A stretch of 60,000 nt of DNA, taken from contig NC_087082.1 in NCBI RefSeq assembly GCF_026151205.1, forward strand, positions 8,938,901-8,998,900, read 5' to 3'. Positions 1-60,000 of the stretch are shown piece after piece. This DNA comes from Bolinopsis microptera (Eukaryota; Ctenophora; Tentaculata; Lobata; Bolinopsidae). The notes beneath the pieces were generated by a model that saw nothing but the letters and a program-made list of their open reading frames with translations, was not told where the DNA came from and made no database searches. A program made the translations under genes and the position numbers. Numbering within the stretch: the first letter of the stretch is position 1; each line of letters opens with the position of its first letter.

Positions 1-627
1 GTTCCATCAGCTTTGGAAGATATGGAAAAGTAGAACTATAAGAACGCCCACCAAGATCCGTATCTACAAGGCTGCTGTTATTACTATTCTGTTATATGGA
101 GCTGAAGTGAGGAACACAACAAAGAAGCAGGTGAAATAGTTTGAGGTCTTCCATCTGACCTCCCTGAGAAGAATCTTGAAGATAAAATGGTTCTTCCATG
201 TCTCCAATGAAGAAGTTCTCAGGCGTGCTGGAATTAAGTCTATTGAAACTTTCATCGGTTCGGCTAGACTAAGGTGGTACGGACACGTTGTCAGAATGCC
301 AGAGACACGGTTTCCCAATTTTCTACTGGATTGGAAACCATGAACTATGGAAAGAGACTGAGAGGACGACCCCGCAAAGGCTGGATGGCCTGTGTACTTG
401 AGGATGCGGCTGACTTTACAGGTGTCGATAATATCAGCAGAGATGCAGTAAAACAGTTAGCTCTAAAACGAGTGGAATGGAGGCACATAATACACCGTAG
501 AAGAGATGTGTGTGTGATGCAGGCCACTCCAATGACTAGGAGGAGACCTCTTCATGTAGCATGTGTATGTAGTGAGTTTCGTCTAGGTGCCATATTTGAT
601 GGTGCGCGGCTTTTGGAGCAAAAGTAG
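1..627 (+). pseudogene. LINE reverse-transcriptase C-terminal remnant
   Basis: Read across frames, this stretch gives the end of a non-LTR retrotransposon polymerase. It begins with a KIRIYKAAV...LLYGAEV segment, continues with SLRRILKIKW and RLRWYGHVVRMPETR, and ends with a GRPRKGW motif near base 375. These are the usual post-thumb motifs of LINE polymerases. Reading needs at least one frame change, and there is a stop near base 139 (KQVK-stop). The polymerase core would lie left of the window edge. The open frame from 274 to 627 covers only the last part, and its tail runs into an unrelated dispersed repeat. Non-functional. The exact LINE clade cannot be told from this end alone. Confidence 0.75.
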
Positions 628-1110
628 GTGTAAAAGTCGCGTAATTTGACGAAATTCGTTGATTTTTGTCGTATTATTCTGTCATATCTTCGGTTCCTGA
701 ACATGAATCATGCTGAAAATTTGTCAGAATGCAGAACCTTCCAATCATACTTAATTACCGAACCTAATTTAGTTGGGAGAGATTGGCCTTGATTAAGAGG
801 TCTAAAAATGACAAAATAGGTATAAATTCGTTGATAACTCAAATTCTTACCATCGAAATTGCTCAAACTAGGGGGTGCACCATAAAAATAAACTTGCTTG
901 GATTTTAAAAATTTTTGTACCATTGTTTTCTAGAGACTGTGAGAAATTATACAATACCAAATTTGTCATACCTTTTTGGAAAGATCAGTGAGTTTTGCCT
1001 AGGTGTCATATTTGATGGTGCGCGGCTTTTGGAGCAAAATTAGATGTAAAAGTCGCGTAATTTGACCAAATTTGACCAAATTCGTTGATTTTTGTCGTAT
1101 TATTTGGATA
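573..1110. repeat. Dispersed repeat, two local copies
   Basis: Two partial copies (about 573-750 and 868-1110) share the phrase 'gccatatttgatggtgcgcg' and the following 'aaaagtcgcgtaatttga'. A third, longer copy lies at 48962-49281 and is cut there by a Mutator-like MITE. Identity by eye is about 80-85 percent. No coding capacity is seen. The parent element is unknown. Confidence 0.7.
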
Positions 1111-1730
1111 TATCTTCAGTTCATTGCATGAGATCCTTCTGAAAATTGGCGACGACCTTCCAATAGGGCTTTCACAACTGTCCGAAAAATTTGGTGGATA
1201 TCGGAGTTGATGTAGTGATAAAAATGGGGCAAAATACGCTGCTTTTAGCTGTAACATAATGTTTGATGGTTGGATATGCTTTACACTTTTCGGACACTTT
1301 TCTTGTAAGTCTATGAGTAAGCTTACCAATTTTTGTTGCAATCGGAGGTCGGGAAGGATACTTAATATCTATTTGTTTGAAGAAAATTGTGCTGGCCGAA
1401 ATTAGCGCTAAAAAACCATCCTACAGTCGGCACGCGCGGCTCACTGTCGATGGCGCACTACCTACTCAAACTAATTTAGGGTCAACAGAACATGAGTGTT
1501 TACGTAAGCTGACCAAATTTCGACAAAATTGTTATATGGGAAGTATTATAACTTTCCCAGCAGACCTTACTGGCTGGCAATATTACTACAGGTAATTGTG
1601 TCTTCACAGCTTGTTGAACTCAGCGCGCGCTCAAACATTCCAAGAATGCAATTGCACCACGTACCACGTGATACGATTCAGCCAATTAGAGAACAAGAAT
1701 CTGCAAAGTTAAAGCTGCGCACTTTTATAA

Positions 1731-2350
1731 GGCCCAAAATAAGACTTTTCGCGATAATTCAAAATCTACGTCATACGTTGTTTTGAATTTTCCTCCTGGG
1801 GAGGAAACGTTATTTTCACAAAAAAAAAGAGCGAACATGGAACATTTTGTTGAAAACCAGACGTTTCTATCTCTTTTATTTTCGAACGCAAAGTTAGGCT
1901 TACCTGAGGACCCCAGACTATTATGTTCATTAACGGAATGACAGGCTGAGCGCGGCCCAGTAAAGTTAGGCCCCTACCAGTATGAGTAAGGTTTCCTGGG
2001 GTGACCCCCACTGTCGCTTAACTTCATTATAGTTGTAGCGCGATGCACTACTGGGTCGCGCCGCGCATCAAATAATTCTTCTCGCAACCACATGCAGATC
2101 GGCGAGATGCGAAGGATTGACATCGTGAATCAACACTATGCACTATTATTAGGCCCAAAATAAGACTTTTTGGAATAACTCAAAATCTAAAATGTCCCTA
2201 ATTTTCCTCCTGGGGAGGAAACCTTATTTTTACAAGGCGATTATTTTGCAAAAAATCAGAAGTCTCTACCTCTTTTACTTTCGAAGTTAGGCCCCAGCCA
2301 GTAAGGTTTCCTGGGTTTTGATTGTTTCCGAAATAATGTGCTGGCCGAAA
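1731..2350. repeat. Duplicated non-coding block
   Basis: The segments 1731-1830 and 2152-2240 both begin GGCCCAAAATAAGACTTTT and share TTTTCCTCCTGGGGAGGAAA, so they are two diverged copies in direct orientation. The first is followed by a mini-MITE insertion. No gene is seen in the block. The short open frames here are not supported by any recognisable domain. Confidence 0.6.
1900..1962. mobile_element. Mini-MITE copy 1 (TTACCTG family)
   Basis: A 63-bp insertion starting TTACCTGAGGACCCCAG and ending GCGCGGCCCAGTA. It is flanked by the exact 9-bp direct repeat AAGTTAGGC (1891-1899 and 1963-1971). The core GGAATGACAGGCTGAGCGC is shared with copies at 10152, 33083, 33174, 41785, 55982 and 57228. 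The 9-bp duplication suggests a Mutator-like or similar transposase acting in trans, which is inference. Confidence 0.75.
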
Positions 2351-2755
2351 TACAAAATACGAGCTAATGGCTTAAAAACCATTCAATGGTCAGCGCGCGC
2401 GTCTTACGGTCGATGACGCACGGCCTATTGCAAGCATTATGTGAATCTTACGGGCATCTTCTGCTCAATACATAGGCTGAACGTATTTTTGACCGTAGAA
2501 ATTTTAGAATCGATTAAAAGTGATTTTAAAATGATACGACTAAACTGAGTTTCCCTTAACGGGTGATACTCGTAAAATATTTGTTCCAAATATTGGTGAT
2601 TGGAACGTCGACGAGTCCAACTCAATGTAAAACTCAAAATGATTGATTCACAATGTCAATCCTTCCTAGCTCGGCGAGGCCCAGTGGTGCATCTCGCCGA
2701 TCTGTGGTTGCGAGAATATGCGCGGCGCGGCCCAGTAGTGCATTGCACTACAAGA
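2038..2755. repeat. Inverted pair of a dispersed repeat
   Basis: The segment 2038-2130 (GCGCGATGCACTACTGGGTC ... GGATTGACATCGTGAATCA) recurs in opposite orientation at 2644-2755. A third copy in the first orientation sits at 32163-32300. The copies are CG-rich relative to their surroundings. No gene is seen between them. Confidence 0.65.
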
Positions 2756-3450
2756 TCAATAATAGTTTGTGCGGCATAAGTGGAGTGTATGGACTGTATG
2801 CAGCCCTTTCAGTGCACCTAATTTCATAAATCTGGATCGGAGGTCCTAGTTTACCCAATACCCGCCCTGAAAGAAGCAACTAATAAAACAGTAAGCTAGC
2901 TAGGCCAGGTATTACATAATATGTATGATTATGAACATAAATATAATAGCTTGAGGTCATCGGGTAACTTAATTCCGCGCACGGCCGAGGCATTCTTTAA
3001 TGCGTCGATCTGCAATTCTGAATTCACCTCGAAAAATGCTTCAAATTAAAGTACTCCAAATCAAGGATTGACATCAATATCAATTTGACATATGTTGCAT
3101 GCCACTATTCGCGCGCGAAGCGCGCGCCGCCGAAGTCGAAAAAAGGGGCATATAATGAAGGAAATCGGACTTTTTAGAGGGACGCATATTTTGCGTCCCT
3201 ATTAACCTATTTGATTGTAGGTTTACAACCTACCAGGACGCGCGCCGAGTTGGACTCGTCGACGGTCCTGGATATATGGAACAGATATTTTACGAGTATC
3301 ACCCGTTAACCTATTTGACCAAATATGGGAGTAATTGAGTGAGATGGCGCGCAGCAGTGAAACAGCCTAGAACACACCTCCACTAGAACACACCTCCACC
3401 CACGAGCTCAGTCAACCCTCAGCTCTGTCTTTTGGCATATATTAAGATGC
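2756..3450. other. Intergenic, no gene seen
   Basis: No convincing coding region. It holds a GC-rich hairpin at 3110-3126 (GCGCGC stem, GAA loop) and, near 3440-3472, a roughly 30-bp phrase (...GCAATGAAACTACCGGACT) that recurs inverted at about 16598-16632. Confidence 0.5.
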
Positions 3451-3559
3451 AATGAAACTACCGGACTCTGTTAAAAATTTAACAGGGATATTATCTGGGC
3501 TTCTGGGATATTATTTTGCTGCTTTCGTATCAGCTGCCACAACCTCTACATCGAAAGGG

Positions 3560-3884
3560 GCAGATACGAAACCCCCCTTGTACCAAGAGAAGAACGTTGG
3601 TGCACCTACTGCTTTTTCAGCAAAGGGCTCAAGCCTATTGAGGACGAAAGTCACGTATTGATTGACTGTTTGCTCTACTCCTCAGTTAGGGAAAATTTCA
3701 ATTTCCATCCCCAAAACAATACTGACCTAGTCGGTTTGCTCTCCAACAAAACTCTAGATCCTACCACACTCACTGCCACAGCAAGAGCAATCCATTCAAT
3801 TCTCTCTGTGAACGAACAATATACAGCCTATTATAAGAGCCCAGATTTCCACTCAAATACTGGCAAGTGCATAATGCTATAGGA
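3560..3884 (+). pseudogene. LINE polymerase C-terminal zinc-knuckle remnant
   Basis: In the frame that reads RWCTYCF...KPIEDESHVLIDC (about 3591-3669) there is a C-x2-C-x13-H-x4-C knuckle, followed by LLYSSVRENF. This layout, with the acidic EDE/EDES before the histidine, is typical of the far C-terminus of several non-LTR retrotransposon polymerases. The frame stays open to the stop near 3880. The polymerase core is absent upstream, so this is a 5'-truncated copy, as usual for dead LINE insertions. It is a different family from the CR1-like LINE at 6.5-12.9 kb. Confidence 0.65.
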
Positions 3885-3938
3885 AAATTGAACCATACAA
3901 ACTCGATTTATCTATTTTTCTAAAACTAGCATTATATA

Positions 3939-4225
3939 CAGTGGCGTAACGTTGCCTGTTGGCGCCCCCCTGCCGAAAAGGCGCCCCCCTGTTGGCGCCC
4001 CTCTCCTTTTGGTGCCCCTCCCTAAAATTGAACAAATTAGGCGATTTAAGAGGATACGCCGGTAAAATCTCTAAAAAAGTGTGTATCTAGAGCAAAACGC
4101 GCAGTTTTGCTAGTACTTTAGTTAAGTTTTCGAAATTGTCCCACATTCAAACGACGATTTGGCGCCCCCCTAAGACGACGCCCCCCTGCACAGCGGGGTC
4201 AGCAGGGCCCTTCGTTACGCCACTG
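3939..4225. mobile_element. hAT-type MITE, copy 1
   Basis: Terminal inverted repeats CAGTGGCGTAACG (left) and CGTTACGCCACTG (right) are flanked by the perfect 8-bp direct repeat ATTATATA (3931-3938, 4226-4233). CAGTGGCGTA ends and 8-bp duplications are classic for hAT elements. The 287-bp interior is non-coding and rich in GGCGCCCC. A second copy at 30866-31166 is about 95 percent identical. Confidence 0.92.
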
Positions 4226-4767
4226 ATTATATAACATTTCTAAATTATCCCTACACACTTGTAAATAATTAGAATTGTGTAACTTAAATTATTTCAGAAT
4301 TACAACTATTGTGTACTCAATAAGGTCAATGAAACAAGAAATTTCAATGAAACAAGAAATTTGATTTTAGCACATTTTTACAGAATAAAAAGATGTAAAA
4401 CAATTCATAAAATATAATGCCCATTTGGTGTATGACTTTTTGTCCTTGACTGCTAGTTTGGTTTTGGAAGGACAGGTAACTAACGGGGCAAGGAATGCGC
4501 GTGCCTGGAAGCTTTTGCACACACCGAAACGCTAGTTCATTTAAGTTTATAGAGACAAGGCTCAGATTAGGACTAGAAGAAAAATTGTAAGCAGACATTA
4601 GGGTTCTGTTTATAGTTGTTATTATAGGTTGCAGTCTTGTTGTGACAAAAAGTCTACACTAAAACATTCTTTAGTTTATAGTGTGTAGTTCAAGGATATA
4701 AAATGCAGCTTAAAGTTGGATATTGGAGAGCTGGCGAAAGATTATGGCCTTTGTATCAATGGTTATA

Positions 4768-4867
4768 ATAAGCTATAAATATCTTAAACTATACAGTGCT
4801 AATTAAAAATTTCTTTTATAAGCTATAAATATCTTAAACTATACAGTGCTAATTAAAAATTTCTTTA
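4768..4867. repeat. 50-bp tandem duplication
   Basis: Two identical units beginning ataagctataaatatctta stand head to tail. They are AT-rich and non-coding. Confidence 0.85.
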
Positions 4868-6479
4868 AACTTCATTCTCAAATTAGATTTAATAAAATTC
4901 AAAAGTAAATATACAATAATTTTATTAAAACTTTCTCACACATACTTTACTCACAGGACAAGACTTGGAAAACAGTAGCCTAGGGTAATTTTAATTGAGA
5001 TGTGTGTGACCAGCCAGTTATAATGTTTGGGAAATAAGATTTGCGCAGTCAAAATCTTTGACAGTCCAATCAAGCAGGGCGTGATTATGTTGATTCGTTA
5101 ATAGCGCACGTTTTAGCTTACCTCGCAAGCACATTACACTAGTAGTAAAGTCAGTCATTCTGAATTTTGGGGTTAAAATGTTAAAAATTTTGGTTGATCT
5201 AGTGTTGTGATTGTCAGGTGGGCCTGGGTCTGCCTGACAGATTAGAAGGCAGGGTTTCCTCGAGGAACATGTGTAACCCTCATGTAAGGATATTGGAGCA
5301 CGGACTTTCATTATCTTGTAGAGCTCGAGGTAAGTGCCCAGTGGCAAATAGTCAGGCGTCCAGGAATTTAACACCTAGTCAAAATTTGTTGATAACCGGT
5401 AAAAAAAGATTCTTGTGGAAAAAATATTCACATTAATTTAAAATTAAATCAAAATTGGTCGCTCTCAGGGCTAACGCGATGTTACATCATTTTATCGACT
5501 CGAAGTTCGAATCGAGCGCATTCCTAGATTCCATGACTATTTCTTACCTATAAGATTGCTTGACTATTTTTTGCGCATTCAGACACCAAAAAACGCGCAG
5601 AAAACGCGAGCTATCCATTCCTCCTTCCTCAACATCCCGGAATATGAAAAAATAGTCATGTAAAATAGTCATTTGAAATAGTCATGCAAAATTTCAGCTC
5701 TGATACGCTAAAATATCAAGTTAATCTTAAACAATCGACAATCTAATATGAATCCTCCCAATCCTCCCAGCCATATTAACTGGTGAACGGTGTAAATATA
5801 GAGCGGTATTTTAAAATGTAGCATTCAAAATTTTATGGATTCAAGTTGGCTCCTTTAGTCTAGATTCATTTAGAAAATTCTCGAAGTTCGACTAATACAG
5901 TATTCTCAGGGTTTGGCGCTTAAGGAAGCTTCACATCCGAGACCGATTTCCACGAATCAATTTAATATTGTAGCTACAAGTCAACAACAGTGCAAGTGGG
6001 AAGGAAGTGAATCTAGCCATTGCTACTATATCAGGGGAACTCGTGTGTTCTAGGCTTAAGCAAGCTTCACATCCTAGATCATCTAGAGTACAGTGCAGAC
6101 AACCCCCTCCATTATACACCCCTATCCCGCTTTAAGTCCGAAGTTTATCATTGTTTATTCTCCAATAATGTATCTAACCTGGCAGAAGCAAGCTTCAGAT
6201 CCAAAGTCAGGCCATAAATATCGACACAAGGTCGATGCCACTTTCAGAGTAGCGAATCGTTCATCATGCTGATGAGGGTGGAATGTTTGAACTCGATCTA
6301 CCGAGTTAATGTGAGGAATAGTATGGAAATGTCTGTGGGCTAGGCTCTATACTTCTTTTAAAAAATATTTCCTTGCGTTTCAAATAAATTAAAGAATTCT
6401 CAGAAATTTTTTATTTAATTTCAAAATTTGCAATTGCATATTCATCCGGTAATTATTCTAATGGATACGCTAAGCATTT
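4868..6479. other. Intergenic, no gene recognised
   Basis: No supported gene. A 118-codon minus-strand frame (5018-5374) shows no domain I recognise and no splice context. Near 5930-6200 the phrase aagcttca(c/g)atcc recurs three times at about 130-bp spacing, a degenerate tandem repeat. Confidence 0.4.
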
Positions 6480-6653
6480 CAAACTAATCTTGACCTGGGA
6501 GAAGAGCCAGTGACAAGTCGGCCGCAAAGCGGCCGAAAAATATATAGCCTTTTTTTCTTCCCAAAATGGATTCCTAGTCATATTTAAAATTTATTCCACT
6601 GGGGGTAAGTGTGGTATGTATAGAGATTTTGTATAGCTAGAATATTATTATGC
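6480..6653 (-). pseudogene. CR1-like LINE ORF2, C-terminal end
   Basis: Reading from the TTAA target site leftwards on the minus strand gives FKHNNILAIQNLYTYHT, which continues directly from EHTKPIF on the far side of the piggyBac-like insertion. This HNIL...QNLY(T/V)YH motif is characteristic of CR1-clade C-termini. Stops follow soon after (near 6590), so the end is decayed. A GC hairpin (CGGCCGC stem, AAA loop) lies at 6519-6535. Confidence 0.75.
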
Positions 6654-6657
6654 TTAA

Positions 6658-8691
6658 AGGACCAGTTAACTGAAAAAAAAGTTATCCTCATATTTTGACA
6701 GATTATGACAAATAGCAAACTAAGCAACGAGTCGAAATTCCTAAATCTTTAACTGCTCTCTAACGCGTGTAAATAGCGTTTGTATTATTTTGGCGATGAC
6801 GTCATAAAGTCCCTTGCGCGCGCAGAGGAGCTCGTGAGACTGTATTTTACAGGTAGAAAATGGACATAGTACAATGTTTTTCCCCGAATAATTCGAAAAG
6901 TAAGTAATTTAGGGTACATGTTGCTTCATAAGTTGTATATAAACATGGCCATTCTGCACAAGTTGCACACATTCAAAAACCTTTAGGGCCTTCATAGCCC
7001 AATTTACCAGATACCCATAGTTTTACATGATTTCTGGAACCGAAAATCAGTTTTTCGCCAATAACTGAAAAAGTAAGTACTTAAAGGCATATGCTTGTTC
7101 GTTAGTCATATATTAATATGCTAATTGCGGTTCTTTTGCACCCTCTCTAAAGACTCTATCACGATCCTATCGAAAATGGGCTCAGCACCACGCCCAAAAT
7201 GGTTTTTGGCGAATTTCTCGAAAAGTAAGGATTTTAGGCCATGTGTTGCTCAATGACTCCTATATAAACATGCATATGCGGCTTCGTTTAAGCCTATTTT
7301 GAAGTCTCTACGACCTTCAGAAGCAAGGGGTCAGTTACGTTATTGGGTCAATATGGGCGTGGCCCTCCTGGGTTTTCTCCACGGTAAAAAAATGTCTCCA
7401 AACGAAAATCGTTTATTCATACCTTCGGGAAGGTCTGTGCAAAGTTTCGTGAGCATTTGAACATTTGCAGGTTCATTTCCATAAATGTCCATAAATGACT
7501 GGACTACACAACTTTAGAGTTAACTGTAGAGAAACTAAAGAAGTCATTTATTTCAAATTAAGCTGTTAGTGTCCATGATCATCCTGTGGCGACAATGTTT
7601 TACGTGAAATGTAAAAATCAGGAGTAATATAAAAAGTGTATTTTTAGATTAAAGTCCTAGCTCATAGTTTTAGAATTGTATAAATTAACGTTGGTCGTTT
7701 AGCCATCTAACAATCGATCGTGCCGTAATATATGGCCAGAGAATAATAGGGTCTTGGAAATTCTATAGTTGTTCAGTGGGTCGATACTCGATTGACTGAA
7801 CACGTTTGCACTTGGTATTTAAACTTACCAGTAGTTTATTTATGTTATGCACCGATGATAATGCAATTAGGATAACAACTACTACTAGGTAAGCCGTAAG
7901 TATAATTCAAAAGACACCGCACACCGTACACTCCAATCAGTATTACTAGTATTTGGTAGACCGGATATTTTGGCGGGAATTCTGTTCCCACGGCACTGTT
8001 CTGATAGAAGCTACTTCGACTAATGGTCCCAGAGGAACGGCCGTAAAGTAGCCAGACTTCTTGTCTCCTGTACTGGCTGACACATGCGGATTAAAGTTAG
8101 AAATTTCGCTATGCTATAAATATAATTGCTCTCGGAATTGAACAAACTACTTATCTAGATCCTTTCTAAATTCGTTAGAGTTTCATGGACTGGGGAAAAA
8201 TAATCGGTACAGTATCCCTGCTTGTGTAATTAAGCAATGAAAACAATCCAAAATTATCACATATGACATAAGTTGTAATAGCAGAAACTTTCTAACCGTA
8301 CATTCACCCGCCACTGTTCAAGAACCTATATCACTGTTTAAAATCATGACGTGAGCACTGTACATCCAATCAGCTATTCCTTTAGTTAGGATGATAGCCA
8401 AAACTATAAGGATTTTGGAGAACTAGGGTAATAGTCATAATTCTAAAATTTGAGTGAGTTACACTTGTTTTATTGACGATGATAAACATTTGCAATGTAT
8501 TAAACGCTATGCAAGCGCGCACTGAGGGACTTTATGACGTCACGAGGCCACAGCTTATTATTGCAATAACACGCGTTACACGTACGCTAGAGAGTTGGTT
8601 CTTTCGGCGATACGATTCTTTACCAGTTTGTCACAGCTGATTTAAATCTTAGCCAAATTGGAGACTACAAATTTTTCAGTTAACTGGTCCT
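6658..8691. mobile_element. piggyBac-like non-autonomous element
   Basis: It begins AGGACCAGTTAACTG and ends with the inverse CAGTTAACTGGTCCT, with TTAA directly outside each end (6654-6657, 8692-8695). TTAA duplication is the mark of piggyBac and some Kolobok elements. Imperfect inverted homology extends about 180 bp inward, to GATGACGTCATAAAGTCCCT at 6794 and its inverse near 8520. The 2034-bp interior has no open frame of 60 codons, so a transposase must come from elsewhere. Three diverged tandem copies of about 158 bp, each with '(g/t)aaaaagtaag' and 'catatgct/atgttgct', occur at 6885-7290. Confidence 0.85.
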
Positions 8692-8695
8692 TTAA

Positions 8696-9782
8696 ATATC
8701 GGTTTGGTGTGCTCTTTTATGAAAAATTTTTGGTCAAGATTCTGGTGTCCTATAGGCCTAGTACGTGCACAAGTCTTAAACTTATCAAGGTACGCCAGCC
8801 TGTCACCAAATAGTACTCTGAGACAGTACTTCTGAGCAGTAAATAATGAGCTTATACGTTGTTTCGCTGCCCCACCCCATACAGATATACAGTAGGAAAG
8901 ATGTGATTCGAACAGGGTATAATATAATTGTTGGTGTAGAAATTCTGGAAGGGAGCAGCGAAGTCTACATAAAGTGGATGTGGAATGATTTAGAGTTCGT
9001 TTAAGTGCTTTGATGTGATCTTCCCATGATAGGTTCTCGTCAATTATAACACCCAGAAATTTTGCGGATGAAACCTAATGTAACTTATTCGCTCTCATAT
9101 AAGACTTTAATGATGACAAAAGCTCATTTCCTCGTTCATATGCCTCACATTTTGTTTTGCCGACAACAAATATATTGGTATCATCAGCAAAGGTAACAAA
9201 TGATCCTAGTTTAGAACTGTTTGTGATGTCGTTCATATAAAGAAGAAATAGGAGAGGTCCAAGAATTGAACCCTGTGGGACACCAAATTGAATAGATAGG
9301 GTATCTGATTTTTCTCCTACAACTTCGGTGTATTGTTGCCTGTTTGTCAAGTAGCTTTTAATGAGGTTATTTGCAACCCCTCTCACTCCACATCCCTCTA
9401 GTTTTATAAGAAGTGTTGAATGGTCGATAGTGTCAAAAGCTTTGCTTAGGTCAATGAATATTCCTAAAACATGATTCTTAAGTTTAAGAGATTTCGTAAT
9501 CAAATTTACAGAGTAATTGACTGCATGAGATGTAGAGTGAGATTTCCTAAATCCAAACTGCGTCTTCGATATAACTCCCTGGGAGCTAACAAATCCGTAT
9601 ATTCTAGAATATATGAGCTTTTCAAAGATCTTACCGAAGACGGACAGTGTGGAGATAGGACGGTAGTTCTCAATTTCTTCTGGGTTACCTTTCTTATATA
9701 CAGGTGTTATTTTACCAGTTTTCAGGACATCAGGAAATATACCTTTGGTCATAAGGATATTGAAGTAATTCGATAATACAGG
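8696..9782 (-). pseudogene. CR1-like LINE ORF2: reverse transcriptase
   Basis: The LINE-derived reading begins at the target duplication near 9782 with PVLSNYFNIL; the upstream lysines and ATG come from the inserted poly(A) and are not native. Polymerase motifs are all present: TGKITPVYKKG and NYRPIS, FGFRKSHST, FIDLSKAFDTIDH (first catalytic Asp), GVPQGSILGPLLF, and FADDTN (catalytic Asp pair; FADD replaces YADD). A stop at 9075 after MRANKLH is followed at once by VSSAKFLGVIIDENLSW, so about 40 residues between these motifs seem deleted. The thumb and C-terminal part then run open to the TTAA target (EHTKPIF). Role: target-primed reverse transcription when intact. Inactive here. Confidence 0.85.
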
Positions 9783-10267
9783 TTTTTTTTTTTTTTTTTT
9801 TTTAGAGAGGCTGGGCCTGGTTGGCCCACGAGAGGATAGCATATGAATGCTTTGCCTACCTCTGGGGTATGGCAGTCCTGTGGGAGGATGCCAGTGGAAT
9901 CAAGATGTGTAATCAAGGATGATGGTAAGTGTTGTGGGGTGTGTCATAGATAAACGCTTAAGTGGTGGTTGAGTGTGGAAGAGAGAGAGGCGAAATAAGA
10001 CGGCGTTAAAGTAGTCGCTATGTTACACCTGTCTGGTCCAACTCCTCTGGCACCACTAAGCGTTTAGTGTGGTTTGTAAAGTTGACAATGGTGGAGATGT
10101 GTTGGTTGTCGAATATGTCATTGACAGAGAGGTAGTAGTCCCGGAAATATTACCTGAGTACCCCAGGCTTTAATGTTGTAAACAACAGAATAGAGATTAG
10201 GCGGAATGACAGGCTGAGCGCGGCCCAGTAACGGAAATATTGACCTCTTATTCGGGCAATAGCCGGG
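9783..10267 (-). mobile_element. Inserted retroelement 3' tail with poly(A)
   Basis: A run of about 21 T on the plus strand is the poly(A) tail of a minus-oriented insertion. The 12-bp direct repeat CGATAATACAGG at 9771-9782 and 10268-10279 is its target duplication. The tail-proximal phrase GCCCACGAGAGGATAGCAT recurs beside an oligo-T run at 53603-53660, so this is the 3' end of a repeated LINE or SINE family. An 80-bp mini-MITE sits inside at 10152-10231. No open reading frame is supported. Confidence 0.85.
10152..10231. mobile_element. Mini-MITE copy 2 (TTACCTG family)
   Basis: An 80-bp element from ACCTGAGTACCCCAGGC to GCGCGGCCCAGTA. It is flanked by the exact 10-bp repeat CGGAAATATT (10142-10151, 10232-10241). 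It is nested inside the LINE-tail insertion, which is nested inside the CR1-like LINE, so it is the youngest of the three. Confidence 0.85.
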
Positions 10268-10279
10268 CGATAATACAGG

Positions 10280-12082
10280 TGCGATTACATGAGATGACTT
10301 TTTTACTACACTTATGGGAATGTCACTGGCTTTACCATTTTCGAACTCGCTTTATATGATTTTCAATATTTCTTTCGAGGAGCAATCTTCTAGCCTAATA
10401 TTTTTTTCATTTCATGGGTTCAGGAAGTCATAGAAAGTTTTCATGGGTAATATAGGCAGGCCATCAGATAGATTATACAGTGTCTCATTCAGCTTTGGTG
10501 CAATAGAGACAAACCAAGCATTGAATCCATTAGCAATTGCTCTTCTGTCAACTATTCTTTGGTTATCAATGATAAATGGGGGCTTGGTTTGCCTCTTCTT
10601 TTTGCCCCTGAGTTCGTTAATAATTTGCCAGGTTTTATTGCTGTTTTCACAGTTGTTTAGGATTTCGTTACAGTAATGCCAACGTTTGGCAGCTTTAATG
10701 ATAGCTTTGAGCATCCTACGATAATCACTAAATACTTGGTAGAGCAAGAAATTACCACCAGGGTTCTTATTAGTAACGGTGTCAGACCACTCCTTACGCA
10801 GTTCATGCTTTCTTTCTACAGACTGGATGATACTGTCTGTAATCCATGGGTTAAGTTTGGGAGTTCTTTTTGTCACTTTTGGTACCTCCAGTTTGCAGTG
10901 TTTGTCAAGTGTCTGGTCAAAACATGCCGTGAACTCATCAAATTTTGTTGAAGGAGTGAGCTGGTTTACCGTCACCTCAAGTTCAGATACAAAGCTTTTT
11001 AATTTGGAACTTGAGTAATCATAATAGCGGACATGTTTCTGAGGCTCTGTATTGCGAGGGGTATCTACTGAAGTGAAGGTAAATATAGGGGCATGCTCAC
11101 CAAGCCGTTCTTCAATAACACCTGATAAGACTATATTCTCAATTTTATTTGTTAAAATGTTATCGATGCAGGAACTTTTACAGTTTTGACGAAAATGTGT
11201 TGCAATGGAGATAGTCGGGTAAAAGCCGTTTCTGTATAAAGTATCCTCAAAGAGCTGGGAACTGGTAGAAATATTAAGTATGTTTGAGTTAAAGTCTCCC
11301 AACAAATTGACAGTTTTCCCATTTAGCTGCTTTGCAAGTAATTCAAGGGTTTCACAAAAGCTATCAAAGCAGCCATTAGGGGGTCGGTAGATGACTCCAT
11401 GAACAATTTTGCAGCCTGCGCTATCTGTGGTTTCAACAAAGAGGCTCTCAATATTTGTAGTACAGTGTGATACGTTTTCTAAGACCACAGTGTTTAAATG
11501 GTCAGATACATAGAGTGCAACACCTGTGCCTTTTTTCTTACCTGCCAATGTTTCTTGATAGAATCCTGTGTATGCTGGAATTTGGTACAGACCCTGCTGT
11601 GCAGGATCAGTATTGGTTTCAGCAAGACCAATCATATCAAACGAGTGCCCTATACTTTTGAGTTCAATTAGGAAGCTATCAAAGTTAGATGCGTTTCCAT
11701 CTATATTGTAGAATAAAGTTGATAACGTAGATTTTTTAGAGGAATTAAGCTGCTTGATTGCATTTAAGAACTCGAGTTTAGAGTAGCGACGGCAACTTTC
11801 AAGTACATGGGCATATGATGCAATTAAGGCATCCTCCTGGTTTCTATTATCATAGAATCTATCAGAATCAATAGATTCCTCATCAGATGGAAATGGGCAG
11901 TACCGTTCTTCTGCAGAACTGGCACACTCGCAGCACATCCATAGTCCATTTTTGCATGAATATTTAGCTGATTTGAAACACTTAGTATGAATGGCATTAT
12001 TACAGTTTTCACACTCTAGTAAAGGTTGTCCGATGTTAATAGATCTACTGCATGGCTCACACACATCTTTAATAATTTTCAT
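10280..12082 (-). pseudogene. CR1-like LINE ORF2: PHD finger and endonuclease
   Basis: The frame is open for 556 codons from the ATG at 12082 and stops after YDFLNP; in-frame LINE sequence continues beyond to the insertion site with another stop (KII-stop-SEF). An N-terminal C4HC3 PHD finger uses Cys8, 11, 24, 27, His32, Cys35, 50 and 53, with Trp48 in the usual PHD place. Next comes an exonuclease-endonuclease-phosphatase domain: YNIDG, LAETN (catalytic Glu), VIYRPPN, LLGDFNSN (Asp/Asn pair), CIDNIL, and ERLGEHAPIF. The last motif has GEH where active enzymes have SDH, so the catalytic histidine stays but its Asp is Glu. The domain nicks target DNA in intact LINEs. The long frame suggests fairly recent insertion. 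Confidence 0.88.
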
Positions 12083-12093
12083 AATAATTTTTA

Positions 12094-12624
12094 CTAAGTG
12101 GGGTTGTTAGACCCCACTGACTGGTTGTGTTTTCCACGTCTTGTCCGCTCTTGCCTCTCTCTCACATACACCCAATGCTTCACACACCTCACAAATTTGG
12201 TAATACCATAAACTCCTAAGTGAATATCATCACCACCTCTGGTCAGGTTGGTGGCAAGGAGTCCCTTACTATCTAAAAAGTGTCCAACTCCAAGGTGCCA
12301 CACACTCTGGTTAAAGTTGGCACTCAACATTTCTCCAACAAGCCGATTGAAGGTCATGATATTCTCGTTCATTTGAGGTAGCCTGGTTGGAAAGACTGCT
12401 GCGACAAAAACTTTGATCCTAGGGGAGAGCTTTTTTATCTGTTGGATTTTCATGTGGAGAATGTCAACCAGCTGATGGATTGAATTTTCTCCCCTAAGGC
12501 TGTCTGCTCGGAGGTCATTTGTGCCACAAACAAGAACAGCGTTGCTGTATCCGATACAGTGACAAGGGTCAATCAAACTAACTTTGCTTGCCTTAACTCT
12601 TTCACCCGGGAATGATTGACCCAT
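12094..12624 (-). pseudogene. CR1-like LINE ORF1: SGNH esterase fragment
   Basis: The 176-codon frame ends 11 bases before the ORF2 start, as expected for a bicistronic LINE. VLVCGTNDLR (residues 31-39) is block III of SGNH/GDSL hydrolases, and GDDIHLGVYG (131-140) carries the catalytic Asp-x-x-His. Block I, with the nucleophilic Ser in GDS, should precede MGQSFPGERVKA; here the preceding codons read LPGSGAGT, so the serine motif is lost or altered. ORF1 esterases of CR1/L2 LINEs bind the RNA particle and may act on lipids. The true ORF1 start must be upstream, where a TATCCTTG microsatellite now lies, so the N-terminus is broken. Confidence 0.75.
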
Positions 12625-12654
12625 CGTTCCAGCACCACTACCAGGTAATTATCA

Positions 12655-12885
12655 CTTTTGTATCCTTGTATCCTTGTATCCGTGTATCCTTGTATCCTTG
12701 TATCCTTCATATTCATCATATCTCCTGGCACATTCTATCAAGCTTTTCAGATTTAAATCATCAGAAAGGTCGTCCCTAATTTTTCGAATCCCATTATTTG
12801 CTTTTGAAAAAAATTCACAGTGTAAGCAGATGTGTATGGCTGTTGATGCCATACTACTTTTCTTGTATTTTTTGAGCCTCAGCAA
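12655..12885 (-). pseudogene. Possible LINE 5' region with microsatellite
   Basis: A TATCCTTG-type microsatellite (12655-12712) is followed on the minus strand by an open frame reading ICLHCEFFSKANNGIRKIRD and then DLNLKSLIE. It sits where the N-terminus of LINE ORF1 should be. I recognise no domain, and assignment to the LINE is by position only. Translation of the microsatellite gives the GYKDTRI repeats at its C-terminus. Confidence 0.35.
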
Positions 12886-13040
12886 TTTGACTGTTGTTTT
12901 TTAAATCTGCATTATTAATTTCAGTAAACTGTATTAGTAAACAACAGCTTGTAATATATTCACTGAACATATTGACAGCTATAAAGAACATCATTGTAGG
13001 ATGCTAATAGTGGGATGGTTCCTGTGGACTCAATTCATTC

Positions 13041-13360
13041 CTAACATCCCCCTCGTACATTCTATAACACCAGGTACTAAAAGTTTAACAATCACTTATC
13101 TAATATTCTTATACAAAACCTTTCGGCAACGTTATCATAGGTTTGTTGGTTTGTTTGTGTGTCGTTGTTTATCCCCCTTGTACATTCTTTAACACCAGGT
13201 ACTAAAAGTTTAACAATCATTTATATATTCTTATACAAAACCTGTCGGCAACGTTCTCATAGGTTTGTCGGTTTTTTGTGTGTCGTTGTTTATCCTCCTC
13301 ATACATTCTTTAACGCCAGGTACTAAAAGTTTAACAATCACTTATATATTCTTATAGATA
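13041..13360 (+). repeat. Tandem 122-bp repeat with exon-like segment
   Basis: About two and a half units, each carrying 'aacaccaggtactaaaagtt' and 'aacctttcggcaacgtt'. The second phrase and the T/G-rich stretch after it recur at 16170-16230, where they lie in the candidate EGF-gene exon and would encode a hydrophobic helix. In the first unit the same frame reads KPFGNVIIGLLVCLCVVV; the second unit has a frame-breaking deletion. Confidence 0.75.
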
Positions 13361-13468
13361 TTTCACCATTTGCCTTAAAACCAAATTGAGAATATGAATT
13401 CACTGAAAATTACCGGAACTAATTAACACATAAATATCAGCAAGCATCTTACAGACCTATAATTACAG

Positions 13469-13639
13469 ATAGACTAGAACCAGAAGCCGGGGACAGTGGG
13501 ACCCCTAGTGATGACCCTGTACCTGCATCCAGTTACCAGCCCCTCGTCTCCCTGTGCCCTAGCAACAACTGTCAGAATGGAGGACAGTGTATGATGGTCG
13601 GATCATCCTTCACTTGTATCTGCAAACTTTCTCATACTG
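13469..13639 (+). CDS. EGF-like domain exon (partial gene)
   Basis: An internal exon bounded by acceptor 'taattacag' and donor 'gttagg', phase 1 at both ends as is usual for shuffled EGF exons. A linker (RLEPEAGDSG...) leads to CPSNNCQNGGQC and SFTCIC, which supply five of the six EGF cysteines. The conserved NGG between cysteines 2 and 3 is present. The reading hits a stop directly after the donor (KLSHTG then stop). The sixth cysteine is supplied by the exon at 16088 (split Gly, then EHC), which completes the module and supports the splice. The domain would be extracellular and disulfide-bonded. Upstream exons were not found; the LINE at 6.5-12.9 kb may lie in or before the gene. Confidence 0.65.
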
Positions 13640-13886
13640 GTTAGGAGTTACTGTCTAATATTCGTAGTTTGGACATAAGGGTTTAAATCAAGTATGATTG
13701 TTCTTGTTGTTATTTGTGCTGATTCCGGATAAAAAATGAAAAATTTCTGATCAGCTTTATTTGTTGCCTTTGTTCATCATGTGGAGGGGGGAACAAACAT
13801 TTTAAAGTTTTCTCTTAAATGTGATAGAGCTGCTAGTGACAAAGAAGTAGAAAAAACCGGGTCAAAATCAGACCTTTCGTGGTTCC

Positions 13887-14090
13887 TTGGACAATTATGA
13901 TCTTCTAGAAAATAGGTGTTGCGAATATTAGCGATTCTTTTTATTCCATCCGGGTCTCAAATTATGAGGTAAACGATTTCAAAAAGTGTGGAGCAAATTT
14001 TTAAAACTTTTTGAAATGGTTAACCTCATAATTCGAGAACTGGGTGGAATAAAAAGAATCGCTATACCAATTTTCTAGATAATTGTCCAA
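13887..14090. mobile_element. Foldback (hairpin) element
   Basis: Two inverted arms (ttggacaatt...gcgattctttttattcca... and the inverse) of about 90 bp surround a short centre near 13990. They are imperfect, so the insertion is old. It lies in the intron between the two EGF exons. No clear target duplication. Confidence 0.7.
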
Positions 14091-16087
14091 GAAGAAATTT
14101 TATTATCAATTGTCATAAGTTTTTATTTAGAAAAGGCAGAATTCGTGGTAAAGCAAGTGGTTTCAAATAGAGTTAAGTGTGGATTGTGAAATTAGACATA
14201 TTATATATTATTTACAGCAGAATCGTGCTAGCAGGCACAAATACACATTAAGCTTCCACCATACAAGGTCTGGACTCTGGTTTATAAAAATATAATTTGA
14301 TATTTTTGAAATTAAAAGTGATATAATTACGGCTGCTCAAGAATATCAAGCATTAAACATCTTGTAATTATAGCAGTTACAAAATAAAATAACATACTTC
14401 TCGCCAGAATATTTATTATGTATACTATGCTTTAAAACTGAATCCTAGTAGTACCAATAGAAAGGATAGAACTGCATACCGTTCAACGTTTTATAATTTC
14501 TAACACGAAGGCTCGAAGGGCCACGAATGAGTGTTCTGAAATTTTGGACAGTGGTCGTTAAAATAATTAGGTTGCAATCATTACTTCGGTTATATCCTAG
14601 AGGTCTTTAGTCATCAAATGAGGCTAATGGTGATTTTAATGGGCTGAGATGTTATTTCGCAGGCAAATGTCAAACTATCATGTTATTTAAATAGTTCAAG
14701 GTTTAGTTAAAAGTATTTACTATTAACCTGATGATGGTCCATGTTTTCAGTAAGTTTTTTATTGGAACACGGGTTATCTAGATAGAAAATATCAAGACAG
14801 CAAGTGCTCAGTCCAATTCACATGTTACCTCATTTAATTCACCCTGAGTTTTCCAAATCACAAAATACGTCCTCAATTCCTTTTTTGACCAATTTTCTAA
14901 GTACCCTGATCATGACCCTGCAGCCTGCATTGTCTCCGACACACTATCGATTACAAATTTGGCAACGTACACGTGAACCCTTACTATAATTAGGTATATG
15001 GATTATGGATACAACTTATGCTCCTACACAATTTGTGAAAGGACCATTCACTGACATAGGCGTCTAGACTACATCACAGAGCAGATATTCTAGCCAAAAG
15101 TACGCTTACTTCACCGGACTGTTAAATCGATTGGGTCCGACCTCTAATCTCGTAGTATTCGGAGTTAATCCTATTTCGACTGTAACAATAGTTTACAGAT
15201 TATTTACTGCGGTAACAGGTACCTCCTTCTGCGGTATCTTAATTCTAAGGAATGTGAGATTAAATCTTATTTATTAAGTGTCATTGCTGACCAAGATTTG
15301 ATTGCACGAAGTTTTATGTGATCACACAAAAAGTTGCAAGATGATTTATATATATCTGCTTGGAGTTTGGTGATTAGTAGCAGTAGGATTACATTTCTGT
15401 AGATACTGCATGAGAAAAGTTTTAATTTCAACACTGAACGCATCATAGAAATAGGTAAAACTTGCACAAAATCGATGAAAAAGTGGTAAAATTTAGTTTA
15501 ATAATGAAATCGTAAACAGGTTCAAATAGTCCCGCCCGCGTCAGTCCCGTTAGTAAGGCCAAGAACCTCAGCTCAGATTCCTTTCTGATCACCAAATGAA
15601 CTTATAAATGTATAATATTTTATTTGTATGTAGTTGTATAACGTATATTTTACAGTCGAAGCGTGTAGTGTATTAAATATTACAATAAATAATTGATTGT
15701 AAATAAATGTAATAAATAAAGAATTTATTTATTCATAATGCGCTGTACGATGATATAATTTTGATTCACTCCCAATAACCGAAAATAACTATGATGATGA
15801 AATAAATTAAAATTACGACATTTTTCATCTCTCTCTAATTTTCATCTCTCGAAATGTTGCAACATCAAGAGTACCGCAAGAGCCTTCCACCTTCACCTTG
15901 ATGATTACACTGAAAAGGCATAAGTCTCTGCATATCACCAGTATTTACTCCACTATCACGTCATCAAACCTCGTGAAAATTTCACGGAAACCACCTACCA
16001 CAACATAAACAATAAAAAATTCTTGACCATTATATTTCAACATTATTTTAGGTGAGCACAGTGAAATATTTCAATTATTATCTTCAG
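14091..16087. other. Intronic/intergenic, no gene recognised
   Basis: AT-rich sequence inside the inferred EGF-gene intron. The open frames at 14804 (+) and 15267 (-) show no domain or composition that supports coding. Near 16051 a second AG|GTGAGCACAG resembles the real acceptor region at 16088, perhaps a decayed duplicate. Confidence 0.4.
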
Positions 16088-16275
16088 GTGAACACTGCGA
16101 AGAAGAGTTGAAGTTTGAACATTCCTCTCTCTCCTCAACCTGTCACCTCTATATGGAACAGGCATGTGTTACAAAACCTTTCGGCAACGTTCTCATAGGT
16201 TTGTTGGTTTGTTTGTGTGTCGTTGTTTGTGTGTGTTTAGTGTGTTTGTTTGTGAATTTTGCTCATCTGACATAA
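16088..16275 (+). CDS. EGF-gene downstream exon with hydrophobic tail
   Basis: Acceptor 'ttatcttcag' is followed in phase 1 by codons for EHC, which give the sixth EGF cysteine after the exon at 13469. The frame then reads EEELKFEHSSLSS and CHLYMEQAC, followed by a strongly hydrophobic stretch (VLIGLLVCLCVVVCVCLVCL) of transmembrane length, and stops at 16273-16275. If correct, the product is a single-pass membrane protein with an EGF module just outside the membrane. The hydrophobic part coincides with a T/G-rich repeat also found at 13116 and 13239, so it may be an exonised repeat, or the true exon may end before it. The splice to the EGF exon is better supported than the tail. Confidence 0.45.
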
Positions 16276-16649
16276 ATATTTGGTAGTTTATAGAATGCGA
16301 GACATTTTACCCCCGATTAAGATACAATAAAATCTGGTACTCATATCATGTACTGACTGTACTGAGTGGGATCCCTAAGGTGAAGACTGAAGAGTTATAA
16401 GCAAACCGTGACTGTGACCTGCGTACTTGATCTGCAAATTTACGACAAATCTCTAGGCTGGCATATTTAATACATATTTGATACTTTCAACACTACTAGT
16501 ACTATACAACAAATAATTTGAAGAAACGATGTAACAGAGTCGATATATTTTAATGTTGCCATGGGGTGGCAAGTCCCCATACATCGTAGTCCGGTAGTTT
16601 CATTGCGTCTTAATATGTATAATGTAGATTCTAAGCCAGTTACAACAGA

Positions 16650-17150
16650 TATAGTTGAGCACCTCTGCAGAAAATGTAATCAAGAAGTTCTTATAATTAG
16701 TCGTTGATAATTCTAAATTAGAGCGAGATTTTACACGTGTCAGTTCATTCCTGTAAACTCCGTCTAAAATTGTTTAATCCCTGTAGGATATTTAGCAGTC
16801 ACTTGTTCATAATTTGTATTAAGGAGACGGCCGACATAAAAAAGACCTGCTTTTGATATCTGCCTTTCATTCGAGAAGAATAAAGGTAGTCAGAATCGCC
16901 CTCGCGAATTGGGTCGAAGTACGAGAGCCAAACCCCAGAAGCAAATCGGAGAGATATCTCAAATCTCTCTAGCTAAGATGGAAATTGCTAATTAAATGAC
17001 TGCAGTTCCATGGAAAGTATACTATATAATGTCGACGTGAAAGTCGTTAGCTATAATTATTTGTGTCGTTAGTGTCACAGATATAGTTGAGCACCTGTTC
17101 AGTATATGCAACTAAGAAGTTCATATAATAAGTGGTTGGTAATAACTCAG
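16650..17150. repeat. Diverged direct repeat pair
   Basis: The phrase 'gatatagttgagcacct' with the following 70 bp occurs at 16650-16720 and 17079-17150. The stretch between and around them (16276-17499) shows no gene; only this duplication stands out. Confidence 0.6.
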
Positions 17151-17499
17151 GACGACTGGTTACCCCCCTCCAAGGCATAATGAATGGTTACAAAAAAGTC
17201 TGGAGACCGTGAAGGCTTTCTCATAGTTCTCATTATTAAACTATTTTACTTTGACTGATAGTTGCTGCGTTATTGTGGATATAATAAAACACCTTAACCC
17301 CGGAATTGAACATGTGAAGGGGAATTGTTGGGTGATAGTATTGATTTTGCAATTTGGTAAAAATGTTTGGTTTTGGTAGGAAATTTGCCCCGTAGCCAAT
17401 CACCAAATAATACAAAGCCAGTAGATAGTATCAAATGCCTGAAACCTTATAATTATGCACTCTCTCCCTCTCTTGCTTGGACGTAATTAAGCATCTTAG

Positions 17500-17556
17500 A
17501 TCTTTAGTTAATAGCAGTGCATGACATCATGTCATGCACTGCTATTAACTAAAGAT
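17500..17556. repeat. 57-bp palindrome
   Basis: Two perfectly complementary 27-base arms (ATCTTTAGTTAATAGCAG...) are separated by TCA. The small open frame at 17555 begins at its right edge. It could form a cruciform or an RNA hairpin; the function is unknown. Confidence 0.85.
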
Positions 17557-17710
17557 GATGACATGGGACTGTAATATTAATACTGCTAAGTTATATAATG
17601 AGTGCGGCTCAGTGCTCCCTCCATCAGACTTATCCTACTGTCACCTCTGGTATGTGTCTGACATCTGGGACAACACACACGGACTCACACTAACGTGCGA
17701 GGATAGCTGA
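17555..17710 (+). CDS. Small ORF or terminal exon, unidentified
   Basis: A 51-codon frame from ATGATGACATGG to TGA reads MMTWDCNINTAKLYNECGS, then DLSYCHLWYVSDIWDNTHG, and ends LTLTCEDS. The aromatic and cysteine content and balanced codon use look more protein-like than the surroundings. It may instead be a last exon spliced at 'ctgctaag' near 17590. I recognise no family. It lies downstream of the EGF exons on the same strand, so it could belong to that gene, but the frames have not been linked. Confidence 0.3.
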   Translation: MMTWDCNINTAKLYNECGSVLPPSDLSYCHLWYVSDIWDNTHGLTLTCEDS

Positions 17711-18577
17711 CACGAGGAGGTGTAGGACATACTTTAGATTACGCTAAAATGTCGACATTTAAAGGGTTTTCATTAATATGGTATATTAATGTATGTGTCT
17801 GCTCGTGCTCTTCATTATGATTAAATTCCCTAGAATTGTCCACGAAGTTAATTTTATAATGGGTCGAAGTACCAAAGCCAAAATGCAGATTCGTGGTCGT
17901 GGATCTGTATGATCGACAATCAAGGATCTTGAAAATGTAATTTTGACATTCTCAGATATTTCATGATTCAAGGATTTAAACAAAATTAAACCTTCTGACT
18001 TAACCTTTTAATCGAGGACTTGTTATTCTGAAATAATTCCGTATTTGTGCACATTCCAGTCATGACTCACGTATTTGACAAATCCTCGACATGTTTCCTT
18101 TGACGCATCCTAGTTCCTTTGAAGATTACATTTCCCTGACTGAAAGTTATGATTGATGACTCAAGACACTAAGACAGCTCCGGGTCACATGCTACTTGAG
18201 CTCACACGTGATTTATCACATGATTGCATGCGATCGTGAGTGGTAAAGTCGCTTCAGATCCCAAGCTTTCTGTATCTTACGTGGCACGTGCCTATTATAA
18301 TACCGTCCCGACTCCCGAACCCTCACAATAATAACAGTGCACAGTCCTTTCAAAGTTATTAAGTCGGCATGCCACTACTATTATACTCATGTATGGGGTG
18401 CATTTGATCATTTCTAAGTACCATGAAATAAATCTCTTGATAAACCAATTATCGAGTAATTATCTAATGACAAAGTAATTATCTAATGACAAAGTAATTA
18501 AATCTACTTTCAGTGTACTCAGTGTTAAGTACCCTCCTACTCCTAGTTACCTCTTCTCTTCTCTACCTCTCCTGCAG
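17711..18577. other. Intergenic, no gene seen
   Basis: Nothing coding is supported. Short tandem phrases occur at 18450-18510 ('ttatctaatgacaaagtaa' twice). Confidence 0.4.
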
Positions 18578-18615
18578 AAACCCTTACTGGCTCGACGAGC
18601 TACAGAGTTCACTTG
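18578..18615 (+). CDS. Candidate 38-bp micro-exon
   Basis: A long pyrimidine tract (18535-18572) ends in CCTGCAG, and 38 bases later stands the consensus donor CTTG|GTAAGT. One of the open frames reads NPYWLDELQSSLG across it. The donor segment TCACTTGGTAAGTTAAATAA is duplicated at 18642 and again, weakly, at 18710. The splice signals are strong but no neighbouring exon is identified. Confidence 0.3.
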
Positions 18616-18767
18616 GTAAGTTAAATAATTTATTAATTACTTCACTTGGTAAGTTAAATAATTACTCGGTTATTAGATTCAGTAAGTTTATTAATTAATT
18701 AATTACTTCACAAGTGGTAAGTTGTACCAAATTGCTGAGTAACTTCTTCGTTATTGGGATTATTTAG

Positions 18768-19676
18768 CCACTGTACCTGCAGCCACTGTACCTGCAGCCA
18801 CTGTAACCTGCAGCCACTGTACCTGCAGCCACTGTACCTGCAGCCACTGTACCTGCAGCCACTGTAACCTGCAGCCACTGTACCTGCAGCCACTGTACCT
18901 GCAGCCACTGTAACCTGCAGCCACTGTAACCCGCATGGCAGCGACTGTAACCTGCAGCGACTGTACCTGCAGCCACTGTAACCTGCAGTGAGTGCAGCCA
19001 CTGTAACCTGCAGCCATTGTAACCTGCAGCCACTGTAACCTGCAGCCACTGTACCTGCAGCCACTGTACCTGCAGCCACTGTACCTGCAGCCACTGTACC
19101 TGCAGCCACTGTAACCTGCAGCCACTGTACCTGCAGGCTGCAGCCACTGTAACCTGCAGCCACTGTAACCTGCAGCGAATGTACCTACAGCCACTGTAAC
19201 CTGCAGCCACTGTAACCTGCAGTGGGTGCAGCCACTGTAACCTGCAGCCACTGTAACCTGCAGCCACTGTAACCTGCAGCCACTGTTCCTGCAGCCACTG
19301 TTCCTGCAGCCACTGTACCTGCAGCCACTGTACCTGCAGCCACTGTTCCTGCAGCCACTGTACCTGCAGCCACTGTAACCTGCAGCGACTGTAACCTGCA
19401 GCGAATGTACCTACAGCCACTGTAACCTGCAGCCACTGTAACCTGCAGTGAGTGCAGCCACTGTAACCTGCAGCCACTGTAACCTGCAGCCACTGTAACC
19501 TGCAGCCACTGTTCCTGCAGCGAATGTACCTACAGCCACTGTAACCTGCAGCCACTGTAACCTGCAGTGAGTGCAGCCACTGTAACCTGCAGCCACTGTA
19601 CCTGCAGCCATTGTAACCTGCAGCCACTGTACCTGCAGCCACTGTACCTGCAGCCACTGTAATCTGCAGCCACTGA
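18768..19676. repeat. Minisatellite, 15/16-bp unit
   Basis: About 58 copies of GCAGCCACTGTA(A)CCT, with 15- and 16-bp variants mixed. Inserted GTGAGTGCAGCC phrases and 'gcgaatgtacctaca' variants recur at about 210-bp spacing, which shows a higher-order unit. Each unit carries CTGCAG. Long open frames on the minus strand are translations of the repeat and not genes. Confidence 0.95.
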
Positions 19677-19967
19677 TCGCAACAACAAATGTATCGCACA
19701 TTAGCACATATTGTCAGGTGTCCAATATTAATGAAACAAAATCAAGTCTTGCCACGTCCTTACGGTTAACCAGTTCACTGCTCTGTAGCAAATGCCGTTG
19801 GCAATTGATCAATTGTAGATCAAGATGTACACACAGTTAATTAGTTAATGGACGACTGAGAATAACAATAAATCATCACATTAGTTGGTGTGGTGAGACA
19901 ATGAAATACACAGTATTACTACTTGGTAACTATTAGTTAACTAATAACTATTAGTGTTAAGTTTAAT
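19677..19967. other. Spacer between minisatellites
   Basis: Unique AT-rich sequence with no coding feature seen. Confidence 0.5.
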
Positions 19968-21178
19968 TACATCCCTAGCTAGGAGAGACAAAAGGTCCCT
20001 AGCTAGGAGAGACAAAAGGTCCCTAGCTAGGAGAGACAAAAGGTCCCTAGCTAGGAGAGACAAAAGGTCCCTAGCTAGGAGAGGCAAAAGGTCCATAGCT
20101 AGAAGAGACAAAAGGTCCCTAGCTAGGAGAGACAAAAGGTCCCTAGCTAGGAGAGGCAAAAGGTCCATAGCTAGGAGAGACAAAAAGTCCCTAGCTAGGA
20201 GAGACAAAAGGTCCCTAGCTAGGAGAGACAAAAGGTCGCTAGCTAGGAGAGACAATAGGTCCCTAGCTAGGAGATACAATAGGTCCCTAGCTAGGAGAGA
20301 CAAAAGGTCCCTAGCTAGGAGAGACAAAAGGTCCCTAGCTAGGAGAGACAATAGGTCCCTAGCTAGGGCCTAGGAGAGACAAAAGGTCCCTAGCTAGGAG
20401 AGACAAAAGGTCCCTAGCTAGGAGAGACAAAAGGTCCCTAGCTAGGAGAGACAATAGGTCCCTAGCTAGGAGAGACAATAGGTCCCTAGCTAGGAGAGAC
20501 AAAAGGTCCTTAGCTAGGAGAGACAAAAGGTCCCTAGCTAGGAGAGACAAAAGGTCCCTAGCTAGGAGAGACAAAAGGTCCCTAGCTAGGAGAGACAAAA
20601 GGTCCCTAGCTAGGAGAGACAAAAGGTCCCTAGCTAGGGCCTAGGAGAGACAAAAGGTCCCTAGCTAGGAGAGACAAAAGGTCCCTAGCTAGGAGAGACA
20701 AAAGGTCCCTAGCTAGGAGATACAATAGGTCCCTAGCTAGGAGAGACAATAGGTCCCTAGCTAGGAGAGACAATAGGTCCCTAGCTAGGGCCTAGGAGAG
20801 ACAAAAGGTCCCTAGCTAGGAGAGACAAAAGGTCCCTAGCTAGGAGAGACAAAAGGTCCCTAGCTAGGAGAGACAATAGGTCCCTAGCTAGGAGAGACAA
20901 TAGGTCCCTAGCTAGGAGAGACAAAAGGTCCTTAGCTAGGAGAGACAAAAGGTCCCTAGCTAGGAGAGACAAAAGGTCCCTAGCTAGGAGAGACAAAAGG
21001 TCCCTAGCTAGGAGAGACAAAAGGTCCCTAGCTAGGAGAGACAAAAGGTCCCTAGCTAGGGCCTAGGAGAGACAAAAGGTCCCTAGCTAGGAGAGACAAA
21101 AGGTCCCTAGCTAGGAGAGACAAAAGGTCCCTAGCTAGGAGATACAATAGGTCCCTAGCTAGGAGAGACAATAGGTCC
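19968..21178. repeat. Minisatellite, 24-bp palindromic-core unit (left block)
   Basis: About 50 copies of CCCTAGCTAGGAGAGACAAA plus AGGT. Every unit has the perfect palindrome CCTAGCTAGG. Truncated junctions AGGGCCTAGGAG at about 20366, 20638, 20788 and 21059 divide the block into alternating 272- and 150-bp stretches, making a 422-bp higher-order repeat that is nearly identical between its two copies. The 24-bp period keeps frames open on both strands (LLARDLLS; RSLARRDK), which is not evidence of protein. Confidence 0.95.
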
Positions 21179-22680
21179 CACAGTGGGAAACCATTATGAC
21201 ATTAAGCAAAAAATCGACTTTCTATAAATGTTTTGAATTTAAAGTTATTTCATAGTCAAAATTTAGGGGAATTCAGAGCAAAAAACCGTTTTCAAAAACA
21301 TCAAAAGCCCTTTTCGCAGTCGCGCTATGAATTTTGAGGAAAAAAGAGGTAGGCAAAATTTCGGTTTTTTCAGTGAAATTTTGCCTGTTTTGACATTTTA
21401 GCCCTCCAAAAGGAACTTATGTGCCACAATGGAGGCTATATTGTCATGTTTAGGCAAAGAATCATCCTTCTAATGTTTTTTAACCTATGAAAATTGAAGT
21501 TTTGGTTGATTTTTGATGCGCGAGCGAAAAAATTACGCTTTTTCAGCCAAATTTTTGACAAAAATGGGCATAAAAAGTTGTGAGCACACCATAGCACGCC
21601 TCAAAACACTATTGCATGTGAAACTAGACACTATTTTGAGGCAAACCCAACTCTGCAACCTGCGGCACTATGTGGCACTTTTTTTACAGAGCGCTTTGAA
21701 AATCTTTGACGTGTAGAAAATGTGCAATTTTTGCCTATTGCTAGTTGATACTTAAATGGTCAAAAATTGCGTCTAGGAATACATTTAGAGCTTCAAAACA
21801 TATCTAAATGTATTTTTAGGCTATAGGTAAGCCTAAGAACATACCCTTAAGTCAAAATCTAGCAAAATGTAGCAAAAATCTAATAAAAACTCAAATTTTA
21901 TGATCAAAACAGTCATTTTGGTGGATTTTTGGACCAAAAAACCCTCTTATTTTGCATTTTAAAATTCAGATTTTGTCAGAATTGGACCATTTTAGTGTCA
22001 AATTGTAGCTAGCAGTGAGCTGAAGACAATGAAATAATAATTTAAGGTCTTAAAGGGCAAAAAGTATTTTATAATTGGATAATTTGGTGAATTTCGAGGC
22101 TAAAATGGCAAATTTTCCAAGATTTTCCAAAATTTCGCCAATTTTTTTCCTTAAAAACTTCAATTTTTACCCTACAACGACAAATTTGGTACCGGAAGAA
22201 AGTTCTCGGAGAGCTCATAACCACAGAATACATTTTAAAGACATGGGAATTGAAAATTTTGTGCAAATCCACAAAAAGGGCTTCCCTCTGTCCTCAAAAT
22301 TTAGGGGGCCTGAACCCTAAAAATTGTGATGGTATCAATTTCAAAACCATTTAGTGCAAGTTGTTTGATATGGAATATCTCGAAATTATGTGTACTTATG
22401 ATTAAAACCAAAATAAATAAGCAAAATAGCATTTCTAGGCTTTTATCAGCCATTTTACTGGCCAAAACATGTTAAAATAAGGCGATTTTTGTCATTTTCC
22501 ATAAAATATTTCAAAATTTTCATGAAAATCGATTTTTTTCCGATGATACCCCCACCCAAACATCTGGGGAGGTGTTTCAGACATGTTCCGGGTCAATTGA
22601 ACTTCAAAAAATAACGTATGGTGATTAAATCGTCAATTATAGCTTAATGTCATAATGGAGGCTGTAAATTTCCCACTGTG
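21179..22680. mobile_element. Transib-like element with RSS-like ends
   Basis: A 1502-bp insertion splits the 24-bp minisatellite cleanly. Both ends start CACAGTGGGAAA. The 5-bp GGTCC directly outside each end is the target duplication. At the left end, heptamer CACAGTG (21179-21185), 13-bp spacer, then ACATTAAGC (21199-21207). At the right end, inverted, the same heptamer (22674-22680), a 23-bp spacer and the same 9-mer (22642-22650). Transib transposons and the related RAG recombinase use CAC(A/T)(A/G)TG ends and 5-bp GC-rich duplications; CACAGTG is the V(D)J consensus heptamer. The interior is AT-rich and non-coding, so the element is non-autonomous. Family assignment is inference from ends and duplication. 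Confidence 0.7.
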
Positions 22681-23139
22681 GGTCCCTAGCTAGGAGAGAC
22701 AAAAGGTCCTTAGCTAGGAGAGACAAAAGGTCCCTAGCTAGGAGAGACAAAAGGTCCCTAGCTAGGAGAGACAAAAGGTCCCTAGCTAGGAGAGACAAAA
22801 GGTCCCTAGCTAGGAGAGACAAAAGGTCCCTAGCTAGGAGAGACAAAAGGTCCCTAGCTAGGAGAGACAAAAGGTCCCTAGCTAGGAGAGACAAAAGGTC
22901 CCTAGCTAGGAGAGACAAAAGGTCCCTAGCTAGGAGAGACAAAAGGTCCCTAGCTAGGAGAGACAAAAGGTCCCTAGCTAGGAGAGACAAAAGGTCCCTA
23001 GCTAGGAGAGACAATAGGTCCCTAGCTAGGAGAGACAATAGGTCCCTAGCTAGGAGAGACAATAGGTCCCTAGCTAGGAGAGACAATAGGTCCCTAGCTA
23101 GGAGAGACAATAGGTCCCTAGCTAGGAGAGACAATAGGT
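22681..23139. repeat. Minisatellite, 24-bp unit (right block)
   Basis: Nineteen or so units of the same 24-bp repeat as the left block, in the same orientation and phase. The last six carry the CAATAGGT variant in place of CAAAAGGT. It was continuous with the left block before the transposon inserted. Confidence 0.95.
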
Positions 23140-23990
23140 CGGTAAAGCTAAACATAAAGCTAAAATATATATATTGTATACCCAGATGTGTATTAATTAA
23201 GTTCGGTTATACAATATCTTGTTCTTTCTGTCACCTCTCTACCTTAATATTCATATTACATAATGTATTATAAATGAATATTAAAGTAGCGAGAAGTGGG
23301 AGGTCACAGATATCCTAAAGAACTAGATATGACAACCGATTTTCATTGCAAAAACAGATAACTTAAATATACTATAGAGTATATATGTCAACTGTGTGCC
23401 TATTAAGGCCTAAGTTCTACATTTTGTTGCACAATCACTGTGGTTACCACACTGGGTTGCCCTCCGCAAAATGCTCTGTTCCAAGCCCAAATTAGCACGG
23501 GCTGTTACCAGGTTATTTCTGGCATATTCTTCAAAACTTTACGAAATATATTAAAATGTAGATTTTGCTTGGTCCTCACGGTTATTAAACGGTTAACTGT
23601 AGCAAACCCTGTTTGAAACCTGTGACAGTTGCTTTATTTCTAGACACCATACTTTTGGAATCTGGAGGGGTTACATTAAGAGTATAAGTTTTGACACACC
23701 TTTTTTAATAGTTTCCTGGACTTTTAATTGGATTGAAATACACTCACAATTAACTAGAGAACTACTAAATCGTATGAGACAGTTGACACATCTATAAAAT
23801 TGAGTCCTGTGAATATTTTTGATTTGCAGGACATGAGTGATAATCAACTTGAAACTTTCTTTTGAAAAAGTTACCAAATTTTGTATCATTTATAATTATA
23901 ACCGAATATATGCATTATATAATAAGTGAATCAAAGTTTAAGGGGGCAGAGGGGGGGTCCTCATGGAAATTTTCTCAAAATCGATTTTTT
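23140..23990. other. Intergenic, no gene seen
   Basis: No supported coding region. The 72-codon minus-strand frame at 23671-23889 lacks recognisable features. Confidence 0.4.
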
Positions 23991-24620
23991 AGTTGTTTCT
24001 AATAGAGGGGAGTGATGTCTATCAGATGCTTTTAATCCTATAGAAAAATATTGTTCCTAGCCGAAATTATTGCCGGTCAAAGGTCAGCGCTTGTGTGTAA
24101 TTGTATTGCGCAAGGGATTTTTGATCGCGCGTCCTGAAAATCGACTCTAAAAATCTATCTTCTCCTACATATTTTGAGCAATCACTCTGAAACTTTCAGG
24201 ATATGTTCTAGGGACCATTTAGAAGAGACTAGCCGGATGGAATTTTGAGATAGGCCTTTAAAAAATTTTTATTCGATTTTGAACATCTTGGACCTCGTTT
24301 TTTGATGATTTTTCGAGGTCCAAGATTTTCAAAATCGAATAAAAAATTTTTAAAGGCCTATCTCAAAATTCCATCCAGCTCATCTCTTCTAAATGGTCCC
24401 TAGAACATAACCTGAAAGTTTCAGAGTGATTGCTCAAAAAATGTAGGAGAAGATAGATTTTTAGAGTCGATTTTCAGGACGCACGATCAAAAATCCCTTG
24501 CGCAATACGATTACACACAAGCGCTGACCTTTGACCGGCAATAATTTCGGCTAGGAACAATATTTTTCTATGGGATTAAAAGCATCTGATAGACATCACT
24601 CCCCTCTATTAGAAACAACT
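23991..24620. mobile_element. Long foldback element, 307-bp arms
   Basis: The arms 23991-24297 and 24314-24620 are inverted copies of equal length with only scattered differences, around a 16-bp centre. They start AGTTGTTTCTAATAGAGGGG. No coding capacity. Such near-perfect foldbacks are typical of young MITE-like elements, or of an inverted duplication. Confidence 0.88.
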
Positions 24621-26060
24621 AAGCTTTGAAAATGTTGACCTTTGTAGTCAAATACCAGATCGCTGAGCACTTTATTCTGGCAAAATATAATAATTACCTT
24701 ATGGGGATAATTTTGTTCATTCTCTTTCGCATCTGAAGCGCATCGGAAGTTATCATTAAACACACAAACCTGCAGATCGTTATTGTATCCTGTTATGTTA
24801 TTTGATATTGCCGCCCTGTGCCTTATGAAGTGTTTCTAGATAGGTGCTTTGATAAAATTATGGAATTAATGTCGTGATCCATCATTAATTAGCTTCTAAA
24901 GGCTAATTCAGGTATCTAGGTATTCATTAAGTCTCTACTTGAGCTGTTCCTCAGAATCAAACGTTATCCTTACATAATAATATATTATATAGCATTTTTC
25001 TCTAATCATTATTAATGTTATATTAGTTAAATCTGGTTAACTCTGATAGCTCCATATATCATTTTCACAAGAAACTCTTCAGGAATTAATTTATCTAGTA
25101 TAATGGAAACTTACTCAGGACCTGAGATCATACTTAAATGTTATTGTGCTCATTAAAACTATATGGGAGGGTGTAATGACAGTCAGCCATTAGCTAAATA
25201 TTAAAGTATCTCTCGTAACGGACCATCAGTTCTGTAATTTTTATCCCTAAATGCATTTATGCATAAAAAATTTCAGGACCAACTCCGACCAAGTATATAA
25301 GTCAAATTCAAAAGCCCAATAAACAAGACAGAACTTTCGTGGCGGGTTTTAAGCATATTTAGTATTCACTCTCAGAATCAAACAAAGAATTGCTAAAATT
25401 GACATAGTATAGATGTATGATAACAATAGTAATACGGTAATAAATTAGATTCTAGATAGTTTTGCCGTAGTAGGGTTTACAGCATAAAATTCTGATAATT
25501 TGCTTAATCATTCACAGCGTGGGTGCTTCATTAAATGATCAGTAAGGTGTTAATTTTGCTCCGCTGTGCTCTATTCTATAAACCTGCGCACTGCAAGTAT
25601 TACATTAGTTAGATCTAATAACCTTTCCTCTAACCCGCGGGCCAGTTTTCAGGAGTATTATCATTCATTATCGGGTGCAATGAAACCCAATTACATCTCG
25701 AAAAATTGTTAAATTATTACTCCACCCAGCTATATATAATCCTCTTTTTAGAAATTATGTTAAAAATTCTCTTTTTAGAATCCTAGCGATGTGAACCGTA
25801 GTCGTATTCCTTAACGTTATATATTTCAGTATTTCAGATATGTATTTCAGTATTTTATACAAATTTCAAGCGCTTCAAAAGATTTAAAAATGCTTTTACT
25901 TCCGAGAAAATTGCCCCGAATTTGTTAATAAAATAATAGCATTGGCAGGCACTATTCTTGGCAATGTTCTAATCTTCATTTTATCACAAAAAAGATGGAA
26001 AAGTAAACGGCTCGAATCTAATCATGTCTGAGAATTTAAACAATTCAACTTATCTTACAG
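24621..26060. other. Intergenic, no gene seen
   Basis: AT-rich unique sequence; nothing recognised on either strand. Confidence 0.4.
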
Positions 26061-26200
26061 GTGTAAAGTTAACGAGTCCGTGTAATGTTGACGACAGCAA
26101 ACAACTGGGCTACAGTGACGACGAAGATTTCTACTACCCTTCAGACGACGACTGTGTCGATCTGACTCCAGCTGACTACAATTATTGTTATAATTACTGA
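26061..26200 (+). CDS. Candidate acidic terminal exon
   Basis: Acceptor 'tatcttacag' leads in phase 1 to VKLTSPCNVDDSKQLGYSD, then DEDFYYPSDDDCVDLTPADY and NYCYNY before TGA at 26198. The Asp/Ser/Tyr-rich composition with no low-complexity DNA repeat looks like a cytoplasmic tail or disordered C-terminus. No upstream exon has been linked. The following 26215-26360 is a degenerate 'actgtcatcattt' repeat. Confidence 0.35.
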
Positions 26201-26364
26201 TTTAATTTTTTTTCTTAATGTCATCATTTCTACTGTCAGCGTTTCTGCTGTCGTTTTATATAGTGCTAGATTCAGTCTTACAGTCATCATAATTTCACTG
26301 TCGTCATTTTCACTGTCATCATTCCAAGTGTCGTCCTGGCTACTGTCACTATTTTCTATCATTA

Positions 26365-27770
26365 CACAACCTTACAAAATAAACTTTTATGGTTACAGCC
26401 AGCCAATACACTGAGATCTCATAAATATTAAATATGCATATTATGTCGCAATAAATTGAATGGGCCAATAATATGTTAGGTTATTGTCAACTAACCACAG
26501 CATTTATGCTAATATACAAATTATGTGTAATATTAACAACCACGCACAAACTTGCGAGATGATAGAATATAATATAATACGTTATGCTCGTGAAATCCGG
26601 CTAGTATAAATGCACGATTATCAAATTTCTATTTGTATAACCGTAATAATACATGTGAGGGCCGTAGATTATTGTTAATAATAACAGCAGGTATATTGAG
26701 CATTTATTTCAAACTTTTCTCCCTCAAGTACATTATATGAATATATATACTGCTATATATTTATATATAATATAATATTGCAGTACAAACACCTGTTTGA
26801 CTAACCAACCACGCTACATTACTGAATAATTATATTCACAGTAAAGACAAGCTCCCCTAACATTTAATTCACATTATATATCAGGACCACCATTCTCTCT
26901 AGTCTCACTTTTGCATCTATAATTATATAATATTATATATTTTGAAGTAAACATTGGCCAGTAAGCAAAGCTGGTCCCCAATATTTTCTCTGATGTCTGC
27001 TGATCGGTGTAGAGAATGTTACGTTGTGAATGTTGAGAATGTTACAAATTACAATAACATGGCCCTTATATCATTGATATATACTTTTGATATAATATCA
27101 AAGCTTCCAAGTCATGTATCTTTGTTAGCTTTAAATGGTTGTTCTGCACAAAAACAAGAAACTTTGTCATTGTGCAATTTACAGTGAGGTCCATACAAAA
27201 GTGTCAGTGCTTACTTTTCAACTTTTCACAGTACATTGTGCAGTGTGTGAGAGACGAGATGCTGTATGTAATATTATATAATTACAGATCTATCCTACTA
27301 GGAACATTCTCAATCTACACGTCTAGATCTCGCCCAAACATGTCGACTCTAGCCCAAGAACCAGATTTTTAACTGTCCACAGTGCGCTGTATATTATCAG
27401 ATTTTTGTAACTTTAAAAGTACTCTATTTCTAATAAGGTAGGGATATAATTTCGGCTCTAAATTTTGTCGTTCAGTATTCATGACATGCACAACGATTGT
27501 AAATGTGGGGGATGTGTTGTTCGGTCCACGTCATGCAGTCTTGTGATCCTTGAGCCTTCAGGCATTCCGGTGATCCACCTTGATGCATTCCAATGATCAC
27601 CCGACAGGGATACCGCATCATTCAGATAATTAGCTTCATGATAAGGGCGCAGATGTAAGTTAATCTTGGTAAGGGGTACTAACTAAAAGTTTTGTTAAAA
27701 TTGTGTTCCGTTATTGATTGCTAACCCAAGACGTAGGCGCACCATTGAAAGTTACCATCATTTTATCTGC
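26365..27770. other. Intergenic, AT-rich, no gene recognised
   Basis: Contains strings of TATATA and short frames (26954, 27139 on +) without recognisable domains. Confidence 0.4.
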
Positions 27771-27774
27771 CTGA

Positions 27775-27957
27775 TTAGGATTTTTGGGGAAAATTAGCAT
27801 CAGGAATGAATTCCTCGCGTATATTCGATCTCCTCTCTAAGTTATTGGCCTTACTCCTTAATTTATGCACAGTGCACACCCACTTTTCTTGAGATGCATC
27901 AGACCTAAATGTCAATTTCGTCTCATTAATTACATTCCATTTAGCATCGCATCCCAT
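27775..27957 (-). CDS. Weak candidate exon, PH-domain-end-like
   Basis: A 60-codon minus frame reads WNVINETKLTFRSDASQEKW then VCTVHKLRSKANNLERRS. The KLTFRSDAS-x3-W helix pattern resembles the last strand and C-terminal helix of a pleckstrin-homology domain. An AG acceptor-like site precedes it ('ttctgcattag'), but no good donor is seen before the stop. It could be a decayed exon or chance. Confidence 0.22.
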   Translation of the reverse strand: MGCDAKWNVINETKLTFRSDASQEKWVCTVHKLRSKANNLERRSNIREEFIPDANFPQKS

Positions 27958-28038
27958 CCTAATGCAGAATCAAGTGTATTTCATAGAAACACCTCGTTTG
28001 AGCCGTTATGAAACCAATAAAACGTGTTGCATTCAACC

Positions 28039-28244
28039 TCCTCCCTCCCTTCCTCCCTCCCTCCCTCCCTCCCTCCTCCCTGTTTTACGGGGTAGAATTA
28101 GAGGACGAATTTGCACCTCCGCTGACAAGGGATGACTTAAATAATAATGAGTTAGACGCTGTGTCATGTTATTCACCGTTACAGCCTGTTTCAGCTCTAG
28201 AATACCTTCTTCAACGGAAGCTTGAAGCTGTGAAAACAACTTAA
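28039..28244 (+). CDS. Weak candidate terminal exon after CCCT tract
   Basis: A (CCCT)n-type pyrimidine run at 28039-28079 is followed by 'ttacggggtag', a possible acceptor. The frame then reads LEDEFAPPLTRDDLNNNELD, then SCYSPLQPVSALEYLLQRKL, and ends EAVKTT before TAA. Acidic to amphipathic, protein-like composition. No family recognised. Confidence 0.25.
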
Positions 28245-28247
28245 CTT

Positions 28248-29889
28248 ATTAATGTGACATGAATCTGCTCAGCTTAACCTACAGACAAATTGAAGAGTGC
28301 GATCTCTCCTTTATAGCTTTATAAGGAGATTTTTCAAACATCTTAAATTTCCCTCCTAGCAGTATTTGATAACGTCTAACTATCAATAAAGTTGCTTAAT
28401 AAATCGGTCGAATATTATTATATATATGGTGAGTGCTCGGAGAGAACACAATATCACAGTTTCTTGCGAGAGCTCAGGTCTTTATATCCTTTTGGGATAA
28501 TCATACATTATTAGAGAGAGGGTTTAGAGTTACTCGTATCATTATACAAAGTTACTATAATAAAAGTTAGAATTTCGGAACCACCGTATTAATATTATGC
28601 GAGATTATTGTGTTTAGATCCAAGAATGTTCTACTGGCGAGAGTTCCTTAGAAATATTTGAAGTCAAAATTTAGCAGTTTCTACGTTATATAAAACATGT
28701 TGAATATTTGATGGTGCTCACCTTAATTCCTTTGAACAGAATATATAGCATTTAAATGACAGAGCGGAGGCATCATGCACAAGCTGTCACATGGCCCACC
28801 TGTTAAATTTTATCGGATGATCCCAAGAGCGAATAAAATAGTGAGGTGTGATAAAGTTGTGGTAACAATGAATAAATTGAATATTATTATTAAAGTTATA
28901 ACTGAATATATAAATATATTCAAGTAGCTTACTCCTCTCTCTCTCTCTCTCTCTCTCTCGACCCTAAAGCTGTGCATGTCAAATTCCCTCTCAGTCAGTG
29001 CCTCCACTATGTTTTATCTCACATCATGTGATGTGAAGTGAAGGTGAACATAGCCACGTTCTCATGCTAAGGCTGTAGATCATCAAGTACGCGTAAGTTA
29101 GTGTCGCATATATTGGTGGTGTTATATAATATATACGAATAATAATAATAATAATGGTGACGATGATGAGGGGGGTTTAAAGTTCATCACGATATTGAAT
29201 AAATTGTGTTACAGTAGAAATTTGAATGTTTTGTGGAAACAAATACGTGTGCGTGCACATTTTGCATGTCATTTGTGGTATATAAGAGACATAATTTGAT
29301 ATTTTTTGTTTCTGACTAACAATGGCTGGAGAGAAATTTTAAAGATATTTTGAGAAGTTCTTTTTGGTGTATATTTGTCGTGGAGTGTGTTAATTTATTT
29401 CAATGGACCGGACCAGAATTTATTACATGGTGGTCAACATTTTGTACGCAAATGGTATGTTGATTGGAATGTACTTGGAATACTGCCAAGTTTTATTTTA
29501 TCATGGTTTGAATTTATTTGTATTGTATTTTAAAACGTTTTTCTACGTTAAAAGTTTAAAAACTCGCAGCTTGACATGTTTTTTATGTATGAGAAACAGA
29601 CCGTTGTGTGATGCTGTACCAATTTCTTACACTTCCAGAGTTCAGACAGAAAGTTAATTTGTTTTAATGATTACACCTCACTTTAATGATATTACACCTC
29701 CTCATAACTGTGCACAATCCTGATGACGTCATCACAGCTCAAATTGAATCTCTAATCCGAGGCGTGACCGCAGACTCAGGTATGCAATATATTACGACGC
29801 TAATTTTAACCTGTAATCTTACTCGAACGGAAGTTGAAGGAGAGGCAGACATTTGTTGGTCTTTTATCCGACAAATTTAAATCATGCAA
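28248..29889. other. Intergenic with microsatellites
   Basis: A (CT)n run at 28934-28959 and an (AAT)n run near 29140 are the only clear structures. The + frame at 29403 has no recognisable domain. Confidence 0.4.
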
Positions 29890-30136
29890 CGCGTGGTACT
29901 GTACAGCGGTCACGTGGTACTGTACAACAGTCACGTGGTACTGTACAGCGGTTACGTGGTACTGTACAACAGTCACTTGGTACTGTACAACAGTCACGTG
30001 GTACTGTACACTGTACAGCGGTCACGTGGTACTGTACAGCGGTCACGTGGTACTGTACAGCGGTCACGTGGTACTGTACAGCGGTCACGTGGTACTGTAC
30101 AGCGGTCACGTGGTACTGTAAAACAGTCACGTGGTA
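29890..30136. repeat. Minisatellite, 21-bp unit with CACGTG
   Basis: About 12 copies of GGTACTGTACAGCGGTCACG plus T, each bringing a CACGTG palindrome and a GTAC...GTAC palindrome. Overlapping frames on both strands are translations of the repeat. CACGTG is the E-box/bHLH core; a role as a binding array is inference only. Confidence 0.92.
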
Positions 30137-30865
30137 CCATATCAGCGTACTACAGCGTACTATAAAGCGTGACCGAAAGTTGAGTTAAATGTTTACAGAA
30201 GTATTGTGACTGTGTAAAAAGGATAACAGGGTACACAGTTACATATTATATTATTTGCATATCACACTCATTTTAACGTCACATGTACAGCTGCACACAC
30301 ATATTACACGTACTTATATCACGGAAGCTGCATTTTAAGCGAGATCTCACATAAATTACGAGAGAAAGTTAATTAAATTTAAGTTTGTGTGTACCTATAC
30401 ATTATGTATTAGGGGGCCATGAATTTACTATTTATTTATATTTGTGCGAGAAGAAGATTTGCACCTCCGTGCTAAACTAGTAGTAACATCTGAGAGCTCT
30501 TACTTTCCAGAGACTGGTTGGCTCCGTTATTATTAGAGAAACAATGTGATACCACAGTCCCATGAGAGCATTATATTAGTGTCTCTCGCAGTCTGGTAGC
30601 TATAATGGGTTATTTCAGTTAATTAGTTGAGTTTAAAAGGTTGTGATAAGTGGTAATTATACAGTGTTCTAGCACTGTTTGATGGAAAGTATTGTTCTTC
30701 CATTATACTGCCAAATATTGCGCCTGAAAAAGGTAGGCTGTTACTCAGCCACCATTTCCATTGGTACACTGTGATGCCTTTAGTTAGTTACTAATTTTCA
30801 TGCTTTCCTGACAAATATGATTCAAAAGAACTGTGTCAAATTGTTCTAATTGGTAGGGTTTCTAG
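30137..30865. other. Intergenic, no gene seen
   Basis: Nothing coding is recognised. Confidence 0.4.
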
Positions 30866-31166
30866 CAGTGGCGTAACGTTGCCTGTTGCCCCCCCCCCCC
30901 CCCCCCCCCCCCCGCGAAAAGGCGCCCCCTGTTGGCGCCCCCTCCCCTTTTGGTGCCCCTCCCTAAAATTGAACAAATTAGGTGATTTTAGAGGATACGC
31001 CGGTAAAATCTCTAAAAAAGTGTGTATCTAGAGCAAAACGCGCAGTTTTGCTAGTACTTTAGTTAAGTTTTCGAAATTGTCCCACATTCAAACGACGATT
31101 TGGCGCCCCCCTAAGACGGTGCCCCCCTGCACAGCGGGGTCAGCGGGGCCCTTCGTTACGCCACTG
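30866..31166. mobile_element. hAT-type MITE, copy 2
   Basis: The same CAGTGGCGTAACG ends as the copy at 3939, with the perfect 8-bp target duplication GTTTCTAG (30858-30865, 31167-31174). It differs from copy 1 mainly by a 25-base C run at 30889-30913 that has replaced a GGCGCCCC segment. Confidence 0.92.
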
Positions 31167-32051
31167 GTTTCTAGTGACCAAATAACCTGCAATGATAGAA
31201 ATTAAGTTCGTTTGATGGGCCTGGTATTGAAATAAGTGCATTCTTTAATCTTCATTTGATCTGAGCGAGGGGGTGTTCTAGCAAAATTGTAAGAATGTCG
31301 CCCATAGTTTATTCTCATAATTGTAAGAATGTCGCGCACTGAAATATCATTAAAGTAGCATCCCTGCACATCGTATGAGTAGGCGTACCTACTGTAGAAA
31401 TCCAATTACACAAATTTGATCAATATTGGTGAAGTTCTCGCCTGGAATACGAAAATGTAAGGTAAACTTTTTATCATTTTATTTGAGCGGTTATCTGGTA
31501 TGCAGGAACCATTAATTACAGTACAAATTATTATTCCATCTCTTCGTCTACCGATACTGATAGTTGGATAATATCCGGTTGGAAGAGACAAGGACATCGG
31601 AGAGCACTGAGCAGTCAACACTAACAGGCCTTTAACCTATCTCAAATTATTTGTTATATAGTAGTGTTGAAAGTATTTAAATATTTTTCGGGGCAATTGC
31701 TTGCCCCGAAAAATTTTCATCAGCTCCAAAATCTCATCAGACTGCAGGTGTTCTGGCGAAATTGTAACAATTGCGCACGGACCTAACTTTTGCGCTAATT
31801 TTGCATCTGAAATGGGGCAACATTCGCTTATAATTCTGAGAAGAAAAAATCTACTGTAACCCTGTTTAAAGGAGAAATGAAAGGAAGACGCGAAAAATGT
31901 TGTATTGATAGTTAGCAGCCACTGTACTATAGAAGCGCAGCGCACGCATGTACGTTTTACGCGCGCGCCTGCTACCAATGGTTATATATTATATATATAT
32001 ATATAAAGGGATCGTTCACATATTATTGGATCGTTCACATATTATTACGTA

Positions 32052-32978
32052 CCTTACTCGGGATTATTATGACCGCGATAAAGTGGCGGGTTTAGGGTAA
32101 TTTCGCCATATTTTTCCCGAACCACATTTTCACCGGTCGTTAATAATAAATAAACCCGCTTGTAGCGCGATGCACTATTGCATACTGGCCACTGGGTCGC
32201 GCGCGCATCAAATAATGCTTCTCGCAACCACGGTAGATCGGCGAAATGCACCACTGTGCCTCACCGAGCTGCGAAGGATTGACATCGTGAATCAATAAAC
32301 CCGCCGACTCAGCTTTTAGGGTTCCCAAGGGTTATGGGTGCTCATATTTTAATCGTTGTCTTATATTCACTAAATAAGACTATTGGGACACTTGTTGTAG
32401 GTTTTTCGACTTCATTTGGCTAAAATTGCAAAAAATTCACCTTTTTGCCCAATTCTTGTCATATATCCTTATTGTCAAAGTTGATTTAAATAGGCCAATT
32501 TTTAATTTCTCAGGTATTGACTATCTCTACATAATGAAATAGGACTCAAAGTAAAAGTAACAGTTAAATTAAAACTTGAATTAATTAAAACTGTCAATAA
32601 CATAAATCAGTTTCATCAGTCATTTATTCATAATTCTAAACAATGTGAACGATGAATTCTTTCGAAGATTTTCTACAAATTGAGTCATAATGGTTATTTG
32701 ATACATGTAAACATTTAATGCTAATTCAAAACAACGAATTTTCTAGAGTGCTAGACTACCAACACGTTACTAGCAATGCGAAAATTTCTAAACTTGCTTA
32801 TTTCTAATAAGGAAATTTACATCTGAGACAAAATTTTTGAATCTAAAATTGAAAGGTTGGACACCGGTAAAATGGCGACCGGGAAAATGTGGTGGGTTTT
32901 GAGCAATTTCGCCATATTTTTCCCGAACCATATTTTAACCGGTCGTTAATAAACCCGTCGTAATAAACCCGAGTAAGG
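32052..32978. mobile_element. TA-flanked TIR element (CCTTACTCGGG)
   Basis: Ends CCTTACTCGGG and CCCGAGTAAGG with TA outside each, as for Tc1/mariner-type insertions. Inside each end a subterminal segment is shared in direct orientation (CGCCATATTTTTCCCGAACC at 32104 and 32909). A dispersed repeat copy (32163-32300) lies inside. No transposase frame. Confidence 0.55.
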
Positions 32979-33082
32979 TAATCAATATTTTAGCAATTTT
33001 TACCTCCCCTCCGTAATCAAGACCTAATCCGCCGCGCCCCCCCCTGACAGCAATATTACGTAATCATGGCCTGACATAAAGC

Positions 33083-33165
33083 TTACTGGGCCGCGCTCAG
33101 CCTGTCATTCCGCCTAATCTCTATATTTACAACATTAAAGCCTGGGGTCCTCACTCCTCAGGTAA
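33083..33165. mobile_element. Mini-MITE copy 3 (TTACCTG family)
   Basis: Reverse-oriented member starting TTACTGGGCCGCGCTCAGCC and ending CTCAGGTAA. It is followed after 8 bp by another copy. Confidence 0.75.
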
Positions 33166-33173
33166 GACCCCCC

Positions 33174-33245
33174 TTACTGGGCCGCGCTCAGCCTGTCATT
33201 CCGCCTAATCTCTATTCAACATTAAAGCCTGGGGTCCTCAGGTAA
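33174..33245. mobile_element. Mini-MITE copy 4 (TTACCTG family)
   Basis: Starts TTACTGGGCCGCGCTCAGCC and ends CTCAGGTAA. GACCCCCC stands directly on both sides and may be its 8-bp target duplication, although the C run makes this less certain. Confidence 0.75.
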
Positions 33246-33489
33246 GACCCCCCCCCCCTGCAGGTAAGACCCCCCCCATTTGACTTTTTTCCCTGGAAAT
33301 CATTTTTCGTTACGTTTCATGTTACCCTGATCATGATGAGCCGTAATCATTATTATGATATCCGACCAAGCACCTTTCACTTTCAGCAGTATCCAAATAG
33401 CCCGACCCCTGTTCACGAACAGGTGTTCGTGAAAAACTTATGATATGATGGTTAACCTGCACTCCTACCTGTCCAACCAACTTCATTCT

Positions 33490-33942
33490 CCAGGAAGACC
33501 AACACCCAGGATGAAGCCCGTCTAGCTGGATGTAGCAGCTGTTGGACTGTATGCACCATTCGAAAGAACATTTTTTGACATCAGGGTCACTCACCCTAAT
33601 TGCGACTCAAATACATTTAAGCCACTAGATAAAATCTACAGTGCGCATGAAAAAGAGAATAAAGATCTCTATGAGGAGAAAGTACTTCAGTCAGAGAAAG
33701 GGTCCTTTGTCCCACTAGTCTTTACAACATCCGGGGGTATGGGCCCACTCTGCACTGTGTTTTTAGATCGTATTTCTGAAAGGATAGCTGACCACAATAA
33801 AGAAGCTAAGAGCCAGGTCAAAAATCACATCAGAACACGATTCAGGTTTGATCTGCTACGAAGCACACTCATAGCACTTAGGGGAATCAGAGGAAGACAA
33901 AAAGCCCAGCACCTTGGACTGGATGACGTATTTTTTAATTAG
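33490..33942 (+). pseudogene. Retroelement polymerase C-terminal remnant
   Basis: Codons for KTNTQDEARL are followed, after a one-step frame change near 33520, by LDVAAVGLYAPFERTFFDIR and VTHPNCDSN. Then come YSAHEKENKDLYEEKV, GSFVPLVFTTSGGMGPLC and the helical end with RTRFRFDLLRSTLIALRG. The order DEARLD - ERTFFD(I/V)RV - HEKEK - F-P-L-V-STSGGMG - LLRS...LRG is a C-terminal region I know from reverse-transcriptase-bearing elements of many invertebrates. The polymerase core is absent and a frameshift is present, so it is dead. The stop is followed by a separate TIR element within 5 bp. Confidence 0.7.
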
Positions 33943-33946
33943 TCAG

Positions 33947-34602
33947 TGTAATAAGCGCCAAGCGCGAGCACAGAACTTTTTTCTCCGATTTCGATAAATT
34001 TGGTACCAAAAGTTGTCTAAAAATGTGAATAAAATAAATTCACCGTGTAGCAATTTTTGGAAAAAATGCTACACGGCGCTTGTTTGCCGCGCGTGCTTTT
34101 TTCGCGCAAATTTTTAGTTTTTGGCCTATAACTTTCACATTTTAACTCATTATCACATAGTTATTATGGTATCGTAATCAGCTCATCGAGACGAAACTTT
34201 TAGAACTAATATTTTAAGATTTAAAGGATTTTTTTTCAAACGTTTTTAATTTGAACACAAGGGTCCCCCCTTGTGTAAAATTTTGAACAAATTTTCGAAA
34301 AATTTGGTGCTTTAAATATTATAATTTTGGTACCAAAAGTTGCGTCTGATTAAGCTCATTACGATTCTGTAAGAATTATTTCAAAATATTCAATATTTTA
34401 GGAGTTATAGGCATTTTAAGCAATAAATTAACCATTTTTAGTCCATAGTACACTTTTGCAGTGCACAGGAGGCCCACATACATCTCAACGAATCGTGCTA
34501 CACGGTGAATTTTCATTATTCACAGTTAAAGGCAACTTTTGGTACCAAATTTATCAAAATCAGAGACAAAAAATTCTGTGCCAACTCATGGCGCTTATTA
34601 CA
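33947..34602. mobile_element. TIR element with 70-bp ends (TGTAATAAGCGCCA)
   Basis: Long inverted ends: TGTAATAAGCGCCA ... GATAAATTTGGTACCAAAAG at the left, and the inverse at the right (CTTTTGGTACCAAATTTATC ... TGGCGCTTATTACA). The motif TTTGGTACCAAAAGTTG also occurs in the middle. 656 bp, non-coding. Target duplication unclear. Confidence 0.7.
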
Positions 34603-36200
34603 TAGACTAAATCTCATTCCTCAGAAGACAAGCTTTGAGGTCTCTTAAGTTTGTTTATGTACATTTTATAGATAATTTATTGTAGCTTTTATATTGTGTA
34701 AAATTTTACGGACGAAATGATCCCAGGGGGGACTCCCAACCCACCGCCTCGGCGGGTAGTTGATACACCTTTCACAAGCAAGAGCCACTTTGGTCTACTT
34801 GCTGTGAGGTGTCTCAGCTACATGGGTTGGGGGTCCCCCCTTTTTTTTATTCCTTTAATGATGGTTAACAGATCATATGACTGCATAATAACAGTACATG
34901 TACACAGACGTACTTGCTTGCGATGATGTGAACCCCCTTGACACTGAATCTTATAGCAGGGTTCACATCATCGCAAGCACGGTTGGTTAACATTATCTTT
35001 ACTTGAACAGGGACAAATTTAAATTTAATTTATCACAGATCATAGTAACAGACTGAAGTGTAGCACAGTTTACCTACTATACTATAATTATAAGTTATAT
35101 CTTGATGCAAATTGCAAGCTAGTAATGTATTGTATATTGATTAGTTATATCTTGATGTTACTGTGATAAATTTAAATTAAATCAAAATTGTAAATGTTCA
35201 AGTAAAAGAAGGCTGTTATAAATAATGATTCCACTGTACTATGCTTGCATCAAGAATCAAGATACCTTACAAGTTACTGCTTGTGAACCCTGCTTGATTC
35301 AGAATCAATTAGGGGTTAAAAAATACAATTTTGTAATCAACCGTAAGCATTTGGAAACCTATTTGGGGGGGGGGGGGGGGGGGGGGGTTTGGTCGTTGAT
35401 TATGTAATCACAATTTATTATTATTTTATAAATTTTCATATTTTTATTTCAGAAATGTTTGTTGAATTCGGAACGATATATCGTTTTATGACTATACTAA
35501 AAAACCCGTGGTTACAGGGAGGAACCTAATATTATTCTTTGGAAGTCAGTTTTAATCGTGTCAAAAATTATTCATCCCACCGAAAATACGGCCAAATAAA
35601 ATGTTGCTCGTACTAAACACAGCGTAATATCAACAAAACCGATTAAAATGACGTTAAAACAATCATTGCACGTGCACGTGCGTGTAACAATCCTCGTTAC
35701 TATGGTTACTACGCAACTTCCTATTTTTCATCTAATTTGCACGTGGGCGGTCGTACGTACATACAGAATAATTCTTTGAATTATAATAGAGATATAATTA
35801 TAGTGATGAATAAAGTGCGTGAGTGCGTATTCTGTTTACTCGTATTCTATTTACTCTCGCTTGATAATGAATGTAAATCTTCGTTGGGTACATGTTTATG
35901 TTGAAGCATTTAATAAATGTTAGAATTTGTTTATTTTATTGTTTATTAAACAGACCAAACACAACGTAATCATTAAAACCGATAAAAATGTCATATATAA
36001 AAATTATCTACAGCATTATATTATGACATCTTATAAACTTTTACAATCATGATTTCCTAAGAATGACACTAAATAAAATTAGTAAAATTTTAAAAAGCTA
36101 TTATTAATATATTTATTTATTATCAATATCATCTAGCTTTTTCTATAGTAAGATGTGCACTTTTCCATCTCAGCTTCCATTCTCCATGTCTACTAGTGTT
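34603..36200. other. Intergenic with hairpins, no gene seen
   Basis: A 20-bp stem hairpin (GCTTGCGATGATGTGAACCC and inverse) lies at 34916-34978. A second inverted phrase (TTTAAATTTAATTTATCACAG near 35020; inverse near 35160) encloses it in part. A 23-base G run stands at 35365-35387. No coding feature recognised. Confidence 0.5.
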
Positions 36201-36213
36201 TATTGAACCCGCT

Positions 36214-36380
36214 CAGCACTACATTTCTACTGAACCTCTGTCATAGAAAGAACCATCACTATCTGCAGAGCACTACATTTCTACTGAACCTCTGTCATAG
36301 AAAGAACCATCACTATCTGCAGAGCACTACATTTCTACTGAACCTCTGTCATAGAAAGAACCACCACTATCTGCACAGCA
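36214..36380. repeat. 54-bp triplication covering a gene's 3' end
   Basis: Units 36217-36270, 36271-36324 and 36325-36378 are nearly identical. The last one encodes the C-terminus and stop codon of the transporter gene (QIVVVLSMTEVQ-stop). The other two repeat the same in-frame 18 codons beyond the stop (QIVMVLSMTEVQ-stop). Confidence 0.92.
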
Positions 36381-38218
36381 CTGACCACCAAAGCAGTGAT
36401 GATAACAGACGAGGTGGGGGTAAAAGCGACCATTGCTGATCCAGCCATCAACCCAATCATGCCCATTGAGGATGCAATGCAAATACCTGCAGCTATGTTA
36501 GTTGTTCCAAAGTAATTCACATCGTACAGGACATACATGTAGCTCAAAGAAGTGATACCGTACAGGAACTTAGCTATGAAGTTGGTTAAAATAACTATTG
36601 CTAGGTTATATTGTGTGAGCATCACTGCAAAGGATGCTATATATATCAAGGCAGTTAACACCTGCAGTTTACGAAATGCAATCTTGTCTTTTATCCAGTG
36701 CATAAGTAAGAAAGAGGGTATAGCTGCGAAGTTAACAAGTGCCAGTAACAAGAGTTCCGGTCCTTGAGTCATGGTATCAGAGCAATGATGGGTCGGTCCG
36801 GCTTCCCTGATCTTTAGCATCTGAATCAACGCTGGAACCAGGAGGGTTGTTAGATAGCCGTTAAAACTAAGACAAGCAATAAACAGCCCAAGTTTTGTGG
36901 TTCGAGCTGCAAAGTCTGGAACGGTCACTGTTTCTTTCTGGTCTTGTCCGTCTTCTGCCCCTTCTATCTGTGGGCCTTCCGTGTCTTTAAAACAGCAATG
37001 AACCATGAAGATTGGCGGAACTAATGCGGGCAAGGTCGCACAAAGTAAGAACCACCTCCATCCAATCCAATCAAGTAGCAGGTACCCCAACACTGACGAC
37101 CACATTCCCCCGACAGCGGAGAATATGGATGTTATCAAAAAAATACTGGCTAGAACCTCTTTGCTGGAAACCATCTCAGCGACCCAAACATACAAAATGG
37201 TGTATCTGAGTCCGCAACATAGCCCAAGGAAGATCCGAGAGAGTAGGAGGGTGGTAAAGTTAGCAACTGTAGCACAGATTACTGTACTGAATGCGCTCAG
37301 ATATAGCGATATTAAAATCAACTTCCGTTTTGGAATCCTGAGATGAAATATGATTACCTTCTCATTTAAGAAATTTTGTACTGGCAGATGGTTTAATGCA
37401 GACAGACGGTTTCAATTGAATTCTTCGAAATAAATACTTAAATAGTGAACACAATAATGTTTACCCTAACTGTTTTTGTACCTATTTGCCAATACTCCGG
37501 CAATAATGATTGAAATTGCCAAGGCGAAGAACAGAATACATTCAAATGATCCTTCTTTCAACTGAGACAGTTCAATGTCACATGAAATTTGTTGAGTTAT
37601 CGTTCCTAAAGGGAGGGAAGATGGTTATCAGGCTTATACACATTACACGTGTACGACGTTACCTTATAGTTATATGGGCTTATCACGTGATCAGTAATAC
37701 CTTATATGGGCTTATCACGTGATCAGTAATACCTTATATGGCACTTCACGTGATCAGTAGTCAGTAATGCCTTATATGGGCATTTCACGTGATCAGTAAT
37801 ACCTTATTATATGGGCTTATCACGTGATCAGTAATACCTTATATGGGCTTATCACGTGATCAGTAATACCTTATATGGGCTTATCACGAGATCAGTAATA
37901 TTTTATATGGCACTTCACGTGATCAGTAGTCAGTAATACCTTATATGGGCATATCGTCACGCGATCACGGAGGATTATTATCAGGCTTACACACGTGTGT
38001 GTTACACCGGGTAGGAGTGAGGCTATAAAATCCTTTATTAGTCTATTTCCCTTAATTGCAGTTTTTAAAATGATAGTTTTAAACCTACCAGGTATATCAA
38101 TTTCTGTTCCATCCGCAAAATCGCACAGAAGACCAAATATCAACAACAACTTATCATTTCTTGTCCAAATTGTCGTATTGTCTTTATTAACCAGGGTGTC
38201 CTTCTCATCTTTTTCCAT
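36335..38218 (-). CDS. SVOP/SV2-like MFS transporter, three exons
   Basis: Exons on the minus strand: 38089-38218, 37482-37605 and 36335-37337. Donors are CCTG|GTAGGT and AATAG|GTACAA; acceptors are CCTTTAG and CATCTCAG. Joined, they give 418 residues that align from end to end with the two 420-residue neighbours. Exon 1 carries TRNDKLLLIFGLLCDFADG (first membrane helix), exon 2 ITQQISCDIELSQLKEGSF and helix 2, exon 3 helices 3-12. LLLSRIFLGLCCGL and DWIGWRWF match the helix-4 and helix-5/6 signatures of SVOP/SV2 and SLC22 relatives. A likely small-molecule or organic-ion carrier; the substrate is unknown. A CACGTG minisatellite fills intron 1 and a palindrome lies about 135 bp upstream of the start. 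Confidence 0.85.
37655..37965. repeat. Intron minisatellite with CACGTGATCA
   Basis: About nine units of roughly 31 bp (TTATCACGTGATCAGTAATA plus CCTTATATGGGC), with some units carrying an extra CAGTAGT. It lies wholly in intron 1 of the transporter gene and brings repeated CACGTG E-box cores. Confidence 0.88.
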
Positions 38219-38352
38219 TGTTTAAGAAAAACGTTTCCGAGTGAAATATAGTATCAAGAAAAAAACAAACTTTATTATAATATCTCGTAACGGAATTTCA
38301 AATAGAAAAACTACGGATACGAAGACTGAAGCTTAATGTTACTAAAAAGTTT

Positions 38353-38414
38353 CTGCACGACTAAAAATTGCTGCAATGTCTCATGAGACATTGCAGCAAT
38401 TTTTAGTCGTGCAG
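38353..38414. repeat. 62-bp perfect palindrome
   Basis: Arms of 31 bases (CTGCACGACTAAAAATTGCT...) meet without a spacer at TCA|TGA. It lies about 135 bp upstream of the transporter start codon, so it may fall in the promoter or 5' UTR. Either a minimal transposon remnant or a cruciform-forming site. Confidence 0.9.
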
Positions 38415-38617
38415 CAATATTTCATGATTCAAATGTGAAATTATCAACGCGAATGTTGATCATGAACATCTCGAACTTTACATCTCGAGATATATACCTG
38501 CTACACAGACGTTGCGCTTGACATTGCTGTTGGCAAGCAGCGAATGTCTGGACTCTGGAACAGTGATCATCACCGTCTATAGCTGAATCGCTGTCTAGAG
38601 TCCAGTATGGGGCCACG

Positions 38618-39582
38618 TGACCAATGGGTATTTTTTTGTGAAACTTGATTTCGAGATAGCAGTTGACCAACAAACTAGGACCAGTGACCGAACTTTTGAG
38701 GGGGTCCCGGACCCCAACCGCCAAACGGTGCCCGCGGGGCAGCCACGCCCATATTTGGTCCAAATTAGGCCCAATTTAGCCAAATACCTTGAACATGCCC
38801 AAAACCCAAGTTTATGATGCTCTACTTGTAGATAGTGGTCTTCTGAACTCGTATATGAAATTTCATCAAGATTGGAAAAAAATGACTGAGTTATGAGCCA
38901 AAAACCATATGCCCATATTTGGGCATACGCACCAAATTTGGTAGATTTCGCGTCCCATAAATTGGTCAAATATCAATATTTTGAATAAAACTTACTTTAT
39001 ATGAAAGGTAAGCCTAAACTACATATTTTCTGTAAGTTATCGAGCGTGCTAAATCACTCTACAGTCGATCTTCGAGATTGTTCTAAAAGGGCCACGATGG
39101 TTGTAACCAACTTCAATCGATGTATTTTCGGACGCTGATTCCGAATCACCCCCCATGACAGTCGAGTGTAGAGTGATTTATCATCATCCGTAAGTTATAG
39201 CTATTATATATATCTGTTTAAATGTAGATACTAAGGCGAAAAGTCAAAAGACCACACAAAATTTGGAGGCCAAATTCCAAAATTTTCCCAGAAAATTCAG
39301 AATTTGGCCGCCAAATTTTTTTGGAGGCCTAAATCAAAAATCCGTTCTCAAAATAAGGTGGAAATGCGATTTTGAGTCGATTCCGAAAATTTCATGGAAA
39401 AATTTTGAAAACTGATTGAGTTGTTACAATTTAAATGAGATCAATTCCGCGAATATCGCGAACCAAGATACGGGCAATTTAGTTCATTTGGCGGTTGGGA
39501 TCCGGGACCCCCTCACTGGTCCTAGTTTGTTGATCAACTTCTATCTCGAAATCAAGTTTCACAAACAAATATCCATTGGCCG
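38618..39582. mobile_element. TIR element with ~100-bp ends (CCAATGGRTATTT)
   Basis: Inverted ends share CCAATGG(G/A)TATTT, GTGAAACTTGATTTCGAGAT, CAACAAACTAGGACCAGTGA and GGGGGTCCCGGA. The interior is non-coding and holds a nested Mutator-like MITE at 39041. Ends are approximate; no clear target duplication. Confidence 0.65.
39041..39189. mobile_element. Mutator-like MITE, short form
   Basis: Inverted ends containing TAAATCACTCTACA are flanked by the exact 9-bp repeat GTAAGTTAT (39032-39040, 39190-39198). The inner phrase ACGCTGATTCCGAATCACCC is shared with the larger elements at 48218 and 49282, so they are relatives. Confidence 0.8.
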
Positions 39583-39828
39583 ATCATCATCCCGAGGTGA
39601 CGGATGGTGCTGTACTGTGGTGCTACTATAGGCATAGCTACTATAGCTACTTAAACTATAATACTGTGCAGTGTACATTTATTTTAAACTTATATAAATT
39701 ATATTGTTCGACCCATTCATCCTTTGACCTCGGGTAATCAGGACAGTCGTTATAAAAGTGGAGTCATCAGTCAAGCCTTAATTTTTTAATTGTAAAGGGT
39801 CTATAAGTATAAAAATAGATTCCAGTGT

Positions 39829-40395
39829 CACAGTGCTGGCAAGCACGACCGTTGCATTTATTGTGGGTAAACTATGTACCCCATTTACTATTATACCCCC
39901 TTTACTATTATACCCCCTTTACTATTAAACCCCCTTTACTATTATACCCCCTTTGGTACACGTTACAAGTCTCTTTCGTGCACGCGAAGCGTGCACTCCG
40001 GCCGGAGGCGGCGGCCGAAGGCCGCCGCCTCCGGCAGGAGTTTTTCAGGCATTAAGACTCATCGGAAGTCGTTCAGCAGATTTATTTTTAGTTCAAAACA
40101 TTCTAATTCGATGTCAAAGATGACAGGAATAAAAATAGTTATGTTGAGATTTTTAAGAAATTTGCATAAAATACTCGCCAGCACTGTTATACGAAATTCG
40201 GTAAAAAACCCAAAATCGCCATATTCAGGTGCCTTAAAAACCATGTTAAAATTGAGTTACAGATCTGAAATTTTTCAGGGCGTCTAGACGTTGACCAAAT
40301 CGACTGCAAAAAAAGTTTCAGGTCTCAGGATCATCGGGAAATGGGTTTTCTAGAACCCCTGTTTTACGATAGATTGTCGTGATACATACATACCT
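39829..40395. mobile_element. CACAGTGCTGGCAAGC element, copy 1
   Basis: Starts CACAGTGCTGGCAAGCACGA, followed by four repeats of TTTACTATTATACCCCC. From 40040 to 40395 it matches the inverse of 52355-52700 at about 85 percent. The right end is not defined. The GC hairpin pair at 39978-40035 is an insertion specific to this copy. Confidence 0.65.
39978..40035. repeat. Two adjacent GC hairpins with GAA loops
   Basis: GTGCACGC-GAA-GCGTGCAC (39978-39996) is followed by a 16-bp perfect stem with a GAA loop (40001-40035; GCCGGAGGCGGCGGCC and inverse). Both use the C-GAA-G closure known for exceptionally stable DNA mini-hairpins. Similar hairpins stand at 3110-3126 and 6519-6535 (the latter with an AAA loop). 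Confidence 0.9.
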
Positions 40396-41423
40396 ATATA
40401 CATATATTCAGGGATAGACGCTTTGCCAGCCAATTGTAGCCTGTATTTAATTGTCCATAGATTCAAAAGTATAAAAGATACAGCCATTTCCGACCACAGG
40501 TCTTGAAAATAATTGTTTACACTTTAGTTTACCTTGTATAAACAAATTATTTGACGTCATGAACACCCCTTGATGACGTCATCAAGTTAACCGTTTTTAA
40601 AACTTGATTTTTGACAAAGTAATAACTTTTAAAAATGATTTTAAACCATTAAAAAGTAATTGTATTCAAAATCTGAGGAAATTTTTATCTTAGATAATTG
40701 TTCAAGCATTCTGAGAATCTACCGGAAAGTTTTTCTAGCTTGCTCCTTCATAAAGATATTCGTCATTGAAGTTTGTGCTTTTTTGAAGAATTATTTTATA
40801 AAAACGTCAATTTTGCGATTTAGTATTCTCTGGTGTTGGGCCATGCCTTGGGTCGTGGAGCTCAGTTCTGCTTCCTATAGGTATAAATTGTGCATTAGGC
40901 TAGTTTTAAAGTTGAAAATCGAAAAGTTGCACACGTGGGGACACGCCCAAATTGATAGAAAATTGCTAAAATCACTGAAAATTGCTGTTTTCGTCATTTT
41001 CTGTCAACTTTAGAGTGCCGTTGTGATTACAGTTCTTCTTGAAATACTTTGAAACTTTGCATGCTTATCAAACTATATATAAAACAATTACATACAAAAA
41101 TTTACGGCGATTCAATATTGGATGCGCACGCAACGTCCGCTCAAAGTTTGCACGTGCGAAAGGTGAGAATTTTGCTCATTCGTGATTTCCAACAAATTCT
41201 GCTTTTTAATGTCATTATATATGAATTTAATGCCAACTTGAATGAGTATAAAGTGGCATATTCAGTCAGTGATCGACCGATATGCTTACCTAAACACAAG
41301 GAAATGTTTTTAAAGGAAAAATTTCGAAATCAATGAAACTTCCTCCTTATTAATATTAATGAAGATATCAGTTTATATTTCGACTTTATAAAGTACCCTG
41401 ACATTATAATCAAAAAGAGATGA
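40396..41423. other. Intergenic, no gene recognised
   Basis: The + strand frames at 40660 (117 codons) and 41049 (95 codons) have no recognisable domain. No splice context is seen. Confidence 0.4.
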
Positions 41424-41765
41424 TATTTTACCAAAACCCATAATCATGGGTAGAGTGGACCGCTGCCAGTGTCTCTCTTTACCAAACAAAAGGAAATGAT
41501 ATTAATTTGATTGACCGTTCTCAAATGCAAAATGATACCGAGAATGAAATCGGTCCCTCGCTTTTCCCATTCATTTACAATTGTAATACATTAAGAAGAA
41601 CTACCCAAAGGCATCTGTGGGGGAAAAGCGAGCGACCGATTTCATTCTCGGTATCATTTTGCATTTGAGAACGGTCAATCAAATTAATATCATTTCCTTT
41701 TGTTTGGTAAAGAGAGACACTGGCAGCGGTCCACTCTACCCATGATTATGGGTTTTGGTAAAATA
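41424..41765. mobile_element. Foldback element, 145-bp arms, TA-type ends
   Basis: Arms 41424-41568 and 41621-41765 are near-perfect inverted copies (TATTTTACCAAAACCC...TCATGGG...). The outermost TA of each end is compatible with a Tc1/mariner target duplication. 52-bp centre, non-coding. Confidence 0.85.
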
Positions 41766-41784
41766 GATAATACATTAATTGTTT

Positions 41785-41861
41785 TTACCTGGGAATATCG
41801 GGGATATCAGGCTTAAGTGTATAAAAATATGGCGGAGTGACAGTCTGGCGCCGTCCAGTAA
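41785..41861. mobile_element. Mini-MITE copy 5 (TTACCTG family)
   Basis: TTACCTGGGAATATC ... GCCGTCCAGTAA, with the core GGAGTGACAGTCTGGCGC. Flanks TAATTGTTT and TAATCGTTT form a 9-bp target duplication with one mismatch. It abuts the foldback element on its left. Confidence 0.7.
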
Positions 41862-41870
41862 TAATCGTTT

Positions 41871-42739
41871 GTGATTGGTTAGCCTTGATTTTCACAAATT
41901 TATCCATTTGTGATTGTTTAGGGTCTTTACAATCTAAATCACTGACCACATAGCATATTACACTGTGCTAATTGCTATGAATATTATGAATATGAACTAA
42001 TACTAATAACTATGATGGATTAAATGAAAATGTACTGACGCCTATTTAAACCACTTATATTGCTTCTCCCAAACATAATAAAAAGATTTTTCGTCCCTTT
42101 ACTTATAGTCGTCTTACAATGATTCAATCTTAGATGCTTTCCCTCCGAAGTGTTCGTTTATGGTACATGATCATAAGTTAGCATTGATAACTAGATTATG
42201 TACTGGGAGATTAATTTAATCATTAAATATAAGAAAAACACAAGGTATAATAATTATTAACTGGAAATATTCAAGATAATTAATATACTAATTATTAACT
42301 CTACTAGTCAAGCGCTTCTAAGAACTACACACACCACAACGCACTCTCACCTTAACAGCAATGACTAATAAAGGTAAATCAATTCTGGAACGTTCTTCAC
42401 ACCGAACTGTTGCTCACACTGAATTTATCTATACACCGATAATTCTGGAAGGTTCTTCACACCGAACTATTCCGCACACTTCCGCACTGATCTTGACACC
42501 GAACAGCTAAGTAGAAGTAATAACAACAGACAACCACATCTACAAACGGCAGCTCCTAAGGACAGTCAAACGGCAGCTCCTAGGGGCAGGTAGACAGCAG
42601 CTCCTAAGGGCAGGTAGACAGCAGCTCCTAAGTCATGTTCCTACAAGTGAAATAGTTTTTTGTTAGTAATAGTTATTAAGTAATAGTTACTAAGGATGAA
42701 TATACACCAATATAACATCATTAACAAGCATAACTAAAG
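41871..42739. other. Spacer with minisatellite, no gene seen
   Basis: About four units of CAGCTCCTAAGGGCAGGTAGA lie at 42546-42632. A duplicated 'aattctggaa(c/g)gttcttcac' pair is at 42380-42470. No coding region. Confidence 0.5.
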
Positions 42740-43055
42740 CCCAAGATCCTCCGGTAAATTTTGATTTACAATTTCATTAGTCTAGCGGTGATTCAGTAAA
42801 ACTACGTAAATATAATCTAACATGACAATAACATATATCTAGCAATCTAGTGCTACAGCAATACTAATACTTGTAATGAAACAATAAACAATGTAATATA
42901 ACGGTAACTTAGTGAGTTACAGAAGAATTGATCCTAAAAAGTAAAAATGATTACGTTACATTTCAAGTCTTTTCTGGTCCAAGACCCCCTAAAACAATCA
43001 AAACAATCGCGTTTGGAAGATAATCACTTCTACGAGTCTAGATTGAAGCCTTCAG

Positions 43056-44318
43056 TCAGTTTCGTTCATTAATTAATGACCAAACCACAGCAATCTGTGC
43101 AAGACTAACAATCAAACCCACTATAACAGCATGAAAAGGGTCAAGGAAGACAGCGAGAGCAGTACTTGTTACACTACCTACTAGACATCCTATCTCCATC
43201 AGGGAACCACCCAAAGACAAGCCAGTCAGTCCAAAATATTCCACATCGTAGCTTAGGACGCTTTTCTCTGCTCCCTGCATCGAATAACACAATTTTCCTA
43301 TTCCCATCATTATGCATTCTACGAGTAAGCCAGGTCTTGCTAGGATGATCCCGTAAGATATGGCGAATCCAAGCATGAAGGTAGTTTGAAGCGTTATAAA
43401 CTTGAAATGTGGTCTAAGAAAAAATCCTATCGGCCTTCCTATGATGTTGGCAAGGCCATTGACCGCAGCAAGGATCATATATTGATCTCCATGTACGACT
43501 TGCTCACAATTATCGACATCTACAGATACGTTGGTTAGATTGTAATTTCTGATGAGTGATGGAAGGAGCATGACACTCAAATATCCTAGGAAGATGCTAA
43601 AGCCTCCGAAAAGGCTCGCCTTAAGAACTCTCTCAGCAAAGTTTTCAACAGACCGAGATCCATTTTGATCTTTGAGAAGGCTTGTTGATTCATTAGCTGT
43701 AATCTCTTTGTCAAAGAAACAATGTAGCATCAATATTGGTGGGATGAACAAAGGAATAGAAGTAAGAAGAACAAATGTCCGCCATCCTATTTTATCTAGA
43801 AGAAACCAACCCAGCAGCGACGCCCAACCAGAACCGAACGTAAATGCAATGCAGTCATGAAGGAAAGAAAATGTTGGTAGAATATTTTTAGAAGAAACAT
43901 TTTTTGCACCGAAAACTCCAATTGTTGTCGCGTTTAATCCACAACCAAATCCTATGAGAGCTCTAGAAAGTAGAAAAGTATAATAATTGGGAACCAACGA
44001 GCAGAATATGGTAAATAGTATGGAGCCATACAGTGAAAAAAGCAAGATGGTTTTATCACCGCATTTCTTCGTCAGCGGAACAGCAGCTAATGTACTAATA
44101 CCTGTAAATACATAAAAGATTGTAGCAGAGGACCCTTCCTGGAAAAAGGAGACCCCAAGCTCGCAAGAAACCTTTTGTGTAATTACGCCGGGCAGGTAAA
44201 ATTCCACAGCATCCCCAAACTTGATCAGCATCGCCAGAACAAGCATACAGTAATCGTTTTTTGTCCATCTCGAATTATTTTGGTGGGGCGTCATCTCAGA
44301 CTCATCTTGAACGGCCAT
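43056..44318 (-). CDS. SVOP/SV2-like MFS transporter, intronless copy 1
   Basis: 420 codons from the ATG at 44318, uninterrupted. Twelve hydrophobic segments can be laid out: six up to LMLHCFF, a polar loop with ESTSLLKDQNGS, then six more. Signatures are GDAVEFYLPG in helix 1, KKCGDK in the 2-3 loop (the place of the DRxGRR motif), LLSRALIGFGCGL in helix 4 and LDKIGWRTF before helix 6. The SVOP/SV2 and SLC22 groups of the major facilitator superfamily share these; length is shorter than vertebrate SVOP. Plasma- or vesicle-membrane carrier, substrate unknown. The three-exon paralog at 36335 aligns throughout, so loss of two introns suggests an old retrocopy later duplicated in tandem. Confidence 0.9.
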   Translation of the reverse strand: MAVQDESEMTPHQNNSRWTKNDYCMLVLAMLIKFGDAVEFYLPGVITQKVSCELGVSFFQEGSSATIFYVFTGISTLAAVPLTKKCGDKTILLFSLYGSILFTIFCSLVPNYYTFLLSRALIGFGCGLNATTIGVFGAKNVSSKNILPTFSFLHDCIAFTFGSGWASLLGWFLLDKIGWRTFVLLTSIPLFIPPILMLHCFFDKEITANESTSLLKDQNGSRSVENFAERVLKASLFGGFSIFLGYLSVMLLPSLIRNYNLTNVSVDVDNCEQVVHGDQYMILAAVNGLANIIGRPIGFFLRPHFKFITLQTTFMLGFAISYGIILARPGLLVECIMMGIGKLCYSMQGAEKSVLSYDVEYFGLTGLSLGGSLMEIGCLVGSVTSTALAVFLDPFHAVIVGLIVSLAQIAVVWSLINERN

Positions 44319-44827
44319 TCTCCTGAATTATAAATGTCAATAAACAAATTGAAGAAAGAATCCATTGTTGTACTTGTACAGTATACTAGAACAGTTTTTT
44401 GGATCTACATCGATTAAACCGCAATTGAAATGTGAACTGGTTGCATTAGAGTTCAATTAAACAGCAATATAAATGGACTTCGAAATACAATCAGACGAAA
44501 ATTGTATTTTCGAGATCCTCCGATAAAGTTTGATTTAAAATTTAATTAGTCGAGCGATGAATCAGTAAAACTCCGTCAATATATTAATCTAATATGACAA
44601 TAACATATATCTAATAATCTAGCGCTACAGCAATACTAATACTTTTAATAAAACAATAAAAAATGTAATATAACGGTAACTTAGTAAGTTACAGAAGAAT
44701 TGATCCTAAAAAGTAAAAAGGATTACGTTACATTTCAAGTCTTTTCTGGTCCAAGAACCCCTAAAACAATCAAAACAATCGCGTTTGGAAGATAATCGCT
44801 TCTACAAGTCTAGATTGAAGCCTTCAG

Positions 44828-46090
44828 TCAGTTTCGTTCATTGATAAATGAACAAACCACAGCAATCTGTGCAAGACTAACAATCAAGCCCACTATAACA
44901 GCATAATAAGGGTCAAGGAAGACAGCGAGAGCAGTACTTACTACAATACCTACTAGAGATCCTATCTCCATCAGGGAACCACCCAAAGATAAGCCAGTCA
45001 GGCCAAAATATTCCACATCGTAGTTTAGGACGCTTTTCTCTGCTCCCTGCATCGAATAACACAATTTTCCTATTCCCATCATTATGCATTCTACGAGTAA
45101 GCCAGGTCTTGCTAGGATGATCCCGTAAGATATGGCGAATCCAAGCATGAAGGTAGTTTGAAGCGTTATAAACTTGAAATGTGGTCTAAGAAAAAATCCT
45201 ATCGGCCTTCCTATGATGTTGGCAAGGCCATTGACCGCAGCAAGGATCATATATTGATCTCCATGTACGACTTGCTCACAATTATCGACATCTACAGATA
45301 CGTTGGTTAGATTGTAATTTCTGATGAGTGATGGAAGGAGCATGACACTCAAATATCCTAGGAAGATGCTAAAGCCTCCGAAAAGGCTCGCCTTAAGAAC
45401 TCTCTCAGCAAAGTTTTCAACAGACCGAGATCCATTTTGATCTTTGAGAAGGCTTGTTGATTCATTAGCTGTAATCTCTTTGTCAAAGAAACAATGTAGC
45501 ATCAATATTGGTGGGATGAACAAAGGAATAGAAGTAAGAAGAACAAATGTCCGCCATCCTATTTTATCTAGAAGAAACCAACCCAGTTGCGACGCCCAAC
45601 CAGAACCGAACGTAAATGCAATGCAGTCATGAAGGAAAGAAAATGTTGGTAGAATATTTTTAGAAGAAACATTTTTTGCACCGAAAACTCCAATTGTTGT
45701 CGCGTTTAATCCACAACCAAATCCTACGAGAGCTCTAGAAAGTAGAAAAGTATAATAATTGGGAACCAACGAGCAGAATATGGTAAATATTATGGAGCCA
45801 TACAGTGAAAAAAGCAAGGTGGTTTTATCACCGCATTTCTTTGTCAGCGGAAGAGCAGCTAATGTACTGATACCTGAAAATACATATATGATTATAGCAG
45901 AGGACCCTTCCTGGAAAAAGGAGACCCCAAGCTCGCAAGAAACCTTTTGTGTAATTACGCCGGGCAGGTAAAATTCCACAGCATCCCCAAACTTGATCAG
46001 CATCGCCAGAACAAGCATACAGTAATCGTTTTTTGTCCATCTCGAATTATTTTGGTGGGGCGTCATCTCAGACTCATCTTGAACGGCCAT
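44828..46090 (-). CDS. SVOP/SV2-like MFS transporter, intronless copy 2
   Basis: A 420-codon tandem copy of the gene at 43056, with about 16 residue differences. Changes cluster in helices 2-3 (SAIIIYVFSG for SATIFYVFTG, KTTLLF for KTILLF) and in the last helices (MEIGSLVGIVV, DPYYAVIVG, VVCSFINERN). From WAS(L/Q)LGW to KSVL(S/N)YD the two proteins are identical. Both copies keep open frames and full length, so both are probably functional. The substrate-facing helices carry some of the changes, which might mean diverged specificity (inference). The upstream regions are also similar, so expression may overlap. Confidence 0.9.
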   Translation of the reverse strand: MAVQDESEMTPHQNNSRWTKNDYCMLVLAMLIKFGDAVEFYLPGVITQKVSCELGVSFFQEGSSAIIIYVFSGISTLAALPLTKKCGDKTTLLFSLYGSIIFTIFCSLVPNYYTFLLSRALVGFGCGLNATTIGVFGAKNVSSKNILPTFSFLHDCIAFTFGSGWASQLGWFLLDKIGWRTFVLLTSIPLFIPPILMLHCFFDKEITANESTSLLKDQNGSRSVENFAERVLKASLFGGFSIFLGYLSVMLLPSLIRNYNLTNVSVDVDNCEQVVHGDQYMILAAVNGLANIIGRPIGFFLRPHFKFITLQTTFMLGFAISYGIILARPGLLVECIMMGIGKLCYSMQGAEKSVLNYDVEYFGLTGLSLGGSLMEIGSLVGIVVSTALAVFLDPYYAVIVGLIVSLAQIAVVCSFINERN

Positions 46091-46275
46091 TCTCCTGAAT
46101 TATAAATGTCAATAAACAAATTGAAATAATCCATTGTTGTACTTGTACAGTGTACTAGAACAGTTTTTTGGATCTATATCGATCAAACCGCAATCGAAAT
46201 GTGAACTGGTTGCATTAGTGATTAGAGTTCAATCAAACAGCAATATAAATGGACTACGAAATACAATCAGACGAA

Positions 46276-47002
46276 AAAAAGGCGTGAGTACCATCGTGAA
46301 TTGAAATATGCAAGGCACAACATATAAGCGTGGCACATATTCGCAACATAACAGTTGTTTTTCGCACTTTTTCGCACAAGTTGCACGTTGGAGCTTCCCG
46401 CATGCATATTGCATAATTATTCATTTTAAGTGTAAAAACCAAAAGTATATCGAAAAACTGGGGCGCGTTCAGTTAAAAAATAGATTGAGTATATAGTCAA
46501 AAACTGGGCCGAGTTCAAGGACAAAAGGAAATTGCGGCACGTGCGAATCGCAATTTTCTCCATTCGCGTTTTTTTCGCGTTTGCCGCGACAATTAATCGT
46601 GATTTTCTTAGATCCTCGCGAGAAATCGCATATTTTCCTTTAAATCTGTAGGTCAAATATCACGTTCTCCCTATAAAGTATAAGTATATGGATAATGGAA
46701 CCAATCACGTCCACAGCCTTCTGAATGTAGATACGGACTTCGAAAATCAGCTTATTATAATGATCAGGGACTAGCTAGGGTAGTATGAATAAATGAATCG
46801 CGAACAAAGGTAGTTTCTAGAAAAAATGTTGACTTATAAAATGTTCGATCCGAGTCATCTTCGATACGAACCTCTGAAGCCGAAGGCAGAGCTCCCGCTT
46901 CTGAGCTCGCACTGCAAAGGGGAGGGGGAGGCCTGCCTTCACTTTCAGAGATCGCATTATAATGGGGAAGCATCGACTCCAAAATCGTTCAAACGTCGAG
47001 GA
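46276..47002. other. Intergenic, no gene seen
   Basis: Several overlapping short frames on both strands, none with a recognisable domain. Confidence 0.4.
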
Positions 47003-47248
47003 GTACCTTAGCTTATCGGACCTTATTTGAACGGACAATAATTGAACGCTGGATGTCCTAACGTTCAACTATAAATATAATGTCCGTTCAAATAAAGTCC
47101 GCCCGTTTAAGGTCCGTCCAAGTTAAACTTAAAGTCCTAGTCCGTTGGAATTTTTTCCAAAATTATTCCACTTCGAACTCATGTCTTATTTTAGGATATG
47201 ATAATTCTTTTTAATTCCAGTCAATTTTGATTTCTGTCATTGGAATAA
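47003..47248. mobile_element. pogo-like element, left-end fragment
   Basis: Starts TACCTTAGCTTATCGGACC and carries the subterminal series of TGTCCGTTCAAATAAAGTCC-type motifs. It ends where the fuller copy begins, so it is a truncated neighbour. Confidence 0.65.
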
Positions 47249-47252
47249 ACTA

Positions 47253-48142
47253 CCTTATCGGACCTTATTTGGACGGACATTACTTGAACGCTGGAGGCCC
47301 TAGCTTTCATCTTAATGTCCGTTCAAATAAAGTCCGTTCAATTAATGTCCGTCCAAGTTAAAGTCCGTTGAAATTTTTTTTTAAATTTTCAATTTCGAAC
47401 TTTTTGTCCAGAATAAGACAACTTTGAGAACTTTATTGTGCCGTAAGTTAACGACGGAAAGGTCCTCCTTGGTCTGCCGGAGGCACAGAAAACTCTACTA
47501 GTATATGATGTTTTCAAGGGTCACTTGGCGGAAAAAAGTCAACAAAATTATGGCACTCAACAACATAGTTCACGAACTAGTCCCCGCCAACATGACAAAC
47601 TTGTTCCAGCCTCTAGATATCACGGTAAATCGTGTTGCCAAGGACATTGTCCGACGTTGTTATAGCTCATATTACTCAGGGGCGGTAATGAAACAGTGCT
47701 AGGAAAGCTCCACGTGATGTTATGGTTAACCTTAAGTTCTCTAAGATAAAACCACTTCACGCCGAAAGGCTTGTAAAAGTTAACACTGAAATGCAGGACC
47801 GGGGTAGTTTGATAAAAAAAGGTTTCCATTAAGCTAGAAATCACTGATGCTTTAAGCATGGACTATTTCATGCACGAAAACCCATTTGATGAAGACGATA
47901 TGTGATATTAAAAACTGATCATGTACACATATTTTAACATTTTTACTGCTCAATGACTGCTTTTTTTACTTACTGTATAAAAAATGGATTTAAAAATCAT
48001 TTGCTGAAATTTTAAAAACGTCAAAAAAATTGAAAAAAATTCGGATTTTTGATGGTTTTGAATGCCTTCGAGCGTTCATATTAATGTCCGTTCATAATTA
48101 TGTCCGTTTATGTAATGTCCGTCCAAATAAGGTCCGATAAGG
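47253..48142 (+). mobile_element. pogo/Tigger-like transposon (CCTTATCGGACC)
   Basis: Inverted ends CCTTATCGGACCTTATTTGG and its inverse near 48122-48142 with TA outside each, as for the Tc1/mariner/pogo superfamily. Both ends carry repeated (A)TGTCCGTTCAAATAA and AAGTCCGTTGAA motifs in tandem, a likely set of transposase-binding repeats. A broken DDE transposase gene lies inside. Related fragments: 47003, 52977 and 53933. Confidence 0.8.
47471..47905 (+). pseudogene. DDE (pogo/Tigger-type) transposase C-terminus
   Basis: GLPEAQKTLLVYDVFKGHLA (with the second catalytic Asp in YDVF) is followed, after a one-base insertion near 47535, by NIVHELVPANMTNLFQPLDI and TVNRVAKDIVRR. This VPANMTNL-QPLD block is the signature of DDE_1 (pogo/Tigger/jerky) transposases, with the third acid in QPLD. 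A further frame change precedes DVMVNLKFSKIKPLHAERLV, and the C-terminus reads MDYFMHENPFDEDDM before TGA. N-terminal DNA-binding and the first Asp are missing. At least three lesions; non-functional. Confidence 0.85.
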
Positions 48143-48217
48143 TATATCTATTATACTATATATCTAAGAGATTTACACACAGTATGCACACTCACAAATA
48201 TGGCAGTGAGTATCCCC

Positions 48218-48616
48218 GCTCCTACTAAATCGCTCGCCCAAATTTTAAGAAAATTCTTGTGAAAAGGCCCTTTGGGTGTGAAATTGATCTGAATCGGTGT
48301 ATTTTTGAACGCTGATTCCGAATCACCCCACATGACGTAGGGTAAAAATGCTTCCACGGAGAGTTATGGGCAAAAAACCGTTTTGGTCACGTGACAGGCT
48401 AGTATAAAAACATGAATTCGATTGTTTAGGGCTCAGGTTAGGGTTAGGGTTGTGGTAAGGCATAAGTGATAAGGGTTATGGTTAGCTTCGGGGTTATGGT
48501 TAGGGTTAGGGTTGGGATTAGAGTTTATAAACCGAGTTTAAAACCGTTTTGTACGGCTGCAAAACCATAAAAACCAAAGTCACGTGAAATTTTTGGGCGA
48601 GCGAATTAGTAAAAGC
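48218..48616. mobile_element. Mutator-like MITE with telomere-like core, copy 1
   Basis: Inverted ends GCTCCTACTAAATCGCTCGC and (inverse) GCTTTTACTAATTCGCTCGC. GAGTATCCC stands one base outside each end and is a 9-bp target duplication. The interior (48432-48520) holds two blocks of degenerate TTAGGG (GGTTAGGGTTAGGGTTGTGG). A second copy lies inverted at 49282. Confidence 0.85.
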
Positions 48617-48733
48617 CGAGTATCCCAGCTGCATATAATGCAGTGTACTAATATGTAATAGCAGCAGATATGAGATAACAACACGATTGCTTACTGATAG
48701 GCGTGCAAAAATTCCTGAGCTGAATATATAATA

Positions 48734-48808
48734 GGGCCGGTAGCTCAATTGGTAGAGCACCATGCAGGCATGTAACTCGGAGGTTGGCGGATCATACCCG
48801 CCCGGCAC
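48734..48808 (+). tRNA. tRNA-like sequence (pseudo-tRNA or SINE head)
   Basis: TAGCTCAATTGG is a perfect RNA polymerase III A box, with a GCTC/GAGC D stem. GGCGG-ATCATAC-CCGCC forms a T arm, but the B box is degenerate. The anticodon stem is four to five bases too long and mispaired, and GGGCCGG does not pair cleanly with CGGCAC. So this is not a functional tRNA; it resembles the 5' head of a tRNA-derived SINE or a decayed tRNA gene. Confidence 0.6.
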
Positions 48809-48961
48809 TATGCCGACCCATGATTTTCCGAATCGCTTACCAGTGGAAATCTAGTCGATTCAAATATCTGCTTGCTTGGTACTCATGGTCGATACAATCA
48901 CACTCACAGCCCAACCAAGTACTTGAACATACTATACATCTATTAGTATTATAATACTATA

Positions 48962-49281
48962 CTAGGGGGTGCACGATAAAAATAAATTTGCTCGGATTTT
49001 CAAAATTCTTGTATTATTGTTTTTTAGAGACTGTGAGAACTTTCACAGTACCAAATTTGTCATACCTTTTTGGAATGATCGGTGAGTTTCGCCAAGGTGC
49101 CATATTTGATGGTTCGCGGCTTTTGGAGCAAAATTAGGTGTATGTAAAAGTCGCGTAATTTGACGAAATTCGTTGCAATTTTTGTCGTATTATTCTGTCA
49201 TATCTTCGGTTCCACTTCCCAACTTTTTCATGTTTCTAAACATGAATCATGCTGAAAATTTGTCAGAACCTTCCAATCATG
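48962..49281. repeat. Dispersed repeat, long copy
   Basis: Begins ctagggggtgcacgataaaa and matches 868-1110 and 573-750. It is interrupted at 'ccttccaatcat' by the Mutator-like MITE at 49282; the undisturbed sequence continues at 750 in the other copy. Confidence 0.75.
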
Positions 49282-49666
49282 GCTTTTACTAATTCGCTCG
49301 CCCAAAAATTTCACGTGACTTTGGTTTTTATTGTTTTGCAGCCGTACAAAACGGCTTTACATAAACTCTTATCCCAACCCTAACCCTAACCATAACCCCA
49401 AAGCTATCCATAACCCTTACCACAACCCTAACCGTAACCCGAGCCCTAAACAATCGAATTCATGTTTTACTAGCCTGTCACGTGACCAAAACGGTTTTTT
49501 GCCCATAACTCTCCAGGGAAGCATTTTTACCCTACGTCATGGGGGGTGATTCGGAATCAGCGTCCAAAAATACACCGATTCAGATCAATTTCATACCCAA
49601 ACTCAAAGGACCTTTTAGTTTTAACAAGAATTTTCTTAAAATTTGGGCGAGCGATTTAGTAGGAGC
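49282..49666. mobile_element. Mutator-like MITE with telomere-like core, copy 2
   Basis: The same inverted ends as the copy at 48218, in opposite orientation, with (CCCTAA)-type blocks at 49374-49448. No matching 9-bp flanks are found, so the right flank has been rearranged since insertion. Confidence 0.82.
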
Positions 49667-51101
49667 GTCGTGCTGTAGGTGAAATCAGTGTCCATGTTGT
49701 TATTGATTGTCACTTGTCAGATACTTGTCACAAACATCCTCGGATAGCTATGCCTATAGAAATTGATTTGTGTTTAGCTTGTTATAAAGCAATGGACCGC
49801 TCGTCGCGGCGCCGCGATTTTTGACCAAAATAATCTACGTATCGGTTAATTGCAGGCGCTGGCAAAGCACTTAAAATAAAATTATTATCACCTTTTTCTG
49901 TGCGTCGCGGGAAATATTAAAATATGTAAGTGTCACCCCCTGTGCGTGCCGGTGTTATATAATTATATGTACTGTGCTGTGTTGTAAATAAACAACACTA
50001 TTTTAATATCTTTGACAAAAATTCGTAAGTCGATGAATTAAAGAAAAATTGCTTAAAAGTTAGTATTAAAAACATTATAAAGAACCGCAGAGTATATTTT
50101 TATAAAAGTTTGACCGGCAACATGACATATTTTAGACTTGACGGATTTTACTCGTCTTAATTTCTTCGAAGTAGCGCGCGCCGCTTTCTTCTCGAAATGT
50201 TACGCATTACGACGGCAAGTGTTACGAAGTAGCGCGCGCCGGGCCAGATCATTAACAATGGTCAAATTTTAGACGAAATACTCAAGATGGGTTATGAGAT
50301 TTGGTAACAGTTACATTTGACAATATTTATCGAACACCACGTGACTGTGAATGGTTATTATTATTTTATATATTTCATCTGAAAATGTTGAGAAAAACTG
50401 ATGATTCTAATTTAGTCAGTAACAATAAAACTAACAAAACCTGCCAGTGTTAATTTTATTTTGCTCTTGAAAACAATGCATTATATTTATTATCAGTGCC
50501 GTACTAAAATTCTGCTGAAAAAAGATCATGGTGATCACAATTTATGATATCTTAGCGGGTGAATATGCGCACTTAACTTTAATTTGAGTAGTATAGGGGG
50601 AGAGACTGAGAGATTCACAAGACCTCTGATCTTAGAATTGTCAAATAATTGCCTCGTCAACTTCCACAGAAAGAAACATTATCTTCTGTCTGAAGTTATG
50701 ACATTTGCAGCAGATCATTTTTGAAAGGTATCTTCCAAGCTCATCCAGTGTCTTTCACGGATCTAACTGCCACCAATTCTTAAGAAGCTACTCAAATCCA
50801 AATTTTGTCCTTTTTCTCAAGGTAATGGTTGACTCCTAAGGTTATTAATAGTTTATTACGCTAAGTTAACCGGAAGTACTTTAATCTATAAAGATAACAG
50901 CAACATCCGTTTTTGATATATTTCTTGATTCGCAGAATCTGCCAGTTAATACATTTTACTTGAAGAAGCTTTTCTTTTCAATGTTTTTCATTTTAAAGTA
51001 ATTTAAATGTTACCGTATTTTATTGTTATACATAACTAATATTGTCATTCGTCCAGCCATGTCACTGTAACAACTAACAGCCATTTCCAATAGATCAGAT
51101 A
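49667..51101. other. Intergenic, no gene recognised
   Basis: A pair of 'gaagtagcgcgcgccg' phrases lies at 50168 and 50226. The region just before 51102 should hold the promoter of the next gene; no clear core element is identified. Confidence 0.4.
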
Positions 51102-51247
51102 ATGTTACTTTTCACTTTTGCTGCCATATCGGCAGTTCTTCTGTCGCCCGCCTACGCTAAAAAACCTGTAGATTTCCAAACTATGCAGATCAACTACGCC
51201 CCCGACCACGCCCTCGACATAAAGGAGGGAGAAACCCAGATTTTCAG
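51102..51247 (+). CDS. First exon with signal peptide (partial gene)
   Basis: ATG at 51102 begins MLLFTFAAISAVLLSPAYA, a textbook signal peptide with a predicted cut after AYA. It is followed by KKPVDFQTMQINYAPDHALD and IKEGETQIF, and ends at the donor CAG|GTAGCA in phase 2. Synonymous third positions are C-rich (GCC CCC GAC CAC GCC CTC GAC), unlike the flanking AT-rich DNA, which supports real coding. The product would be secreted or membrane-bound. I do not recognise the mature part. The intron after it holds a transposon at 51274. Later exons were not identified up to the window end. Confidence 0.6.
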
Positions 51248-51273
51248 GTAGCATATTAATACTATCCAATTAT

Positions 51274-52789
51274 CACAGTGCTGGCAAGCATGACCGTGCC
51301 AGGTGCCTCTTATATTCTAATTCACTATACTATTTACCCCCTTTACTATTTACCCCCTTTACTATTATACCTTAATTCCCAAAAATTTGTGTGCTAAAAT
51401 TACAAAAAGTGGTGCTTCGTAATGACTTAATTCTCCCCGATAGAGAATTTAAAATGTGTTTAAAATAAAGTAATAAATTTCATACGTATCAAATTGGATG
51501 TGCTTTCGGTGGAGATATAACCTGCACCTTTGAGTAAAACACCTTTTTTATGGATAGAAAGGTTACTGTTAAGAGTTTCAAGCAACGGTCATTTTACAAA
51601 AAGGAAAAGAGTTAAGCATCTCTTGAAAAATAGCCTGTACGACACTCTAAGAACCCGTATTATATGAGCCCTTTTTTGCGATTATAATCCCCATGTTAAT
51701 TATCTCATACTACAGCTTAACGTCATTTAAGTTGAGATTTTTCTGAAATTTACGAGGTTTTGCAAAAATTCAAACGTTGCTCCAGTCATTTTATTTGACT
51801 ATATATAGTATATATACGATGACAATTTAAAATCGAGGAAACAGCTGATAATAATGAATGACAATTTGCAATTACCCAAGAAAAATTATGAACCAGTCTA
51901 TCGCGTCGCATCTACAGGCTGAAGACAAAGTGCCGTTCTCCTGTGCTACAGCCGTACAGGCGCAGGAGAACGGCACAGAAGAGTAATCAGAAGACGACTT
52001 CAAGTCTCCGATTTATCGATTCGCATTTCGCATCTACCTGGATATAATACTAATAGCTTATGGTATTAGTTATACGTACATATAAACTACACAATATACA
52101 GGTTATTCGCGATACATAATCAGAAGACGACTTCAAGTCTCCGTCGTACTCCGATTTATCGATTCGCATTTCGCATCTACCTGGATATTATAATACTAAT
52201 AGCTAATGGTATTAGTTATACGTACATATTATAAACTACACAATATACAGGGTATTCGCGATACATCGAAACGGTTTCAAACATCTGTAGACTAGATTAA
52301 TTCATGAAGGAGTAACCAGCTACCTTACGAGACATATTATACATATACTTCACGACAATCTTGAATCTGTTGTAAAACAGGGGTTCCAGAAAACCCACTT
52401 CCCGATACTCCTGAAACTTGAAACTTTTTTGCAGTCGATTTGGTCAACATCTAGACGCCCTGCAACATTTCAGATCTCTAACTCAATTTTAACATGGTTT
52501 TTAAGGCACCTGAATATGGCAATTTTGGATTTTTTACTGAATTTCGTATAACAGTGCTGGCGCGTATTTTGGGCAAATTTCTTAAAAACCTCCACATAAA
52601 TATTTCTAATTCCTGTTATCTTTGACATTTAATTATATTATAATGTTTTGAACTTAAAATATGCTTGCTGAACGACTTCCGATGAGTCTTAATGCCTGGA
52701 AAACAGTAAAGGGGTATAATAGTAAAGGAGGCATAATGGTGTTTGTATAAGCTTATATAAGGGAGACAGTCGTGCTTGCCAGCACTGTG
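51274..52789. mobile_element. CACAGTGCTGGCAAGC element, full-length candidate
   Basis: Inverted ends CACAGTGCTGGCAAGCATGA and (inverse) CACAGTGCTGGCAAGCACGA, each followed by TTTACTAT..CCCCTTT-type repeats. The right 430 bp match copy 1 at 40040-40395 in opposite orientation. No open transposase. No clear target duplication. It lies in the intron after the signal-peptide exon. Confidence 0.6.
51986..52265. repeat. Tandem duplication of ~135-147 bp
   Basis: Two copies of 'aatcagaagacgacttcaag...attcgcgatacat', the second with a TCGTACTCCG insertion. An inverted pair GCCGTTCTCCTG / CAGGAGAACGGC lies just upstream (51943-51976). Confidence 0.85.
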
Positions 52790-52976
52790 ATATTGTAAAG
52801 TGACGTACACATTCTCACATCGTAAATGTAAGTTTGTATGTCCAATGTGGTTAAACTTAAGGCCTTATTTCAAACATTTTCCACTTCGAACTTTTTGTCC
52901 AGAATATGACAACTATGAGAACGGAGTACGCATAGACTTGAATTCGTCTAGCAGCATTTAGGTCACCGCGTAATTA

Positions 52977-53180
52977 CCTTATCGGACCTTATAGTTATTT
53001 GAACGGACATTAATTGAACGCTGGAGAGTGGAGGCCCTAGGCCTAGCGTTCATCTTAATGTTATGTCTGTTCAAATAATGTTCGTCCGTTTAAGGTCCGT
53101 TGAATTTTTTCAAAAATTATTCCACTGAGAACGTATTGTCCAGTATATAACAACTTTTTAATTTCAGTTAATTTCAATTT
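52977..53180. mobile_element. pogo-like element, left-end fragment
   Basis: CCTTATCGGACCTTATAG followed by the subterminal TGTCYGTTCAAATAATG series, after a TA. No right end or transposase. A short inner piece of the same family (TTCCACTTCGAACTTTTTGT) lies at 52879-52920. Confidence 0.65.
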
Positions 53181-53602
53181 CTATCAGTATCATCGACTAA
53201 ACTATATATCAGTCTATCATTGGATCAATGAAAAACAAGCTATTATAAAATTTCAATATTCTAAATATTCTAAATATCATATTATGGCACTTCTGCACTT
53301 TCTTGATGAACGGTTCCTCGTTCATTTCTTTGGAGTTACTATCAATCTACCTCCACATCTTCTAGATCTCTTACAACTGGTTATTTATCCAACTCGTAGT
53401 TGTAGCGGGTTATAATGAACAATATCAACTGCTCTATCTTAATCTATATTATAGTGTACGCTATAATAATCATATAGATCTATAACGTTTGTTTCAAAAC
53501 ATTTTGTACGTACCTCATGCGGTACGGCTTTGTATTAGAGATTCCTTAAGGCAAGCTGATCCTCACAGTCTGATCGTGAGACCTAAAAAAATGTATCGAG
53601 AT

Positions 53603-53790
53603 CTTTTTTTAAAAGAGAGGTTAGGCCAAGATACCTAGCCCACGAGAGGATAGCATTGAGATGCTCTCGAGATCTGATCCGGTTAAAAAGTCTATATGCC
53701 AGGTCCTTAGCATACGATCACAGAGTCTAATGGCATGAAGTGCACGATATCGGAAATTACAAAACTGTTAGGATACATTTTTAATTTTCG
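53603..53790 (-). mobile_element. Retroelement 3' tail, second copy
   Basis: An oligo-T/A tract followed by AGAGAGGTTAGGCCAAG and GCCCACGAGAGGATAGCAT matches the tail inserted in the LINE at 9783. Minus-oriented, truncated. Confidence 0.6.
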
Positions 53791-53932
53791 AACAGTTTTG
53801 AAATTTTCTTAAAACTTTTCAGTAAGCTTTTAATTCTCATGTTCCAGTCCTGCAGCTAAATCCTTAGATAGGACACAGGTACTCGGTTCCTGAGTTCCTG
53901 GTCGTATGCAATATAGGTTACCCCTGGGGTTA

Positions 53933-54608
53933 CCTTATCGGACCTTACTTGGACGGACAATACTTGAATGCTGGAGGCCCTAACGTCCATTTTAATGTCC
54001 GTTTAAATAAAGTCCGTTCATTTAACGTCCGTCCAAGTTAAAGTCCGTTGAATTTATTTCAAACATTTTCCACTTCGAACTTTTTGTCCAGAATATGACA
54101 ACTATGAGAACTTTATTGTGCCGTAAATTAACGACGGAAAGGTTCTCCTTGGTCTGCATCTGCCGGAGGCACAGAAAACTATATACTAGTATAGATAAAA
54201 CCACTTCACGCCGAATGGCTTGTAAAAGTTAACACTGAAATGCAGGACCGGGGTAGTTTGATAAAAAAAGTTTCCATAAAGCTAGAAATCACTGATGGCG
54301 ATGCTTTTCTTTAAGCATGGACTATTTCATGCACGAAAACCCATTAGGTGAAAATGATATGTGACACTGATCATGTACACATATTTAAACATTTTTAATG
54401 CTTAACGACTGCTTTTCTAACTTACTGTATAAAAAATAGATTTAAAAATCATTTGCTGAAATAAAAAACGGTTTTTGAAAAATGGAAAAAAATTTCGGAT
54501 TTTTGATGTTTTTAAATGATTTCTACATTCTACCGTTCATATTAATGTCCGTTCATAATTATGTCCGTTCATTTCATGTCCGTTCAAATATAGTCCGATC
54601 ATAAGATA
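53933..54608 (+). mobile_element. pogo-like element, internally deleted copy
   Basis: CCTTATCGGACCTTACTTGG at the left (TA before it) and the subterminal GTCCGTTC series at both ends. The right terminus is decayed (GTCCGATCATAAGATAA). Inside, 54130-54352 matches the 3' part of the transposase at 47471, with the catalytic QPLD block deleted, so it cannot code for a transposase. Confidence 0.78.
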
Positions 54609-55981
54609 ACTGATTTTGAGGGAGTCTTTGAGTACTTTGTGATCACTTACAATCGTTGTACGCGGCTTTGTTGGGCTGCATTTGTATTGAGAATTCGGTG
54701 CACGGTTACGTGATCTAGGTTGTAAATTGTGTCTAGTTCAAGGATTGGTTTTATGTATCGATAAGGTAAGTTGTGTATGTATGTAAGGAAAGTTTTGTGA
54801 TTTTTGTTCTTTTAAGGCTGCAGTGAGAAACGAATTCGACATTGATTTTGTATTTAACCTTTTGAAGTAATTTAATGTTAAGCGAATTGATTGATAAATC
54901 AAAGGAATTATTCCTGTTTCTCCCCATACAACTACATTTGATGCTTTACGATGGACTCCCCTAGTAACAAGTAAGAGCATTAGCATTTATTCTTATAATT
55001 CGAACTAAAATCGAAATTATTACCAGATGTTATTATCGAAGTTATCAGATTTCAAAAGGATATATAGTACCCGTTGCCGGGGTGATTTTGTCAAGTTTAA
55101 AATATAATATACTAGAAACCCGCTAGTCGAAAGCTTTGTTCGAGGAAATTTTAAAAATCAGTTATGTTTTAATTTCTCTTCATCATACAGCTCTGTTATA
55201 CAGTAGACATAATTGAATTTATTTAACAATGGCGACAGCGTTGTTAGTATTCGGATTCCCAAAACGATACTTTTTACCGCATCAAAAAATACCAATCACA
55301 ACCAAAGTTATGAATATAAGTCATAGCGTGAGCGTAAATGTGAGCTAGTTTTGAAGTTATGACGTAGCATACAGCATAACAACGCGCGTAGTTAAGATGT
55401 TCTTGCTCGCGCACGTGCATTTTTATCGTTGCTACGCAACAGCGCAGTAAACCTTTGCTAAAATAACGCCATTATTCTAACGATTATTTAACCTCACTTC
55501 CGACGTTAATTATAAAAAATCTAAAGCCTAAATCAAAATTCTAAGAATGCTATAGCCTATTCCTATCCTTTTTCTACAACCCTGCTAAAAATGGCGAGGT
55601 TTCAACTCCATTTGCGAGCTGGGTTTGGCTTCACCAGAGGGTCATTTTGAGGTCGATTTTCGGTGTTTTTTCTTCTATGTCCCCGTTGCCGGGGAAATTT
55701 CGTCAAGTTTAAAATATAATATAGATATGTAAAAGAAATGAGAAGGTTTAAAGATTGAGTAAAAATCTAAATGCAATAATCTTACATAAAGATTTAAAAA
55801 TACAGAAAATAGCAATATCAAGTGGAACAAGTAGGATAAGGAATAAGTTCAGCATATTGTGTTGAGTCCTACTAAACTGAATTTAACTTTGGTTACGCAC
55901 GCTTAAGTAACCTAGTTCAAGTTGTGAAGATTTAATAAAGTCCGTTATCTAGTCTGGTTACGGTCGCAGTATCTGGAAATT
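54609..55981. repeat. Intergenic with CCCGTTGCCGGGG direct repeats
   Basis: CCCGTTGCCGGGG and the shared GTCAAGTTTAAAATATAATA occur at 55070-55111 and 55682-55723 in the same orientation, bracketing 570 bp of non-coding DNA. They may be ends of one element or two truncated copies. No gene is recognised. Confidence 0.55.
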
Positions 55982-56046
55982 ACCTGGAAACATATGTTCC
56001 GCCGAATAGAGATTACGTGGAATGAAAAACTGAGCGCCGCCTAATA
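55982..56046. mobile_element. Mini-MITE copy 6 (TTACCTG family)
   Basis: A 65-bp diverged member (ACCTGGAAACATATG ... GAGCGCCGCCTAATA), flanked by the exact 11-bp repeat ATCTGGAAATT (55971-55981, 56047-56057). Confidence 0.8.
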
Positions 56047-56937
56047 ATCTGGAAATTGATAAGAAAGGTCATTGCATTTGAAGCATGAAGAATAAATTAG
56101 TGAGGAAAAAAACCGATTTGTTTGAGATTAGAAATTGCCGTTTGGAGCACAATTTTCTCAAACGGTAGTACGGACTATAACACGTACAGAAACACAAGAC
56201 ACAGCAAAAAAAACCCTAAAAAAGTCCACTTATCACTCATGAAGTGGGCCATGAATGCTAACATGTTGCATGAAGGCTATAATGGCTCTCACGTAATATC
56301 AATATGTGAACGATCCCCCTTATATGTGATCCAGTGATCCGCGATAGCTTGCAACTACAGTTATTAAACTACAGTTATATCTTTACATGATCTGAGTGGC
56401 ACCATTGTATGCCATGGGATCATGAAATAACACGAAAATCGGTCTTCATTATTACCACATGATCTGCTCATCGACATACAGCATGAGGGTGTCATAATTA
56501 TTGGCGCGTAGACAATTTTGCGTAAAATTTTAGCTTACCCAAGCTTTTAGAAACGATCATTACTTGACTTCTGAGGGTCAGTTTCCTATGCTGATGCAGT
56601 CTTGATTATTCGAGAGATAATCCTTTAAACTACAGTTCAGTTCAATCTAAAAACGAAGTCCAATTAAGAGGAAAGAAGCTAAATGTCGTCGATAATCACG
56701 ACGAAAGAGAAAAATGTGGATTATTGGACTTGAATGTTGAAGCTTCCAGTTCCCCTGAATTCCGGGTTGCGTCCGCCCGGCTATATTTTATTGCGTCAGT
56801 TATGAAAGAGAGCTTTTATAAGAGCTACAGTTTTCTATTTGTTTCGCTATCGCTTGAAGAGCTGTGCACTTTATTAGTCTAACTCTAAAGAATGATTTCA
56901 GAAAAAATTTCACCGAAACAAATTACACATAAATCCC
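56047..56937. other. Intergenic, no gene seen
   Basis: No coding feature is supported; the + frame at 56122 (71 codons) is unremarkable. Confidence 0.4.
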
Positions 56938-57066
56938 TTAGGCCGTTATTTAAAGGGTTATTTAAAGGGTCGATTCCATACTTGGTTAGATTTATGAAGG
57001 ATCCTACATAAATCTTACCAAGTATGGAATCGACCCTTTAAATAACCCTTTAAATAACGGCCTAAA
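56938..57066. mobile_element. Foldback element, ~62-bp arms
   Basis: Near-perfect inverted arms beginning TTAGGCCGTTATTTAAAGGG around a 4-bp centre (57001-57004). Within each arm TTATTTAAAGGG is itself doubled. Confidence 0.85.
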
Positions 57067-57227
57067 TTATGGGTTTTGAGGTACATCAACACAAAATTCT
57101 GAAATTAAGAAAAAGTTCAAAAGATCGTTTACAGAGTCACAGACCAGTTTTTGAATTTTGCAACATTCAAGTTGAACTTGAATATTACATTTACAACTTT
57201 TATGTATGTTAAGTACAATTTATAGTA

Positions 57228-57325
57228 TTACTGGGCAGCGCTCAGCCTGTCATTTCGCCGCGAATCTCAGCTCAATTATGTTTATGAATATAAATAATGG
57301 CATGGGGTCCCCAGGCCCCCAGGTA
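57228..57325. mobile_element. Mini-MITE copy 7 (TTACCTG family)
   Basis: Reverse-oriented, TTACTGGGCAGCGCTCAGCC ... CCCCCAGGTA, 98 bp, longer and more diverged. The target duplication is not clear. Confidence 0.65.
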
Positions 57326-58388
57326 CAATTGAGATAAAACGTGTCTCATGACGTTGATAAAGTGAAACTGGTCGTTGGATTCATTATCTGTATCTGTACT
57401 GTATCTGTATCTGAATGCTCGTAAGTCGGCATTATATTAAAGTTATTGTTAAACTAGAGTAGTACGTGACGGTGAGTCTTTATTTTTATTGTGCGTGTTT
57501 TTCCACGTGAGAGTCGCGTAAAGTAAACCCGTTAAAACAACTCGATGTCTCCGTCAGTATCGCATTGAGCCGTTATAATACTAATAGTAGCCCTTAGGGC
57601 AACTATAACATCATGATTTGAACACTGTCGATCATTTGCTTTTTTCCCTTGATTTTGTACAAGGGATGAAATCTGTGGTAAATACAATGCACTCTAAAAT
57701 CTAGATCTATAAAACGGAGAACGAGATACCGGGACTTAGAGTACGTGAATCTGTATTTTTATTGTGCGTGTTTTTCCAGCATGAAGTCTCAAGATTCCGA
57801 GGAACAATCAATAAGTATCAATACAAGTTAATACAAGTTCAAAAACATGTTATCTTTATACTGGGAACTGAATTGTACCAAAGATCTTATCTTCATCTCT
57901 CATATCTTTTTTCAATTAACATCTTGCAGAAGAATATGTGAAGAATCATGTCTACTTATTAAGTTATTAGCGTGAAATTATCACAGTGTGGTTCAACTGC
58001 AAAGGTGCCGTATAGTACCGGAAACTCGTACTTCGTTTTATAGATCTAGATTGTATAATTAGTGGGGCGTGGAGGTTGTATTTCCCATGGATTTCAACCC
58101 TGGACTAAATCTCGAGAAATGAGACCAACTTCTTTTTATGTCATAAACACTAAACAGGATTAAACAGGATTAAACATGAAATTACCAGAGAGAACACTAA
58201 CGGACTCGTCTTGGCTATACAAGAATTAATAAATCAATAAATAAAAGTATCAAAACTAAATCATTTAAAAATAGTAAAATTTAACAGTTTACAATTTCAC
58301 GAACATAAAAGAAGATCGTCTATAATAATTTAGGGTAATACAGTAAACAAAGTTCGAGTACTACATCTGTTGGCGAGGGTTAAGAGAC
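57326..58388. other. Intergenic, no gene seen
   Basis: The phrase 'tttttattgtgcgtgttttt' occurs twice (57482, 57753). Nothing coding is recognised. Confidence 0.4.
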
Positions 58389-58396
58389 GTTTTAGG

Positions 58397-58833
58397 GGTT
58401 CTTTTGCGATAGTCAAAACGCGACAACTAGCGCTGGATGGCGACAACTAGCGCTATCCAGCGCTAGTTGTCGCCATCCAGCGCTAGTTGTCGCTATCCAG
58501 CGCTGAATAACGCTGGCCAGCGCAAAATATATATGTTTGATAATTGTCGCTATCCAGCGCTAGTTGTCGCCATCCAGCGCTAGTTGTCGCCATCCAGCAA
58601 TTGTCGCCATCCAGCGCTAGTTGTCGCTATCCAGCGCTAGTTGTCGCTGGCTATGCGACACTGTCGCACGCGATAGTTTGCGATGGCCAGCGCAACTGGC
58701 CATCGCAGAAAACAGTTCGATAACTAGCGCTGGATAGCAACAACTAGCGCTGGATAGCGACAACTAGCGCTGGATAGCGCTAGTTGTCGCCATCCAGCGC
58801 TAGTTGTCGCGTTTTGACTATCGCAAAAGAACC
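58397..58833. mobile_element. hAT-like element built of palindromic repeats
   Basis: About 40 bp of perfect terminal inverted repeats, GGTTCTTTTGCGATAGTCAA... and the inverse, with the exact 8-bp target duplication GTTTTAGG (58389-58396, 58834-58841). Nearly all of the 437 bp is made of GCGCTAGTTGTCGCYATCCA units in both orientations. 8-bp duplications fit hAT; clustered short repeats near the ends fit transposase-binding sites. No coding capacity. Confidence 0.88.
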
Positions 58834-58841
58834 GTTTTAGG

Positions 58842-59575
58842 AGGATTACGTAGATTTGAGGAGTCTGTAAGGTACTTCCCGAACTCTTTTATATGGGTTG
58901 AGTTTATTATAAATGACCCGTTTATAGGCTATTAGTTTTAGGTCCTGTCTAACGTTGAACAATTAAAACAGTTGGATAAAATACGAATAAAAGTAACGTT
59001 GACAATAAGTATAATATCAAGACGATAAAGATGGGAGTAAAGAGTCTATTCAGTAACTCAGTAAAGTCCGTGGCAAATCTCCCGTGCTAGAATCGAAGTG
59101 TCCCTCCTTGCTGAAGTCTGCTTAGACACGTATTGCGATGTTGCTGTGACGTCACGTTGTAGTGCAGATGTGCTGGGATAAGAGTGGTGTCCGGTGTCCA
59201 GGCGATGTGTCCTGCTCCTAGTCGTGGACGCGTTGACTGTGTTAGTAATCAGCCACTGAGTTGACGGCTGTATTACTTCGTTGTTAAAGTGATCTTCTGT
59301 TAATCAGTTGAACTGTGGGAGAGCGTGGTTAAGCTTAAAGTTAAGAAGTTAAAACTTGTTATACAGAAGGTATAACAAATCCTCTCTACCAAAACGTTGA
59401 AAGAAGAAGTTTAAACTTGTTATACAGAAGGTATAACAAATCCTCTCTACCAAAACGTTGAAAGAAGAAGATAAAAGATTTAAATTGAAAGATGAAATGA
59501 AAAAGAGTACTTCCTGTAACTAGTACATTTTCATGTACAGCTGAATACTTGTAGATGGACGTAGAGTAGAGTATC
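58842..59575. repeat. Intergenic with 61-bp tandem duplication
   Basis: Units at 59352-59412 and 59413-59470 are identical (aaacttgttatacagaaggt...). The rest is unique with no gene recognised. Confidence 0.75.
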
Positions 59576-59938
59576 TTAGTCATCCTGAATGTTAAACCAG
59601 CAGACAGGGCTCATAGGGCGTTGATGAGAATGTGCGTTGACTTGACTCCTGTTAGGAATGGTAACTTTTCCTGGATATGGGATTTCTGAGTCAGAATTGT
59701 TTAGCGTGATGCTAATATCGTTGATAATATCAGGTTGATTAAGGTTTGAATGAGTTAAGCTCAATTGACAATCGTTGATCATGTCGTTGGAAACAGTTGA
59801 AATGTTCTCCGTAATAGAGATATCAAGATTTTTAACCTCCCTGTTAATTGTGGTAGAGTAGTCCAAAGAGTTGGGCGTTGAATCAACATTTAAAAGATCA
59901 GGTGTAACATTATCAATAATGCTGTCTGATACTGACAT
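59576..59938 (-). CDS. Hypothetical 120-codon ORF
   Basis: The frame runs from ATG at 59938 to TGA and reads MSVSDSIIDNVTPDLLNVDS, later SDSEIPYPGKVTIPNRSQV and ending MSPVCWFNIQDD. It is rich in Ser, Asn, Asp and Ile, probably disordered, with no membrane segment or recognised motif. It could be a single-exon gene, a first exon read past its donor, or the N-terminus of a retroelement ORF. An in-frame stop upstream of the ATG limits extension. Confidence 0.35.
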   Translation of the reverse strand: MSVSDSIIDNVTPDLLNVDSTPNSLDYSTTINREVKNLDISITENISTVSNDMINDCQLSLTHSNLNQPDIINDISITLNNSDSEIPYPGKVTIPNRSQVNAHSHQRPMSPVCWFNIQDD

Positions 59939-60000
59939 ACTCTAAACAGATAGAATATATTATCGTAACGTAGAAAGTGATAATAAGTTGAATTATGCTA

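Follow-up and report, generated by a model that had tools for sequence, protein, structure and literature searches.

In the genome of Bolinopsis microptera a complete 1,502-bp non-autonomous transposon (33% GC) occupies positions 21179-22680 of the window, by which is meant the whole stretch of 60,000 nucleotides analysed here (NC_087082.1, positions 8,938,901 to 8,998,900), and lies inside a 24-bp minisatellite. Judged from sequence, the element is a member of the Transib superfamily that would be moved in trans by a RAG1-like Transib transposase (probability about 0.93). It is assigned to this superfamily because of its complete ends, its 5-bp duplications, the end architecture of its sister families and a homology of 121 bp to an autonomous Transib. 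The features referred to are the following:

19972..21179: 24-bp minisatellite (TCCCTAGCTAGGAGAGACAAAAGG), left part, insertion site (TRF, whose array runs 1 base into the element)
21174..21178: left target-site duplication GGTCC (flank reading; the second copy has AGGAG)
21179..22680, plus strand: complete non-autonomous element, very probably of Transib type (from its ends; without long open frame)
21179..21190, plus strand: left terminal block CACAGTGGGAAA with heptamer CACAGTG (motif scan and end alignment)
21191..21207, plus strand: left second block CCATTATGACATTAAGC, abutting the terminal block, "13-end" (end alignment)
21211..21222, plus strand: subterminal motif AAATCGACTTTC, common to the 13-end of two sister families (end comparison)
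21278..21287, plus strand: subterminal motif GCAAAAAACC, common to the 13-end of two sister families (end comparison)
22642..22658, minus strand: right second block CCATTATGACATTAAGC (end alignment)
22659..22668, minus strand: additional 10-bp spacer TTTACAGCCT confined to the right end, "23-end" (end alignment; C6 copy)
22669..22680, minus strand: right terminal block CACAGTGGGAAA (motif scan and end alignment)
22681..22685: right target-site duplication GGTCC (flank reading)
22681..23140: 24-bp minisatellite (TCCCTAGCTAGGAGAGACAAAAGG), right part (TRF)

Unequal ends of the window element

In the whole window CACAGTGGGAAA is matched with at most one mismatch only twice, at 21179-21190 (+) and at 22669-22680 (-), which bears out the claim of an earlier sequence-only reading that both termini carry CACAGTG. 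The same reading had noticed a shared 9-mer at 13 bp from the heptamer on the left and at 23 bp on the right, and had ascribed the 10-bp offset to a segment in the right end only. Both observations are correct: the 9-mer is ACATTAAGC, and the segment is TTTACAGCCT, by whose 10 bases the 17-mer CCATTATGACATTAAGC, adjoining the terminal block on the left, is displaced at the right end. When the two 60-bp termini of the element were compared as inverted sequences, the longest exact match was 17, with a maximum of 11 in 500 single-base shuffles. Stop-to-stop frames of at least 150 amino acids are absent within the element (two near its right edge extend into the minisatellite), in agreement with its description as non-autonomous.

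It should be noted that the label "13/23" hinges on which 9 bases are chosen as the nonamer; the register-free fact is the offset of 10 bp. Of the proposed likeness to the 12/23 asymmetry of recombination signals (RSS) it holds that the ends are unequal by one helical turn, but the 13/23 register is arbitrary and the offset is 10 bp versus 11 in RSS. The 9-mer had also been counted to match the RSS nonamer at 6/9 positions. The count stands, but the likeness is not conserved, because in two sister families the 9-mers at this place agree with the nonamer in only 5/9 and 3/9 positions. The likeness is thus probably due to chance and has been dropped; a conserved A-rich nonamer as in vertebrate RSS was not found in these three families.

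Insertion site and second copy

Once the element and one GGTCC are taken out, the normal 24-bp unit is restored, as read from the sequence. From the window alone the duplication could be 5, 3 or 1 bp long because the flanks prolong the terminal palindrome. The one further copy found in a search of the own genome (C6:19643345-19645076) has AGGAG on each side, and therefore the duplication is 5 bp long and the tip of the element is at CACAGTG; the 3-bp reading (GTC) was dropped. This copy is 99.8% identical to the window element over 867 bp and 98.6% over 630 bp, has both unequal ends and, like the window element, the CAC-type termini of a Transib with the heptamer CACAGTG at both ends. It is interrupted by a palindromic insertion with TTAA flanks: at about 2713-2945 of the locus (L008, C6:19641500-19647000) there is a foldback, bordered by TTAA on either side and with tips of the CCC type, which is a putative piggyBac-like MITE.

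With GGTCC and AGGAG in the window family, 5-bp duplications were found in 40/40 elements, namely 38 sister elements and the two window-family copies. Their GC content is 49%, compared with 38% for the window (p ~0.002 with the window GC as null), so that an earlier claim of GC-rich duplications is right as to the excess, but the preference is only modest. From 20-bp flanks read by eye, several Transib insertions are in apparent short tandem repeats (window 21174-22685, L074-L077, L096/L097, L112/L113, L118/L119 and L069). A second large minisatellite (window 18766-19675, about 60 copies of the 16-bp unit AGCCACTGTAACCTGC) is found just upstream of the target array.

Elsewhere the window contains three open frames resembling MFS transporters on the minus strand (36335-37411 and 43056-46099), two of which appear by eye to be a near-identical tandem pair; Pfam MFS_1 was found in both MFS-like frames scanned. 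On the same strand, frames at 9075-12648 resemble, by eye, a non-LTR retrotransposon with a reverse transcriptase and an endonuclease-like part; the third of these frames (12094-12648) has no Pfam match.

Further copies were sought with a 12-mer, which matched 45 times versus 21 times for the reversed pattern. Among the 30 of the 45 matches inspected as loci there was no new copy: 14 belong to an unrelated repeat (CACAGTGGGAAAGGTTGAAG...) and 2 to the C6 copy; the remaining 15 matches include the window element's own two. An end pattern near the window family yielded 19 matches (2 for the reversed pattern), 12 of which were set aside as a different repeat (CACAGTGCCCTCAGTAATC..., with other spacing) lacking CACAGTGGG. 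Three more CACAGTGGG ends near the window family are all of the 13- or 23-type. L134 is a complete element of 1,169 bp with an ATGTG duplication and 13/23 ends, and the right tip of L133 has a 2-bp deletion; both were left out of the count of 40 elements, as was L130 (see below), because their pairs were found by demanding a duplication.

Searches of the genome for ends with the window element's own CATTATGACATTAAGC block did not reveal a transposase source carrying it. A lone 23-end with this block on C5 (C5:13737463) has no duplication-flanked partner in the 4.8 kb inspected.

Sister elements in the genome

An autonomous Transib of 3,927 bp is present on C3, with a RAG1-like transposase, 13/23 ends of the type CACAGTGGGC and a TATCT duplication. 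Its left end is homologous to that of the window element over about 120 bp (120-121), and because the identity there is only about 72%, the C3 element is placed in a sister family rather than in the window element's own source family, as far as can be told from the ends.

When CACAGTGGG, a free gap of 0-30 and then CATNNTNNNWTWRG were used as end pattern, 102 matches were obtained compared with 0 for the reversed pattern, and the number was the same (102) for gaps of 3-14; since these patterns fix CACAGTGGG and CAT..T exactly, these letters cannot differ among the ends counted, and ends that have diverged escape detection. The 100 of the 102 matches listed comprise 48 13-ends, 52 23-ends and no other type. 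Among the matches listed there are 39 facing pairs within 4.5 kb, of which 38 are 13/23 and one is 13/13, but copies of the same family share descent and the pairing counts are thus not independent tests. The lone 13/13 pair is read as a larger element within which a solo end of a different type lies nested; 23 of the 100 listed ends are without a facing partner up to 4.5 kb away.

The CATGCTAGCATAGG block is carried by 33 of the 38 complete elements (in one of them with a single base changed at one end) and the CATGATAGTTTAGG block by the other 5. All 38 have an identical 5 bp on both sides (10/10 and 28/28 in two sets). In the set of 28 the longest flank match was exactly 5 in 27 cases and 8 in one case with repetitive flanks. 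Including other families, at least five end types with the one-turn offset and a full CACAGTG are present in the genome, four of them as complete elements. The C6 copy and the sister families thus retain both the 13/23 asymmetry and the 5-bp duplications when, as had been suggested, other copies are sought and their ends aligned.

Eight 1.1-kb elements that were compared are 98.6-99.6% identical to each other and derive by internal deletion from the C3 type, to which their first ~498 bp are 98.4-99.4% identical. Because the copies are nearly identical and their ~498-bp ends derive from the C3 type, their sequences point to recent mobilisation in trans.

A rearranged autonomous-type Transib on C2 (L041; C2:19695500-19705400, positions 4900-8757) contains an internal inversion: the half from the 23-end to the core is inverted relative to the half from CTT to the 13-end. 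The tip of the 23-end is fused exactly to TGTGG on the CTT side, the core side terminates in TGTG, and ATATG is found outside the 13-end and at the junction of core and flank, where these outer ATATG copies are probably the original duplication. The core-half frame is without the CTT1 motif, and a CTT-like piece is found nearby in inverted orientation. The simplest reading, from this one locus, is that a cut 23-end attacked the element's own interior and that the flank was joined imprecisely (one-ended auto-integration).

Spacer and second block

Does the 10-bp offset have a function? It may, though this is less likely than not, be a passive feature that arose by chance and descends from a single ancestral element, the transposase mainly using the terminal 15-17 bp and being indifferent to the second block and its spacing. 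With eight 1.1-kb copies so nearly identical, most of the 38 asymmetric elements may trace to one event, and according to passages of one paper invertebrate RAGL are argued to be relatively insensitive to asymmetry, use of the terminal 15-17 bp having been proposed for RAGL complexes (PMC7204232). Three observations argue against a passive offset. Firstly, the spacer (positions 10-23) has drifted to a mean identity of 37% across seven types of 23-end, the second block being at 63%, while the length is always 37, the types having been picked by patterns that fix several letters of the second block. Secondly, the second block is family-specific (5-12 of 14 positions shared between families) and yet the same at both ends, with 14/14 positions in 4/5 families and 9/14 in the fifth (C7); for the CATGCTATATTAGG family, one of the four with 14/14, the two ends come from unpaired loci. 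Thirdly, a lineage only 28-31% identical retains an offset of 9 bp. This second lineage (L130; C6:5378500-5386500, positions 1608-5955; C6:5382014) is represented by a 4,348-bp element with CACAGTG tips, a TGGTG duplication and a block common to both ends, CTGGAAARAATCAAGTT, which is preceded by 25 bases at one end and by 16 at the other. Here too the long end lies 5' of the gene, and the sequence of this element lends separate support to end asymmetry; its duplication is not used as evidence, the pair having been found by demanding one.

Because its length is fixed and its sequence variable, the 10-bp segment that makes one end longer by one helical turn is most likely a functional spacer. 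The sequences fit a recognition block that coevolves with its transposase and has to lie one turn deeper at one end. That unlike ends pair as a rule is no more than plausible. It can be proposed, but only tentatively, that in this ctenophore a RAG1-like transposase enforces a rule of the 12/23 type without RAG2, and that synapsis would need a 13-end together with a 23-end, one helical turn apart.

Transposase of the sister element and proposed mechanism

The product of the C3 transposase gene is LOC134813500 (P0001), which is 100% identical to the C3 locus over residues 248-649 and 98.8% over residues 1-252, across the intron border. From its sequence the gene is apparently intact. The protein combines a DDE triad and a RAG1 fold with the CTT1 zinc motif (CKHCDMRGHSRRWC), and its best PDB match by sequence is HzTransib. 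Thus a RAG1-core-like DDE transposase is encoded by an element that shares the end layout and 121 bp with the window element. The search for a Transib or RAG1-like autonomous partner, which had been recommended, was therefore successful, and the suggestion that an active Transib or RAG-like source may exist elsewhere in the genome was right in that an autonomous Transib is present, but this belongs to a sister family. Neither symmetric spacers, nor duplications of another length, nor a partner from a different superfamily were encountered, and the earlier interpretation of the window element is supported.

In place of a Transib, the window element could be a non-autonomous RAGL element whose source has RAG1L and RAG2L genes. 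Heptamer-like ends and 5-bp duplications would agree with this, and CTT1 is common to RAGL and subgroup I Transib, but we consider it very improbable: the closest structure is that of HzTransib, and the autonomous sister element has space for the transposase alone. Besides the two exon frames it contains a 119-amino-acid frame antisense to the transposase and others of 84, 76 and 74 amino acids, and among its frames of at least 70 amino acids, read by eye, none is RAG2-like. CACTA/EnSpm elements make 3-bp duplications, and hAT elements duplications of other lengths, and both have CAC-like ends; that one of these cut-and-paste superfamilies accounts for the element, CACAGTG being coincidental, would agree with the GTC reading that the palindrome-prolonging flanks permit in the window, but can hardly be maintained: the C6 copy and the 38 sister elements without exception fix the duplication at 5 bp, and the left end is homologous to that of a Transib that encodes a RAG1-like transposase itself.

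A Transib mechanism for the window element can be outlined after HzTransib, for which passages of one paper describe a nick, a hairpin on the flank, a blunt end and strand transfer (PMC6941560). A transposase dimer would bind one 13-end together with one 23-end, recognising the CACAGTGGG tip as well as the second block; its NBD-like N-terminus and CTT1 may take part in this. The dimer would nick 5' of CACAGTG and leave hairpins on the flanks, as do HzTransib and RAG, and the blunt element (signal end) would then be inserted by strand transfer with a 5-bp stagger.

Transposase fragments at C2 (7.13 Mb) and C5 (14.08 Mb) have no recognisable ends in the stretches inspected, an inspection that covered these two and the C6 lineage L130. 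On C5, numerous transposase fragments are clustered at about 12.6-14.1 Mb, several of them interrupted by stops, together with one lone 23-end with the window element's block; the cluster is possibly a graveyard of Transib copies. When two peptide patterns were run against bacterial and archaeal genomes, they matched 90 stretches, among which no relative was confirmed; bacterial Transibs may exist all the same and are reported in one paper (PMC9435367).

Comparison with known systems

Transibs with 12/23-asymmetric TIRs are listed in a passage of one paper for Drosophila melanogaster (Transib5) and Anopheles gambiae (Transib2, N1, N2 and N3) (PMC8355894). Like the Bolinopsis elements, these have a heptamer and a distal element, short and long spacers about one turn apart, and 5-bp duplications. 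The list reportedly goes back to reference 8 of the citing paper, taken as Kapitonov and Jurka 2005. In Bolinopsis, by comparison with the descriptions of the insect TIRs, the offset is 10 bp, CACAGTG is complete, the distal block does not resemble a nonamer and the host is a ctenophore; in addition, the transposase of the autonomous sister carries the CTT1 motif. As stated in excerpts of one paper, Transib homologues are present in ctenophores (6) and asymmetric TIRs in all subgroup I Transibs, which like Bolinopsis have a CTT1 of the form Cx2Cx3GHx4C and no RAG2 in the element (PMC9435367). A placement in subgroup I would be based on two features, CTT1 in P0001 and the asymmetric TIRs of the window and sister elements.

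The end spacers given in parts of the respective papers are 4/13 for AanRAGL (PMC9435367) and 27/31 for ProtoRAG (PMC8289069). Both share with the Bolinopsis elements CAC-starting ends, bipartite blocks, unequal spacers and 5-bp duplications, but they carry RAG2L, which the autonomous Bolinopsis element does not, and their offsets are 9 and 4 bp, respectively, versus 10 bp. The vertebrate 12/23 RSS have the identical heptamer CACAGTG and likewise differ by about one helical turn; their offset is, however, 11 bp and their nonamer ACAAAAACC, whereas Bolinopsis has no conserved nonamer and the sequence is a transposon end rather than an antigen-receptor signal.

In the literature, judged by titles and the beginnings of abstracts, no description of Bolinopsis Transib elements was found, and an earlier one is possible. 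Insect Transib ends of the 12/23 type, asymmetric subgroup I TIRs and ctenophore Transibs were already known, to which the Bolinopsis element is a clean addition. The genome of this ctenophore contains at least five one-turn end types, 38 complete sister elements and an apparently intact transposase gene without RAG2 in the element, and these touch the question of the origin of the 12/23 asymmetry in V(D)J recombination. If the proposed rule is true, then one-turn asymmetry would be an old property of the Transib/RAG1 stem that was not added by RAG2 or by vertebrates.
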